Assembly: GCA_907163375.1 (NCBI GenBank) | Contig: CAJQUW010006804.1 | Span: 1 to 64,000, forward strand | From: Prostheceraeus crozeri | Taxonomy: Eukaryota > Platyhelminthes > Polycladida > Euryleptidae | Length of the DNA: 64,000 nucleotides | Direction of reading: 5' to 3' | Shown here: in pieces, positions 1-64,000 of the stretch | Layout of the letters: each line of letters opens with the position of its first letter | How positions within the stretch are numbered: position 1 is the stretch's first letter | Notes under the pieces: generated by a model | What the model saw: the letters and a program-made list of their open reading frames with translations, nothing else | Databases searched by the model: none | Told to the model about the DNA's origin: nothing | Made by a program: the position numbers and the translations under genes

Positions 1-3000
1 CCGCGAGTCAATCGGACCAGCCGTTCAAAAGTTAGAGCTGTTACAAGATTTTAGGTCGGAGCTCACCTGAAAAAATCCTAAGTGTCAGAGTGGCTTTGTA
101 TGGGTAAAATTTTGAAAATTTTCCAAAGTGTGTCATTTCGACCTTGGACCTTCACCAAAACATTTTTCATCAAATTTCACTGACCTCGCCCCCCCCCTCG
201 GGAGAGCTAGCTTCGATCTTGGCTTCTAGTGGACGGATTTTGTCGTGCAATAGCTCGTTTGAAAGCTAAGAGTGAGACAAATTCAGTGAAAGAAACGCCT
301 TGTTCATATCTGTCTTCGTTTAGATGTGAGACGCCATTTAAGATTTTAGGTCGGAGCTCACCTGAAAAATCCTAAGTGTCAGAGTGGCTTTGTATGGGCA
401 AAATTTTGAAAATTTTCCAAAGTGTCGCATTTCGACCTGGGACCTTTACCAAAACATTTTTCATCAAATTTCGCTGACGTCCCCCCCCCCCCGACAGCGA
501 TCTTCTAACTTTGGTTCTAGTGGACGGATTTTGTCTTACAGCTACTCGTTTGAAAGAGGAAAAAAAACTGCTCGACGACATTTTTTGCCGCGAGTCAATC
601 GGACCAGCCGTTCAAAAGTTAGAGCTGTTACAAGATTTTAGGTCGGAGCTCACCTGAAAAAATCCTAAGTGTCAGAGTGGCTTTGTATGGGTAAAATTTT
701 GAAAATTTTCCAAAGTGTGTCATTTCGACCTGGGACCTTCACCAAAACATTTTTCATCAAATTTCACTGACCTCGCCCCCCCCCTCGGGAGAGCTAGCTT
801 CGATCTTGGCTTCTAGTGGACGGATTTTGTCGTGCAATAGCTCGTTTGAAAGCTAAGAGTGAGACAAATTCAGTGAAAGAAACGCCTTGTTCATATCTGT
901 CTTCGTTTAGATGTGAGACGCCATTTAAGATTTTAGGTCGGAGCTCACCTGAAAAATCCTAAGTGTCAGAGTGGCTTTGTATGGGCAAAATTTTGAAAAT
1001 TTTCCAAAGTGTCGCATTTCGACCTGGGACCTTTACCAAAACATTTTTCATCAAATTTCGCTGACGTCCCCCCCCCCCCGACAGCGATCTTCTAACTTTG
1101 GTTCTAGTGGACGGATTTTGTCTTACAGCTACTCGTTTGAAAGAGGAAAAAAAACTGCTCGACGACATTTTTTGCCGCGAGTCAATCGGACCAGCCGTTC
1201 AAAAGTTAGAGCTGTTACAAGATTTTAGGTCGGAGCTCACCTGAAAAAATCCTAAGTGTCAGAGTGGCTTTGTATGGGTAAAATTTTGAAAATTTTCCAA
1301 AGTGTGTCATTTCGACCTGGGACCTTCACCAAAACATTTTTCATCAAATTTCACTGACCTCGCCCCCCCCCTCGGGAGAGCTAGCTTCGATCTTGGCTTC
1401 TAGTGGACGGATTTTGTCGTGCAATAGCTCGTTTGAAAGCTAAGAGTGAGACAAATTCAGTGAAAGAAACGCCTTGTTCATATCTGTCTTCGTTTAGATG
1501 TGAGACGCCATTTAAGATTTTAGGTCGGAGCTCACCTGAAAAATCCTAAGTGTCAGAGTGGCTTTGTATGGGCAAAATTTTGAAAATTTTCCAAAGTGTC
1601 GCATTTCGACCTGGGACCTTTACCAAAACATTTTTCATCAAATTTCGCTGACGTCCCCCCCCCCCCCGACAGCGATCTTCTAACTTTGGTTCTAGTGGAC
1701 GGATTTTGTCTTACAGCTACTCGTTTGAAAGAGGAAAAAAAAACTGCTCGACGACATTTTTTGCCGCGAGTCAATCGGACCAGCCGTTCAAAAGTTAGAG
1801 CTGTTACAAGATTTTAGGTCGGAGCTCACCTGAAAAAATCCTAAGTGTCAGAGTGGCTTTGTATGGGTAAAATTTTGAAAATTTTCCAAAGTGTGTCATT
1901 TCGACCTGGGACCTTCACCAAAACATTTTTCATCAAATTTCACTGACCTCGCCCCCCCCCTCGGGAGAGCTAGCTTCGATCTTGGCTTCTAGTGGACGGA
2001 TTTTGTCGTGCAATAGCTCGTTTGAAAGCTAAGAGTGAGACAAATTCAGTGAAAGAAACGCCTTGTTCATATCTGTCTTCGTTTAGATGTGAGACGCCAT
2101 TTAAGATTTTAGGTCGGAGCTCACCTGAAAAATCCTAAGTGTCAGAGTGGCTTTGTATGGGCAAAATTTTGAAAATTTTCCAAAGTGTCGCATTTCGACC
2201 TGGGACCTTTACCAAAACATTTTTCATCAAATTTCGCTGACGTCCCCCCCCCCCCGACAGCGATCTTCTAACTTTGGTTCTAGTGGACGGATTTTGTCTT
2301 ACAGCTACTCGTTTGAAAGAGGAGAAAAAACTGCTCGACGACATTTTTTGCCGCGAGTCAATCGGACCAGCCGTTCAAAAGTTAGAGCTGTTACAAGATT
2401 TTAGGTCGGAGCTCACCTGAAAAAATCCTAAGTGTCAGAGTGGCTTTGTATGGGTAAAATTTTGAAAATTTTCCAAAGTGTGTCATTTCGACCTGGGACC
2501 TTCACCAAAACATTTTTCATCAAATTTCACTGACCTCGCCCCCCCCCTCGGGAGAGCTAGCTTCGATCTTGGCTTCTAGTGGACGGATTTTGTCGTGCAA
2601 TAGCTCGTTTGAAAGCTAAGAGTGAGACAAATTCAGTGAAAGAAACGCCTTGTTCATATCTGTCTTCGTTTAGATGTGAGACGCCATTTAAGATTTTAGG
2701 TCGGAGCTCACCTGAAAAATCCTAAGTGTCAGAGTGGCTTTGTATGGGCAAAATTTTGAAAATTTTCCAAAGTGTCGCATTTCGACCTGGGACCTTTACC
2801 AAAACATTTTTCATCAAATTTCGCTGACGTCCCCCCCCCCCGACAGCGATCTTCTAACTTTGGTTCTAGTGGACGGATTTTGTCTTACAGCTACTCGTTT
2901 GAAAGAGGAGAAAAAACTGCTCGACGACATTTTTTGCCGCGAGTCAATCGGACCAGCCGTTCAAAAGTTAGAGCTGTTACAAGATTTTAGGTCGGAGCTC

Positions 3001-6000
3001 ACCTGAAAAAATCCTAAGTGTCAGAGTGGCTTTGTATGGGTAAAATTTTGAAAATTTTCCAAAGTGTGTCATTTCGACCTTGGACCTTCACCAAAACATT
3101 TTTCATCAAATTTCACTGACCTCGCCCCCCCCCCTCGGGAGAGCTAGCTTCGATCTTGGCTTCTAGTGGACGGATTTTGTCGTGCAATAGCTCGTTTGAA
3201 AGCTAAGAGTGAGACAAATTCAGTGAAAGAAACGCCTTGTTCATATCTGTCTTCGTTTAGATGTGAGACGCCATTTAAGATTTTAGGTCGGAGCTCACCT
3301 GAAAAATCCTAAGTGTCAGAGTGGCTTTGTATGGGCAAAATTTTGAAAATTTTCCAAAGTGTCGCATTTCGACCTGGGACCTTTACCAAAACATTTTTCA
3401 TCAAATTTCGCTGACGTCCCCCCCCCCCCCGACAGCGATCTTCTAACTTTGGTTCTAGTGGACGGATTTTGTCTTACAGCTACTCGTTTGAAAGAGGAAA
3501 AAAAACTGCTCGACGACATTTTTTGCCGCGAGTCAATCGGACCAGCCGTTCAAAAGTTAGAGCTGTTACAAGATTTTAGGTCGGAGCTCACCTGAAAAAA
3601 TCCTAAGTGTCAGAGTGGCTTTGTATGGGTAAAATTTTGAAAATTTTCCAAAGTGTGTCATTTCGACCTGGGACCTTCACCAAAACATTTTTCATCAAAT
3701 TTCACTGACCTCGCCCCCCCCCTCGGGAGAGCTAGCTTCGATCTTGGCTTCTAGTGGACGGATTTTGTCGTGCAATAGCTCGTTTGAAAGCTAAGAGTGA
3801 GACAAATTCAGTGAAAGAAACGCCTTGTTCATATCTGTCTTCGTTTAGATGTGAGACGCCATTTAAGATTTTAGGTCGGAGCTCACCTGAAAAATCCTAA
3901 GTGTCAGAGTGGCTTTGTATGGGCAAAATTTTGAAAATTTTCCAAAGTGTCGCATTTCGACCTGGGACCTTTACCAAAACATTTTTCATCAAATTTCGCT
4001 GACGTCCCCCCCCCCCCGACAGCGATCTTCTAACTTTGGTTCTAGTGGACGGATTTTGTCTTACAGCTACTCGTTTGAAAGAGGAAAAAAAACTGCTCGA
4101 CGACATTTTTTGCCGCGAGTCAATCGGACCAGCCGTTCAAAAGTTAGAGCTGTTACAAGATTTTAGGTCGGAGCTCACCTGAAAAAATCCTAAGTGTCAG
4201 AGTGGCTTTGTATGGGTAAAATTTTGAAAATTTTCCAAAGTGTGTCATTTCGACCTGGGACCTTCACCAAAACATTTTTCATCAAATTTCACTGACCTCG
4301 CCCCCCCCCTCGGGAGAGCTAGCTTCGATCTTGGCTTCTAGTGGACGGATTTTGTCGTGCAATAGCTCGTTTGAAAGCTAAGAGTGAGACAAATTCAGTG
4401 AAAGAAACGCCTTGTTCATATCTGTCTTCGTTTAGATGTGAGACGCCATTTAAGATTTTAGGTCGGAGCTCACCTGAAAAATCCTAAGTGTCAGAGTGGC
4501 TTTGTATGGGCAAAATTTTGAAAATTTTCCAAAGTGTCGCATTTCGACCTGGGACCTTTACCAAAACATTTTTCATCAAATTTCGCTGACGTCCCCCCCC
4601 CCCGACAGCGATCTTCTAACTTTGGTTCTAGTGGACGGATTTTGTCTTACAGCTACTCGTTTGAAAGAGGAAAAAAAAACTGCTCGACGACATTTTTTGC
4701 CGCGAGTCAATCGGACCAGCCGTTCAAAAGTTAGAGCTGTTACAAGATTTTAGGTCGGAGCTCACCTGAAAAAATCCTAAGTGTCAGAGTGGCTTTGTAT
4801 GGGTAAAATTTTGAAAATTTTCCAAAGTGTGTCATTTCGACCTGGGACCTTCACCAAAACATTTTTCATCAAATTTCACTGACCTCGCCCCCCCCTCGGG
4901 AGAGCTAGCTTCGATCTTGGCTTCTAGTGGACGGATTTTGTCGTGCAATAGCTCGTTTGAAAGCTAAGAGTGAGACAAATTCAGTGAAAGAAACGCCTTG
5001 TTCATATCTGTCTTCGTTTAGATGTGAGACGCCATTTAAGATTTTAGGTCGGAGCTCACCTGAAAAATCCTAAGTGTCAGAGTGGCTTTGTATGGGCAAA
5101 ATTTTGAAAATTTTCCAAAGTGTCGCATTTCGACCTGGGACCTTTACCAAAACATTTTTCATCAAATTTCGCTGACGTCCCCCCCCCCCCGACAGCGATC
5201 TTCTAACTTTGGTTCTAGTGGACGGATTTTGTCTTACAGCTACTCGTTTGAAAGAGGAAAAAAAAACTGCTCGACGACATTTTTTGCCGCGAGTCAATCG
5301 GACCAGCCGTTCAAAAGTTAGAGCTGTTACAAGATTTTAGGTCGGAGCTCACCTGAAAAAATCCTAAGTGTCAGAGTGGCTTTGTATGGGTAAAATTTTG
5401 AAAATTTTCCAAAGTGTGTCATTTCGACCTGGGACCTTCACCAAAACATTTTTCATCAAATTTCACTGACCTCGCCCCCCCCCTCGGGAGAGCTAGCTTC
5501 GATCTTGGCTTCTAGTGGACGGATTTTGTCGTGCAATAGCTCGTTTGAAAGCTAAGAGTGAGACAAATTCAGTGAAAGAAACGCCTTGTTCATATCTGTC
5601 TTCGTTTAGATGTGAGACGCCATTTAAGATTTTAGGTCGGAGCTCACCTGAAAAATCCTAAGTGTCAGAGTGGCTTTGTATGGGCAAAATTTTGAAAATT
5701 TTCCAAAGTGTCGCATTTCGACCTGGGACCTTTACCAAAACATTTTTCATCAAATTTCGCTGACGTCCCCCCCCCCCCGACAGCGATCTTCTAACTTTGG
5801 TTCTAGTGGACGGATTTTGTCTTACAGCTACTCGTTTGAAAGAGGAAAAAAAACTGCTCGACGACATTTTTTGCCGCGAGTCAATCGGACCAGCCGTTCA
5901 AAAGTTAGAGCTGTTACAAGATTTTAGGTCGGAGCTCACCTGAAAAAATCCTAAGTGTCAGAGTGGCTTTGTATGGGTAAAATTTTGAAAATTTTCCAAA

Positions 6001-9000
6001 GTGTGTCATTTCGACCTGGGACCTTCACCAAAACATTTTTCATCAAATTTCACTGACCTCGCCCCCCCCCTCGGGAGAGCTAGCTTCGATCTTGGCTTCT
6101 AGTGGACGGATTTTGTCGTGCAATAGCTCGTTTGAAAGCTAAGAGTGAGACAAATTCAGTGAAAGAAACGCCTTGTTCATATCTGTCTTCGTTTAGATGT
6201 GAGACGCCATTTAAGATTTTAGGTCGGAGCTCACCTGAAAAATCCTAAGTGTCAGAGTGGCTTTGTATGGGCAAAATTTTGAAAATTTTCCAAAGTGTCG
6301 CATTTCGACCTGGGACCTTTACCAAAACATTTTTCATCAAATTTCGCTGACGTCCCCCCCCCCCCGACAGCGATCTTCTAACTTTGGTTCTAGTGGACGG
6401 ATTTTGTCTTACAGCTACTCGTTTGAAAGAGGAAAAAAAAACTGCTCGACGACATTTTTTGCCGCGAGTCAATCGGACCAGCCGTTCAAAAGTTAGAGCT
6501 GTTACAAGATTTTAGGTCGGAGCTCACCTGAAAAAATCCTAAGTGTCAGAGTGGCTTTGTATGGGTAAAATTTTGAAAATTTTCCAAAGTGTGTCATTTC
6601 GACCTGGGACCTTCACCAAAACATTTTTCATCAAATTTCACTGACCTCGCCCCCCCCCTCGGGAGAGCTAGCTTCGATCTTGGCTTCTAGTGGACGGATT
6701 TTGTCGTGCAATAGCTCGTTTGAAAGCTAAGAGTGAGACAAATTCAGTGAAAGAAACGCCTTGTTCATATCTGTCTTCGTTTAGATGTGAGACGCCATTT
6801 AAGATTTTAGGTCGGAGCTCACCTGAAAAATCCTAAGTGTCAGAGTGGCTTTGTATGGGCAAAATTTTGAAAATTTTCCAAAGTGTCGCATTTCGACCTG
6901 GGACCTTTACCAAAACATTTTTCATCAAATTTCGCTGACGTCCCCCCCCCCCGACAGCGATCTTCTAACTTTGGTTCTAGTGGACGGATTTTGTCTTACA
7001 GCTACTCGTTTGAAAGAGGAAAAAAAAACTGCTCGACGACATTTTTTGCCGCGAGTCAATCGGACCAGCCGTTCAAAAGTTAGAGCTGTTACAAGATTTT
7101 AGGTCGGAGCTCACCTGAAAAAATCCTAAGTGTCAGAGTGGCTTTGTATGGGTAAAATTTTGAAAATTTTCCAAAGTGTGTCATTTCGACCTGGGACCTT
7201 CACCAAAACATTTTTCATCAAATTTCACTGACCTCGCCCCCCCCCTCGGGAGAGCTAGCTTCGATCTTGGCTTCTAGTGGACGGATTTTGTCGTGCAATA
7301 GCTCGTTTGAAAGCTAAGAGTGAGACAAATTCAGTGAAAGAAACGCCTTGTTCATATCTGTCTTCGTTTAGATGTGAGACGCCATTTAAGATTTTAGGTC
7401 GGAGCTCACCTGAAAAATCCTAAGTGTCAGAGTGGCTTTGTATGGGCAAAATTTTGAAAATTTTCCAAAGTGTCGCATTTCGACCTGGGACCTTTACCAA
7501 AACATTTTTCATCAAATTTCGCTGACGTCCCCCCCCCCCGACAGCGATCTTCTAACTTTGGTTCTAGTGGACGGATTTTGTCTTACAGCTACTCGTTTGA
7601 AAGAGGAGAAAAAACTGCTCGACGACATTTTTTGCCGCGAGTCAATCGGACCAGCCGTTCAAAAGTTAGAGCTGTTACAAGATTTTAGGTCGGAGCTCAC
7701 CTGAAAAAATCCTAAGTGTCAGAGTGGCTTTGTATGGGTAAAATTTTGAAAATTTTCCAAAGTGTGTCATTTCGACCTGGGACCTTCACCAAAACATTTT
7801 TCATCAAATTTCACTGACCTCGCCCCCCCCCTCGGGAGAGCTAGCTTCGATCTTGGCTTCTAGTGGACGGATTTTGTCGTGCAATAGCTCGTTTGAAAGC
7901 TAAGAGTGAGACAAATTCAGTGAAAGAAACGCCTTGTTCATATCTGTCTTCGTTTAGATGTGAGACGCCATTTAAGATTTTAGGTCGGAGCTCACCTGAA
8001 AAATCCTAAGTGTCAGAGTGGCTTTGTATGGGCAAAATTTTGAAAATTTTCCAAAGTGTCGCATTTCGACCTGGGACCTTTACCAAAACATTTTTCATCA
8101 AATTTCGCTGACGTCCCCCCCCCCCCGACAGCGATCTTCTAACTTTGGTTCTAGTGGACGGATTTTGTCTTACAGCTACTCGTTTGAAAGAGGAGAAAAA
8201 ACTGCTCGACGACATTTTTTGCCGCGAGTCAATCGGACCAGCCGTTCAAAAGTTAGAGCTGTTACAAGATTTTAGGTCGGAGCTCACCTGAAAAAATCCT
8301 AAGTGTCAGAGTGGCTTTGTATGGGTAAAATTTTGAAAATTTTCCAAAGTGTGTCATTTCGACCTGGGACCTTCACCAAAACATTTTTCATCAAATTTCA
8401 CTGACCTCGCCCCCCCCTCGGGAGAGCTAGCTTCGATCTTGGCTTCTAGTGGACGGATTTTGTCGTGCAATAGCTCGTTTGAAAGCTAAGAGTGAGACAA
8501 ATTCAGTGAAAGAAACGCCTTGTTCATATCTGTCTTCGTTTAGATGTGAGACGCCATTTAAGATTTTAGGTCGGAGCTCACCTGAAAAATCCTAAGTGTC
8601 AGAGTGGCTTTGTATGGGCAAAATTTTGAAAATTTTCCAAAGTGTCGCATTTCGACCTGGGACCTTTACCAAAACATTTTTCATCAAATTTCGCTGACGT
8701 CCCCCCCCCCGACAGCGATCTTCTAACTTTGGTTCTAGTGGACGGATTTTGTCTTACAGCTACTCGTTTGAAAGAGGAGAAAAAACTGCTCGACGACATT
8801 TTTTGCCGCGAGTCAATCGGACCAGCCGTTCAAAAGTTAGAGCTGTTACAAGATTTTAGGTCGGAGCTCACCTGAAAAAATCCTAAGTGTCAGAGTGGCT
8901 TTGTATGGGTAAAATTTTGAAAATTTTCCAAAGTGTGTCATTTCGACCTGGGACCTTCACCAAAACATTTTTCATCAAATTTCACTGACCTCGCCCCCCC

Positions 9001-9570
9001 CCCTCGGGAGAGCTAGCTTCGATCTTGGCTTCTAGTGGACGGATTTTGTCGTGCAATAGCTCGTTTGAAAGCTAAGAGTGAGACAAATTCAGTGAAAGAA
9101 ACGCCTTGTTCATATCTGTCTTCGTTTAGATGTGAGACGCCATTTAAGATTTTAGGTCGGAGCTCACCTGAAAAATCCTAAGTGTCAGAGTGGCTTTGTA
9201 TGGGCAAAATTTTGAAAATTTTCCAAAGTGTCGCATTTCGACCTGGGACCTTTACCAAAACATTTTTCATCAAATTTCGCTGACGTCCCCCCCCCCCGAC
9301 AGCGATCTTCTAACTTTGGTTCTAGTGGACGGATTTTGTCTTACAGCTACTCGTTTGAAAGAGGAGAAAAAACTGCTCGACGACATTTTTTGCCGCGAGT
9401 CAATCGGACCAGCCGTTCAAAAGTTAGAGCTGTTACAAGATTTTAGGTCGGAGCTCACCTGAAAAAATCCTAAGTGTCAGAGTGGCTTTGTATGGGTAAA
9501 ATTTTGAAAATTTTCCAAAGTGTGTCATTTCGACCTGGGACCTTCACCAAAACATTTTTCATCAAATTTC
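1..9570 (+). repeat. Tandem array of ~587-bp C-tract repeat (about 16 copies)
   Basis: Equivalent points recur every 586-588 bp (for example 384, 971, 2147, 2734, 3909, 4496, 5082, 5670, 6257, 6845, 7432, 8018, 9190). Each unit is a diverged dimer of two ~293-bp halves. One half carries GCTGACGT followed by a run of 10-13 C and then GACAGCG; the other carries CTGACCTCG with a shorter C run and then TCGGGAG. Units are nearly identical apart from C-run length, an A-run (8-9 A, or GAGGAG variant) and rare substitutions. Blocks of similar variants (GAGGAG in copies 4-5 and 13-16) suggest higher-order duplication. Open frames of ~85 codons inside the units are by-products of the repeat. The same half-unit occurs once or twice at each end of element B, so this is an expanded subterminal repeat. 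Confidence 0.95.
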
Positions 9571-9646
9571 TCCGAACGAGGGGGGGAGGGGGGGAGGTCA
9601 GTGAAATTTGATGAAAAATGTTTTGGTGAAGGTCCCAGGTCGAAAT
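9527..9646. repeat. 44-bp perfect inverted repeat with G-rich spacer at array end
   Basis: Bases 9527-9570 (end of the last array copy) are the exact reverse complement of 9603-9646. The 32-nt spacer holds runs of 7, 3 and 4 G broken by A. It marks the switch from the direct array into the palindromic arm. A diverged counterpart lies at about 27420-27580 on the other side, so the junction hairpin is a built-in part of the element. Confidence 0.9.
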
Positions 9647-9883
9647 TCGGAAGTTTTAGATTTTTCAAAATTATCACCACACTGGAGCTCCCACACTTAG
9701 GAATTTTTTTACTTGTGGCATGTTACATGGCCATGTGCTGACCCACCCACTTCCCGTGGTCACATGAGAATGGTTCAGGTGTCATATGATAGAGAATGAT
9801 GAGACGAATCGTTTTCAACAAACCGCATGTCGCTACGATAAATACTTTTGGAGATAAAGCCATTTTAAGTTTTCTTCCGAGCA

Positions 9884-9891
9884 TATATAAA
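9884..9891 (+). promoter_or_regulatory. TATA box (TATATAAA) of left-arm coiled-coil gene
   Basis: TATATAAA lies ~48 bp upstream of a GAG|GTAAGC splice donor at 9933, placing a short non-coding first exon between about 9915 and 9932. The same arrangement recurs in the mirror arm (27204-27211) and in element B (30993-31000). Confidence 0.8.
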
Positions 9892-10178
9892 CCCCCGGCA
9901 ACGTAAGTCTGATCACTTCATCGAAAGACGAGGTAAGCGACGGTCGTCGCTCTGAGCTCCCGATATCGGGTGTTTCAAAGGACTCTATCTTTTGAAGTAG
10001 GCAAGCTATCTTCTTACTTCAAAGTTTGTGTGATAGAGTTTGATAGTGTCTTTACTACTGATAATTTTTTTTAAAAGTAGTATGAGTAGTAAAAATGCGG
10101 ATTTTTTTAAAAATTCTTAATTTTCAGTTTTTTCAAAGTTTTAACATATAGACTAAGGTTTTCAAGTATGCTGAGTTC

Positions 10179-10433
10179 AAATCTACTATCAGATTTCAAA
10201 TTTAACTCAGTCTAAGGCAGCTTTGAGGGGTTAGATCCCAGCTACTGATCACTACCTTTGACTCGGCGTTGCTGTTACCACTTCGGGGCAGTGACAATGA
10301 TGTCTTCAGCTGTAAATAGCGGGTATCGGGGAAGATCTCTCACTTCCCTAGTGATCAGTACAAGGCCTTCGGGCTGTCGACGGGATCGAGTGCCACTCAC
10401 TACACTCAAATCTATCATTCCTCACTAAGTGTT
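10179..10433 (+). repeat. Conserved structured intronic segment, copy 1
   Basis: A 12-bp perfect inverted repeat (TACTGATCACTA at 10243-10254 and TAGTGATCAGTA at 10349-10360) encloses further hairpins such as GGGAAG…CTTCCC. Copies at 10523-10778 and in the mirror arm at 26663-26918 are almost identical. That is much better conservation than in the neighbouring protein gene, which suggests a structured RNA or a recently homogenised DNA element. I do not recognise a known RNA family. Confidence 0.55.
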
Positions 10434-10522
10434 GATATTATGTTGAATGTTGACTAAGTTGAATTTTGAATGTTGAATAAGTGTTGAATGATGACATTAT
10501 GTTTTAGGCCGTATGCTACATT

Positions 10523-10778
10523 CAAATCTGCTATCAGATTTGAAATTTAACTCAGTCTAAGGCAGCTTTGAGGGGTTAGATCCCAGCTACTGATCACTAC
10601 CTTTGACTCGGCGTTGCTGTTACCACTTCGGGGCAGTGACAATGATGTCTTCAGCTGTAAATAGCGGGTATCGGGGAAGATCTCTCACTTCCCTAGTGAT
10701 CAGTACAAGGCCTTCGGGCTGTCGACGGGATCGAGTGCCACTCACTACACTCAAATCTATCATTCCTCACTAAGTGTT
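10523..10778 (+). repeat. Conserved structured intronic segment, copy 2
   Basis: Direct duplicate of the segment at 10179-10433, with the 12-bp closing stem and internal hairpins retained. The duplication is present only in the left arm. Confidence 0.6.
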
Positions 10779-10856
10779 ATGCTTTAGGCTGTATACTACA
10801 TGATTCCAAACTTATACAAATTTCATTATCTTACAGTTAACGATAAAATCGCAGCC

Positions 10857-12083
10857 ATGGTCAATAATGACAAAAATAAGAAATTCCACATTAAAATGTG
10901 TGTATGCGGCCGAATTAACCGCCGAGACGGTCTCAAGGACCACATCAAGAAGGCAGGGGCCGACCACATGGTTATCCTGAGTAGGGTTGCCTGTGTGAAG
11001 TGCAGGGTGCTGTTGGTTGTTGGGCAGGAGGCCGAGTTTTATTTGAGGCATGGTGAGTGCACAGGAGGGTTGGTGACCGATTTGAGATTTGTGGAGTTGA
11101 TGAATGCTGAGAAGGAGCGAATGTTGGGGAAAGAGGCCAAGAATGTTGTTGAGAATGCTAGTAAGAATGTTGTTGAGAATGCTAGTGGGAATGTTGTTGA
11201 GAATGCTAGTGGGAATGCTGTGGAGAATGAGGTAGAGAATGCTGTGGCCGGTTTGAAGGCTGACAAGTGGCGGAAGAGAGTGTTTGAGAGTGATGATGAG
11301 GATGATGTGGATTTGGATAGGGAGCGAGTGAGGAAGCGTGTGAGGAAGTTGAGCTCTTCGTCGTCGGAGGTATCCGATATTGTCATTACCGACCCCCCGC
11401 AGAGCTCATCTTCCCCAATAGTGACGGGTGGTGGGGTACGGAAGCAGTCGGCGCGGTGGGATGAGGACATGGAAAAGAAGCATGTGTCGCAGCAAGCGGC
11501 ACATGCTTTGTTGGTTGATCGGTACGAAAGTTTGAAGAAGGTGAATGAGAGAACGTTGAGTGAGTTGAGTGAGCTGAAAATGAAGGAGGTGAAATGTAAG
11601 GAGGTGGCAGATGAGGATATCCGTTTGAGGCGTGTTGTGAAAGAGTTGAAGGAGAATGTGCGAGTGTTGGAAGACAAGAATGATGAGCGAGAGAAGAGGA
11701 CGAGTGCTGCAGAGAGGAGAATGGGAGAGGCAGAGTCGAAGTATGAGGAGTTGATGAAGGAGATGAGTGTATTGAGAGCGAGGAATGCTGAGTTGGAGAG
11801 GAGTGTGAGTAGGCAGGGTGATGAGAGAGAGTCGTTTGCGAAGTTGGAGCGCATGAGGAATGAGTGGAATCGTGTGAATGAGGACAGAATGTTTGAGTTC
11901 CACATCCCTATTCGGGATAGCCATCTGGACGGTCAAGTCCTCGTCAACCAAAGCCTAGACGAGAGTATAATCTGCTATAATGGTCATCCGACTAAGAAGT
12001 GCTTACATGCCACACTCAGAATGCGCGGCCATTTACAAAAATTTTCAGTCAGGAAGCCCGCGAGACTGCCTAAGGATGACTAA
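10857..12083 (+). CDS. Arm coiled-coil protein with Cys/His N-terminus (left arm of A)
   Basis: This 408-residue ORF starts at the first ATG after the 3' splice site at 10836. The N-terminus has a Cys/His set that looks zinc-binding (C15, C17, H29, H37, C46, C49, H65, C68). Residues 95-128 are a tandem repeat of a VENAS-type heptad. Then come an acidic stretch (ESDDEDD), a basic RVRKRVRK run likely to act as a nuclear signal, and a serine run (LSSSSSEVSD). Residues ~205-345 form a long charged coiled coil. The last ~60 residues (from EFHIPIRDSHLDG) are the best-conserved part in the copies at 25426-26592 and 31723-32817. The family is unknown to me and no enzyme motif is visible. It is open throughout, and a 60-bp intron follows the stop codon. 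A structural or chromatin role in the nucleus is inference. Confidence 0.75.
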   Translation: MVNNDKNKKFHIKMCVCGRINRRDGLKDHIKKAGADHMVILSRVACVKCRVLLVVGQEAEFYLRHGECTGGLVTDLRFVELMNAEKERMLGKEAKNVVENASKNVVENASGNVVENASGNAVENEVENAVAGLKADKWRKRVFESDDEDDVDLDRERVRKRVRKLSSSSSEVSDIVITDPPQSSSSPIVTGGGVRKQSARWDEDMEKKHVSQQAAHALLVDRYESLKKVNERTLSELSELKMKEVKCKEVADEDIRLRRVVKELKENVRVLEDKNDEREKRTSAAERRMGEAESKYEELMKEMSVLRARNAELERSVSRQGDERESFAKLERMRNEWNRVNEDRMFEFHIPIRDSHLDGQVLVNQSLDESIICYNGHPTKKCLHATLRMRGHLQKFSVRKPARLPKDD

Positions 12084-12087
12084 CTTG

Positions 12088-12147
12088 GTAAGTGAAAAGC
12101 AAATAAGATAGTATATCCTATTCTAATACATATCATTTTCATTGCAG
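12088..12147 (+). other. 60-bp intron just after the coiled-coil stop codon
   Basis: The donor CTTG|GTAAGT lies 4 nt past the TAA and the acceptor CATTGCAG ends at 12147. The same intron is at 25362-25421 (60 bp) in the right arm and 32829-32890 (62 bp) in element B. It joins the coding exon to a short 3' exon that ends in the histone-like hairpin. Confidence 0.75.
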
Positions 12148-12200
12148 ATATTTTCCCTGCCTTCACCACCCCATCACGACACTCCCGAGAACGAACCATC

Positions 12201-12216
12201 GGCTCTCTTAAGGGCC
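12201..12216 (+). terminator. Histone-type 3' stem-loop 1 (left arm A)
   Basis: GGCTCTCTTAAGGGCC has a 6-bp stem (one U·G pair) and loop CUUA. It is preceded by GAACGAACCATC and followed by ACC and the purine-rich GGGGCAAGACATGATAGAA. It lies in the 3' exon of the coiled-coil gene. Confidence 0.6.
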
Positions 12217-12341
12217 ACCTAGGGGCAAGACATGATAGAACCTCCACGCGGTTTGCCCTGGGCAGTCTTCGGACTGACGAATACTATCATTAAGTTGAAT
12301 CTGTTATCAGTCAACTTGAACGTTGCGTCGCGTTAGAGGGG

Positions 12342-12349
12342 TATATAAA
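12342..12349 (+). promoter_or_regulatory. TATA box (TATATAAA) of small gene s1, left arm A
   Basis: Lies 32 bp upstream of the s1 ATG at 12381, after the conserved block that follows stem-loop 1. It matches the weaker TATGTAAA at 33053-33060 in element B. Confidence 0.7.
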
Positions 12350-12380
12350 CCACTGCCTCTCATTTCATTTCATTTCAATC

Positions 12381-12649
12381 ATGCAGACGCCGAACAGTCA
12401 AGTCAGCTCTCCTCGCGGACCGCAGTTAAGGCCGCGAAATTTATTTGAGGAATTTGTCAGACTAGAGGAGCAAGACAGAGTCCACAATAATCTTGCTCTC
12501 GGATTGGCAATCCGATGACAGCAACTGTTGTCAATCCAACAGAATGGCGCTACATTCCACTTTTCAGCCACATACCAATTAGCGTGGAAGTCGACACTGC
12601 TACCAAAGAGAGAGTCAAAGACTCTCTCAGCAGAATTGGTAGGCTGTAA
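12381..12649 (+). pseudogene. Small arm gene s1, frameshifted copy (left arm A)
   Basis: Homologous to the intact 88-codon s1 genes at 24862-25128 and 33092-33358. It has the same start and the same stop position, just before stem-loop 2. The tract is 269 bp instead of 267, and extra bases near 12495-12510 break the frame after about 40 codons. The conserved start (MQTPNSQVSSPRGPQ) is retained. Function unknown. Confidence 0.7.
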
Positions 12650-12678
12650 GATGACGTTACTCCCGAGAACGAACCACC

Positions 12679-12694
12679 GGCTCTCTTAAGGGCC
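12679..12694 (+). terminator. Histone-type 3' stem-loop 2 (left arm A)
   Basis: GGCTCTCTTAAGGGCC, about 30 nt after the s1 stop codon. It has the same CCACC…ACCATGGGGCAAGA context as the other copies. Confidence 0.6.
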
Positions 12695-12867
12695 ACCATG
12701 GGGCAAGATTTGATAGAACCTCCTCGCGGTTTGCCCTGGGCAGTCTTCAGACTGGCGAATACTATCATTAAGTTGAATCTGCTATCAGTCAACTTGAACG
12801 TTATGCAGTCGATTGCTATCCCTGAAGCATTCTGATTCGCTGTTGAGCAATTCATTGTTGAAAACCC

Positions 12868-12875
12868 TATATAAG
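12868..12875 (+). promoter_or_regulatory. TATA box (TATATAAG) of small gene s2, left arm A
   Basis: Lies 41 bp upstream of the s2 ATG at 12916 and is identical to the box at 33582-33589 in element B. Confidence 0.7.
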
Positions 12876-12915
12876 CCAGAAGATTGTAGCGCTTCTAATT
12901 CAATTTTAAGTCACG

Positions 12916-13140
12916 ATGGAAGCAACATCTGCTAGCACCATTCCCGTCTTCATCGATGAAGACAACGCCATTCCCGACTTCATCATCCTCGACGAGTGAC
13001 ATGAAGAGGATGAGCAGAAGGGGAAGATTAAGAAGATCGTTTGGACGGATGAGGTGTGGACTTCTAATACCACCCGCATCCGAAAGGTGCCAGATGCACC
13101 ACCACGGCTTAGGCGGCACAGGGTTTATCACAACCTAACT
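12916..13140 (+). pseudogene. Small arm gene s2, broken copy (left arm A)
   Basis: Starts like the open copy at 33630 (MEAT, then an acidic IPDFIILDE block). It has an insertion repeating an acidic segment and an in-frame TGA directly after LDE. Downstream sequence keeps the basic/aromatic KKIVWTD…WTSNTTRIRK region. The true 3' end of the family is unclear because stem-loop 3 lies inside the longest frame. Confidence 0.6.
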
Positions 13141-13197
13141 GTCATACCTATTGACTATTCAAGCCAATGGTCAACTAGTCGCAGAGAACGAACCACC

Positions 13198-13213
13198 GGC
13201 CCTCATAAGGGCC
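13198..13213 (+). terminator. Histone-type 3' stem-loop 3 (left arm A)
   Basis: GGCCCTCATAAGGGCC: perfect 6-bp stem, loop CAUA, same flanks as the other copies. Confidence 0.6.
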
Positions 13214-13531
13214 ACCATGGGGCAAGACATGATAGAACCTCCTCGCGGTTTGCCCTGGGCAGTCTTCAGACTGGCGAATACTATCATTAAGTTGAATCTG
13301 CTATCAGTCAACTTGAACGTTGCAAATGAAGTTCGGTGTAATACTTCCTTTCGACGGGCGTTCCTGTATAGGGCGGCGGTGAAACCCGTAGCTATGTATA
13401 CCGCAAGGCACATTCGGCAATGGTCAATCTTGTTAAACCTCTGTGCGTCATGTTTGCAAGTGATTGCCTCTGTCTCAACGTAGTATGCATTCGCGCCAGG
13501 GCGACATTTAGCCAACTGTCGAATGTTCCCT

Positions 13532-13537
13532 TATAAA
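13532..13537 (+). promoter_or_regulatory. TATA-like box of a third arm unit
   Basis: TATAAA in CCCTTATAAACTTTCC, followed by a conserved ~130-bp leader. In element B the matching box (38455-38460) lies directly beside the LTR retrotransposon insertion. No long ORF follows, so the product is unknown. Confidence 0.45.
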
Positions 13538-13662
13538 CTTTCCATTGCATACGTTATGAGAACCATGAGTTCTACCTGTCTCTATCAATGAGACGAATTG
13601 ATGAATGGAATGAAATGGGAGGACACTCACGCGCCACACGCAACATAACACACTTCTCTCTT

Positions 13663-14040
13663 CCGTAGTCTAACAAGCTCTTTACACATGGATCGCAGTC
13701 GATTGCTATCCCTGTATCATGTAAGCTACCTAAATTTTATTTAACACTATTTCACCTACCATCATCGCTCATATGAAATGTTATAAGATTTACAAGTTAG
13801 ACTAAGCGTGCTACTATTTCCAAATGAAAAAGTATACATGGTTAAATCATCCACTTAAGCCCATCCGTAGTCTAACAAGCTCTTTACACATGGATCGCAG
13901 TCGATTGCTATCCCTGTATCAGAAGTGTAAGCTATCTTAATTTTATTTGACACTATTTCATCTACCATCATCACCCATATGAAGTGTCATAAGATTTACA
14001 AGTTAGACTAAGCGTTCTACTATTTGTAAATGAAAGATAT
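13663..14040 (+). repeat. ~200-bp direct duplication upstream of AT-rich array
   Basis: Two near-identical units start at CCGTAGTCTAACAAGCTC (13663 and 13864). Each contains ATGGATCGCAGTCGATTGC and a possible splice donor (TGTAAGCTA). The pair also occurs in the right arm (about 23520-23882, inverted) and in element B (38587-38990). Confidence 0.75.
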
Positions 14041-17000
14041 AGTTTCAACAGTTTACAGATTAAAAATAAAGTTTGAACAGTGTGTACGTTAGAAATAAAG
14101 TCCTATCTGTTTGAATGTTAGAAACAAAATAAAGTTTACAAGATAAAAACAAAGTTTCACCACTTTACAAGTTAAAAATAAATTTTCAATAGTGTGTACG
14201 TTAGAAATAAAGTTTTAGCTGTTTGTATATCAAAAACAAAGTTTCAAGAGTTTACAAGTTAAAAAATAAAGTTTCAATGGTGTATACGTTAGAAATAAAG
14301 TTTCACCTGTTTGTATATCAAAAACAAAGTTTCAAGAGTTTACAAGTTAAAAATAAAGTTTCAATAGTGTATGCGTTAGAAATAAAGTTTTAGCTGTTTG
14401 TATATCAAAATAAAGTTTCAAGAGTTTACAAGTTAGAAATAAAGTTTCAATAGTGTATGCGTTAGAAATAAAGGTGTAACTGTTTGTAAAGATAAGATCG
14501 CAAGATTTACTAGTTTACAAGTTAGACTAAGTGTAAATTAAAAATAAAATTATAACTGTTCACGAGTTAAAGCGTTGATGCAACGATGAACAATTAATAA
14601 GCTGAAAAGTTTTAGATTCACTTTAACATTACCATATGTTTACAGATAGAAATGTATCACAGCAAAGCTACTTCATGAGTTAGTTTTCCAGGAGTGTATC
14701 ATCTCAAACTTTTACTCCGACTGTGGAACATTGATTTCCATGATGAAGATTTAAATAGTTAGATTCGATGACGAACAAGATTTACTAGTTTACAAGTTGG
14801 ACACAGCGTTCTACTATTTGTAAATGAAAGATATAATTTCAAAAAATTTACCAGTTAGAAATAAAGTTTCAACAGTCTACAAGTAAAAAATAAAGTTTCA
14901 TTAGTTTACAAGTTAAGAATAAAGTTTCAATAGTGTGTATGTTAAGAATAAAGTTCTATCTGTTTATATGTTAAAAATAAAAATGAAGGTTCACCAGTTT
15001 ACAAGTTAAGAATAAAGTTTTATCTGCTTGTATGTCAGAAATGAAATAAAGTTTCACCAGTTTAAGAGTTAAAAATAAAGTTTCAATAGTTTGCAAGTTA
15101 GAACTAATGTTTCAATAGTGCATATGTTAAGAATAAAGTTTTATCTGTTTGTATGTTAGAAATAGAATGAAGTTTCACCAGTTGGCAAGTTAAGAATAAA
15201 GTTTTATCTGTTTGTATGATAGTAATAAAACAAAGTTTCAACCGTTTACAAGTTAAAAATAAAGTTTCAATAGTTTACAAGTTAAGAATAAAGTTTCAAT
15301 AGTGTGTATGTTAAGAATAAAGTTATATCTGTTTATATGTTAGAAATAGAATGAAGTTTCACCAGTTTACAAGTTAAGAATAAAGTTTTATCTGCTTGTA
15401 TGTCAGAAATGAAATAAAGTTTCACCAGTTTAAGAGTTAAAAATAAAGTTTCAATAGTTTGCAAGTTAGAACTAATGTTTCAATAGTGCATATGTTAAGA
15501 ATAAAGTTTTATCTGTTTGTATGTTAGAAATAGAATGAAGTTTCACCAGTTGGCAAGTTAAGAATAAAGTTTTATCTGTTTGTATGATAGAAATAAAACA
15601 AAGTTTCAACCGTTTACAAGTTAAAAATAAAGTTTCAATAGTTTACAAGTTAAGAATAAAGTTTCAATAGTGTGCATGTTAAGAATAAAGTTCTATCTGT
15701 TTGTATGTTACAAATAAAGTTCTATCTGTTTATATGTTAGAAATAGAATGAAGTTTCACCAGTTTACAAGTTACGAATAAAGTTCTATCTCTTTAAGTTT
15801 GCAAGTTAAGAATAAAGTTCTATCTGTTTCTATGTTAGAAATAAAACAAAGTTTCAACCGTTTACAAGTTAAAAATAAAGTTTTAATAGTTTACAAGTTA
15901 AGAAAAAAGTTTCAATAGTCTGCATGTTCAGAATAAATTTCTATCTGTTTATATGTTAGAACTTAAATGAAGTTTCACCAGTTTACAAGTTAAGAATAAA
16001 GTTCTATCTGTTCATATGTTAGAAATAAAATGAAGTTTCATTTTATTTACAAGTTAAGAATAAAGTTCTATCTGTTTGTATGTTAGAAATAAAATGAAGT
16101 TTCAACCGTTAACAAGTTAAAAATAAAGTTTCAATAGTTTACTGGTTAAAACTAATGTTTCACCAGTTGGCAAGTTAAGAATAAAGTTTATCTGTTTGTA
16201 TGATAGAAATAAAATAAAGTTTCAACCGTTTACAAGTTAATAATAAAGTTTCAATAGTTTACAAGTTAAGAATAAAGTTTCAATAGTGTGCATGTTCAGA
16301 ATAAAGTTCTATCTGTTTATATGTTAGAATTAGAATGAAGTTTCACATGTTTACAAGTTAAGAATAAAGTTCTATCTCTTTGTATGTTAGAAATAAAATG
16401 AAGTTTCATCAGTTTACAAGTTAAGAATAAAGTTTCAATAGTTTGCAAGTTAAAACTAATGTTCCACCAGTTGGAAAGTTAGGAATAAAGTTCTATCTGT
16501 TTATATGTTAGAAAAAAAATGAAGGTTCAATAGTTTACAAGTTAAGAATAAAGTTTTATCTGCTTGTATGTCAGAAATGAAATAAAGTTTCACCAGTTTA
16601 AAAGTTCAAAATAAAGTTTCAATAATGTGTACGTTAGAAACAAAGTTTCAACCGTTTACAAGTTAAAAATAAAGTTTCAATAGTTTACAAGTTAAGAATA
16701 AAGTTTCAATAGTGTGTATGTTAAGAATAAAAGTTTATCTGTTTGTATGTTAGAAATATAATGAAGTTTCACCAGTTGGCAAGTTAAGAATAAAGTTTTA
16801 TCTCTTTGTATGTTAGAAATAAAATGAAGTTTCACCAGTTTACAAGTTAAGAATAAAGTTCTATCTCTTTCAGTTTACAAGTTAAGAATAAAGTTCTATC
16901 TGTTTGTATGTTAGAAATAAAACAAAGTTTCAACCGTTTACAAGTTAAAAATAAAGTTTCAATAGTTTGCAAGTTAAGAATAAAGTTTCAATAGTGTGCA

Positions 17001-18990
17001 TGTTAATAATAAAGTTCTATCTGCTTATATGTTAGAAATAGAATGAAGTTTCACCAGTTTACAAGTTAAGAATAAAGTTCTATCTGTTTATATGTTAGAA
17101 ATAGAATGAAGTTTCTCCAGTTTACAAGTTAAGAATAAAGTTCTATCTGTTTGTATGTTAGAAATAAAATGAAGTTTCAACCGTTAACAAGTTAAAAATA
17201 AAGTTTCAATAGTTTGCAAGTTAAAACTAATGTTTCACCAGTTGGCAAGTTAAGAATAAAGTTTTATCTGTTTGTATGATAGAAATAAAACAAAGTTTCA
17301 ACCGTTTACAAGTTATGAATAAAGTTTCAATAGTTTACAAGTTAAGAATAAAGTTTCAATAGTGTGCATGTTCAGAATAAAGTTCTATCTGTTTATATGT
17401 TAGAAATAGAATGAAGTTTCACCAGTTTACAAGTTAAGAATAAAGTTCTATCTGTTTGTATGTTAGAAATAGAATGAAGTTTCACCAGTTGGCAAGTTAA
17501 GAATAAAGTTCTATCTGTTTGTATGTTAGAAATAAAACAAAGTTTCAACCGTTTACAAGTTCAGATTGAAGTTTCACGAGTTTACAAGTTAAGAATAAAG
17601 TTCTATGTGTTTATATGTTAGAAATAAAATGAAGTTTCATCAGTTTACAAGTTACGAATAAAGTTTTATCTGTTTGTATGTTAGAAAAAAAACAAAATTT
17701 CAACCGTTAACAAGTTAAAAATAAAGTTTCAATAGTTTGCAAGTTAAAACTAATGTTTCACCAGTTGGCAAGTTAAGAATAAAGTTTTATCTGTTTGTAT
17801 GATAGAAACAAAACAAAGTTTCAACCGTTTACAAGTTATGAATAAAGTTTCAATAGTTTACAAGTTAAGAATAAAGTTTCAATAGTGTGCATGTTTAGAA
17901 TAAAGTTCTATCTGTTTATATGTTAGAAATAGAATGAAGTTTCACCAGTTTACAAGTTAAGAATAAAGTTCTATCTGTTTATATGTTAGAAATAAAATGA
18001 CGTTTCATCAGTTTGCAAGTTAAGAATAAAGTTCTATCTGTTTGTATGTTAGAAATAAAACAAAGTTTCACGAATGTGTACGTTAGAAACAAAGTTTCAA
18101 CCGTTTACAAGTTAAAAACAAAGTTTCAATAGTTTACAAGTTAAGAATAAAGTTTCAATAGTGTGTATGTTAAGAATAAAGTTTTATGTGTTTGTATGTT
18201 AGAAATAGAATGAAGTTTCATCAGTTTACAAGTTAAGAATAAAGTTCTATCTGTTTATATGTTAGAAATAAAACAAAGTTTCAACCGTTAACAAGTTAGA
18301 AAAAAAGTTTCAATAGTGTATATGTTAAGAATAAAGTTCTTTCCGTTTATATGTTAGAAATAGAATGAAGTTTCACCAGTTTACAAGTTAAGACTAAAGT
18401 TTTATCTGTTTATATGTTAGAAATATAATGAAGGTTCACCAGTTTACAAGTTAAGAATAAAGTTTTATCTGCTTGTATGTCAGAAATGAAATATAGTTTC
18501 ACCAGTTGAAAAGTTAAAAATAAAGTTTCAATAATGTGTACGTTAGAAATAAAGTTTCAACCGTTACCGTTTACAAGTTAAAAATAAAGTTTCAATAGTG
18601 TGTATGTTAAGAATAAAGTTCTATCTGTTTAGATGTTAGAAATAAAAATGAAAGTTCAATAGTTTACAAGTTAAGAATAAAGTTTTATCTGCTTGTATGT
18701 CAGAAATGAAATATAGTTTCACCAGTTGAAAAGTTAAGAATAAAGTTTCAATAATGTGTACGTTATAAATAAAGTTTCAACCGTTACCGTTTACAAGTTA
18801 AAAATAAAGTTTCAATAGTGTGTATGTTAAGAATAAAGTTCTATCTGTTTATATGTAAGAAATAAAAATGAAGGTTCAATAGTTTACAAGTTAAGAATAA
18901 AGTTTTATCTGCTTGTATGTCAGAAATGAAATAAAGTTTCACCATTTTAAAAGTTCAAAATAAAGTTTCAATAATGTGTACGTTAGAAAC
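14030..18990 (+). repeat. AT-rich ~63-bp tandem array, left arm
   Basis: Degenerate repeats built from two ~30-bp motifs: AAGTTTCAATAGTTTACAAG and AGTTCTATCTGTTTGTATGT. Nearly every ~30 bp ends in AATAAA or a one-base variant. The copies are shuffled and uneven. No gene is visible in these 5 kb. The mirror array is at 19130-23500. Confidence 0.9.
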
Positions 18991-19099
18991 AATGTTTTGC
19001 GTTACAAACAAAGACAAACGCGTTTGTCAAGTTCATTTGATTCTATTATGTCAGTATGACACACATTTGATTTACAAAACATGCTTTGAATACTCATAC
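18991..19099. other. Centre of the giant palindrome
   Basis: Short unique spacer where repeat orientation flips. It contains the perfect 16-bp palindrome GACAAACGCGTTTGTC (19013-19028) and TGTCAGTATGACA (19049-19061), an inverted repeat with a 3-nt loop. This is where a hairpin turn-around or dimer joint would be expected. Confidence 0.7.
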
Positions 19100-19129
19100 G
19101 ATGAAGTTCTTACTTTCATTTATTTCTAA

Positions 19130-22100
19130 TGTACACACTGTTGAAACTTTATTTTTCAACTTGTAATCTGTTGAAACTTTATTTTGTTTCTAACATATAA
19201 ACAGCTAAAACTTTATTGCTAACGTACACACTGTTAAAACTTTATTTTTAACTTGTAAACGGCTGAAACTTTATTTCTAACGCACAAAGCGCTTAAACTT
19301 TATTTCCATCATACACACTATTGAAACATTATTTTTAACTTGTAAACGGTAACGGTTGAAACTTTATTTTTAACGTACACATTATTGAAACTTTGTTTTT
19401 AACTTTTCAACTGGTGAAACTTTATTTCATTTCTGACATACAAGCAGATAAATCTTTATTCTTAACTTGTAAACTGGTGAAGCTTCATTTTATTTCTAAC
19501 ATATAAACAGATAGAACTTTATTCTTAACATACACACTATTGAAACCTTATTTTTAACTTGTAAACGGTGACGGTTGAAACTTTATTTCTAACGTACACA
19601 TTATTGAAACTTTATTTTCAACTTTTCAACTGGTGAAACTTTGTTTCATTTCTGACATACAAGCAGATAAAACTTTATTCTTAACTTGTAAACTATTGAA
19701 CTTTCATTTTTATTTCTAACATCTAAACAGATAGAACTTTATTCTTAACATACACACTATTGAAACTTTATTTTTAACTTGTAAACGGTAACGATTGAAA
19801 CTTTATTTCTAACGTACACATTATTGAAACTTTGTTTTTAACTTTTCAACTGGTGAAACTTTATTTCATTTCTGACATACAAGCAGATAAAACTTTATTC
19901 TTAACTTGTAAACTGGTGAAGCTTCATTTTATTTCTAACATACAAACAGATAAAACTTTATTCTTAACTGGCCAACTGGTGAAACATTAGTTTTAACTTG
20001 CAAACTATTGAAACTTTTTTTTTAACTTGTTAACGGTTGAAACTTTGTTTTATTTCTAACATATAAACAGATAGAACTTTATTCTTAACTTGTAAACTGA
20101 TGAAACTTCATTTTATTTCTAACATATAAACAGATAGAACTTTATTCTTAACTTGTAAACTGGTGAAACTTCATTCTATTTCTAAAATATAAACAGATAC
20201 AACTTTATTCTTAACATGCACACTATTGAAACTTTATTTTTAACTTGTAAACTGTTGAAACTTTGTTTTATTTCTAACATACAAACAGATAGAACTTTAT
20301 TCTTAACTTGTAAACTTAAACAGATAGAACTTTATTCGTAACTTGTAAACTGGTGAAACTTCATTCTATTTCTAACATAAACAAATAGAAATTTATTCTT
20401 AACATGCACACTATTGAAACTTTATTCTTAACTTGTAAACTATTGAAACTTTATTCTTAACTTGTAAACTGATGAAACTTCATTTCATTTCTAACATACA
20501 AACAGATAGAACTTTATTCTTAACTTGTAAACTGGTGAAACTTCATTATATTTCTAACATATAAACAGATAGAACTTTATTCTTAACATATACACTATTG
20601 AAACTTTATTCTTAACTTGTAAACGGTTGAAACTTTGTTTTATTTCTAACATACAAGCAGATAGAACTTTATTCTTAACTTGTAAACTGGTGAAACTTCA
20701 TTATATTTCTAACATATAAACAGATAGAACTTTATTCTTAACATATTTACTATTGAAACTTTATTCTTAACTTGTAAACGGTTGAAACTTTGTTTTATTT
20801 CTAACATACAAACAGATAGAACTTTATTCTTAACTTGTAAACTGATGAAACTTCATTTCATTTCTAACATACAAACAGATAGAACTTTATTCTTAACTTG
20901 TAAACTGGTGAAACTTCATTATATTTCTAACATATAAACAGATAGAACTTTATTCTTAACATATACACTATTGAAACTTTATTCTTAACTTGTAAACGGT
21001 TGAAACTTTGTTTTATTTCTAACATACAAGCAGATAGAACTTTATTCTTAACTCGTAAACTGGTGAAACTTCATTATATTTCTAACATATAAACAGATAG
21101 AACTTTATTCTTAACATATTCACTATTGAAACCTTATTCTTAACTTGTAAACGGTTAAAACTTTGTTTTATTTCTAACATACAAACAGATAGAACTTTAT
21201 TCTTAACATACACACTATTGAAACTTTATTCTTAACTTGTAAACTATTGAAACTTTATTTTTAACTTTTAAGCTGATGAAACTTTATTTCTTTTCTGACA
21301 TACAAGCCGATAGAACTTTATTCTTAACATACACACTATTGAAACTTTATTTTTAACTTGTAAACGGTAACGGTTGAAACTTTATTTCTAACGTACACAT
21401 TATTGAAACTTTATTTTTAACTTTTCAACTGGTGAAACTATATTTCATTTCTGACATACAAGCAGATATAACTTTATTCTTAACTTGTAAACTGGTGAAG
21501 CTTCATTTTATTTCTAACATACAAACAGATAAAACTTTATTCTTAACATACGCACTATTGAAACATTAGTTTTAACTTACAAACTATTGAAACTTTATTT
21601 TTAACTTGTTAAGGGTTGAAATTTTGTTTTATTTCTAACATACAAACAGATAGAACTTTATTCTTAACTTGTAAACTGATGAAACTTCATTTTATTTCTA
21701 ACATATAAACTGATAGAACTCTATTCTTAACTTGTAAACTGGTGAAACTTCATTCCATTTCTAACATATAAACAGATAGAACTTTATTCTTAACATGCAC
21801 ACTATTGAAACTTTATTCTTAACTTGTAAACTATTGAAACTTTATTTTTAACATGTAAACGGTTGAAACTTTGTTTTATTTCTAACATACAAACAGATAG
21901 AACTTTATTCTTAACTTGTAAACTTAAAGAGATAGAACTTTATTCGTAACTTGTAAACCGATGAAACTTCATTGTATTTCTAACATATAAACAGATAGAA
22001 CTTTATTCTTAACTTGTAAACTGGAGAAACTTCATTCTATTTCTAACATATAAACAGATAGAACTTTATTTCTAACATACAAACAGATAGAACTTTATAC

Positions 22101-23500
22101 TTAACTTGTAAACTGGTGAAACTTCATTCTATTTCTAACATATAAACAGATAGAACTTTATTCTTAACATACACACTATTGAAACTTTATTCTTAACTTG
22201 TAAACGGTTGAAACTTTGTTTTATTTCTATCATACAAACAGATAAAACTTTATTCTTAACTTGCCAACTGGTGAAACTTCATTCTATTTCTAACATACAA
22301 ACAGATAAAACTTTATTCTTAACATATGCACTATCGAAACATTAGTTTTAACTTGCAAGCTATTGAAACTTTATTTTTAACTCTTAAACTGGTGAATTTT
22401 TATTTCATTTCTGACATACAAGCAGATAAAACTTTATTCTTAACTTGTAAACTGGTGAACCTTCATTTTTATTTTTAACATATAAACAGATAGAACTTTA
22501 TTCTTAACATACACACTATTGAAACTTTATTCTTAACTTGTAAACTATTGAAACTTTATTTTTAACTTGTAGACTGTTGAAACTTTATTTCTAACTGGTA
22601 AATTTTTTGAAATTATATCTTTCATTTACAAATAGTAGAACGCTGTGTCCAACTTGTAAACTAGTAAATCTTGTTCGTCATCGAATCTAACTATTTAAAT
22701 CTTCATCATGGAAATCAATTTTCCACAGTCGGAGTAAAAGTTTGAGATGATACACTCCTGGAAAACTAACTCATGAAGTAGCTTTGCTGTGATACATTTC
22801 TATCTGTAAACATATGGTAATGTTAAAGTGAATCTAAAACTTTTCAGCTTATTAATTGTTCATCGTTGCATCAACGCTTTAACTCGTGAACAGTTATAAT
22901 TTTATTTTTAATTTACACTTAGTCTAACTTGTAAACTAGTAAATCTTGCGATCTTATTTTTACAAACAGTTACACCTTTATTTCTAACGCATACACTATT
23001 GAAACTTTATTTCTAACTTGTAAACTCTTGAAACTTTATTTTGATATACAAACAGCTAAAACTTTATTTCTAACGCATACACTATTGAAACTTTATTTCT
23101 AACTTGTAAACTCTTGAAACTTTGTTTTTGATATACAAACAGCTAAAACTTTATTTCTAACGTACACACTATTGAAACTTTATTTTTAACTTGTAAACTC
23201 TTGAAACTTTGTTTTTGATATACAAACAGCTAAAACTTTATTTCTAACGTATACACCATTGAAACTTTATTTTTTAACTTGTAAACTCTTGAAACTTTGT
23301 TTTTGATATACAAACAGCTAAAACTTTATTTCTAACGTATACACCATTGAAACTTTATTTTTAACTTGTAAAGTGGTGAAACTTTACTTTTTATCTTGTA
23401 AACTTTATTTTGTTTCTAACATTCAAACAGATAGGACTTTATTTCTAACGTACACACTGTTCAAACTTTATTTTTAATCTGTAAACTGTTGAAACTATAT
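19130..23500 (-). repeat. AT-rich ~63-bp tandem array, right arm
   Basis: Inverted version of the left array (TATTCTTAACTTGTAAAC / AACATACAAACAGATAGAAC units, TTTATT every ~30 bp). No gene is visible. Confidence 0.9.
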
Positions 23501-24327
23501 CTTTCATTTACAAATAGTAGAACGCTTAGTCTAACTTGTAAATCTTATGACACTTCATATGGGTGATGATGGTAGATGAAATAGTGTCAAATAAAATTAA
23601 GATAGCTTACACTTCTGATACAGGGATAGCAATCGACTGCGATCCATGTGTAAAGAGCTTGTTAGACTACGGATGGGCTTAAGTGGATGATTTAACCATG
23701 TATACTTTTTCATTTGGAAATAGTAGCACGCTTAGTCTAACTTGTAAATCTTATAACATTTCATATGGGCGATGATGGTAGGTGAAATAGTGTTAGATAA
23801 AATTTAGATAGCTTACACTTCTGATACAGGGATAGCAATCGACTGCGATCCATGTGTAAAGAGCTTGTTAGACTACGGAAGAGAGAAGTGTGTTATGTTG
23901 CGTGTGGCGCGTGAGTATCCTCCCATTTCATTCCATTCATCAATTCGTCTCATTGATAGAGACAGGTAGAACTCATGGTTCTCATAACGTATGCAATGGA
24001 AAGTTTATAAGGGAACATTCGACAGTTGGCTAAATGTCGCCCTGGCGTGAATGCATACTACGTTGAGACAGAGGCAATCACTTGCAAACATGACGCACAG
24101 AGGTTTAACAAGATTGACCATTGCCGAATGTCCCTTGCGGTATACATAGCTACGGGTTTCACCGCCGCCCTTTACAGGAACGCCCGTCGAAAGGAAGTAT
24201 TACACCGAACTTCATTTGCAACGTTCAAGTTGACTGATAGCAGATTCAACTTAATGATAGTATTCGCCAGTCCGAAGACTGCCCAGGACAAACCACGTGG
24301 AGGTTCTATCATGTCTTGCCCCATGGT

Positions 24328-24343
24328 GGCCCTTATGAGGGCC
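24328..24343 (-). terminator. Histone-type stem-loop 3 (right arm A)
   Basis: On the minus strand it reads GGCCCTCATAAGGGCC followed by ACCATGGGGCAAGA. Confidence 0.55.
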
Positions 24344-24369
24344 GGTGGTTCGTTCCCGGCGACAAGTTG

Positions 24370-24590
24370 ACCATTGGCTTGAATAGTCAATAGGTATGAC
24401 AGTTAGGTTGTGATAAACCCTGTGCCGCCTAAGCCGTGGTGGTGCATCTGGCACCTTTCGGATGCGGGTGGTATTAGAAGTCCACACCCCATCCGTCCAA
24501 ACGATCTTCTTGATCTTCTCCTTCTTCTCTTCTCCACTCGTCGAGGATGATGAAGTCGGGAATGGTGTTGGTAGGAGACGTTGCTTCCAT
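24370..24590 (-). pseudogene. Small arm gene s2, frameshifted copy (right arm A)
   Basis: Starts at the conserved ATG (24590) and reads MEATSPTNTIPDFIILDEW, identical to the copy in element B at the protein level. The acidic run after that point is out of frame. Its TATA box is also degraded (TATCTAAG on the minus strand), so this copy is probably dead. Confidence 0.6.
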
Positions 24591-24811
24591 CGTGACTTAA
24601 AATTGAATGAGAAGCGCTACAATCCTCTGGCTTAGATAGGGTTTTCAACAATGAATTGCTCAACAGCGAATCAGAATGCTTCAGGGATGGCAATCGACTG
24701 CATAACGTTCAAGTAGACTGATAGCAAATTCAACTTAATGATAGTATTCGCCAGTCTGAAGACAGCCCAGGGCAAACCGCGAGGAGGTTCTATCAAATCT
24801 TGCCCCATGGT

Positions 24812-24827
24812 GGCCCTTATCAGGGCC
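24812..24827 (-). terminator. Histone-type stem-loop 2 (right arm A)
   Basis: On the minus strand it reads GGCCCTGATAAGGGCC (loop GAUA), ~35 nt after the s1 stop codon. Confidence 0.55.
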
Positions 24828-24861
24828 GGTGGTTCGTTCTCGCGGGTCGTCATCAGTCATC

Positions 24862-25128
24862 TTACAGCCTACCGATTCTGCTGAGAGAGTCTTTGACTCT
24901 CTCCATGGTAGCAATGTCGACTTCCATGCTAGTTGGCATGTGAGTGGAGGGTGGAATGTAGCGCCATTCCAATTGATTGATAACAATTGCTGTCATCGCA
25001 TTGCCAATCCGAGCAAGAATGTTGTGGACTCTGTCTTGCTCCTCTATTCTAAGAAATTTATTAAATAAATTTCGCGGTCTGAACTGCGGTCCGCGAGGAG
25101 AGCTGACTTGACTGTTCGGCGTCTGCAT
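24862..25128 (-). CDS. Small arm gene s1, 88 codons (right arm A)
   Basis: Open 88-residue protein, Pro/Arg-rich at the N-terminus (VSSPRGPQFRPRNLF). A short amphipathic helix region follows (RIEEQDRVHNILARIGNAM), then a conserved WRYIPPSTHMPTSMEVD stretch and a C-terminal helix ending SLSRIGRL. The copy in element B is the same length with about 80% identical residues by eye, so selection has kept the frame. It has its own promoter position and ends just before a histone-like stem-loop. Family unknown; no membrane segment or Cys/His motif. Its TATA box is degraded here (TATGCAAA on the minus strand). Confidence 0.55.
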   Translation of the reverse strand: MQTPNSQVSSPRGPQFRPRNLFNKFLRIEEQDRVHNILARIGNAMTAIVINQLEWRYIPPSTHMPTSMEVDIATMERVKDSLSRIGRL

Positions 25129-25292
25129 GATTGAAATGAAATGAAATGAGAGGTAGTGGTTTGCATACCCCTCTAATGCGACGCAACGTTCAAGTTGACT
25201 GATAGCAGATTCAACTTAATGATAGTATTCGCCAGTCTAAAGATTGCCCAGGGCAAACCGCGAGGAGGTTCTATCATGTCTTTCCCCTAGCT

Positions 25293-25308
25293 GGCCCTTA
25301 AGAGAGCC
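25293..25308 (-). terminator. Histone-type stem-loop 1 (right arm A)
   Basis: On the minus strand it reads GGCTCTCTTAAGGGCC, in the 3' exon of the coiled-coil gene. Confidence 0.55.
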
Positions 25309-25425
25309 GATGGTTCGTTCTCGGGAGTGACGTGATGTGGTGGTGAAGGCAGGGAAAAGATCTGCAATGAAAATGATATGTATTAGAATAGGATATACTA
25401 TCTTATTTGCTTTTCACTTACCAAG

Positions 25426-26592
25426 TTAGCCATCCTTAGGCAGTCTCCTCCGCTTCCTAATAGAAAAGGCGGTTAAGTGGCCACGCATCCGGAGTGTGTT
25501 GTGGAGACATTTTTTCGTCGGATGGCCGTTATAACAAATTATGGACTCATCTAAGTCTTTGTTCACTATGACCTGGCCGTCCAAATGATTATCCCGAATA
25601 GGGATGTGAAACTCAAACAACCTATCCTCATTCAAACGATTCCACTCATCCCTCATGCGCTCCAACTTCTCAAACGCCTGTCTCTCATCACCCCGCCGAG
25701 CCACATTCTTCTCCAACTCAACATTCCTCGCTCTCAACACACTCATGTCCTTCATCATCTCCTCAAACTTCGCTTCTGCAACTCTCATTCTTCTCTCTGC
25801 AGCACTCGCCCTCTTCTCACAGTCATCATTCTTCTCTTCCAACTCTCGCGTCTTCTTCTTCAAATCAGTCACACTACTCCTCATTCGAATATTCTCATCC
25901 GCTAACTCCTTCGACTTCAATTCCTTCTTTTTCAACTCATCCAACTCATTCACGACTTCGTCCTTCACCTTCTTCAAACTCTCATACTTATTTATCAACA
26001 AATCATGCGCCATCTGCTGCGACACATGCTTCTTCTCTTCATCCTTCAAGAACCTCGCCGACTGCACACGAATCCCACCACTCTTCACTTTTGGGGAAGA
26101 TGAGCTCTGCGGGGGGTCTTCGACAACGATGTTCGACACCTCCGAGGAAGAAGAGCTCAACTTCCTCACACGCTTCCTCACACGCTCCCTATCTAAATCC
26201 ACATCATCCTCATCATCACTCTCACGCACTCTCTTTCGCTCAATCTCAGCCTCCAACGAAGCAACTGCTTTCGCCAACTCATCATTCTCAACAACTGTCT
26301 CCACCTTGCCGTCTCGCTCTATCGCCAACATTCGCTCCCTCTCTTCAACAATCAACTGTGTTAATCTCAAGTCATTCACCAAACCTTCACTACAATCTAC
26401 ATGCACTCGGTAAAACTGTGCCTCATCCTCAACTCCCTTCAACACTCTACACTTCACACACGCAACCCTATTCAGGATAATCATATGGTCAGTGCCCGCC
26501 TTCTTTACATGCGCCTTGGCGTCCGCACTGCGATTTATTCGCCCACATGTGCACATCTTGATGTGAAATTTTCGGTTCTTATCGTTTGCCAT
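25426..26592 (-). CDS. Arm coiled-coil protein with Cys/His N-terminus (right arm A)
   Basis: Open 388-residue paralogue of 10857-12083. It starts at the ATG 6 nt after the 3' splice site (26599). The N-terminal Cys/His pattern (CTCG, H…H, CVKC, H…C), the acidic block, RVRKRVRK, the LSSSSSEVS tract, the coiled coil and the conserved C-terminal FHIPIRDNHLDG domain are all present. It lacks most of the VENAS repeats, which accounts for most of the length difference. Both copies being open despite sequence divergence suggests that the protein is, or was until recently, under selection. The 60-bp intron after the stop is at 25362-25421. Function unknown. Confidence 0.75.
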   Translation of the reverse strand: MANDKNRKFHIKMCTCGRINRSADAKAHVKKAGTDHMIILNRVACVKCRVLKGVEDEAQFYRVHVDCSEGLVNDLRLTQLIVEERERMLAIERDGKVETVVENDELAKAVASLEAEIERKRVRESDDEDDVDLDRERVRKRVRKLSSSSSEVSNIVVEDPPQSSSSPKVKSGGIRVQSARFLKDEEKKHVSQQMAHDLLINKYESLKKVKDEVVNELDELKKKELKSKELADENIRMRSSVTDLKKKTRELEEKNDDCEKRASAAERRMRVAEAKFEEMMKDMSVLRARNVELEKNVARRGDERQAFEKLERMRDEWNRLNEDRLFEFHIPIRDNHLDGQVIVNKDLDESIICYNGHPTKKCLHNTLRMRGHLTAFSIRKRRRLPKDG

Positions 26593-26598
26593 GGCTAA

Positions 26599-27162
26599 CT
26601 GTAAGATAATGAAATTTGTATAAGTTTGGAATCATGTAGTACAGTCATATTCCTAAAGCATTACACTTAGTGAGGAATGATAGATTTGAGTGTAGTGAGT
26701 GGCACTCGATCCCGTCGACAGCCCGAAGGCCTTGTACTGATCACTAGGGAAGTGAGAGATCTTCCCCGATACCCGCTATTTACAGCTGAAGACATCATTG
26801 TCACTGCCCCGAAGTGGTAACAGCAACGCCGAGTCAAAGGTAGTGATCAGTAGCTGGGATCTAACCCCTCAAAGCTGCCTTAGACTGAGTTAAATTTCAA
26901 ATCTGATAGCAGATTTGAACTCAGCATACTTGAAAACCTTAGACTACATGTTAAAACTTTGAAAAAACTGAAAATTAAGAATTTTTAAAAAAATCCGCAT
27001 TTTTACTACTCATACTGCTTTTAAAAAAATGTATCAGTAGTAAAGACACTATCAAACTCTATCACACAAACTTTGAAGTAAGAAGATAGCTTGCCTACTT
27101 CAAAAGATAGAGTCCTTTGAAACACCCGATATCGGGAGCTCAGAGCGACGACCGTCGCTTAC
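26599..27162 (-). other. First intron of right-arm coiled-coil gene
   Basis: On the minus strand the donor is GAG|GTAAGC (exon 1 ends at 27163) and the acceptor is ATTATCTTACAG. It contains one copy of the structured segment (26663-26918). Confidence 0.7.
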
Positions 27163-27203
27163 CTCGTCTTTCGATGAAGTGATCAGACTTCCGTTGCCGG
27201 GGG

Positions 27204-27211
27204 TTTATATA
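27204..27211 (-). promoter_or_regulatory. TATA box of right-arm coiled-coil gene
   Basis: TATATAAA on the minus strand, the same distance from the donor as in the left arm. Confidence 0.75.
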
Positions 27212-27494
27212 TGCTCGGAAGAAAACTATCTCCAAAAGTATTCATCGTAGCGACATACGGTTTGTTGCAAGCGATTTGTCTCATCATTGTCTATCATATG
27301 ACACCTGAACCATTCTCATGTGACCACGGGAAGTGGGTGGGTCAGCACATGGCCATGTAACATGCCACAAGTGAAAAAATTCCTAAGTGTGGGAGCTCCA
27401 GTGTGGTGAAAATTTTGAAAATTTAAAACTTCCGAATTTCAATCTGGGACCCTTACCAAAACTTTTTTCATCACTTTTCACTCAGCCCCCCTCC

Positions 27495-28790
27495 CCCCTA
27501 CCGTTCGGAGAAATTTGATGGAAACTGTTTTGGTAAAGGTCCCAGGTCGAAATGCGACACTTTGGAAAATTTTCAAAACTTTGTCCATACAAAGTCACTC
27601 TGACACTTAGGATTTTTTCAGGTGAGCTTCAACGTGAAATCTTGTAACAGCTCTAACTTTTGAACGGCTGGTCCGATTGACTCGCGGCAAAAAATGTCGT
27701 CGAGCAGTTTTTTCTCCTCTTTCAAACGAGTATCTATAAGACAAAATCCATCCACTAGAACCAAAATTAGAAGATCGCTGTCGGGGGGGGGGTCAGTGAA
27801 ATTTGATGAAACAAACTTTGGTCAGGGTCCCAGGTCGAAATGCGACACTTTGGAAAATTTTCAAAACTTTGTCCATACAAAGTCACTCTGACACTTAGGA
27901 TTTTTTCAGGTGAGCTCCAACGTGAAATCTTGTAACAGCTCTAACTTTTGAACGGCTGGTCCGATTGACTCGCGGCAAAAAATGTCGTCGAGCAGTTTTT
28001 TCTCCTCTTTCAAACGAGTAGCTGTAAGACAAAATCCGTCCACTAGAACCAAAGTTAGAAGATCGCTGTGGGGGGGGGGGACGTCAGCGAAATTTGATGA
28101 AAAATGTTTTGGTAAAGGTCCCAGGTCGAAATGCGACACTTTGGAAAATTTTCAAAATTTTGCCCATACAAAGCCACTCTGACACTTAGGATTTTTCAGG
28201 TGAGCTCCGACCTAAAATCTTAAATGGCGTCTCACATCTAAACGAAGACAGATATGAACAAGGCGTTTCTTTCACTGAATTTGTCTCACTCTTAGCTTTC
28301 AAACGAGCTATTGCACGACAAAATCCGTCCACTAGAAGCCAAGATCGAAGCTAGCTCTCCCGTGGGGGGGAGGTCAGTGAAATTTGATGAAAAATGTTTT
28401 GGTGAAGGTCCCAGGTCGAAATGACACACTTTGGAAAATTTTCAAAATTTTACCCATACAAAGCCACTCTGACACTTAGGATTTTTTCAGGTGAGCTCCG
28501 ACCTAAAATCTTGTAACAGCTCTAACTTTTGAACGGCTGGTCCGATTGACTCGCGGCAAAAAATGTCTTGAGCAGTTTTTTCTCCTCTTTCAAACGAGTA
28601 TCTATAAGACAAAATCCATCCACTAGAACCAAAATTAGAAGATCGCTGTCGGGGGGGGGTCAGTGAAATTTGATGAAACAAACTTTGGTCAGGGTCCCAG
28701 GTCGAAATGCGACACTTTGGAAAATTTTCAAAACTTTGTCCATACAAAGTCATTCTGACACTTAGGATTTTTTCAGGTGAGCTCCGACAC
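27495..28790 (-). repeat. Inverted short array of the C-tract repeat (right end of A)
   Basis: About four to five ~293-bp half-units in inverse orientation to 1-9570, with G-runs at ~27784, 28069, 28363 and 28650. The halves alternate in type and are more diverged than in the left array, which suggests the left array was recently homogenised. Confidence 0.85.
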
Positions 28791-29061
28791 CGACATTCCA
28801 CCCTCCCAACCTGGCCGGCACACCACGCCAACCTGGAGAGCGCATCACAAACCACCTCTCGCTACGTCGTCGGGCCAGAGGGGGGGACGTCAGACTCGAA
28901 GCAACACGGTGGCGGACCACGACCAACTCGTCTGACAGGAGGGGGGACGTCAGACTCGAAGCAACACGGCGGCGGACCACGGCCGACTCGTCTGACAGGG
29001 GGGGGACGTCAGCGACGGCGGCCATCTTGCGTGGTCCAGTGGTGGAGTTTTACTTACTACT
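28791..29061. repeat. Terminal segment of element A with ~60-bp G-tract duplication
   Basis: Two ~60-bp direct repeats (GGGGACGTCAGACTCGAAGC… at about 28884 and 28944) are followed by a segment shared with the ends of element B (CGGCGGCCATCTTGCG, then CCAGTGGTGGAGTTTTACTT). The terminus is at 29061. Confidence 0.7.
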
Positions 29062-29641
29062 TAGGTGACATGCCATACTCAATCACGCATAATTCACGTG
29101 TGAACTACGCGTAATTATGACCCGAAACATCCCTGGCTATGCGGGATATTGCTGCAATATAAGTTAGTATAGTTGGCAGTCCTGTTACATAGACTTTGCG
29201 TCTCATGTGTCTGCATGTATCAGGGGCTAAACAATGTGATAGGACCTCAATTTCATGCTCAGGGAAGACAGAACATGCTTTAACAGCCCATGTTTTAACA
29301 GCATCAGATCAAGTGATTTCTGACTCTTAGTGCAGCGCGTATGTACGCGGGTAGAAGAATAGAATGTCCTTAACCACGGATGTTTGGGGTGTTCCGTAAT
29401 TACGCGTGGCATTTCACCCAGTGTATGATGGTGTCATGCGGAGAAGATATATTTTGAAGAAATATTTAGATATGAAGATATACCTAGAAGATATACTTTG
29501 AGGAATTAGCATTCATCAGATATAACACGTGGTAGAGTCCACAGCTTGTTCCAAATGAGCAGTATATCGAAATGTGAGCTCTTGCAGGTGACTTGAACTC
29601 ATTTAGGTGTTGAACAATACGAATTCTTTAAAAATGAACAC
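29062..29641. other. Unique spacer between elements A and B
   Basis: About 580 bp with no gene that I can support. A pair of CACGC(A/G)TAATT words in inverted orientation (about 29088 and 29395) could be a small remnant, but nothing is diagnostic. Confidence 0.5.
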
Positions 29642-29647
29642 GCTGTA
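29642..29647. repeat. Target-site duplication of element B, left
   Basis: GCTGTA; the right copy is GCTGTG (55609-55614), 5 of 6 identical. Six-base duplications are typical of Polintons. Confidence 0.6.
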
Positions 29648-30215
29648 TGTATTAAGTAAAACTCCACCACTGGATAGCGCAAGATGGCCGCCGTCGAAAA
29701 ATGGTCGCTGACGTCCCCCCCTCCCCGATAAAACGACAGAGTGTCGTGGTGGACTTGGGCGACCGCCAGGTTTTGACTTGAGGCTATAGTGTGTTATGAT
29801 TTTCGTGAAATCTGATGAATTTTGGGTTGAAAATGTGATGTTTCGAGTGGAAGCAATGCTCGGATGGGAAAACGGAGGCCAGATTCGGATTCAGCGTGAA
29901 ATTCTGCATCTGTATGGTGAATTTGAAAGCAATCGGAGAGAAAAAATTTCCGCTGACGTCCCCCCCGCACCGAACTTCCAATTTTGCTTCTAGTGGATGG
30001 ATTTTGTCGTGCAATAGCTCGTTTGAAAGCTAAGAGTGAGACAAACTCACTGAAAGATACGGCTTGTTCATATATGTCTTCGTTTAGATGTGAGACGCCA
30101 TTTAAGATTTTGGGAGATTGTCGAAAAACGACGGAGTTAGAATTTTGGACGTTTTGGGCTGTAGCTTCAAAACGAAGCATCGGATGGGAAAACGGATTTC
30201 AGATTTGGAATCAGC
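29648..30215 (+). repeat. Left terminal inverted repeat of B
   Basis: Matches 55045-55608 inverted from the terminus through GGAATCAGC. It contains the GCTGACGTCCCCC motif twice and a half-unit of the C-tract repeat. Confidence 0.9.
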
Positions 30216-30770
30216 GTCAAATTCTCTATCAACATGGTGAGTTTCAAGTCAATCGGAGAGAATAAATTTTTCTTCACAAAGTTTTTTTCGAAAAAACGAC
30301 AGAGTTAGAATTTGGGACGTTTTGGTGGGTAGCGCCAAAACGAAGCATCGGATGGGAAAACGGAGGCCAGATTCGGATTCAGCGTGAAATTCTGCATCTG
30401 TATGGTGAATTTGAAAGCAATCGGAGAGAAAAAATTTCCGCTGACGTCCCCCCCCCAGCACCGAACTTCCAATTTTGCTTCTAGTGGATGGATTTTGTCG
30501 TGCAATAGCTCGTTTGAAAGCTAAGAGTGAGACAAACTCACTGAAAGATACGGCTTGTTCATATCTGCCTTCGTTTAGATGTGAGACGCCATTTAAGATT
30601 TTGGGAGATTGGCGAAAAACGACGGAGTTAGAATTTTGGACGTTTTGGGCTGTAGCTTCAAAACGAAGCATCGGATGGGAAAACGGATTTCAGATTTGGA
30701 ATCAGCATCAAATTCTCTATCAACATGGTGAGTTTCAAGTCAATCGGAGAGAATAAATTTTTCTTCACAA
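30216..30770 (+). repeat. Extra subterminal repeat unit of B (left side only)
   Basis: Repeats most of 29840-30215 in direct orientation (AACGAAGCATCGGATGGGAA…, CTGACGT plus C-run at ~30446). It is the starting point from which a long array like that of element A could grow. Confidence 0.75.
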
Positions 30771-30992
30771 AATTTTTTCGAAAAAACGACAAGAGTTAGA
30801 ATTTTGGACGTTTTGGGCTGTAGAGCCAAAACGAAGCATCGGATGGGAAAACGGAGGCCAGATTTGGATTCATCGTCGAATTCTACATGATTATCGTGAA
30901 TTTCCAGCTCAATCGGACCTCTAGAATCGGCGATAGAAGCGTTTTAAGTTTTTGGATGATGGGTATTACGTCATCAGCTAATCACCACACAC

Positions 30993-31000
30993 TATATAAG
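30993..31000 (+). promoter_or_regulatory. TATA box of the coiled-coil gene in B, with upstream TTACGTCA
   Basis: TATATAAG lies ~45 bp before a CAACG|GTAAGT donor at 31046. A TTACGTCA (ATF/CRE-type octamer) lies ~20 bp upstream at 30966-30973. Confidence 0.7.
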
Positions 31001-31045
31001 CGGGAACCGACAGAGACTTGTCATTAAGACGAGAGATTGTCAACG

Positions 31046-31706
31046 GTAAGTCGTCTCTCTGAGCTCCGATGATAGCTTTGGACATTCCAAATTCCGGGTT
31101 TCTGTAAGATATCGACTTAGAAAATTTCATGGCTGAAGTCAGCTAAGGCGTCAGACTTAGAGGTTCGTCAGGAGATGGCCTTCGTCTCCAGGCCATAAAA
31201 GACTCCAAAACTTTAAAGGCTTGTAACTTTGCTTCTACAAGTCCGTTTGACTTGATTCAAAAAAGGTTCGGTCGCTATTGACCTGCCCTAAGTGATAAAC
31301 TACTTATAAAATTTCATAAGTAGTGCTAAAAAGTTGAAAAATTTAAATTCACTAGTTTTGGAGGTTTTCTGGGGTTTTCGACCCTGCTGAATTCAACTAA
31401 GACATTTATAAAGTTGTGGGAGGCGAGTTTCGGCTTGGAATTTGCAACCTTTGTAAACAATCCACTGGTTTTCATGTCAAAATCAGGGTCCGGATACCAA
31501 CACAGTGATATGACGCACGCTCTGTCCGTCGGAGGTTGGATTTGTGGGCCGAGGCCTTGGAGTTGGGATAAGATCCCCTCTGAGTAATGCCTGTAACGGA
31601 TTCAAAGATTCGACACTTTCCACCAATCTCACAATTTAGCTGTATGATTATGAAAATGACTGCCAATGTCGCCTGTTAGTAATTCTATTTCATCCATCCT
31701 TTACAG
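31046..31706 (+). other. First intron of the coiled-coil gene in B
   Basis: GTAAGT donor and CCTTTACAG acceptor, 661 bp. Its interior does not match the intron of element A, although the flanking exon architecture is the same. Confidence 0.7.
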
Positions 31707-31722
31707 ATACATAAGTTACAAA

Positions 31723-32817
31723 ATGGGAGGCAACTCAAAATTTTTATTTAAAAAGTGCTCTTGAGGAGAAATAAAGAGAGGCGGCGAATTCAAATGCCAC
31801 ATTAACAAGTATAAGAATACTCCTCACTTTCACGAGGAAAGAGCCGTTATTTGCGGCTGCACACATTGCCTGAAATTTTTGAAAGGCAAGGACCATGAGG
31901 CATTTTATATCGCCCACGCCGAATGTCCGATCAAGAAGGCTAACAATTATATGACATCAGACATCGGCAAAGTGATCGCACCCTTCTTCAACGAAGCAAC
32001 AGTCGATCTAGACGCAGCATTACAAGAGGCTATTGCAACCATTTTGGAACCTGCTGCTTCGGTCACTACCTCATCGACAGCAGAAGAGAATGGTCCACTA
32101 AGCGATTTGGACAGCTCAGATGACTCCGATTCTCAGGAGGTCGTCATCACTAAAAACGCGGAAGAGATAGGAAAACCGTCAAATCAGTCTTCCCCGAAAA
32201 AGAAAGTGATCGCACCTTCCCCAGTAAAGAAGGGGATTAACCAGCAGATGAACAGCTGGAATAAGGATGAGCAGATCGCAAAAGTGAGCCAGGAATATGC
32301 ACTCACAAAATTAAAAGATGAGCTCACTCGTTACAAAAACGAATGTTCGGCCCTTAGGGACGACAATTTCCACCTGAAGGATCAGGTAGCCGAGATTCGG
32401 GCCCTCACGACCCAAGTAATTAACTTGGAACCTTTCCGCGAAAGGGCGCTTGCCAGCGAAAAACGAGTTGAAGAGCAGGCGACGTACATAAAATCACTGA
32501 AAGCTCAGGAAGAGGTGTCAAAGTTACAAATCGAGCAACTAAAGACTAGCCTGACTGAGAGCCAGAAGAAAGAGGAGAGACGAACAACGCTCCACATTCC
32601 CGTCATCAAAAGCAGAATCGTCGACAGCGTCATCCTTGAGAGTGAGGACTTGGACACCACATTCGAGTGCTACGATGGGGCGATGGCGGAGATGCGTTGC
32701 CTTCATATCTCAATAAAACATGATGGTGACATCAAGGAGTTGCGCCACCGCAAGCGGAAACTGCCGGCCAAATACTTGCCCCAGCCACCACCATCGAAGG
32801 TTCAACGAACCGGTTGA
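31723..32817 (+). pseudogene. Coiled-coil arm gene of B, interrupted by an early TGA
   Basis: The ATG lies 17 nt after the acceptor. An in-frame TGA at 31762-31764 (codon 14) falls in the conserved Cys motif. The frame is otherwise open to 32817 (364 codons). Downstream it keeps the GCTHC…H…C zinc-like pattern, acidic/serine tracts (LSDLDSSDDSDS), KKKVIAPSPVKK, a coiled coil at about residues 195-290, and the C-terminal domain (LHIPVIKSRIVDS…CLHISIK). It is distant from the copies in A but clearly related in order and in the C-terminal domain. Re-initiation at a downstream ATG (31879) would give a 312-residue protein lacking part of the N-terminal Cys/His region. Function unknown. Confidence 0.7.
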
Positions 32818-32828
32818 ATTGATTTATG

Positions 32829-32890
32829 GTAAGTTAATATCACCTCTATCACTTGAATATAATTTCATCTATTTTCTTTCTATTTTTCAG
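32829..32890 (+). other. 62-bp intron after the coiled-coil stop (B)
   Basis: TTTATG|GTAAGT donor and TATTTTTCAG acceptor, same position as in element A. Confidence 0.7.
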
Positions 32891-32911
32891 ATGCAACGAG
32901 AACGAACCAAC

Positions 32912-32927
32912 GGCTCTCATAAGGGCC
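32912..32927 (+). terminator. Histone-type stem-loop 1 (B)
   Basis: GGCTCTCATAAGGGCC, 21 nt into the 3' exon, followed by ACCATGGGGCAAGACATGAT. Confidence 0.6.
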
Positions 32928-33052
32928 ACCATGGGGCAAGACATGATAGAACCTCCTCGCGGTTTGCCCTTGGCAGTCTTTAGACTGGCGAATACTATCA
33001 TTAAGTTGAATCTGCTATCAGTCAACTTGAACGTTGCGTCGCATTAGAGGGG

Positions 33053-33060
33053 TATGTAAA
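33053..33060 (+). promoter_or_regulatory. TATA-like box of s1 (B)
   Basis: TATGTAAA lies 31 bp before the s1 ATG, at the same place as the TATATAAA of element A. Confidence 0.6.
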
Positions 33061-33091
33061 CCACTACCTCTCATTTCATTTCATTTCAATC

Positions 33092-33358
33092 ATGGAGACA
33101 CCAAACGCTGCAGTCAGCTCTCCTCGCGGACCGCAGTTAAGACCGCGAAATTTATTTAATGAATTTGCTAGAATAGAGGAGCAAGAAAGAGTCCACAACA
33201 ATCTTGCTCGGATTGGCAATGCGATGACAGCAAGTGTTGCCAATCCAATGGAATGGCGCTACATTCCACCCTCCACTCACATGCCAACTAGCATGGAAGT
33301 CGACACTGCTACCATGGAGAGAGTCAAAGACTCTCTCAGCAGAATCGGTAGGCTGTAA
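33092..33358 (+). CDS. Small arm gene s1, 88 codons (B)
   Basis: Open copy: Pro/Arg-rich N-terminus (VSSPRGPQLRPRNLF), a basic/acidic helix (EFARIEEQERVHNNLARIGNAM), conserved WRYIPPSTHMPTSMEVD and C-terminal helix ending SLSRIGRL. Conserved length and mostly conservative differences from 24862-25128 support a real protein. It has its own TATA-like box 31 bp upstream, and the stop codon is ~34 nt before a histone-like stem-loop, so it looks like a complete small transcription unit. No known family is recognised. Confidence 0.6.
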   Translation: METPNAAVSSPRGPQLRPRNLFNEFARIEEQERVHNNLARIGNAMTASVANPMEWRYIPPSTHMPTSMEVDTATMERVKDSLSRIGRL

Positions 33359-33392
33359 GATGACTGATGATGACCCCCGAGAACGAACCACC

Positions 33393-33408
33393 GGCCCTCA
33401 TAAGGGCC
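33393..33408 (+). terminator. Histone-type stem-loop 2 (B)
   Basis: GGCCCTCATAAGGGCC directly downstream of the s1 stop; same flanks as the others. Confidence 0.6.
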
Positions 33409-33581
33409 ACCATGGGGCAAGATTTGATAGAACCTCCTCGCGGTTTGCCCTGGGCAGTCTTCAGACTGGCGAATACTATCATTAAGTTGAATCTGCTATC
33501 AGTCAACTTGAACGTTATGCAGTCGATTGCTATCCCTGAAGCATTCTGATTCGCTGTTGAGCAATTCATTGTTGAAAACCC

Positions 33582-33589
33582 TATATAAG
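33582..33589 (+). promoter_or_regulatory. TATA box (TATATAAG) of s2 (B)
   Basis: Lies 41 bp before the s2 ATG. Confidence 0.7.
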
Positions 33590-33629
33590 CCAGAAGATTG
33601 TAGCGCTTCTCATTCAATTTTAAGTCACG

Positions 33630-33977
33630 ATGGAAGCAACGTCTCCTACCAACACCATTCCCGACTTCATCATCCTCGACGAGTGGGATGAAGATGATGA
33701 GAAGAAGGGGAAGATCAAGAAGATCGTTTGGACGGATGGGGTGTGGACTTCTAATACCACCCGCATCCGAAAGGTGCCAGATGCACCACCACGGCTTAGG
33801 CGGCACAGGGTTTATCACAACCTAACTGTCATACCTATTGACTATTCAAGCCAATGGTCAACTTGTCACCGGGAACGAACCACCGGCCCTCATAAGGGCC
33901 ACCATGGGGCAAGACATGATAGAACCTCCTCGCGGTTTGCCCTGGGCAGTCTTCAGACTGGCGAATACTATCATTAA
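33630..33977 (+). CDS. Small arm gene s2 (B), 3' end uncertain
   Basis: This copy is open from the ATG, unlike the two copies in A. The N-terminus is acidic (IPDFIILDEWDEDDEKK). It is followed by a basic/aromatic block (KIKKIVWTDGVWTSNTTRIRK) and a Pro/Arg stretch (PDAPPRLRRHR). The longest frame runs through stem-loop 3 to a stop at 33977. A histone-type message would be cut just after the hairpin, so the natural end may be earlier, or reached by splicing or another frame; the alternative frame has a TAA near 33825. No family recognised. Confidence 0.45.
   Translation: MEATSPTNTIPDFIILDEWDEDDEKKGKIKKIVWTDGVWTSNTTRIRKVPDAPPRLRRHRVYHNLTVIPIDYSSQWSTCHRERTTGPHKGHHGARHDRTSSRFALGSLQTGEYYH
33885..33900 (+). 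terminator. Histone-type stem-loop 3 (B)
   Basis: GGCCCTCATAAGGGCC with the usual CCACC…ACCATGGGGCAAGA context. Confidence 0.6.
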
Positions 33978-34211
33978 GTTGAATCTGCTATCAGTCAACT
34001 TGAACGTTGAAAATGAAGTTCGGTGTAATACTTCCTTTCGACGGGCGTTCCTGTAAAGGGCGGCGGTGAAACCCGTAGCTATGTATACCGCAAGGGACAT
34101 TCGGCAATGGTCAATCTTGTTAAACCTCTCTGCGTCATGTTTGCAAGTGATTGCCTCTGTCTCAACGTAGTATGCATTCGCGCCAGGGCGACATTTAGCC
34201 AACTGTCGAAG

Positions 34212-34216
34212 GTTGC
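34212..34216. repeat. Target-site duplication of LTR retrotransposon (GTTGC), left
   Basis: Identical to GTTGC at 38450-38454. Confidence 0.85.
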
Positions 34217-34453
34217 TGTATTGACGCAAGGAAAAACAGCAATTCGTGTCAATAAGTAGGTCCTCTCTTCTCAATAGAACATGCTTATGTCATACTTGAT
34301 GTGATATGAGTTTCAGCTTTACTCACAGCTAATGGTCAATAGTGACGTCACATGCAGTTAGCACGGGAAGAGGGAAAGTCGCGATTAGATAATCACACAC
34401 AGACTTCCAATATGCGAACGGAACGGCAACGCACAACAGCTCAAACTCCCACA
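34217..34453 (-). repeat. 3' LTR
   Basis: 237 bp. The pol stop codon lies inside it (34441). A G-rich run (CCTGGGGGGCG on the minus strand) directly before it is a plausible polypurine primer. Confidence 0.9.
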
Positions 34454-37400
34454 CGCCCCCCAGGTCGACAGACCTCACACGCACACCACATCACTAAGTC
34501 ACCGAATCTATCCGGCGGCTTCCTCTCGCGAATGCTACGACGTAAAATACTGGCCTCATTATCCTCATCATCTTCACCGCTTAAACCGCTATCATCACTG
34601 TTTGAGTATGTAGGAAACGTATCTAACGTACACTCCTCACCAGGGACTAGCCTTAGGTGCGAAACGTGGCGTGCAACGCCATCTTCATTCAGAATAACAC
34701 TTACGCTAGAACAGATGCTAGTTATCCGATGGGGACCCGACCAAGTACTATCGCACCTCCCCGAAACACTCTTCAGGTAAACTCTGTCGCCAATACTGAA
34801 GGGATTTCTATCTAAATCCTCATACTTTGAACTTTCTTCCGAGTCAACCTTCTCAGGGCCTACCCGCTGGATGTGTTTACGCTCAGTAGTCACTCCTGGC
34901 TTCTTAGAGGTGGCTGCAAACATTAACTCGTAGGGGCTTTGTCGCTCACCGTCTCTACTATTATTTACCCAGAACGTTGCTTCTTCGATATCTCGGTTCG
35001 CTCGCTTGGCACATCTCTTAACAGTACGGTGGACTCGTTCTATAATTGCGTTGCCTTGCGGGCGATAAGCACTAGAAAAAACATGTTTAATCTCCCAATT
35101 ATCGAATAGCTTATAGATATCTCTACTTCTAAACACGGTACCGTTATCGGATAACACCGAACTAGGAGGACCGAACTCCGCTATAATTTGAGACAACTGC
35201 ATCGACACTTCAGATGAAGACTCATTGCGCAGCCGTCTCCAAATAGTGTACCGAGATGAAAGGTCGATTATAGTCAAATAAGGAATCCCATTATAGTGAG
35301 TTATATCAACTGCTATGTTCTGCCATATAACCGGACTAGTGCTGAAGGCGCCCTTATCCCAACTAAAATTCACCGCCGGATCTATCCTAGCACACCTGTC
35401 ACAACTACGGACGACTTTCTTTACTAGCCTCCTAGAAACCAAATTTCCTAGCTTCTGTTTGGCTAGATTCAAGGTTCGATCTACACCAAAGTGGCACCTT
35501 TCGTGGATCTTTTTAATTTCCATAAGATTGCGGTTTTGATTATCTGCGCCCTCTGCTACTGCTGCGGATAGAACATTTGCTGTGTCTGCTTGATCTCTCA
35601 TAACCTGTATCCATTTTTGGGGGACACGAGTGAGGCTGTCCGAAATATTTTCAGCAGATTTCACTAAGTGCGGTTCGACTTTGATTTTTTCGGTTTCTAT
35701 AATCTCTCTTAGAGTATCAAGTCGACGTTTGATAAGTCTTTCTGATAGAGCACGAGTCTTGACATTGTGCGTTTTATTGATAACTGCCGTCAACCATTTA
35801 TACACAGTGGATGAATCAGTCTTAATAATTATGTCTCTCTTACCCCAGCGTAGGGCCATATTAAGCCCTTTGATAGCTGCGTCTAACTCACTAATATTGA
35901 TATGTCCGGTGTCGTTATGTGGTCTCAACCACGAAGCGTCCTCTATTATCTTATCGTTAACTGTCAAGACAACACCTAGAGCTAGGTTGCTAGCATCAGC
36001 CCAAACAACAATAGGACTATTTTCAGGGACCGGCCAACTTCCCCTCACTGGATCACCATTAGTCGCTATCTGCCGCATCATCTGATTAATGAGATCCATA
36101 ACTGGCGTCGTGACACTATCATCCCACTTAAGCTGCGCTAACGAAGTCAAGCGTTGGAGGAAACTACAATAAACGCGCAACCACCCAGCAACTGGAAAGT
36201 GGCCTAACAGCTCTCCTATGATGCCATTAACTTGACGCCGAGAACACTGTCCTGAAGGTATGGTGGGAATAGTTTTATCTCTTTGCCATGACAAGTCATC
36301 GTTCACTCGGATGCCCAGTACACGAACTCCTGCAGGATTCCCTAAGCTAACGGGTTCCTTGGTCAGTAATCCCCACTTTGACAGGTGATTTTTGACATGA
36401 GAGACGCTTACTTTACTTTCGTCAATGAATAAGTCATCCACGTAGCTGGAGACAGATTCCTTCAATTCCTTTTCAAGTGATATCACTTTATCTACTACTG
36501 CTGTCATAATCTTTAGGAGCGACGGAGAGACCGAACCCCAACCTAGTGAGCAAGTATATTTCATTTTTCCATCTAACGGCCTGATGCACCCACAGTGACT
36601 CATGCACGTGTATTTGTAAATAAGCTTTACGTAAGTCTAAGAGGGAACAATTAGACCCTCGTTGCCGCAATTCCCGAAGCCTATCTGAACATAGAGGTAC
36701 TGAGCCCCCTGGAAAACTTTTAACGACCTGGTTCAGCATTCGATAATCTAAAACCGGGCGAATCTTTTTTTCATCTCCTTTATCTTGGAGCACAGCCATG
36801 GTAGGCAAAAAACTCTGAATTTCACCATGCTGAGTGGCGTCATACTTTACTAGTATCCCCTCGCTAACCCAAGAATTCATTTCGGCATCGAAGCCATTCC
36901 GATCGCAGGGTTTCACATAGTCAATAGGAGTTTTATGCAAATTATCGGTATTACCACCCTCGGTCCACTTCCAGCTAGCTACCCATCGACCTTCAACGAA
37001 GCTGGCGGTAAAGTCGCTATCACTAACGCTTAGGCTTTGCGGGGCCCAGTCAGCGTCGATACTGACGGCAGCTGTAACATGGGTGATGTTTGGGGAGAAC
37101 TTAACCGTAACTTCTCCCTCACAATAGCTGAGTTCGAGTCTCTTGTGAGATAGAATGTCTAAACCTAGCACAACATCGACATCAAGCGGCAATCGTTTAA
37201 CAACATGTGCTTTCACCGGGCCTAACTCAACGTCATCGTCCGTCACAACAGACCTGAGCATGACAGCACCACAAGTATGCAACTTGTCCTTATTCATCAG
37301 CTCTAAACACAGACTAGACTGCTCGCGACGTTTCCCCTTAGCCCTGTGCTCACCTAGCAAAGTAACGCTGCAGCCGGTATCAATCAGCACTCGCAGTTTG

Positions 37401-37624
37401 TGTCCATCGATCCACATCGTCCGGATTAATGCGCGGATGCGAGGGCAGCATGATCCGGCACATCCACCTCCGCACGTCCGTTTCCCGAAGCAGTAGACTT
37501 GGGGCAATGGGATCGAAGATGCCCAACTTCTCCACAGCTGTAGCAGATACTGTTGCAGTCCCGAAGATGTCCGATACGCTTGCAGCCGCTGCAGCGCGGT
37601 TTGTTTGTTCTCTGCGGATCCCAA
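34441..37624 (-). pseudogene. Pol of LTR retrotransposon (PR-RT-RH-IN) with a frame break
   Basis: Aspartic protease (LRVLIDTGCSVTLL) comes first, followed by reverse transcriptase (LDYRMLNQVV, LLDLRKAYLQI, then YVDDLFID). RNase H follows (VVWADASNLALG, ISELDAAIKGLNMAL, IKTDSS), then integrase with H-x3-H…C-x2-C zinc finger and DDE core (VDITHYNG, LSDNGTVF, IIERVHRTVK). The frame changes between the RT fingers and palm near 36500, so the first part (36488-37624) and second part (34441-36603) are not continuous. Because the LTRs are identical, this is either a very recent defect or a sequencing error. The C-terminus reads 13 bp into the LTR. Confidence 0.85.
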
Positions 37625-38190
37625 CGTTGGCGTGTTCCGACGCTGGTTGTTCCAGCTGCCGCAATGTCCAAAAGTTCCGATGGGTTCGCCAGAAGGGCTT
37701 TAGCACAGGAAATGATCTGGGACAGCTCCATCTTTTCTCCACATTGAACCTTGACTTGAGGTACAATTTGTTTTGGCAGTGCGTCCACGAGATGATACGA
37801 GACGAGTTGTTCCGGTACTGCGCTTCGGTTGCCGATCATGACGCCAAGAGCGCTCTTGATCTGATCCACGACCAGGTCTACTGACTCTCCCGGTATCAGC
37901 TTCGTTTCTTTCAAGTCTTGCCATGCGCGCAGCTTTGAGCGGCCAAACATTCGCATGAGTTCGGCCTTAATTGCGCTAAGGTCGGATTGCTTTGCAGGGG
38001 GCATCTGCTTCCATGTGGTGTAGGCCGCTCCCTCCAGGAAGATAGGTAAGATTTTCGCCAGTCGGTCATCGGTCTTCTCGTCCTTATTCTCAATGGTGAT
38101 TTCGGCTGTTAGCAGGAACTTATCCATCCAGAATTCAACATCTTCTCCTCTGCCGCCCGAGAATTTCTTCACCGCGTCGATTAGCTTCAT
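37426..38190 (-). CDS. Gag of LTR retrotransposon
   Basis: The ORF opens upstream inside the LTR, but the first ATG after the LTR is at 38190 (MKLIDAVKKFSGGRGEDVEF), giving 254 residues. The N-terminal two thirds resemble Gypsy-type capsid (retrotransposon gag: WMDKFLLTAEI, AAYTTWKQM, GRSKLRAW). The C-terminus has Cys motifs CSGCKRIGHLRDC and a canonical CCHC knuckle CYSCGEVGHLRSHC that would bind RNA. It overlaps the pol frame by ~200 bp, consistent with frameshifting between gag and pol. I could not identify a clear tRNA primer-binding site next to the LTR. Confidence 0.8.
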   Translation of the reverse strand: MKLIDAVKKFSGGRGEDVEFWMDKFLLTAEITIENKDEKTDDRLAKILPIFLEGAAYTTWKQMPPAKQSDLSAIKAELMRMFGRSKLRAWQDLKETKLIPGESVDLVVDQIKSALGVMIGNRSAVPEQLVSYHLVDALPKQIVPQVKVQCGEKMELSQIISCAKALLANPSELLDIAAAGTTSVGTRQRWDPQRTNKPRCSGCKRIGHLRDCNSICYSCGEVGHLRSHCPKSTASGNGRAEVDVPDHAALASAH

Positions 38191-38212
38191 TCCCGCCTTT
38201 GCCGTGATAGCT

Positions 38213-38449
38213 TGTATTGACGCAAGGAAAAACAGCAATTCGTGTCAATAAGTAGGTCCTCTCTTCTCAATAGAACATGCTTATGTCATACTTGATGTGA
38301 TATGAGTTTCAGCTTTACTCACAGCTAATGGTCAATAGTGACGTCACATGCAGTTAGCACGGGAAGAGGGAAAGTCGCGATTAGATAATCACACACAGAC
38401 TTCCAATATGCGAACGGAACGGCAACGCACAACAGCTCAAACTCCCACA
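38213..38449 (-). repeat. 5' LTR
   Basis: 237 bp, visually identical to the 3' LTR. Confidence 0.9.
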
Positions 38450-38454
38450 GTTGC

Positions 38455-38460
38455 TTTATA
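38455..38460 (+). promoter_or_regulatory. TATA-like box of third arm unit in B
   Basis: TATAAA, now 6 bp from the edge of the LTR element. It is followed by the conserved leader and the two ~200-bp units. Confidence 0.4.
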
Positions 38461-38586
38461 AACTTTCCATTGCATACGTTGTGAGAACCATGAGTTCTAC
38501 CTGTCTCTATCAATGAGACGAATTGATGAATGGAATGAAATGGGAGGATACTCACGCGCCACACGCAACATAACACACTTCTCTCT

Positions 38587-38990
38587 TCCGTAGTCTAACA
38601 AGCTCTTTACACATGGATCGCAGTCGATTGCTATCCCTGTATCAGAAGTGTAAGCTATCTAAATTTTATCTAACACTATTTCACCTACCATCATCGCCCA
38701 TATGAAATGTTATAAGATTTACAAGTTAGACTTAGCGTGCTACTATTTCCAAATGAATAAAGTATACATGGTTAAATCATCCACTTAAGCCCATCCGTAG
38801 TCTAACAAGCTCTTTACACATGGATCGCAGTCGATTGCTATCCCTGTATCATGTAAGCTATCTAAATTTTATTTAACACTATTTCACCTACCATCATCGC
38901 CCATATGAAATGTTATAAGATTTGCAAGTTAAACTAAGTGTGCTACTATTTCCAAATGAAAAAGTATACATGGTTAAATCATCCACTTAA
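38587..38990 (+). repeat. ~200-bp direct duplication (B)
   Basis: Same pair of units as 13663-14040 in A. In B the AT-rich array is absent and the Polinton core begins right after. Confidence 0.75.
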
Positions 38991-39044
38991 ACTCCATTCA
39001 AGTAAGTCAGTATGAAAGCAAAGATAATACGAAATAAACATTTA

Positions 39045-39476
39045 TTATGGCATGTATTTCAAAAGGTCTTCGTAGTCAATATCGTCCCAGAGTCTGACTT
39101 CACACAGATCACAAAAACAGTTCACTTGCTTCAATCGTTCTTCTACCGCGAGCCTCACTTTGTCGATGTACTCCCACTCCGCCATAGTTCGTGGCTGGGA
39201 GTTAGGGGTGTACCATTCCCATAATTGATGGAGGAATTTGGTGCTGGTGATCTCCATCACATCATCAGTATCGTACTGCAGATACTTCCATCGTATGCCT
39301 GTTAGGTCGGGACACTCCTCTTCGTCGTCCGCTGGTAATGTCAACTTTCTAATGTTGTCGAGTCGGTATACTTTCTCCACCTTCCCCTTCGTTGGAGCGT
39401 TTGGTGCAACGAGCGCCTTTGGTGATGAGCATGGAGAAGAGAATTTTGTGTTCGGTGTTGTCGGAGGGCTTGTCAT
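39045..39476 (-). CDS. Conserved-looking 143-residue protein, unknown
   Basis: The Ser/Pro/Thr-rich N-terminus (MTSPPTTPNTKFSSPCSSP) looks disordered. The C-terminal ~95 residues are charged with several Trp (IRWKYLQYDTDD, LHQLWEWYTPNS, MAEWEYIDKVRLAVEERLKQV), ending in NCFCDLCEVRLWDD with a CxC..C cluster. The ORF is intact and diverges from the polymerase transcript, with a ~216-bp shared upstream region. A minus-strand TATA-like TTTATACTTAAG lies near 39520. I do not recognise it. Confidence 0.6.
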   Translation of the reverse strand: MTSPPTTPNTKFSSPCSSPKALVAPNAPTKGKVEKVYRLDNIRKLTLPADDEEECPDLTGIRWKYLQYDTDDVMEITSTKFLHQLWEWYTPNSQPRTMAEWEYIDKVRLAVEERLKQVNCFCDLCEVRLWDDIDYEDLLKYMP

Positions 39477-39570
39477 GTTGACTGTGAATAATAACTTTGA
39501 AATGTTTTCTAATTCTTAAGTATAAACAAGCAACCAATCAGAATGAACAGCCAATGAATGATGAATATGA

Positions 39571-39580
39571 AAGTATATAT
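39571..39580 (+). promoter_or_regulatory. TATA box of the polymerase transcript
   Basis: GTATATATGT, about 120 bp upstream of the polymerase ATG at 39693. Confidence 0.6.
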
Positions 39581-39692
39581 GTAAAGTGACATCCGTGTCA
39601 TTTCACTCTGTCTTTGAGACGTGTAAGTAAACTGTTCTCTAGTGAAGTCTCTATCCTGTTGAAGAATCAACCTTAAACATAATTTCATTGAA

Positions 39693-42600
39693 ATGGTAAG
39701 TTGAAGATTTCCTCTCTCATCTCCCTCAAACGTGTGGCTAATAGCATCTTCCTCAATTTCAGGCATCTACTTCATCACCAAAGCCCTCCCTTCTCGAGGA
39801 AAGTTTAGAGTTGTTGAGTGAAGGTAGGTTGTAACAATACACTGAGACTTGAACAGAGATGATAGAATGTTTCTCTTTCAGGTGATGTGAGTTCCACGTC
39901 AGAACTGTCGCGACATGGCAACGAGTGGGAATGTGCCGACTGCGGACATATGTTTACAAGGAAGCACAGTCTCCTTCGACACAACAAACAACGCGTGTGT
40001 CAACGCAAAGCGGCATCAATCTCCGGAGGTGAAGTTGATTCTGACGATGACATCTCCTTTCCTTGCGATTTGTGCCCTCTTTCTTTTGATAGTCACTTTC
40101 AGCGATCTTCGCACAGACTTCAACACACGCATGCAAATGATCACTACACCAACGGTGCCTCTACCATCTCCTTCATTAACGTTTCCCATAGTCATTTAGT
40201 ACGCGACTACTGCATGAAGTCCAATATTCAAATAGTAGATTTTCCTGAGTGGCTCCTTCAAAATTCTAACATTATCGAAGCGCTCTTCAACAATTTAGAC
40301 AATTTTAGAATGAAGGCGCTCATCTACCTTAAACTAAAATATATTAAAATAAATTTTCAAACGGGTCAAGTGACGGAGAGAATACAGTTTCATGTTCCTT
40401 CCTCTTCCGCAACCGAAGTTGTAGACTGCGAGTCTTGGTTAAATTTTCACATTCAATGTTTAAAATCAAAAATAGATAAATTCAATCAACGCGACAACGC
40501 TCTCATTTTTGATGGTGTGGACTCAGCCATATTCAAAATTTCCCTATTAGAAAGTAATGCAGCTCGAGGCACATTTAAACTACCAAAAACGTTGTATAAT
40601 AAGAAAGCTGTCATCAATGTCGATTGTAAATCACAGTGTTTCAAATATGCAGTCCTATCCATCCTTCACTATAATGATATCAACGCGAATCGAAATCATA
40701 CCTATAGCTATAGACAGTGGGAGGATGAACTAGACTTTGAAGGTTGTGATAGTAACAACATGAAAATCAAAGATGTAGAAACGTTCGAAAAACATAATCA
40801 GATTAAAATTGTAGTTCACGTGTGGGAGAAGGGGTTGAAGGGTGCCCGCTATAATTCACATTCAACTTGTTATGAACGAGTAGTCAACCTCTTATTAGTA
40901 AAACAAGATGATAGCGAGGAATGGCACTACTGTGGTATACCCAAAACCTCTCGCTTGTACACACACACTTGGGGCACTCTAAAAGAGGTGAACATTTTGT
41001 ATGCGACCGCTGCATCCGCTCCTTTTGGAGTAAAGATAAATTTGAAACTCACTATGAATGGTGGAAGCGAGGTAAATTACAAATGGAACGCATGCCCAAA
41101 GATAAAATATTTTCACATAGGGATAATGGTGACGAATTAAGTCCCCTGCGTGTCATTTACGCAGACATAGAATGCTACATTGATGATATCATCCACAAGC
41201 CAGCAGCCATATCCTGCTATGAAGTATGGCATGACCACTTTAGGAATAGACAAAACAAAATGCATACTTGGCAAGGTGAAGATTGCATTTCAAAATTTCT
41301 AGAATTTCTCGATAGAGCTGCCAAATTTCAACAATCATATGATTCCCAATTGCAGCGTAAGTCGCTACATATGTCAGATGAAGACAAAAATTTGAAAGTT
41401 GCACATCGTGCCCTAAATGTCATAAAACGTTTGATAACGATAAAATTAAGAAAGTGCGTGATCATGATCACATCACTGGTAAATTTAGAAACGCACTCTG
41501 CTCCAAATGTAACTTTTCACTTAGGTTGAGACGTCGTGTACTACCCGTCATTTTTCATAACTTTAAGGGCTATGACAGTCATATGCTCATAAAAGGAGGG
41601 TTGAGCCAGATGAAATCGTGGCAGTTTAATGTAATAGCGCAAACGAGAGAAAAATTCATGGCAATGACAGCAAAAGTACCAGTAGATAAAACTAAAGAAA
41701 ATAAGACAGTCTTCTTCGAAATAAAATTTTTAGATTCATTCCAATTCATGTCAGCGTCACTAGCTTCTCTCGTTCATAATCTCAAGTTTCTTCCCCATAG
41801 TCAAACTTTGAAGAAACACTATCCAAACTTAACGGATGAAATAATCACTCGCAAAGGAGTCTTTTCCTATGCGTATTTTAGCTGAATGTCTAAACTAAAT
41901 GAAACAACCCTTCCTTCCATTCACAAATTCCAAAACGATTTGACGGGTCAAGATTGACCAGTAGAGGACTATGAACATGCTCAAGACGCATGGTTAAAAT
42001 TTGATTGTAAAACGTTTGGCGATTATATGATCGCTTACTTAGAATTAGATGTCATTTTGCTGGCTGATGTCTTTCAGGAATTTCGACGAGTGGCATTCGA
42101 AGAAGACAAATTAGATCCTGTCCACTTTGTCAGTCTACCAGCCATGTCCTTTAAATCAGCCTTTAAAATGACTGGTGAGACCATCCATCTCTTACAAGAC
42201 CCCGAGATGTATAACATATTTGAGCGCGGAATACGCGGTGGTCTCACATTTGTGAATAAACATATCATAAAATCTAAAACAGTAGGTAATGATCATATCC
42301 ACCTAAAATACTATGACCAAAATAATTTATATGGCAGTTCACTGTCCAAACCACTACCTCATTCCGAGTTTAGTTGGTTAAATCAAGATGAGCTTGCGTA
42401 TTACTCCAACCCTTCAAACATTCTGAAGATTCCAGATGAAGGTGATTGGGGATATTATTTTGAAGTGGATTTGATTTATCCAAATAGTATCAAAAATAAA
42501 ACTGCTGATTTCCCACTCGCACCTGAATCTGGTGAAGTGACTGAAGATATGTTTTCACCATTCATGTCACAATTTCATAATAACTTAAGAGAGTGTGGAC

Positions 42601-43487
42601 AGCCAAGATACAAACCATGTCGCAAACTTTAACTCACCCAATATGATAAGAAAAATTATCTCGTGCACTTCTGCATACTAAAGTTCTATTTAGAAATGGG
42701 CATGCTTCTAAAGTCAGTTCACCGCATTATCAAATTTAGACAGAAAGCCTTCCTCAAACCCTACATAGATAGTAACAGTCAAAAACGTGCACTCGCCCAA
42801 AATAATTTTGAAAAGGATTTTTATAAATATAAGAATAACAGTCTTTTTGGAAAGACCATGGAGGATGTTAGAAAACGTATGAACTACAAACTAGTCATTG
42901 ATGAACAAAAATATCAAAAATTGACCTCATCACCTCTTTTCATTGATAGAGACATCATCGATGAGGATCTTGTAGGTGTTAAAATGATAAAATCAGAAGT
43001 TGAGTTGTGCAAACCCATCTATATTGGGCAAGCCGTTTTAGATTATTCCAAGCTTGAAATGTATCAACACTTCTACAAAATATTAAAACCATGCCCTCTC
43101 GTAAAAGAGGTTCGCTTGCTGGGTGGTGATACAAATAGTTTCTTTTTAGGAATTACCACTCAAACAGATCTAAATTTTAATGAAGTAGGTAAGTCATTAG
43201 AAAAATATTTCGACACATCTAACTACAATCCCACTCATCCACTCTATTCCATACAGAATAAAGCCAAACTTGGTTGTTTTAAGGATGAAACAGCAGGAAA
43301 GGAAATAGATGAAATGATTCTCCTCCGTCCTAAAATGTATTCCATGAAATTAAAAGAATGTGCAGATAGTATTAAGCGTGCTAAAGGTATATCAAAATTC
43401 ATTATATATCAAAATTTTCAAATTTTTACTCAATTGACATTGAATGTCATCACCCAGTTTCAGAACAACGCGATGATTTTCAATTGA
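39693..43487 (+). pseudogene. Protein-primed-type DNA polymerase B (Polinton POLB), spliced at 5' end, multiply broken
   Basis: Exon 1 ends with the ATG (39693-39695), exon 2 is 39763-39823 and exon 3 starts at 39882; all donors and acceptors are canonical and keep frame. Two C2H2-like fingers follow (CADCGHMFTRKHSLLRH, CDLCPLSFDSHFQRSSH). Exo I (YADIE) is near 41164. A CPKCH…RDHDH motif (HNH/endonuclease VII-like) precedes Exo II (FHNFKGYDSHM). Exo III is YLELDVILLADVF, and motif A is YYDQNNLYG near 42315. Motif B is KNNSLFGKTMED near 42825 and motif C GGDTNS near 43131, with Asn where the second catalytic Asp belongs. Frame shifts lie near 40980 and 41390; in-frame stops are at 41883, 41955 and 42630. 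The C-terminus seems shortened where it meets the convergent gene at 43392. It cannot make an active polymerase. Confidence 0.9.
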
Positions 43488-44593
43488 AAACGAAATGTGG
43501 TGTGTCTTTACATCACATTTACTTTTCATCACATGCTTCAACTTCTGTTGTATATAAGGATTTACTACATGAATGAAGCTTTCAACTGTATGATATAGAC
43601 GCGGCATTATATTGATAGCAACTTTAGATTCTTCATAAGACTGGTAAATTTTCTTGATGCGATCACCATAGATGTCCACCCACCATTCATCATTAACTGA
43701 ATCAGCTTTAGTGTGATATTCATGAGAAGCATATACCACACCGCTTCCAATAATAGGTGTATGATGTCTTACAATATGACGTAAGGTTGGAGAGAAATAA
43801 ACTGTAAGTTTGTCATTATATTTCTGAATAACCAACTTATTTTTGTCCGCCATAATTTTCTCTCCATACTTCTTACCCACAGTCTCATTCCATCTTTTTA
43901 CTAACTCAATAAGTGATAAAGGTTGAACACCACGCATTTTCAAAATAATGCGTTCTTCACATTCTACAACATCTTCATCAAATATTTTAAATTTATAATG
44001 AAATTTGTTGATTCGATTTGAATAAACTTTTTTAACATTTGCAGTAGCAATTGACGTTACATGTAGTCCATGACCAAAACCGAGATGTGGATAGAATTCA
44101 TTATCCAACCTCAGTTTAAGACCTTTAGTAAAAGAATGAAAGCGAAGGAACTGTCTCCCACTCCAATGATAGATAGTAAACTCATAAACTTTCTGATCCT
44201 TATTCTTCATGATGGAAGTATTTCCACTATTGAATGCCTTAATAATTTTCTCATTCCCAAATGGACCATAATAATCTGATTTTATCTGAATCCATTCATA
44301 GTTCCACTTTCCATCTGACGTTAATTGTATGGGAACTGGAATGCATTATTCATCGTTATTCCATCATGGGTGCGAGGAGTCAATATCATTTCCTCCACAT
44401 CATTCACATTCTGAATATTGCTATCATAGCAAATAATAGAAACGCCAACCTCCCATTCTCCTTCTAAATGTAGTGGACGATTTAATTCTACTCGATAGTC
44501 TGATGTTTTATTTTTGGGAAATTTATTCATAGAAGCATTGCTGGGTAAGTAGATTAGAAACGAGTCCTTATTTTCACTTTCCATATTATTCAC
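43392..44593 (-). pseudogene. Polinton structural-type protein, copy 2 ('LPSN…WEVGV' family), frameshifted and truncated
   Basis: The N-terminus reads SFLIYLPSNASMNKFPKNKT and LEGEWEVGVSI, a pattern I know from a widespread uncharacterised Polinton-associated protein family of animals. The first 90 codons end at a stop at 44321, and the homologous region continues in another frame (43392-44210 and just upstream), so a frame break lies near 44320. The conserved C-terminal domain of the family is missing, and the 3' end runs into polymerase sequence, suggesting a deletion joint near 43400-43490. It is a paralogue of 44622-46015. A virion role is inference from the family's company. Confidence 0.65.
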
Positions 44594-44621
44594 ATTGGAG
44601 AAAAATATGAATGCGTTTGCA

Positions 44622-46015
44622 TTAATTCTTCATTCGAAAATGGGGTGTGATACTTGTCACAGCGTCTTTATGAAAAGGAATCAACGCGCCAGCATCGTCA
44701 TATATGGCAATATCAATCTGTGTTATATAGTTTGATTTCAAGTTTGTATAATGCACTTTCTTAAAAGTATGCTCCAATATAATGCTACAGTTTTTTGGTT
44801 GGTATGGTATCATTGCTAAAAGTGGAATTTCAGCATCTCCCACACGCACATCTTCACCAATATTGGAATATAACTGAAAATAGTTAATACGACGGGATAA
44901 TGATAGATGCGCGCTAGCTTTTGTTACAGTACCACTTTTAAACGTATTTTGATCAAAGCCCAAAATGTTCTTTAGGGTATTGTCCATGATCAGCTCAATA
45001 TTTTTCCCGCTAACACGAAGAGATGGCACACCTTCTTTTTCAGAAAACGAGATATTTTCATCTTGAACCACTTCATTCAAATAATCTATTGCCATCTTAA
45101 CTGAAGTGATCATGCGAGGTGCCAACACTCTTGTTCTATGTGAGATTCCACTCAAAGGCTCTACACACTTTCTGTATAAAGATACCGACCATTCTGTTTC
45201 AACTTGATTTGACCCATCACATTTCAAATAGCGCATATCAAATTTTCCATTAACGGCTGCAGAGCGATGTCGCAAGAACTGATGAAAATCTTCTGAACAA
45301 ACTAATACTAGATCATCATCATCATCTAATTTACTAATGACGATTTGATCCGTTGATTTCGTATAAGTCAATGTTGCCACTTGTTTACCATCAACTCGAA
45401 GGAGAAAATTAAATTTCTTCAATAATGTTTCAGGAGTCATGTTTGTCTTTCTTGGCTTAATCACAATCTTCTTCACCAATGTCTCTTCATTTTTCGGAAT
45501 AAGATCCACATAAAAAGCTTTCTCTTTGTAAATCAAATCTTTACAACCACTTGGGTGGTAATTAACGTTATAATTATCATAGCTTGTTGAGGCACTAGCG
45601 AGGTAACCTAAATCATTTCTTAAACTTGGACTTAAACCAACAATCCAATCTTTCTCAACTACATGATGTACATAATTATGATCATCATTGTGCGGAGAAA
45701 AGTGGATGATGTGTCTACCCTCTTTATTCAGGAAATCATATACAAACTTTTTACATGATAAGAGATCTTTCTTTGGCCACTGTGGAATGTAAACTCGACA
45801 ACCTTCTTCACACTGATAAGCCTCTGTACGCCTCACATTGATCGTCATCACTTCATGATTAAAAGTATAGACACAGTTTCTATGAACAAGTTGAGTGACA
45901 CCCACTTTCCATTTAGCTGTTGTGTATGATCAATGGGTGTAGAAAAGAGTGCGGCTCGATTATTACCAAATCTCTTTGTGGCCGCATTGCTAAGAAAAAT
46001 ATGATAAAACGACAT
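44622..46015 (-). pseudogene. Polinton structural-type protein, copy 1, with N-terminal frame break
   Basis: Starts at ATG 46015 (MSFYHIFLSNAATKRFGNN). The first ~36 codons are in a different frame from the main 427-codon body (44622-45905), with the break near 45907 at the family's Gly-x-Trp-x-Val-Gly motif. The C-terminus (RINYFQLYSNIG, DAEIPLLAMIPY, KKVHYTNL, IDIAIYDDAGALIPF, ITPHFRMKN) matches the conserved end of this Polinton family. It is the upstream member of a tandem pair with 43392-44593 and lies on the same strand as the capsid genes. Probable minor virion or attachment component, by inference. Confidence 0.65.
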
Positions 46016-46050
46016 TTTTATATTGCTGATCTGTGGCTTTGCATAACATC

Positions 46051-46407
46051 ATGAAGACTTGGATTTTGGACTCTCTACAATATATCAGAGTTGATCGTGA
46101 TGGGAACGTACAGTTCAAAAATTCTCATGGTCATACATCAAGAGGTATTACATTAACATGACGACAATTTGTCAACCTCAATGATATCATGAGGGATTTG
46201 GAATATTTTGAAACATTAAGATTCATCTCCTTGGGTGATCAAGTTTGGCTTCAACATTACAGAAATGAAATTCAAATCTGCCATTCTCATTCCACAAACT
46301 GTTTCTCATTTCGCAAATACAATTGGGAGAAGTATAGAAGATACGTACATCGCTCCATCATGACATTTATTCGTCGTGAGTTCATCGCCCTACTATGCAA
46401 ATCTTAA
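46051..46407 (+). pseudogene. PC4-like protein, paralogue 1, with in-frame TGA
   Basis: 118-codon frame from ATG 46051 with a TGA at 46159-46161. It is related to the next gene along its length (ILDSLQ…, DRDGNVQFK, WEKYRRYVHRSI). The pattern is two successive units of several β strands and one helix (…RGITLT, then FVNLNDIMRDLEYF; …CFSFRKYNWEKYRRYVHRSI). This resembles the PC4/p15 single-stranded-DNA-binding fold, whose helix starts after a G-I-S-L-type strand. The similarity is by pattern only. Confidence 0.45.
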
Positions 46408-46429
46408 TCAAACATGACTACTACGCAGC

Positions 46430-47080
46430 ATGAGTTGGAAATTAGATTCCCTACAACGTATTGAAACGGATCATGATCGAAACGTCTATTTCAAAGATTC
46501 AACTGGAAATGTGAGAAGAGAGTTTGCTTTATCTTATCGTCATTTTCAATCTCTACATCATATCATGAAGGATTTGAAATACTTCTATATGAAAAGACAT
46601 TCACGTATTGGAAATCGAATCTGGTTGCGCGTCAACAATCGGCGAATTCAACTCTATCATTCCCAACTTCATACTAACTTCACATTTCATCAAGGTAGTT
46701 GGGAAAAGTATAAAAGGAAGGTACATCGCTCAATTTACTCATTTTTTCATCATGAAGCGCCATCGCTACACCATCGTCAACATTCTCCGTCGCTTCAGAC
46801 TCTACAACAAAATCGATCTCACAACATTACACCAACACCTTCCAAACAGCAAGTATTACCCGGGCCGACCTCAAATGTTAGTGGTGAAGATGAAAAATTC
46901 ACGGAACCTTCAACTCTTCCCAAATGGAACTGTACAGATTCTCGGCGCCCTTTCTCATTCATCGGCGCAGTCAATGCGCTTAGAGCTACAGAGACTACTA
47001 CGTCGGATATGGAAGAGGGAGAGGTGTGTGATGTTGAATCTGACTGTGGACAATATGGTGATCTCTACTCAATTGAGTGA
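46430..47080 (+). CDS. PC4-like protein, paralogue 2, with C-terminal tail overlapping the TBP-like gene
   Basis: 216 codons, starting 22 bp after paralogue 1 stops. Residues 1-105 align with paralogue 1 (about 40% identity by eye) and show the same doubled strand-helix pattern (EFALSYRHFQSLHHIMKDL; NFTFHQGSWEKYKRKVHRS). After that the frame is low-complexity (Ser/Pro/Gln), then acidic (DMEEGEVCDVESDCGQ). It overlaps the TBP-like frame by 329 bp, so the tail may be overprinted or just a chance open frame. If PC4-like, it would bind single-stranded DNA in replication or transcription; not proven. Confidence 0.5.
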   Translation: MSWKLDSLQRIETDHDRNVYFKDSTGNVRREFALSYRHFQSLHHIMKDLKYFYMKRHSRIGNRIWLRVNNRRIQLYHSQLHTNFTFHQGSWEKYKRKVHRSIYSFFHHEAPSLHHRQHSPSLQTLQQNRSHNITPTPSKQQVLPGPTSNVSGEDEKFTEPSTLPKWNCTDSRRPFSFIGAVNALRATETTTSDMEEGEVCDVESDCGQYGDLYSIE

Positions 47081-47297
47081 CAGTGTATCATTTTTGAAGA
47101 TTCGTACCAGCAGTTACAATTTGTGTTATGAACCCGAACTTTTTCCTGCAGCTCTCATTAGTTGTTGGTTACCTGTGCATGTTGCAATCTTTCATAATAG
47201 TAAAGTGATCATTACTGGACTAAAATCTCATGTACAGGCAAATGTGATCCTAGACTATCTCATCGAGTATGTACGTACCCAGCGGATTGTAAAATAA
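46752..47297 (+). CDS. TATA-binding protein (TBP)-like protein
   Basis: 181 codons, which is the size of the TBP saddle core. It has two direct repeats, ~6-86 and ~92-174. Repeat 1 matches TBP in order: NI…, KIDLTTLHQHLPNSKYYPGR, LQLFPNGTVQILGA. Repeat 2 carries the hallmark YEPELFPAALI (126-136), then VAIFHNSKVIITGLKS (145-160). Of the four DNA-kinking Phe of TBP, three positions are Phe here (F56, F131, F147) and the first repeat's other position is Pro40. The start is the ATG at 46752; an upstream ATG would add 48 residues that look like read-through of the PC4-like gene. AATAAA (47293-47298) overlaps the stop. The likely role is promoter recognition on the element's own TATA boxes. The family assignment is by recognised motifs, not a database search. 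Confidence 0.82.
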   Translation: MKRHRYTIVNILRRFRLYNKIDLTTLHQHLPNSKYYPGRPQMLVVKMKNSRNLQLFPNGTVQILGALSHSSAQSMRLELQRLLRRIWKRERCVMLNLTVDNMVISTQLSDSVSFLKIRTSSYNLCYEPELFPAALISCWLPVHVAIFHNSKVIITGLKSHVQANVILDYLIEYVRTQRIVK

Positions 47298-47325
47298 AAA
47301 ACAATTTTTCCAACATGTTTTTATT
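47293..47325. terminator. Back-to-back polyadenylation signals
   Basis: AATAAA on the plus strand (47293-47298) overlaps the TBP-like stop. AATAAA on the minus strand (47320-47325) overlaps the protease stop. Two convergent transcripts end within ~30 bp, an economy typical of viral genomes. Confidence 0.65.
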
Positions 47326-47782
47326 TCAAATCATGATAGAACTTACAAATCATTTTTTCATTAGAGGATGGATTACATGAAAAGTTTTGAATAACAGATA
47401 CAAATCGAGATACATGTAAACGTTTTAAGATGAAGTGCAGTACAAAAGCACCACACGTTGATGAAAGTGGATGTTGTAGTATGCGTTCATTTCGCTGATA
47501 TTGACGCGTATGTTTTCTCAACCACTGCTGTGTTGGTATATTTGGAGGTTGAGCAAGAGAGTCAAATAGTTCACCACGTCGGTCTTCTCCAATAAAGATC
47601 GCTTTCCAATGCTCACCGCCTAAATTCTGCGAATGAGTGTTCAGCACAATAAAGATGGGATAGTGATTTACTGCAGGTGGTAAGGTATCGAGTGAATAGA
47701 CATTATCGAAAGCTTTCAACGTCGCTTCGTCTGCATTACGCTGCACTTTAGTTTTAATATCGTCAGCAGTCGACCAACTCAT
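47321..47782 (-). CDS. Adenain-type cysteine protease
   Basis: 153 residues. The catalytic order is that of adenovirus/Polinton and Ulp1-type proteases: His58 in GGEHWKAIFIG, Asp74 in GELFDSL, Gln103 in RILQHP, Cys110 in SSTCGAFVLHFIL. Full length, open, no breaks. It abuts the capsid gene (1-bp overlap) and ends at a shared polyadenylation region. In Polintons it is thought to mature the capsid and core proteins; the Gly-Gly-containing basic protein at 49062 and the pVI-like protein at 52167 are likely substrates. Confidence 0.85.
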   Translation of the reverse strand: MSWSTADDIKTKVQRNADEATLKAFDNVYSLDTLPPAVNHYPIFIVLNTHSQNLGGEHWKAIFIGEDRRGELFDSLAQPPNIPTQQWLRKHTRQYQRNERILQHPLSSTCGAFVLHFILKRLHVSRFVSVIQNFSCNPSSNEKMICKFYHDLK

Positions 47783-49059
47783 TAACGATTATACTGAAGA
47801 ATCACGTCACGATACTTTGTAATTTCAATGTTTGAATCGAAGACTGCATAAATTAATACATTGATCGTCTCAGGTAGCGTTCTTTTGAACGTCAAATCCA
47901 AACGAATATTATGAGGCACGTTCGCTTGACGATGGGGTGCACTAATATCGCTGTCAGCAGTCAAATCAAATGCATAAATAGTATATCCACTCTTAAACTT
48001 TTTCATAGTGAGTCCGTTGGTGTCATCCGTATTGTAAAAACCAAAGACATCCATAAAATCAACATAACTGCGCATAAATTGATCCGCAGCAAAATCTGGT
48101 TTGTAGGGTGGACCAGGACGACTCACACCATTTACACGTAAAGCAATTTCACTTAACTGATTGTGTTTAAAATTGAAAGGATTCTTCTTTATATTACCAT
48201 TAAATGCATAATTTTCAACCATTGCCACCATGAGGAGCTTCGGTGCTTCCGATAGAAAGAGGCCATCTTTCATGAAACTCTTTTGATCTTTCGGAATTGT
48301 AAAGTTGAGAAGCTTTGTATGCTGAACGGAGTAAATGGCATTTTTGCGGTTAAGACCTTCAGCATGTCCTCTAATGACACTTGGATTCGGTACTGCTCGA
48401 CGAATGTAAAGTGCAATATCTTCCACATGAATTCTAAAATTGTCAACTTTAGCAAGTGCATTCAGCGCAATTTCAGGCTTATTCAATGTCAGCTTGAGTC
48501 GCATGCTGGTATTACAGAGTAAAAACTTTGACTGTCTAAAGAAGTCTAAATTCAGCGGACCATATAGCTGACATACTTTACTATCTTTAATCATAGCAGA
48601 TCGCTTTACAAAGCCACTGTTTGTTTCAACATCAAATTTTCCTGCTTCATCTCTGTACCATCCCATGGCTTCCATATGACTTTTTTGTGCTGCTGGATGA
48701 AACTGTGATACATGATTGAAATATGATTTATAGGGATAATCGCTTTGACCACCTTCCACCTGCTGCTCTCCAATCGTTAGAGAAACATCACGAAGTAATG
48801 TAGTCAATGGTAAATTGTTCAGTCCAACTTAATGTGTATCGTCAATAGCAGTTCCATCTGCTTGCTGAATTCTAAACCTCAAATCAACCATCGCATAACT
48901 CAAATCTATGTAGTCATCACTACCACCAGGAATAACAAATTCAATGGGGCCAGCATTCTCAGCTGTTCGAGGATGATAATCTACAATACTTGAACTAAGA
49001 ATATCTGTCTGTATGGCTTGTTGATCAAACAAACAAAAACCGGAAGTTTTACACTCCAT
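47782..49059 (-). pseudogene. Major capsid protein (F54H12.2-like family), one in-frame stop
   Basis: ~425-codon frame. The N-terminal 76 residues carry the family signature (IEFVIPGGSDDYIDLSYAMVDL). A TAA at 48829-48831 interrupts it, and the same frame continues without other breaks to 47782 (VSLTIGEQQV, YPYKSYF, then IALYIRRAVPNPSVIRGHAE, LRVNGVSRPGPPYKPDF, FDLTADSDI). I know this metazoan family from Polinton annotations, where it is regarded as the double-jelly-roll capsid protein; that fold is inferred here. A single interruption in a long, otherwise clean gene indicates recent inactivation. Confidence 0.85.
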
Positions 49060-49061
49060 GA

Positions 49062-49517
49062 TTAGAAGTTATGGCAGCGTCGTCGTTTAGCACCTGATGA
49101 ATGATTAGAGCCTCTGCGACGTTTGCGTGAATGCCTTTTGACTGAAGATTGCACTTTACCAGCTCCGCGATGTTTCCTCCTTCCTTTATTCATTCGTTTA
49201 GGTGATTTCTTTCCTTGAGTAACACCAGCAAAGGTCTGCTTCAATGTTTTTAAACCACGTTCCTTCCCACGATTCAACAAACTGCTCTTAAAACTTCTAC
49301 CTCTGGAAAGATCACTAGCAACATCACCAGCAAAGCCAACGGCATTACTTAAAACATTTCGTTTTAAAGATCTTCCGACATTGGATATGAGAGGTGCTAC
49401 AACAGATTTCAGTGCACCAAGTATGCTACCTCCACGTTGGCGGCGAGCGCCGATGTAAATTTGTCCTCCACCACTTACATAGGAGGGTCGTGAATAAAAT
49501 GAGGCAGTTGGATTCAT
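49062..49517 (-). CDS. Basic virion core protein (pX/pVII-like)
   Basis: 151 residues, very rich in Arg/Lys/Ser/Gly. The N-terminus has VSGGGQIYIGARRQRGGSILG, which resembles adenain cleavage contexts and hydrophobic membrane-active segments. The middle has an amphipathic GALKSVVAPLISNVGRSLKRN. The C-terminus is a histone-like basic tail (KRHSRKRRRGSN, AKRRR). It sits 2 bp from the capsid gene. Likely packages DNA inside the particle; the role is inferred by composition and position. Confidence 0.6.
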   Translation of the reverse strand: MNPTASFYSRPSYVSGGGQIYIGARRQRGGSILGALKSVVAPLISNVGRSLKRNVLSNAVGFAGDVASDLSRGRSFKSSLLNRGKERGLKTLKQTFAGVTQGKKSPKRMNKGRRKHRGAGKVQSSVKRHSRKRRRGSNHSSGAKRRRCHNF

Positions 49518-49652
49518 AGCTCAAACCCTAAACATTGTTAGTTACAACTTTGCATGAATCACTGTCGATCACTTAGATGAAAGATGTCGGCACGACGCAT
49601 CCAAGAGTTCATCCTTGAAGGATAATCAGTCCATTTAACAAGACACCATTCT

Positions 49653-50781
49653 TCACCTTGCCGTTTTTTTACATCGAATGATTTTCTCTACCAAATATGT
49701 TTCACTTTCAGTGACTACCTCAATCTCATCGCGGTAAAAGCTACCCTCAATTTCTTCATTATCGTAATCTTTCAACTTGTAGGTGGTCGGAGAGTCTTTT
49801 TGATTAATCCTTGATACTGTAAATACCTCCTCTGTCCAATTCGGAAGGTACCCATTAGCAAAAACACTTTTCACTTTTGAGATACGAACTTTATCACCAA
49901 TTTTCACATCACTTTTCACATGAGTGCGTTTACGTTGGAATGATTCGCGCACTTTATCTACATTGTCAGCATTTACATCTACTGGTCTGAGTCCAATAGA
50001 ACGATGAACAGAGCGATTGTAGGCATGGAGTGTATCTTGTAGAACCTTTGTCCAATTCTGTGTCAAGTTGGCAGTAAAATGTCGCCACAAGCGAATTTTT
50101 TAATGTGCGATTAAAACGTTCAACGAGTGCAGCTTTATAAGCACTCTTTACACTAAACAACTCAATGTCATGCCTCTCAAATAATCTTCTCACATGCTGA
50201 TTTTCAAACTCTTTTCCTTGATCACTCTGAATTCTTTTTGGAATGCGGCCTTCTCGATAAATTGTTTGGAATGCTTTTGCTACTCCTTTCCCTTCTTTAG
50301 TTTTTAAAGGTTGAGCCCACGCATAACGCGAGAAAATATCAATGACGGTTAAAATAAAATTATTGCCCGAGTTATGTTTTGAAATGGAGGCGACATCACA
50401 CAAATCTGCTTGCCACTGTTCATCAATGTCATGAACAATATATTGGCTGGTACGGTACTTCTTTTTCGCTTGTTTGTGGAGTGTATAGGTAGCCTGACCC
50501 TTTAACCATCGTTTCACTTGTGATTGTGGAAGACCACTCGCTTTTGACAATTTCTTGATCGATGCAAATCCTGCTGGATGTTTTACATCATAATAGATTG
50601 ACTTCAAACGCTCAGTCGATGACGACTGACTCTTTTTCCTCCTTCTCATCTTTTTGCTTTCTTGCCTTTGTACATTTCCAACAACTACAGCATTTAGCTT
50701 TAGCGGTTTTGCGATCGTGTTCACATTGCTTAGGGGTTTCATTGTGAGAGCTGGCGCAGCAAGTGCAAGTGACAACGACAT
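49653..50781 (-). pseudogene. Polinton integrase (retroviral-like DDE) with a frame break
   Basis: The N-terminal helical region matches Polinton integrases (SIYYDVKHPAGFASIKKLSKA, VKRWLKGQATYTLHK). The catalytic triad is intact: Asp126 (WQADLCDV), Asp187 (IQSDQGKEF) and Glu221 (LVERFNRTL), with a 33-residue gap between the last two. Just after this the frame breaks near 50090. The C-terminal part (49653-50090) has the KIGDKVRISKVKSVFANGYLPNW…SH3/chromo-like domain of the family. The first ~50 codons look like a shadow of the overlapping Cys-rich frame, so the true start may be near 50620. Confidence 0.85.
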
Positions 50782-50827
50782 TCACCTCTGGCGGTTCATT
50801 ACATGGTAAGCAACACATCTGCTTCAT
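50612..50827 (-). CDS. Small Cys-rich protein
   Basis: 71 residues starting 2 bp after the upstream gene's stop. It has thirteen Cys in CxxC-like groups (MCCLPC, CTCC, CEHD, CCSCWKC) followed by a charged tail. It overlaps the integrase N-terminal frame. It could be a separate zinc-binding protein or the N-terminal zinc domain of the integrase joined by a frame change; I cannot decide. Confidence 0.4.
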   Translation of the reverse strand: MKQMCCLPCNEPPEVNVVVTCTCCASSHNETPKQCEHDRKTAKAKCCSCWKCTKARKQKDEKEEKESVVID

Positions 50828-50828
50828 A

Positions 50829-51521
50829 TTAATAGTCTGAGAACATATATTTCTTGGGAGGAGCTGTTTTACGTTTTCCTTTTACTAGTTTTAGTAGTGG
50901 CGTAGATCTACGTCGAGTTCTTCCTCTTGTTTGCTTAGTGAGTGTTGGAGGGGATGTAGCAGGTGACGTCTTAAACCAATTTGTTGGCATTTTCATCGTC
51001 TGAAGCATTGGAGCAGTAGCCACTGTTGAATCAAGTTCTTTCAATGTCTCATTATTCAAAGCAAATTTTGGCACATTATGCTTTTTCAATAGTTTAAGAA
51101 AGTATGTCCAACCAGGTGGAACATAGCCCGGACGGCGCTTTCTACGTGTCGCATACTGAATCAAGTCTTCATAACGTGAAGCATCAATCACTTTATTTTC
51201 ATCTGTAATGATTTCTCCTCTATCATTTACATTGAGGTGGGGTTCAATACTGTTGAAAAGAGATATGGCATGTACACGAGATGCTAAAGGTGTAGCAGTC
51301 GACACAGAGTCACGCATCTTATTCTTCAAATTTTTCAATTGTTCAACAGTTTCCGATTGTAATAATACAGCACGATGTGGATCTTTGATGTGAACATTTT
51401 GCTGATAATCTAATTCTTTCCTATACATTTGATTTGCAAGAGGTTGCTTTACTTGCTGCATGGCAGTCAATTGTACATATTCATCCTGAGGAATAACAAT
51501 CATGCGAGAATAAGAGCTCAT
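50829..51521 (-). CDS. Polinton gene of unknown function (230 aa)
   Basis: Open. The N-terminal half is helical (IPQDEYVQLTAMQQ, VEQLKNLKNKMRD). The middle reads YEDLIQYATRRKRRPGYVPPGWTYFLKLLKKHNVPKF and the C-terminus is basic (RGRTRRRSTPLLKLVKGKRK). I have the impression that this layout occurs next to the ATPase in other Polintons, but I assign no function. Its ATG overlaps the ATPase stop as ATGA, so the two are probably translated from linked messages. Possibly a virion or scaffold protein. Confidence 0.6.
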   Translation of the reverse strand: MSSYSRMIVIPQDEYVQLTAMQQVKQPLANQMYRKELDYQQNVHIKDPHRAVLLQSETVEQLKNLKNKMRDSVSTATPLASRVHAISLFNSIEPHLNVNDRGEIITDENKVIDASRYEDLIQYATRRKRRPGYVPPGWTYFLKLLKKHNVPKFALNNETLKELDSTVATAPMLQTMKMPTNWFKTSPATSPPTLTKQTRGRTRRRSTPLLKLVKGKRKTAPPKKYMFSDY

Positions 51522-52183
51522 AGTTTGTAGATAATCATGGGAGTTTTCAAAATATCACTTCGAAATCTAAATTCTTCCGGACACTCTTGCGTAAAGTCAA
51601 TGAATAAGTAACCGTGTGGTTTTTCAGTAGCTGCTTGAAAAATTTCAATTAAGGCTTTTGATCCTCTGGGTGCAACTTGTCGCGCTAAAATTTCAAATTG
51701 ACTTTTATCTCGCGGATTCTTGAAAATAACATAATAGTGTGTATTCAGGTTTCGTGTACGAGCTTCTTTTCCATCAGGAAACAAATTTTGTGTGATATAG
51801 ATGATAAAGCACCTTTTATGATGTGCTGCGCGAGTGAACATATCTGTAACATCTTTTGAATTCTTACTTTCCTTTAATAGATCATCCAATACAACAACAT
51901 CATTAGACTGAAGTTTATCCACTGGAATAATTCCTTCATGTCGAATAAAGTTGCGACTTTGCAATTCCTGAAACAGCGACGGTTCATAAATACCATAACA
52001 CCAAATCACTCGATTGATAGGTTCCTTAAACAACTCCCTTCTTTTATCCAATAAATTCAGCGTGAAAACAGTTTTACCTGCATGAGATGGACCTGATACA
52101 GTCAGAACTTTATCACATTGAAGTCTGAAATCCATTATAATACTTTGAGATTCAACATTTGCATAATTAACGTCTAGAGCCAA
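51518..52183 (-). CDS. Genome-packaging ATPase (FtsK/HerA type)
   Basis: 221 residues. Walker A is GPSHAGKT (31-38), Walker B is VVVLDD (96-101), and a polar sensor lies in YITQNLF (129-135). The size and motif spacing are those of Polinton/adintovirus ATPases of the A32/FtsK class. Open and complete. It overlaps the upstream pVI-like gene by 17 bp and the downstream 230-aa gene by 4 bp. Expected to drive DNA into the capsid. Confidence 0.85.
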   Translation of the reverse strand: MALDVNYANVESQSIIMDFRLQCDKVLTVSGPSHAGKTVFTLNLLDKRRELFKEPINRVIWCYGIYEPSLFQELQSRNFIRHEGIIPVDKLQSNDVVVLDDLLKESKNSKDVTDMFTRAAHHKRCFIIYITQNLFPDGKEARTRNLNTHYYVIFKNPRDKSQFEILARQVAPRGSKALIEIFQAATEKPHGYLFIDFTQECPEEFRFRSDILKTPMIIYKL

Positions 52184-52523
52184 AGATATTACCCAATACG
52201 TTGCCCACGATAGGAGCTAGCATCGGTAGTAACGCTGGAAGGAAACCGCCCTTTTGTGTTAGAGTTTCCCTCTTTCTTTGAAGGGTGACTTTAGGATTGG
52301 AGATGAAACGCAATTTTGTAGCATATCGCTTAAGTAACTTTCGTTGTTTTGGTGCTAATTTCTTCGTCCTCAACTTTCTCACATGAGAAATAATTTCACG
52401 AATGAATTTATCGTTAGCATGTCGTATAGCATTGTATCGCTGATTTGCTTTCATTCGTCGGAGAGCTTCAATGGCTGAAGAAAACTTTTGACTTTTACGT
52501 TTCGTCATATTACGTTTCGCCAT
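52167..52523 (-). CDS. pVI-like small virion protein
   Basis: 118 residues. The N-terminal ~90 are strongly basic and helical (KRNMTKRKSQKFSS, RKLRTKKLAPKQRKLLKRY). Then comes a Gly-Gly-containing junction (LTQKGGF) and a hydrophobic, Pro-containing C-terminus (LPALLPMLAPIVGNVLGNIFG). This layout is common in Polinton small virion proteins. It recalls membrane-active peptides released by the viral protease. Function inferred. Confidence 0.6.
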   Translation of the reverse strand: MAKRNMTKRKSQKFSSAIEALRRMKANQRYNAIRHANDKFIREIISHVRKLRTKKLAPKQRKLLKRYATKLRFISNPKVTLQRKRETLTQKGGFLPALLPMLAPIVGNVLGNIFGSRR

Positions 52524-52574
52524 TTTCCGTGTTAGTCTTTGCTAAAACCTATCTTTACCACATTTGCATAGGTA

Positions 52575-52904
52575 CTAACTATTGCGGCATAAGTGACACT
52601 CGAAATGAGCAATATCACACTGGTTACATTTGCAAAGTTGAATGCAATTACGTATGAAACAGCGTTGACAAAAAGCATGCTTACATCTCTTGAAGATGCG
52701 CTTTTCATTTCCATCCTTTCGCTTACATACATCGCAACACATAGTTTCACCGTTACTGATGTCTATAGCAAGTCTTTTTGAAGATATGAATTTGCTAGCC
52801 TTTTCTAAATAATAGACGCATGTACAGAAGGAATATACTTCGAGAGTGAGCAGGCATAGCTCAAAAACCAGTTGTGCTACAATCAAGTACCACTGCATTT
52901 TCAA
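52575..52904 (-). CDS. Membrane-anchored RING-like protein
   Basis: 109 residues. A hydrophobic segment at ~6-32 is a single transmembrane helix. It is followed by a Cys/His-rich domain: C57..C60, C74-x-H76-x2-C79-x2-C82, C91, C93, C96, C103..C106. The C-x-H-x2-C-x2-C core is RING-like (E3 ubiquitin ligase type). Viruses often use such proteins to modify host targets at membranes; that is inference. Open and complete. Confidence 0.55.
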   Translation of the reverse strand: MKMQWYLIVAQLVFELCLLTLEVYSFCTCVYYLEKASKFISSKRLAIDISNGETMCCDVCKRKDGNEKRIFKRCKHAFCQRCFIRNCIQLCKCNQCDIAHFECHLCRNS

Positions 52905-52910
52905 TTTTTC

Positions 52911-53289
52911 TTTATAGAAATCGCTTCAATCACTAGACTGCTGCCATGATGGTTAAATGCGTTAAGACGTTCAGCAATTTTTATCATATGTCTTTTAAAA
53001 AATTCTTTGGGGTGATCTACCACTTCCATTGAATAAGAAGAAAATGGAAAGAGCGACTTTCCACCTCTTCCTTTCCAAAATGACTAAACTTAATTTTCGC
53101 AACTAATCGCGCCATGACAATGCTATCAGAGAATGTATTCATTAACTCTAGAAATAGAGTGCTAGCATCCTCGATCACGGCTTCGATGTCGGTCTCATCT
53201 TTATGAAAATTTATCACATAATCTTGAACAGCTCCTTTTAAACTTTGTCTATGAAAATGTAATGTTCCGCAGTCATTTGAGAAAGACAT
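52911..53289 (-). pseudogene. Polinton accessory protein, frameshifted
   Basis: The first ~80 codons (53289 down; MSFSNDCGTLHFHRQSLKGA, FLELMNTFSDSIVMARLVAKI) are followed by a frame break near 53050. A second open stretch then runs to ~52911 (SYSMEVVDHPKEFFKRHMIK, LNAFNHHGSSLVIEAISI). The parts together resemble the ~100-residue region that precedes the exonuclease in many Polinton polymerases (a 'residues…F…GSG…I' helical domain), here as a stand-alone gene. Family link is tentative. Confidence 0.45.
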
Positions 53290-53379
53290 GATCGCCCTTT
53301 AACTAACCCATCCATTGCATGAAAACAACGACTACTCTTCTCATAGTAACATTTATTGAATAACTGCAACAAGCATGCT

Positions 53380-53889
53380 TTATAAATCAATGGTTTGAAA
53401 CAGATAAAATAGATACAGCTGGTAACTATCATACAGCGAGCAATGATAACCATACAGGACTTTGGCAGTGTTGAGGTAAGGAGGAAAGAAGCATTGGTTA
53501 TGAACGTAGCTACTACAACGAACAGACAAATCCTTGAAACGTTTCGTGACTTCATGATAGTGTTGATTCACTCTACTATCCCAAGGCGGGAGCAAAATAT
53601 CATCAATGATTAAATTGGGAAATACTTTCCTCTCCTTACCAGGATTATTACAAAAGATGCGTATAACATTGAAAGCAGCTAACCATCGTTTAAAGTCAAT
53701 AAGAAGAGCAGTCTCACAAGAAAAGCCATAGTCTTGCAAATATTTCAGATTAAGTCCATGAATATGTTTTCTCGCCCATTGATCAACATTGGGATCGCAG
53801 TTGGCATGTTGATGATAGACACTAACAATCTGATATGTCCAATTGTTCACAGCAATAGCAATGAGCTCCTGTACAGGTTCACCCTCCAA
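53380..53889 (-). CDS. Exonuclease-like (DnaQ-fold?) Polinton protein
   Basis: ~169 codons with no ATG at the expected start. The frame opens after TTTTAG (near 53912), which could be a 3' splice site. Features: GEPVQELIAIAV, YQIVSVYHQHA, WARKHIHGLNLKYLQDYGF, IDFKRWLAAFNVIRIFCNNPGKE, DILLPPWDSR, YHCSLYDSYQLYL. The order of an 'E-L' strand, an HGL…GF segment, a 'fNpgKE' segment and a C-terminal LYDAYELYL-type motif recalls DEDD exonuclease-like proteins of mobile elements. The first catalytic Asp is not evident (GLEGEP), so activity is doubtful. Confidence 0.4.
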   Translation of the reverse strand: MEGEPVQELIAIAVNNWTYQIVSVYHQHANCDPNVDQWARKHIHGLNLKYLQDYGFSCETALLIDFKRWLAAFNVIRIFCNNPGKERKVFPNLIIDDILLPPWDSRVNQHYHEVTKRFKDLSVRCSSYVHNQCFFPPYLNTAKVLYGYHCSLYDSYQLYLFYLFQTIDL

Positions 53890-53946
53890 TCCATAAAAAT
53901 GATGATAGAAGCCTAAAACGGAAATTTACACATCTAAGGAAACGTT

Positions 53947-54174
53947 CTATAACATATTACAAAATGAAGAATTACATCGATGCTTTTCACGACAAAATAC
54001 ACAAATGATATGATGGCAACGAAGAAGTAAAATGTATCTAATAAGATCACGTCTACGACACTCAAAGCACATAAGCGAATTGTCATAGGGTAGAGTTAGG
54101 AAAGGACTAGTAATTCTCCTTCTTTGATTTGCGTTTTGATGCAGCATTCTTCTCCGACTTGCGCTTCGTACCAC
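53947..54174 (-). CDS. Small RING-like protein
   Basis: 75 residues: basic N-terminus, then C36-x2-C39, C53-H-H-x3-C58-x2-C61, C67, C72, a compact RING-like pattern. It overlaps the end of the upstream gene (54107) by 68 bp in another frame. Second RING-like gene of the element. Confidence 0.4.
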   Translation of the reverse strand: MVRSASRRRMLHQNANQRRRITSPFLTLPYDNSLMCFECRRRDLIRYILLLRCHHIICVFCREKHRCNSSFCNML

Positions 54175-54881
54175 TGCTGTTAAGGATTTGATAAATTATG
54201 TCATCCACGTTGGGTGGTTTTGGAATATATAGGATGGATTCCATATGCATGGAGAGAGAGGCTATTTTATTATCCTTGTGCCGACCATAATATAGCCCAT
54301 TCACTTTGAAAAGGATATCCCAAGTACCTTCTCCGAGCTCGTCGCATGTGATGGATGTTGAATGATCTCCCTCCTTCTTATAGTAAGTACACCAATGTGA
54401 TACCGGTGGGCAAATTTGATTACCATCCCAAATCTTTCTATAGGGAGTATCCTTGTCATCTCTCGCCTTCCACTCTTGAGCAAGAGGAGTAGGAATGTCC
54501 ATATTTAATGTCACGTACTCCTCAATAATATCAAGTTGGTGGCGAATGTACGAACTCACGGGGATCAGTATGTAGTCCCCATACTGATTGCGCATTATCT
54601 TGACATCCGTGGAAGGGAGCATTCCCGTTTGTAGTACTACACTATGATCGTCATAACGCAAGATTTGTTTAAATTTACGCTGTAGCGGTGTAGGATTATG
54701 TACCTTGGTTGTTTCTTCCACTGGCCTCAGTTGTAGATGATCTGATCGTAGCGAACCTTGTAACGTCTGACCTCCATTTTGTCCTACTAGTGCAGCAGAT
54801 GGAGTAGATGCCTGAAAATGAAAAAGATTGTATTAAGCTTACGTTCAAGGGAGGAGAGGGAGGGAAGTAGCGACTTACCAT
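54107..54881 (-). CDS. Leading gene of the right-hand transcript, spliced (235 aa), unknown
   Basis: The ATG (54881-54879) is directly followed by a GTAAGT donor. The intron ends at 54812 (CATTTTCAG), and exon 2 (54811-54107) opens GCATCTACT and continues in frame. The protein has a short Ser/Thr/Gln-rich N-terminus. The main region (ILRYDDHSVVLQTGML, VKIMRNQYGDYILIPVSSYI, WDGNQICPPVSHWCTYYKKEGD) has no known motif. The tail is basic (KRKSEKNAASKRKSKKENY). The same ATG|intron|GCATCTACT arrangement starts the polymerase gene at 39693, so the two leaders share ancestry. Likely an early protein. Confidence 0.65.
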
Positions 54882-54982
54882 TTTAGTTGGATAATAGAAT
54901 AGGGAAGTAGAGAGAGAGAGAAAATGTGCGTCCGTCACTCGTGTGATTCAACGATGGAATGATTCTCACTGTGGAAGGCTCG

Positions 54983-54994
54983 CTATTTATATAG
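54983..54994 (-). promoter_or_regulatory. TATA box of the right-hand (leftward) transcript
   Basis: On the minus strand CTATATAAATAG, about 100 bp upstream of the ATG at 54881, just inside the right terminal repeat. Confidence 0.65.
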
Positions 54995-55044
54995 AAATGC
55001 TTGATTCTCATTGGATGATGATCCTCATTGGACAATAACATCAA

Positions 55045-55608
55045 GCTGATTCCAAATCTGAAATCCGTTTTCCCATCCGATGCTTCGTTTTGAAGCTACA
55101 GCCCAAAACGTCCAAAATTCTAACTCTGTCGTTTTTCGACAATCTCCCAAAATCTTAAATGGCGTCTCACATCTAAAGGAAGACAGATATGAACAAGCCG
55201 TTTCTTTCAGTGAGTTTCACTCTTAGCTTTCAAACGAGCTATTGCACGACAAAATCCATCCACTAGAAGCAAAATTGGAAGTTCGGTGCGGGGGGGACGT
55301 CAGCGGAAATTTTTTCTCTCCGATTGCTTTCAAATTCACCATACAGATGCAGAATCTCAGGCTGAATCCGAATCTGGCCTCCGTTTTCCCATCCGAGCAT
55401 TGCTTCCACTCGAAACATCACATTTTCAACCCAAAATTCATCAGATTTCACGAAAATCATAACACACTATAGCCTCAAGTCAAAACCTGGCGGTCGCCCA
55501 AGTCCACCACGACACTCTGTCGTTTTATCGGGGAGGGGGGGACGTCAGCGACCATTTTTCGACGGCGGCCATCTTGCGCTATCCAGTGGTGGAGTTTTAC
55601 TTACTACT
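55045..55608 (-). repeat. Right terminal inverted repeat of B
   Basis: Inverted match of 29648-30215. It contains two G-run plus ACGTCAGC motifs (55294, 55537) and ends …GGAGTTTTACTTACTACT. Confidence 0.9.
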
Positions 55609-55614
55609 GCTGTG
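55609..55614. repeat. Target-site duplication of element B, right
   Basis: GCTGTG, versus GCTGTA on the left. Confidence 0.6.
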
Positions 55615-58600
55615 TGCACACCCCAACAAGCTAAGTTTAAATACATTTACATGTCTCGTATATCAAATGCATAATAATAACATGTTTAACTAATGTATTA
55701 ACAGTTTTATTTTGAAATTATGTCAAATAATGATTATTATACTTAAAAATGCAATAATTATAAGCATTCTTTCACAACTCTGGCGGAGCCAGAAAGAATG
55801 TAATTAATTGAGCCATAAACCTTGGCCTTATTAAATGAACGAATGTTCATTAAGATATCATAGTGAATCAGTTGGACGTAACCCATCATTCCAAAGAAAC
55901 TTGAATTTGTTTTATTCAAAACTGCGTCAATTGATTTGAGATGTTGAACTGTGAATTAAAAGACAGATATTCTGAGATTTTGCATTATTTGAATTGAATA
56001 GTGCATATTTCTATTTTTGATCTGAGATTGCAGTTGTTGAATTTCAGAGTTGAATTCCGGGGATGGAAAAGGTGTAGGTAGAAACTCTATCCAATTGAAA
56101 TTCGTGGATTACATTTCTATAACAATTGATATAACTTGACAGCCAACTTTTTTCCTCTCGGGATCTTTTCGTGCATATGCCAACTAGAATTCCTTCCTCA
56201 ATCCATTCCTGCTGAATTCACGCGCCCCCTCTTACCTGCTGCAATTGGCACATGTAGCTACATGTGGGTATAGGCCTGCATAACAATTGCATGTACATGT
56301 AATTTGCATAACTTAGTTCCATGATTGTCACAGTTTTTAAGGACATATTTAGACCTCTTCAGTGTCTTCCCTCCATGAAGTCCTAGCGCTTATCCATCAC
56401 TTACAATACAACTCATTACTAAAATTTATGTTCAACTGCAATTACGGCCTATAACCATAACCATGCCTCCTTCGTAGCATATTTCTACTGTCCCAATCTG
56501 TTGTCAAACATTCCTAGCAATGCCTGTGAGTAATATGAGCATGCTCTATCACCTATGCAAACTTACCTGACACATGTCAACTACCACCACTATGACATGC
56601 AGGCCTATGCGCATGAAATATACAAGTCATCTTTGCGAAACTTCAACTCTTTCTTAAGACACGACCCAACACCGAAACCTAGGCAGACTTATACTCGTAT
56701 TGATCCTCTATTCACCTACAATCCAGATTCGAAGCCCTCATCCCTGGAAACTAGCCCGTTCGCCAAACCTTACCCTAACCCTAACACTAGCCGATTGCAT
56801 ATTCAAACACAAATTTAACTGTTATTGGATTTGCGCTTCCCTTGCCTTGCCCATTCGCCTACTACCTTCCATACACTTAGTACATTATAAGAGAAAGTCA
56901 TTAACTTCACATTTTATTCATATAGGAATTCACAACACTGACAAGTTTCAAAAACAGACTGATTTACACATGAAAGATACAATTTGTCCAACTTTACCAA
57001 AACATAGTATGTCAACAAAGTCGTGACACTGTCCCAGTCTACATACCACTATCATACACAGGAATATCACAATTCACCAAAAATGCCATATCATGCTGAA
57101 ACTCGTTCTGCACAACGAGTTACACTAATTTCCACTATATTGAAGACTTCAGGACACTGAAGTGAAACAGAAGAGAAGTGCACTTCATTTTCCAGCTGAT
57201 TAATCCACAATCTTCTGCTCATTGAACAGCTTTGAAATTTGATTCATTGCACTGACCAACACCAAGACACATCGTTAACGGTTTCTGAAAATCCTTTGGG
57301 TTAGCGTAGACGACCTGTTGAAGAAAGAAGGAATAATATTTACAAGATGTTAACTGTTTACTTTCAACAGTAGAATTAGGGACTGACTGTCACAGTCAGA
57401 TCCACAAATCACAATCGACATTGACTATGATATTCACGAGCAGAAGCAAGTAAACACGTCTAGCTAGATCACGTATTTTCTGCGAAATGAAATTGGGTCA
57501 TTGTTGATTGTGTCATACATAGAAAATGAAAATGATCACGTTCCTGATCCATTGACGCATTCATGGGTTGTAAATAGTTTCGTCTCAGATTCCTGCTCCT
57601 TACCAGGCCACTGTGGCGCGGTTATTCCGACGCAAAAATTCACAAGAATTTATGCGTGCGAATAACGATTTCCTTCGTTTCTCACCATCGGTATGCTGAT
57701 ATTTGATTTTATTTTTTTGACAAGAATTTATACATTCTCATACGATGATGAAAATCATCCCAGCAGCCATTTATAATGCACATACAGATACTTAAACAAA
57801 TCAATCAAACAACCCTGGATGAATTAAAGAGCAAGGTTTCGATGTCTCCTTAGTCAATGAATACATGCAATCATGGAAACACGAAATAAATAAATATTAT
57901 AATCAATTTATCATTCAATCCAATTAATCTTTTATATTTCAAAGATGAAGCAAAAAATGTTGCGCACGAATCTCCAGCAGCGTCAATCGTCATCATGCAG
58001 TGATCGAACTAGATAATAAAAGGAATAGCCTTCTAGACGTTTTATCTTTCGTTTTCAGCACGATGTAAATATATGGCCCATTGTACATCCGTTGGCATTC
58101 TGAGTTCATTGTGGAGTTGCACTTTAACTATACACTTTAACGAGGAAGTTATGAACTACGAAGGATATATTGCAGACCAAAATACATTTGACTTGGAGTG
58201 AAACAGGATGAAGACAGCTTGGTGCTGAAAAAGAGTGTGGTCGCAGCAAAGGCTGGGCAGGCATAAGAGAGACCTGATGGTGGAATTCGGAAGTGGAAAG
58301 CGCTGACAAAGAAAAGAAGTTGCGTTTCAAGCAATGGCAGCAAAGCAAGTGTGAGGCAACTAAAGCTCTCTATAAAAATGTAAAGAGATGAAGTATCACT
58401 ATCAAATGAGACCGATGAACTGCAATAAAAATTATTATTGATGAAGTTGAAGATAGTTGATGCAAAAAACGTCAAATTGACATAGGGCATATGCATCAAG
58501 CATTCAAATATGACATATGCATATCAAACATGCTCACTTATATCCAATCTTTAACAGCGCATGTAAGTTTATAGCAACGATCACAATTGGCATAAAGCAT

Positions 58601-60030
58601 CTCCACTTACATGTAATTATGCCATGCTTCTCTGGAATTTATTTTGTAATATATAAGTATTAAGGTCATTATCATTGTATATCATGTCATTTGCCTGAAA
58701 TTGAAGGCGTTTTACAATTAACTACTCAGCTACTAATGCTGTCATTCATTATTTTTGTGGCTGTAACAATTTGCAATGCCTATCACGAGCAACGCAGTTC
58801 GTTCAGGGGAAGTGAAATTAATTTGAACATGTCCCGCACAAGCTATATTACAGATCAGGCCACATCGAGCCAAAATCCTCTGACAGTGCCCCATCGAAAA
58901 AATGGGACTACATACATTTAAATTATATAAGCGAAAAATGGACCGAAACATACAAAAGAATTACAATTTTGAACATGCATATAGTCAGTCTTTTGATATC
59001 AAAATTGCCATACTTTTGCGAGAGGATTTTTTCAAATGATTGTCGTCAATTGCTAGCAGGCTAGACGACCACTGATGTGACTTTGTATCGAAGTTGGCCT
59101 TTAGGATCATACTTTTAAAAAAATTTCCTGAAAAACATGCAAACATATTAATGACTCAGTCAGATTTTTATATGTATAGCATCTGAATGAAATCAGATTG
59201 CTCTACTCGTACTGAAGTAATTAAACTCTAAATGATAAGTTGCACATAAAATTCAACTTTCCAAAATTTGCGGAAGTGCTTTCGAATTGTTCCTTCATTT
59301 TTCACCTCTACCGTACCGCGCAACCGCGAAAAAATTTTAAATACTGATAGCACGAATCGTCAAACTCGATCGCATGCACATCCTGTGATACAGCAAGTAA
59401 GAGCTTCATCTGTAATATTTCAATTTTAAACTACTAAATATTGGAAAATCATTCCCTCATGGTTACTCATGGTTACTTATTTCCTGTAAAATTATCAGTG
59501 AATTTACATCATAGCCTCATTGCGCCTCCTTCAGAGCTGTATCGGCTAGTGATAATCCAAGCGACAGCAACAAACGACTTGCACTGAATTCTTACTTGTC
59601 TTTCGCCATTAAACAATGACTAATTGCATTAGTAATGGGTAAAAGACCGTTCCAGGACACCATAAAATTCAAAAAAATAGTAACTTTAAAAACGACATAA
59701 ATTCATGAATTTAGACCCTTTTTCAGGTTTTTAAGACCTAAATTCATAAATTTAGTCCATTTAAAAAGTATCACTTTTTGAAAAAATAGTATTTTTAAAA
59801 TCGCCCAAATTTATGAATTTGAACCCTTTTTCAGGTTATGAAGGCCTAAATTCATAAATTTGGGCGTTTTTAAAAATACCCAATTTTCAAATTTTTCAAA
59901 ATCTCAAATTTGAGAATTACAATTTTCTCGCTTAAATCATGACCGTTCCAGGACACCGAAAAAAATCATAAAAGTTAAGAATCTCAAATTCATGAATTTT
60001 ATCCATCTTTCAGGTTTTTAAAATATATCA
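55615..60030. other. AT-rich flank without recognisable genes
   Basis: I see no ORF with family features or conserved splicing. Open frames here are short and of random composition. Words such as GTATAGGCCTGCAT and TACATGTA are common. An imperfect inverted-repeat cluster lies at 59640-60010 (TAAATTCATGAATTTAGACC types, and a GACCGTTCCAGGACACC word twice), perhaps a small non-autonomous element. Confidence 0.5.
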
Positions 60031-60330
60031 TGTGACTAAAAATATTTCTTTAAGAATGTTACACAATCTCTCACAATGCCTGTTATTGTTACTGCTTTGC
60101 ACTCTGATGAACCTCCCAATTGTAGGGAACAGCTGCTCCCGCATACATGATATAATTGCAGCTGCTTATCGCATTCCTGAGCCATTGAATTACAGAGTAA
60201 GCAGCTATTACCCGTATTAAAGATTAAGGATCAAAAATGACGTGGAATATATTGCAGCATGTAGGAAGTAAGACTTCTTTTACAATTCCATTAATCATAA
60301 CTAGTGACTGTTTTCCTTCTTCATTGCAAA

Positions 60331-60936
60331 ATGCCAAAACGTACTGCCGCGGAAGCTTTTTCGTTTTACATGCCGATTTTACTAAACTTAATTAAAGAAG
60401 AGCACAGGGAAACTGCGAATAAATACTTTGAAGAGTGGAAGTTAGAAATTCAATCGAGAAAGAAGAACAAATTGGACTCTCGAAAACAAGTGGAGGATAT
60501 TACAGTAAAAATAGAACAGTATCTGACCACTACTACAATTCCTCAGTTCAATGTTACAAAAGAACATTTCATTACCATCGAAGATAGTGCTACTATGATT
60601 TCAAAACTGATTGCAAGTGATAAAGTGCACCATGGGTCGTTGCTGAGAAGTGCTGCTTATCAAGGTTATGGATTTAAAAGAATTCTGGAATTGAGTGACA
60701 ATAAAAAAAACAGATTTGTGGCAAACTTGGAACTATTTAGAATTTCCTATAACGTAAGTTATTGTTATTTCTTGATGAACTTATCAGATCTAATTCTACC
60801 ACACGTATTATTTTTAAATTCATCAATGCCCATTAGTTTTGTTAGAAAACATTTTAAAGAAATCAAAATTTATATAGAAAAATTGAATCAACCGACAACT
60901 ATAGAAGAAAAGGGGTTTGGTTCTCAAGATGAATGA
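60331..60936 (+). CDS. Uncharacterised protein, possibly of Polinton relic C
   Basis: 201 codons from the second ATG (MPKRTAAEAFSFYMPILLNL). Mostly helical and lysine-rich (EEHRETANKYFEEWKLEIQSRKK). A middle segment (FNVTKEHFITIEDSATMISKLIASDKVHHGSLLRSAAYQGYGFKRI) is well ordered, and the last third is hydrophobic. It lies 0.8 kb before the protease relic on the same strand, so it may be a gene of that element. I do not recognise it. Confidence 0.4.
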   Translation: MPKRTAAEAFSFYMPILLNLIKEEHRETANKYFEEWKLEIQSRKKNKLDSRKQVEDITVKIEQYLTTTTIPQFNVTKEHFITIEDSATMISKLIASDKVHHGSLLRSAAYQGYGFKRILELSDNKKNRFVANLELFRISYNVSYCYFLMNLSDLILPHVLFLNSSMPISFVRKHFKEIKIYIEKLNQPTTIEEKGFGSQDE

Positions 60937-61029
60937 ACATTAACTGTGTTGTTTCACTTTTTAAGATATGTGCAATGTACATACATATTTGATGTATACA
61001 TATTTATGAAGACTTCTTTATAAGTAGTA

Positions 61030-61255
61030 ACGCATTTTGGATTATTTTGAAATGTAATTAAATTTTCTTTTGTTCTCCAGTCTAATGGTAGTAGACTGGA
61101 ATTGTATAGATCTATATTTCAGTATGTAACATAATCTTTGGTATTTAAGAATGATTCATGGAACTTAGTAGTATTGCATTTTGGATTATTTTGAAATGTA
61201 ATTAAATTTTCTTTTGTTCTCCAGTCTAATGGTAGTAGACTGCTATTGTACAATT
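61030..61255 (+). repeat. ~85-bp direct repeat
   Basis: GCATTTTGGATTATTTTGAA through CCAGTCTAATGGTAGTAGAC occurs at about 61031 and 61169. Confidence 0.7.
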
Positions 61256-61373
61256 GTGTGATAAGATTGATTGTTGTATTATTATATTTGATGCAAAATA
61301 CACTGCCGTTGTTTTTATTTTTCTGTACAAGAAGTAGACATTATTGCAGTTATTGGAATTTATTTCATTTAAA

Positions 61374-61628
61374 ATGAATGATGAAAATCCGACAGTTATA
61401 CTGAGTAATATAGGCGATATATGTCCTCAGGTTAATAACATGACTGAGTTTTTAAAAATATACAGCAAACAAACCACATCAAATTTCGATTTAAATAAGA
61501 TCGCAAGTCAATTGGGAATAAAGAATTTTCACATATTGATGAGAAATGATTTGCAGTTGACTAAAGATGTGCGAAACACTAACTCCGCTAATAAACCGAT
61601 CTTTTACAAATGTAACGTTTTAATCTAG
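61374..61628 (+). pseudogene. Duplicated N-terminus of Polinton protease (relic C)
   Basis: The N-terminal region (MTEFLKIYSKQTTSNFDLNK, IASQLGIKNFHILMRNDLQL) repeats that of the following gene at about 65% identity by eye, then ends without the catalytic region. Confidence 0.6.
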
Positions 61629-61754
61629 ATTAAATTAAATGATTTCAAAATCGAATAAGTAGTAAGGAAAGTCATAATTAGAGAACAGTTTTAAATCAAT
61701 ACCCCCTCCCTTCTGACTTCTAGGGGTCCCTATAAGAAATTTTTTTATTATAAA

Positions 61755-62246
61755 ATGAGCAACATAAATGAGTTTTTTAAATTATATGGAACGCAAACCA
61801 CGACAAATTTCGACCTAAAGAAAATTGCTTATCAATTGGGAATAAATAATTTTCATGTCCTAATGAGAGACGAATTACAATTGATCAAAAATAAGCCAAC
61901 AGGAACCTTCAGTTCCCGGAACAAAGTTCCATCAATAACTATAAATTTCATAACAAATCTTCATACGTCAGATGAAAAAGGCGTACATTGGTCAGCAGGT
62001 ATCTTTAGTAAAAACGGAGATAATTACTATTTCGACCGCCCGGAGGCTGAGAACTATTGGTTCGATTCTTATGGATTGCCTCCAACAAACGAAGTCAAAA
62101 AATTACTTGGCAATGGAATTTATAATACATTTCAAATTCAAGAACCAGGAGCTACTTACTGTTGTCAATTATGTCTTTATGTTTTATTGAAATTACAGGA
62201 AGGAGTACCATTTCTTGATATTATGTTAGAATTGAACGAACCGTAG
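61755..62246 (+). CDS. Polinton adenain-type protease (relic C)
   Basis: 163 residues. His in GVHWSAGIF, Asp in YWFDSYGLPP, Gln in NTFQIQEP and Cys in ATYCCQLCLYVLLKL. The last motif normally reads Cys-Gly; here Gly is Cys. A segment between YYFD and YWFDSYG looks like a small internal duplication. The FDSYGLPP and LCLYVL signatures place it in a Polinton lineage different from element B. Open, but its neighbours are decayed. Confidence 0.7.
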   Translation: MSNINEFFKLYGTQTTTNFDLKKIAYQLGINNFHVLMRDELQLIKNKPTGTFSSRNKVPSITINFITNLHTSDEKGVHWSAGIFSKNGDNYYFDRPEAENYWFDSYGLPPTNEVKKLLGNGIYNTFQIQEPGATYCCQLCLYVLLKLQEGVPFLDIMLELNEP

Positions 62247-62314
62247 GTTCTATGGCTACGCCTAACAAGGGAATTTCATTCCCGAAACGTTAGTTCCAAT
62301 AATAATAATGATAA

Positions 62315-62700
62315 TTAAAAATCAGTTCGTTGTAATTCATTTTGATAAAAACGGCCTCTGATATCTTCATTATCTAAATCTTTGATTTCGTAAGTAATCG
62401 GATAAGTTTGATTTATTTTACAAACTTCAAATATTTCTTTTGTCCAGTAACCAACGAAGCCTTTTTCAAATTTATTCTTATACTTAAATATTCGCACCCT
62501 ATCTCCGATTTTAAATTTCGGCTTACGTTTCTGTAAATTCAGATTACTCTCATTCGAATAATTATTTTCGAATATTTTCTTTCGGATTAAATCAGGGTCG
62601 TCAGAAGCATTCTTTGGAGTTTCTTCAATACCTGAATGAACTTTATTATTATACTCTTCTACAACTCCTGGTAATATCTTCAACCATTTCTGATTTCTTT
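62315..62700 (-). pseudogene. Polinton integrase C-terminal fragment (relic C)
   Basis: It starts inside the gene (NQKWLKILPGVVEEYNNKVH) and continues through KFKIGDRVRIFKYKNKFEKG and WTKEIFEVCKI to the family's end (GRFYQNELQ). The catalytic core is absent. It is cut off near 62700, where the non-LTR element begins. Confidence 0.75.
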
Positions 62701-64000
62701 GCTCAGTAAAGAGAAACGTTGCAAGCGTTTCAACCGTTGCAAGCGTTGGCTATGCAAGCGTGCTAGCGTGCGGTTGTGTCTCGGCTGATCTCTCGTGTTG
62801 ATCCGTATCTTTTGGTGATTTCTTCGGTTTCTGTGCCTCGTTTTTCTCCGATTTTTCTTCGTCATATCTGTCGTCGCTTCATCTGTGCATTGGTAATTGT
62901 GTCGTGCTCCTTCAGTCGTCCCTTTTTCGCTAAGATCCTATTAAAGGAATTATAGTGCTTCCTCGTCTGACTTCGGTTCACTGGTTATTCTCTTGCTGCT
63001 GCCGGCGCTTTGTTGTCGTTGCAATAACAAGCGTGAGTATTTGGTTCACGTCCGTTTCAGCGTCATCGAAAATTGCACACAAGACGCACAAGACTTCTGA
63101 AATACCGGAATAGGTCGATCTATCAACCTACAACCGACTCCAGTGGTGACAGCGCAGGGGCTAGCTTTCATATAGCGACTTGAATATCGTGTGGTCGAGT
63201 CCCGTTTGAGACTTAGCAATTTTTGCGTCAATTTTGGTTTTTCCTTGTGCAGGACGGATATATGGCACCACCAATGTCTACACGATCTGGCACTGTGAAT
63301 GATGCTACTATGGAAGTGATAAAGTTACTTCTCAATGAGCACAAAAATGAGATCGTTAATGCACTAAGCAAAAAAATCGACGATCTGCGGCATTCGGTTG
63401 TCGAAGCTATCCGCAGAATTGACAAGATTGAAGAGAGAATGGAAATTTTTCAGACTATTCAGACTGCCCAACAAATTGAAATAGACTCCCTAAAAGAATC
63501 TCCATTACCAGCCATCCAAACTGAGGACATTCTTTTCGAGGCTGAGCAACGGCGTCTACGTGAGAAAAATCTAATTATATCTGGTCTACAAGAAGACCAA
63601 GCCCTTTCAGTGGATGACAGGAAAGGAAAAGACAGACAAACTGTAAAACAGTTGCTCGAAGATATTGGAATATTTTGTGATTCGAAGGAGTTTGATGTAC
63701 AGAGACTAGGCAAACCAAAAAAGGATTGGCGAAGATTGCTGAAAGTGACGTGCTCAAATGCCATAATAAAACATGAAATTCTTCGAAAAGCGTCCTCCCT
63801 TCGAAATATGGATCAATATAAGAGTGTGTATATCAACAAAGACCTAACTCGTAGTCAACAAGAATTTCATCGATCCTTGAGGAAAGAGCTGGCAGAGAGG
63901 AGAGCCAATGGAGAAAACGTAACCATTTTTAGAGGCAAACTTATGAAAAAAGAAAATGTGAAAAATTTTCTCCATTGATTTTATCAAACTCCAAGACATT
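62700..64000 (+). mobile_element. Non-LTR retrotransposon (CR1/L2-like), 5' part
   Basis: It begins about where the integrase is truncated. It has a ~560-bp leader, then ORF1, and continues beyond the window. A possible small intron in the leader (GCGTGAGT … TTTCAG at ~63030-63060) is uncertain. Confidence 0.55.
63262..63978 (+). CDS. LINE ORF1 protein
   Basis: 238 codons from MAPPMSTRSG. A coiled coil lies at about 30-85 (IDDLRHSVVEAIRRIDKIEERME). Then comes the RRM-like nucleic-acid-binding domain typical of non-LTR ORF1 (REKNLIISGLQE, VQRLGKP, LLKVTCSNA, EILRKASSLRN, VYINKDLTRSQQ). The end is a basic C-terminal part (LRKELAERRANGENVTIFRG). It chaperones element RNA during reverse transcription. 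ORF2 would follow outside the window. Confidence 0.85.
   Translation: MAPPMSTRSGTVNDATMEVIKLLLNEHKNEIVNALSKKIDDLRHSVVEAIRRIDKIEERMEIFQTIQTAQQIEIDSLKESPLPAIQTEDILFEAEQRRLREKNLIISGLQEDQALSVDDRKGKDRQTVKQLLEDIGIFCDSKEFDVQRLGKPKKDWRRLLKVTCSNAIIKHEILRKASSLRNMDQYKSVYINKDLTRSQQEFHRSLRKELAERRANGENVTIFRGKLMKKENVKNFLH

Follow-up and report, generated by a model that had tools for sequence, protein, structure and literature searches.

The locus studied here raises the question of whether an animal Polinton can carry a TATA-binding protein (TBP) gene of its own and, if so, what such a gene would do for the element. The DNA analyzed (herein referred to as the window) is a 64,000-nucleotide stretch of the polyclad flatworm Prostheceraeus crozeri, for which a first-pass annotation had proposed that a Polinton encodes a full-length TBP homologue.

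A Polinton Encodes a Two-Lobed TBP Homologue

The 181-codon ORF to which this proposal referred starts with ATG, is open throughout and contains both of the motifs named for it (YEPELFP and LFPNGTVQILGA). The TBP profile match that had been suggested as a check is significant over both repeats, TBP being the sole Pfam family found in the ORF (PF00352; E 1.3e-20, in two stretches, with 73.4 bits where the cut-off is 22.9). A sequence search of the PDB returned 35 matches, every one a TBP or TBP fusion (E 3.7e-13 to 3.9e-7), and a profile of 62 relatives matched a Methanocaldococcus-type TBP in the PDB at 9.9e-25 (90 bits) and eukaryotic TBPs with 65–79 bits. Judged from these matches, the ORF is a real, full-length, two-lobed TBP homologue and no chance resemblance.

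The surrounding element (~25.9 kb, from ~29655 to ~55601; table 1) is a Polinton, as it combines a type B DNA polymerase (PolB), an rve integrase and terminal inverted repeats; the DNA_pol_B_2 and rve matches both exceed the Pfam cut-off and lie in one element. The inverted arms (29649-30055 and 55201-55607) are ~400 nt long and 98% identical. Polintons (Mavericks) are flanked by a 6-bp target duplication; none was recognized at the ends of this decayed copy, whose exact end position is uncertain, and we claim none because the flanking hexamers (GTATTA and TACTAC) differ. Decay is evident in the polymerase frame, which lies in four pieces, and in the interrupted frames of the presumed capsid protein and companion ORF a. 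The integrase of subfamily B (defined below; locus L010) comprises rve plus a Chromo domain, and the ORF of the presumed packaging ATPase is 61–65% identical in subfamilies B and D. The capsid and penton names are our assumption from motifs and gene order: the presumed penton ORFs drew no assignment in Pfam or PHROGs, and the presumed capsid protein, searched in its subfamily B version, drew no match in the PDB or PHROGs. Nested within the Polinton at 34441-38238 is a fragmented LTR-retroelement polyprotein with rve, H2C2, RNase H and zinc-knuckle pieces.

Table 1. Features of the TBP-bearing Polinton in the window (positions are those of the window)
Feature	Position	Strand	Evidence and remarks
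Left terminal inverted repeat, begins AGTAAAACTCC (end placed to within ~6 bases)	29655..30055	+	Repeat arms and end reading
Type B DNA polymerase, four frame pieces	39950..43487	+	DNA_pol_B_2 E 1.2e-8 (42027-42632); pieces match longer frames in sister loci
Presumed penton-like protein, three ORFs	43392-44210, 44321-44584, 44622-45848	-	Motifs
ATGCAAA box	44616..44622	-	-38 of ORF 44321-44584; unchanged in L128
Companion ORF a	46051..46407	+	~43% identical to companion ORF b in sister copies; stop interrupts window frame
ATGCAAA box	46395..46401	+	-35 of companion ORF b; unchanged in L128
Companion ORF b, 216 aa	46430..47080	+	First ~110 residues are the conserved part; overlaps TBP ORF in another frame
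TATAAAAG	46709..46716	+	-43 of TBP ATG; also Tyr-Lys codons of companion ORF b
TBP homologue, two lobes, 181 aa	46752..47297	+	Pfam TBP E 1.3e-20; PDB TBPs E 3.7e-13; profile of 62 relatives against PDB 9.9e-25
Ulp1/adenain-like cysteine protease	47321..47782	-	Peptidase_C48 E 4.5e-4, 20.6 bits, just below cut-off 20.7
Presumed major capsid protein	47782..49059	-	Motifs; window frame interrupted, uninterrupted in sister copies
ATGCAAA box	49549..49555	-	-38 of ORF 49062-49517; unchanged in L128
rve integrase	49966..50781	-	rve E 2e-10; truncated relative to subfamily B
Presumed packaging ATPase	51518..52135	-	Weak: AAA_14 E 0.0027, Pox_A32 E 0.033, PHROG ATPase E 0.0057
ATGCAAA box	52158..52164	-	-29 of ATPase ORF
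Adenovirus protein X-like core protein	52167..52523	-	Adeno_PX E 8.5e-4, below cut-off
ATGCAAA box	52563..52569	-	-46 of core-protein ORF
ATGCAA	53315..53320	-	-31 of ORF 53017-53289
Right terminal inverted repeat, begins AGTAAAACTCC inverted	55201..55601	-	Repeat arms and end reading

The TBP gene sits, as had been described, between a so-called PC4-like ORF and the protease. The PC4 label itself is not supported: five members of the companion ORF family found no PC4 in Pfam, nor did their profile in the PDB. The two companion ORFs (46051-46757 as far as they precede the TBP gene) are a related pair in tandem directly before TBP and belong to no recognized family. No TFIIB match was found among the 21 element ORFs scanned, which fits the use of host TFIIB.

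Several Polinton Subfamilies Carry a TBP Gene

The genome assembly (2.05 Gb in 14,165 contigs) holds at least 150 TBP matches above the cut-off (150 of 10,982 candidates scored), four of which belong to host genes: two exons of an ordinary TBP (contig C9306) and two matches to a TBP-like gene (C3829) that we take to be of the TRF2/TBPL1 type; these two genes mark the host as a metazoan. Stretches of 8–10 kb were read around the 20 best-scoring non-host matches. With three lower-ranked loci, the reading covers 23 of the 146 non-host matches, and Polinton genes lie beside TBP in every case (20/20 and 3/3). Together with the Pfam and PDB matches, these 23 loci bear out the claim of a Polinton-encoded, full-length TBP.

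By TBP identity to the window, the loci fall into subfamilies A (window-like, ~95%, nine loci), A' (L128, 81%, one locus), B (41–43%, three loci), C (42–46%, nine loci) and D (L014, 40%, one locus, with one stop in TBP). Subfamilies A, B and D share a gene order of capsid, protease and then TBP on the opposite strand, and 14 of the 20 best-scoring loci gave a match to the companion ORF. TBP is thus a regular constituent of several Polinton subfamilies here, ~40% identical between them.

Within the stretches read, none of the nine subfamily C loci matches a capsid, a protease, an ATPase or an integrase, although very diverged capsids could escape such a search. One C element (C6670, ~507453-523774, comprising L031, L022 and L030) spans ~16.3 kb between 968-bp inverted repeats (96.6%) and contains sequence related to the left end of the window element (72–92% in pieces); read in three pieces, it yielded nothing recognizable beyond PolB, the companion ORF, TBP and homologues of the ORFs at 54107 and 53017. 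As subfamily C retains TBP where no capsid is recognizable, either the protein serves more than capsid genes or subfamily C borrows capsids and keeps a shared switch.

Relatives Elsewhere and the Origin of the Family

A search with the single protein recovered 61 relatives, 31–77% identical over the alignment and all with a TBP domain, and a profile search recovered 1,150 proteins at E 1e-3 among 4,640 candidates; we consider the best 120 of these 1,150, and the remainder may include cellular TBPs. The relatives derive from ENA, Logan, JGI and a few NCBI contigs, and from their similarity we infer that they are Polinton TBPs. Queries with TBP, the ATPase and the presumed capsid protein found no relatives in IMG/VR, and the TBP query found none in phage records. 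One JGI/ENA protein (P0101) is almost identical to a subfamily C TBP (L022:4657-5193), so DNA of the host or a near relative seems to be present in a JGI metagenome.

The phylogeny comprised 51 rows: 28 of the family, 12 archaeal, 6 viral from IMG/VR and 5 eukaryotic including the host. Gene context is known for three of the family rows (the window, L010 and L022); L062 (a mis-framed archaeal sequence), L014, L043 and L044 were left out. All 28 family rows form one clan (branch support 100/100) apart from the sampled cellular and viral TBPs, on a stem of 4.8 changes per column, and the host TBP pairs with human TBP (100/97). The first-pass annotation had offered host capture or an ancient link to larger viruses as origins. 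Of these, recent acquisition from the host is at odds with the best tree, because the host TBP groups with its human counterpart and the Polinton family is a separate clan. Older origins fare alike in this tree: none of three sister placements of the family was rejected by approximately unbiased (AU) tests, whether beside eukaryotic TBPs (p 0.55), the two metazoan TBPs (p 0.49) or five IMG/VR viral TBPs (p 0.37), although in the best tree the IMG/VR viral TBPs and the family form no single clade. Eukaryotic, metazoan and viral sister relationships are indistinguishable by this test.

Selection Maintains the TBP Gene

Segregating sites within subfamilies show that the Polinton TBP is under purifying selection. 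Nine subfamily A copies carry 18 synonymous and 27 non-synonymous sites and 1 stop (p 0.006); the corresponding figures for six of the eight subfamily C copies, two with shorter matches being left out, are 21, 39 and 2 (p 0.011). Stops occur in one of the nine A copies and two of the six C copies counted, and also in L014. Summed pairwise dN/dS of TBP is 0.39 in subfamily A and 0.41 in subfamily C (eight copies). The values of nine more ORFs of subfamily A range from 0.23 to 0.44, while another yielded no alignment; in all these figures pairs are non-independent and some changes post-date insertion.

One Lobe Is Largely Conserved and Groove Residues of the Other Are Replaced

Residues were counted in yeast TBP numbering across the family (n=143, of which 140 are proteins from the window or databases and three are loci). 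The C-lobe retains most of its DNA contacts (N159 in 143, V161 in 143, F190 in 142, F207 in 143 and T215 in 141) together with the glutamates that we take to be TFIIB-contact positions (E186 in 139 and E188 in 143); its departures are an alignment gap at L205 in 143/143, which makes the hairpin one residue shorter, and V213, which is mostly Ile. In the N-lobe, F116 stays in all 143 and N69 in 119 (with 23 gaps), and four groove residues are almost invariantly replaced: F99 by Pro (137), L114 by Gln (139), V122 by Gln (142) and T124 by Leu or Met (136). F99, L114 and T124 are kept in all 12 archaeal and 5 eukaryotic TBP rows, and the 8 viral rows from IMG/VR keep them in 7, 5 and 6 cases, respectively.

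Positions 99, 116, 190 and 207 are presumably the four phenylalanines that kink DNA. The annotation was correct that Phe occupies three of them (116, 190 and 207, with Pro at 99 relative to yeast TBP), a state that marks the family as a variant and leaves the profile match unaffected. In TBP–TATA structures the lobes divide the box between them, the C-lobe covering its 5' half and the N-lobe its 3' half; the altered N-lobe thus predicts a changed 3' half-site. Taken together, the sequences suggest that the Polinton-encoded protein is a heavily altered relative of cellular TBP and that the element may bring its own gene switch.

A Candidate Promoter Box Upstream of Element ORFs

We counted 6-mers at -62 to -18 of ORF starts in TBP-bearing Polintons and compared the counts with dinucleotide shuffles (n=2000); the lists of starts include polymerase fragments, which are not true starts. 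The top 6-mer in subfamily A is ATGCAA (6/23 start regions, equalled in 19/2000 shuffles) and in subfamily B, counted separately, AAGCAA (7/13, 0/2000 shuffles). When A, B and D are pooled, the single top 6-mer count is reached in 21/2000 shuffles, and A[AT]GCAA, a pattern chosen after looking, occurs in 14/44 start regions against a shuffled mean of 2.0 and a maximum of 7. These AWGCAA sites lie 29–47 nt upstream of the ORF starts (table 1), and several fall within the coding sequence of a neighboring gene. In L128, the three boxes within the fetched stretch keep the ATGCAAA core in surrounding regions that are 56–79% identical. The box is absent at 17/23 subfamily A starts, including those of TBP, protease, capsid and integrase, and is present at 1/8 subfamily D starts; no [AT]GCAAA was seen in the 80 nt preceding the listed ORFs of subfamily C, though C keeps TBP. 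The subfamily A form, ATGCAA, resembles an octamer/POU site.

Canonical TATA boxes were considered as the target and rejected. Strong TATA boxes had been cited at 9884, 12342, 12868, 30993, 33582, 39571 and 54983; the first three of these lie outside the element, and TATAWAWR occurs in the window 26 times against 27.4 expected. The sequence TATAAAAG before TBP also encodes Tyr-Lys of companion ORF b, so its conservation shows no promoter; several subfamily C copies have TATAAA at the same distance before TBP.

Proposed Function and Alternatives

We hypothesize that the ORF is the Polinton's own re-specified core-promoter TBP, which would recruit host TFIIB and RNA polymerase II (Pol II) to element promoters, and we give this proposal an even chance of being right. 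From the gene, its context, the selection acting on it, its residues and the box statistics, we infer the following scheme of binding, specificity, recruitment and timing. TBP would be made first, perhaps through host TBP acting at TATAAAAG before the TBP gene; the protein would then bind element promoters through its canonical C-lobe and altered N-lobe, the latter shifting DNA preference to an element-specific box, for which AWGCAA is the best candidate, and the kept glutamates would recruit host TFIIB and hence host Pol II. More tentatively, animal Polintons may possess an orthogonal core-promoter system, in which a TBP re-specified in its N-lobe (its groove bearing a Pro and two Gln that hardly vary) reads, with host TFIIB and Pol II, an element-specific half-TATA box (ATGCAA in A, AAGCAA in B); such a system would be kept even by capsid-less elements and maybe shared with capsid-bearing relatives.

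Another possibility, which we regard as somewhat unlikely, is that the element's TBP recognizes ordinary TATA-like sequence, maybe less strictly, and just secures a supply of TBP, AWGCAA being the box of another factor. The kept C-lobe and F116 would suit such a protein, as would TATAAAAG 43 nt before the TBP ATG in subfamily A, its TATAAA counterpart in several C copies and the 17 of 23 A starts that have no AWGCAA-type box; however, the almost invariant replacement of four N-lobe groove residues argues against it, TATA-type sites are present at chance number in the window, and the TATAAA before TBP lies within companion-ORF codons.

It is improbable, in our estimation, that the protein acts against the host, competing for TFIIB or promoters and so damping host transcription without selecting element promoters. 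Such a role would agree with the persistence of TBP in the capsid-less elements of subfamily C and with the conservation of the TFIIB glutamates but not of the N-lobe positions (the K133 and K138 region) that we take to contact host regulators. Damping of the host, however, needs no conserved altered groove, and the altered positions are almost invariant (n=143); moreover, the box recurs upstream of element ORFs. We rate just as low a role as a DNA-bending factor in replication or packaging rather than in transcription, with retention beside PolB in capsid-less elements pointing to replication. The gene content of subfamily C, where nothing was recognized except PolB, the companion ORF, TBP and two small ORF families, is what this role would lead one to expect, but E186 and E188 are kept in 139/143 and 143/143 sequences, and these glutamates are not known to serve anything other than TFIIB contact. 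Finally, the idea that the gene is a host TBP of recent capture, carried as a decaying passenger, to which the stops in one of nine A copies, two of six C copies and L014 might be thought to point, is highly improbable and largely refuted by the tree, residue and selection results: the gene is under purifying selection, is kept across subfamilies at ~40% identity, belongs to a clan apart from host TBP and has close relatives in other sequencing sources.

Relation to Known Systems

Compared with cellular TBP (the eukaryotic TFIID subunit and archaeal TBP; PF00352), the Polinton protein shares the two lobes, the center Asn, F116, F190 and F207 and the TFIIB-contact glutamates; it differs in being Polinton-borne, in its groove (F99 to Pro, L114 to Gln, V122 to Gln, T124 to Leu/Met) and in lacking one second-lobe stirrup residue found in eukaryotic TBPs. 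With Polintons/Mavericks and adintoviruses as described, the window element shares PolB, an rve integrase, a probable Ulp1-type protease and terminal inverted repeats, to which it adds a TBP gene and the companion ORFs.

TBPs on the virus side are already known. The available excerpts describe TBP homologues in mirusviruses (PMC10132985, PMC12768974) and TATA-binding proteins in elements of putative mirusvirus origin (PMC10675990); mirusvirus TBP is likewise a virus-side homologue, in viruses much larger than a Polinton. The TBPs of IMG/VR contigs (L035-L046) are also virus-side, keep F99 in 7/8 and T124 in 6/8 and stand apart from the Polinton family in the tree. For large dsDNA viruses, the excerpted parts of one study treat the C-lobe acidic positions that contact TFIIB and report that the TFIIB-contact positions of viral TBPs are variable and that nearly all of these viruses encode a TFIIB (PMC7221094); these TBPs (see also PMC11410667, likewise in excerpt) are virus-encoded as is that of the Polinton, which in contrast keeps the glutamates and shows no TFIIB match in 21 ORFs. 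A 2024 survey, as excerpted, counted three virus-TBP families and added four, all called large (PMC11410667). KSHV ORF24, the TBP mimic of beta- and gammaherpesviruses, is described in excerpt as acting at TATTWAA late promoters (PMC6541308), and as a virus factor that brings host Pol II to a modified TATA position it provides a working analogy only (PMC6541308); ORF24 is a mimic that binds Pol II itself, whereas the Polinton protein is a clear sequence homologue of TBP.

Within the Polinton/Maverick, adintovirus and viral-TBP literature available to us, we found no TBP gene in a Polinton, and none is mentioned in the excerpted portions of PMC10675990, PMC10132985, PMC12220804, PMC13037468, PMC11071308, PMC11071296, PMC10120064, PMC11640650, PMC8097293 and PMC10294476. 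As far as this literature goes, the Polinton as host group and the altered groove are new. Animal Polintons of ~26 kb with TBP as a regular gene would carry the range of virus-encoded TBPs beyond large dsDNA viruses; Polintons have themselves been proposed, in the part of the source available, as ancestral to many eukaryotic dsDNA viruses (PMC7805220). If our proposal is true, dependence on host Pol II does not prevent an element from supplying a promoter selector itself, and the family would offer naturally occurring TBP groove variants for testing how each lobe reads its half of the TATA box.

Other Features of the Genome and Window

The only COX1 match in the assembly (L034; C6227:14436-18782) is on a contig of 100 kb and has a COX2-like frame upstream of it. 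It is open under the non-vertebrate mitochondrial codes 4, 5, 9, 13 and 14, has 12 stops in the vertebrate code and is either a nuclear copy or a mitochondrial concatemer. Outside the Polinton, two long ORFs in the window (427 and 388 aa; 10800-12083 and 25426-26592) drew no convincing Pfam match and are inverted copies of one another (84% over 1283 nt). Positions 1-9692 are occupied by a tandem array with a period of ~587 bp and as many as 17 copies, of which many match exactly across 300 nt, and positions 13977-23187 by a large inverted array of short repeats (spacings of 29, 63 and 92 nt), the arms of which, for example 14262-15319 and 22130-23187, are 97% complementary.
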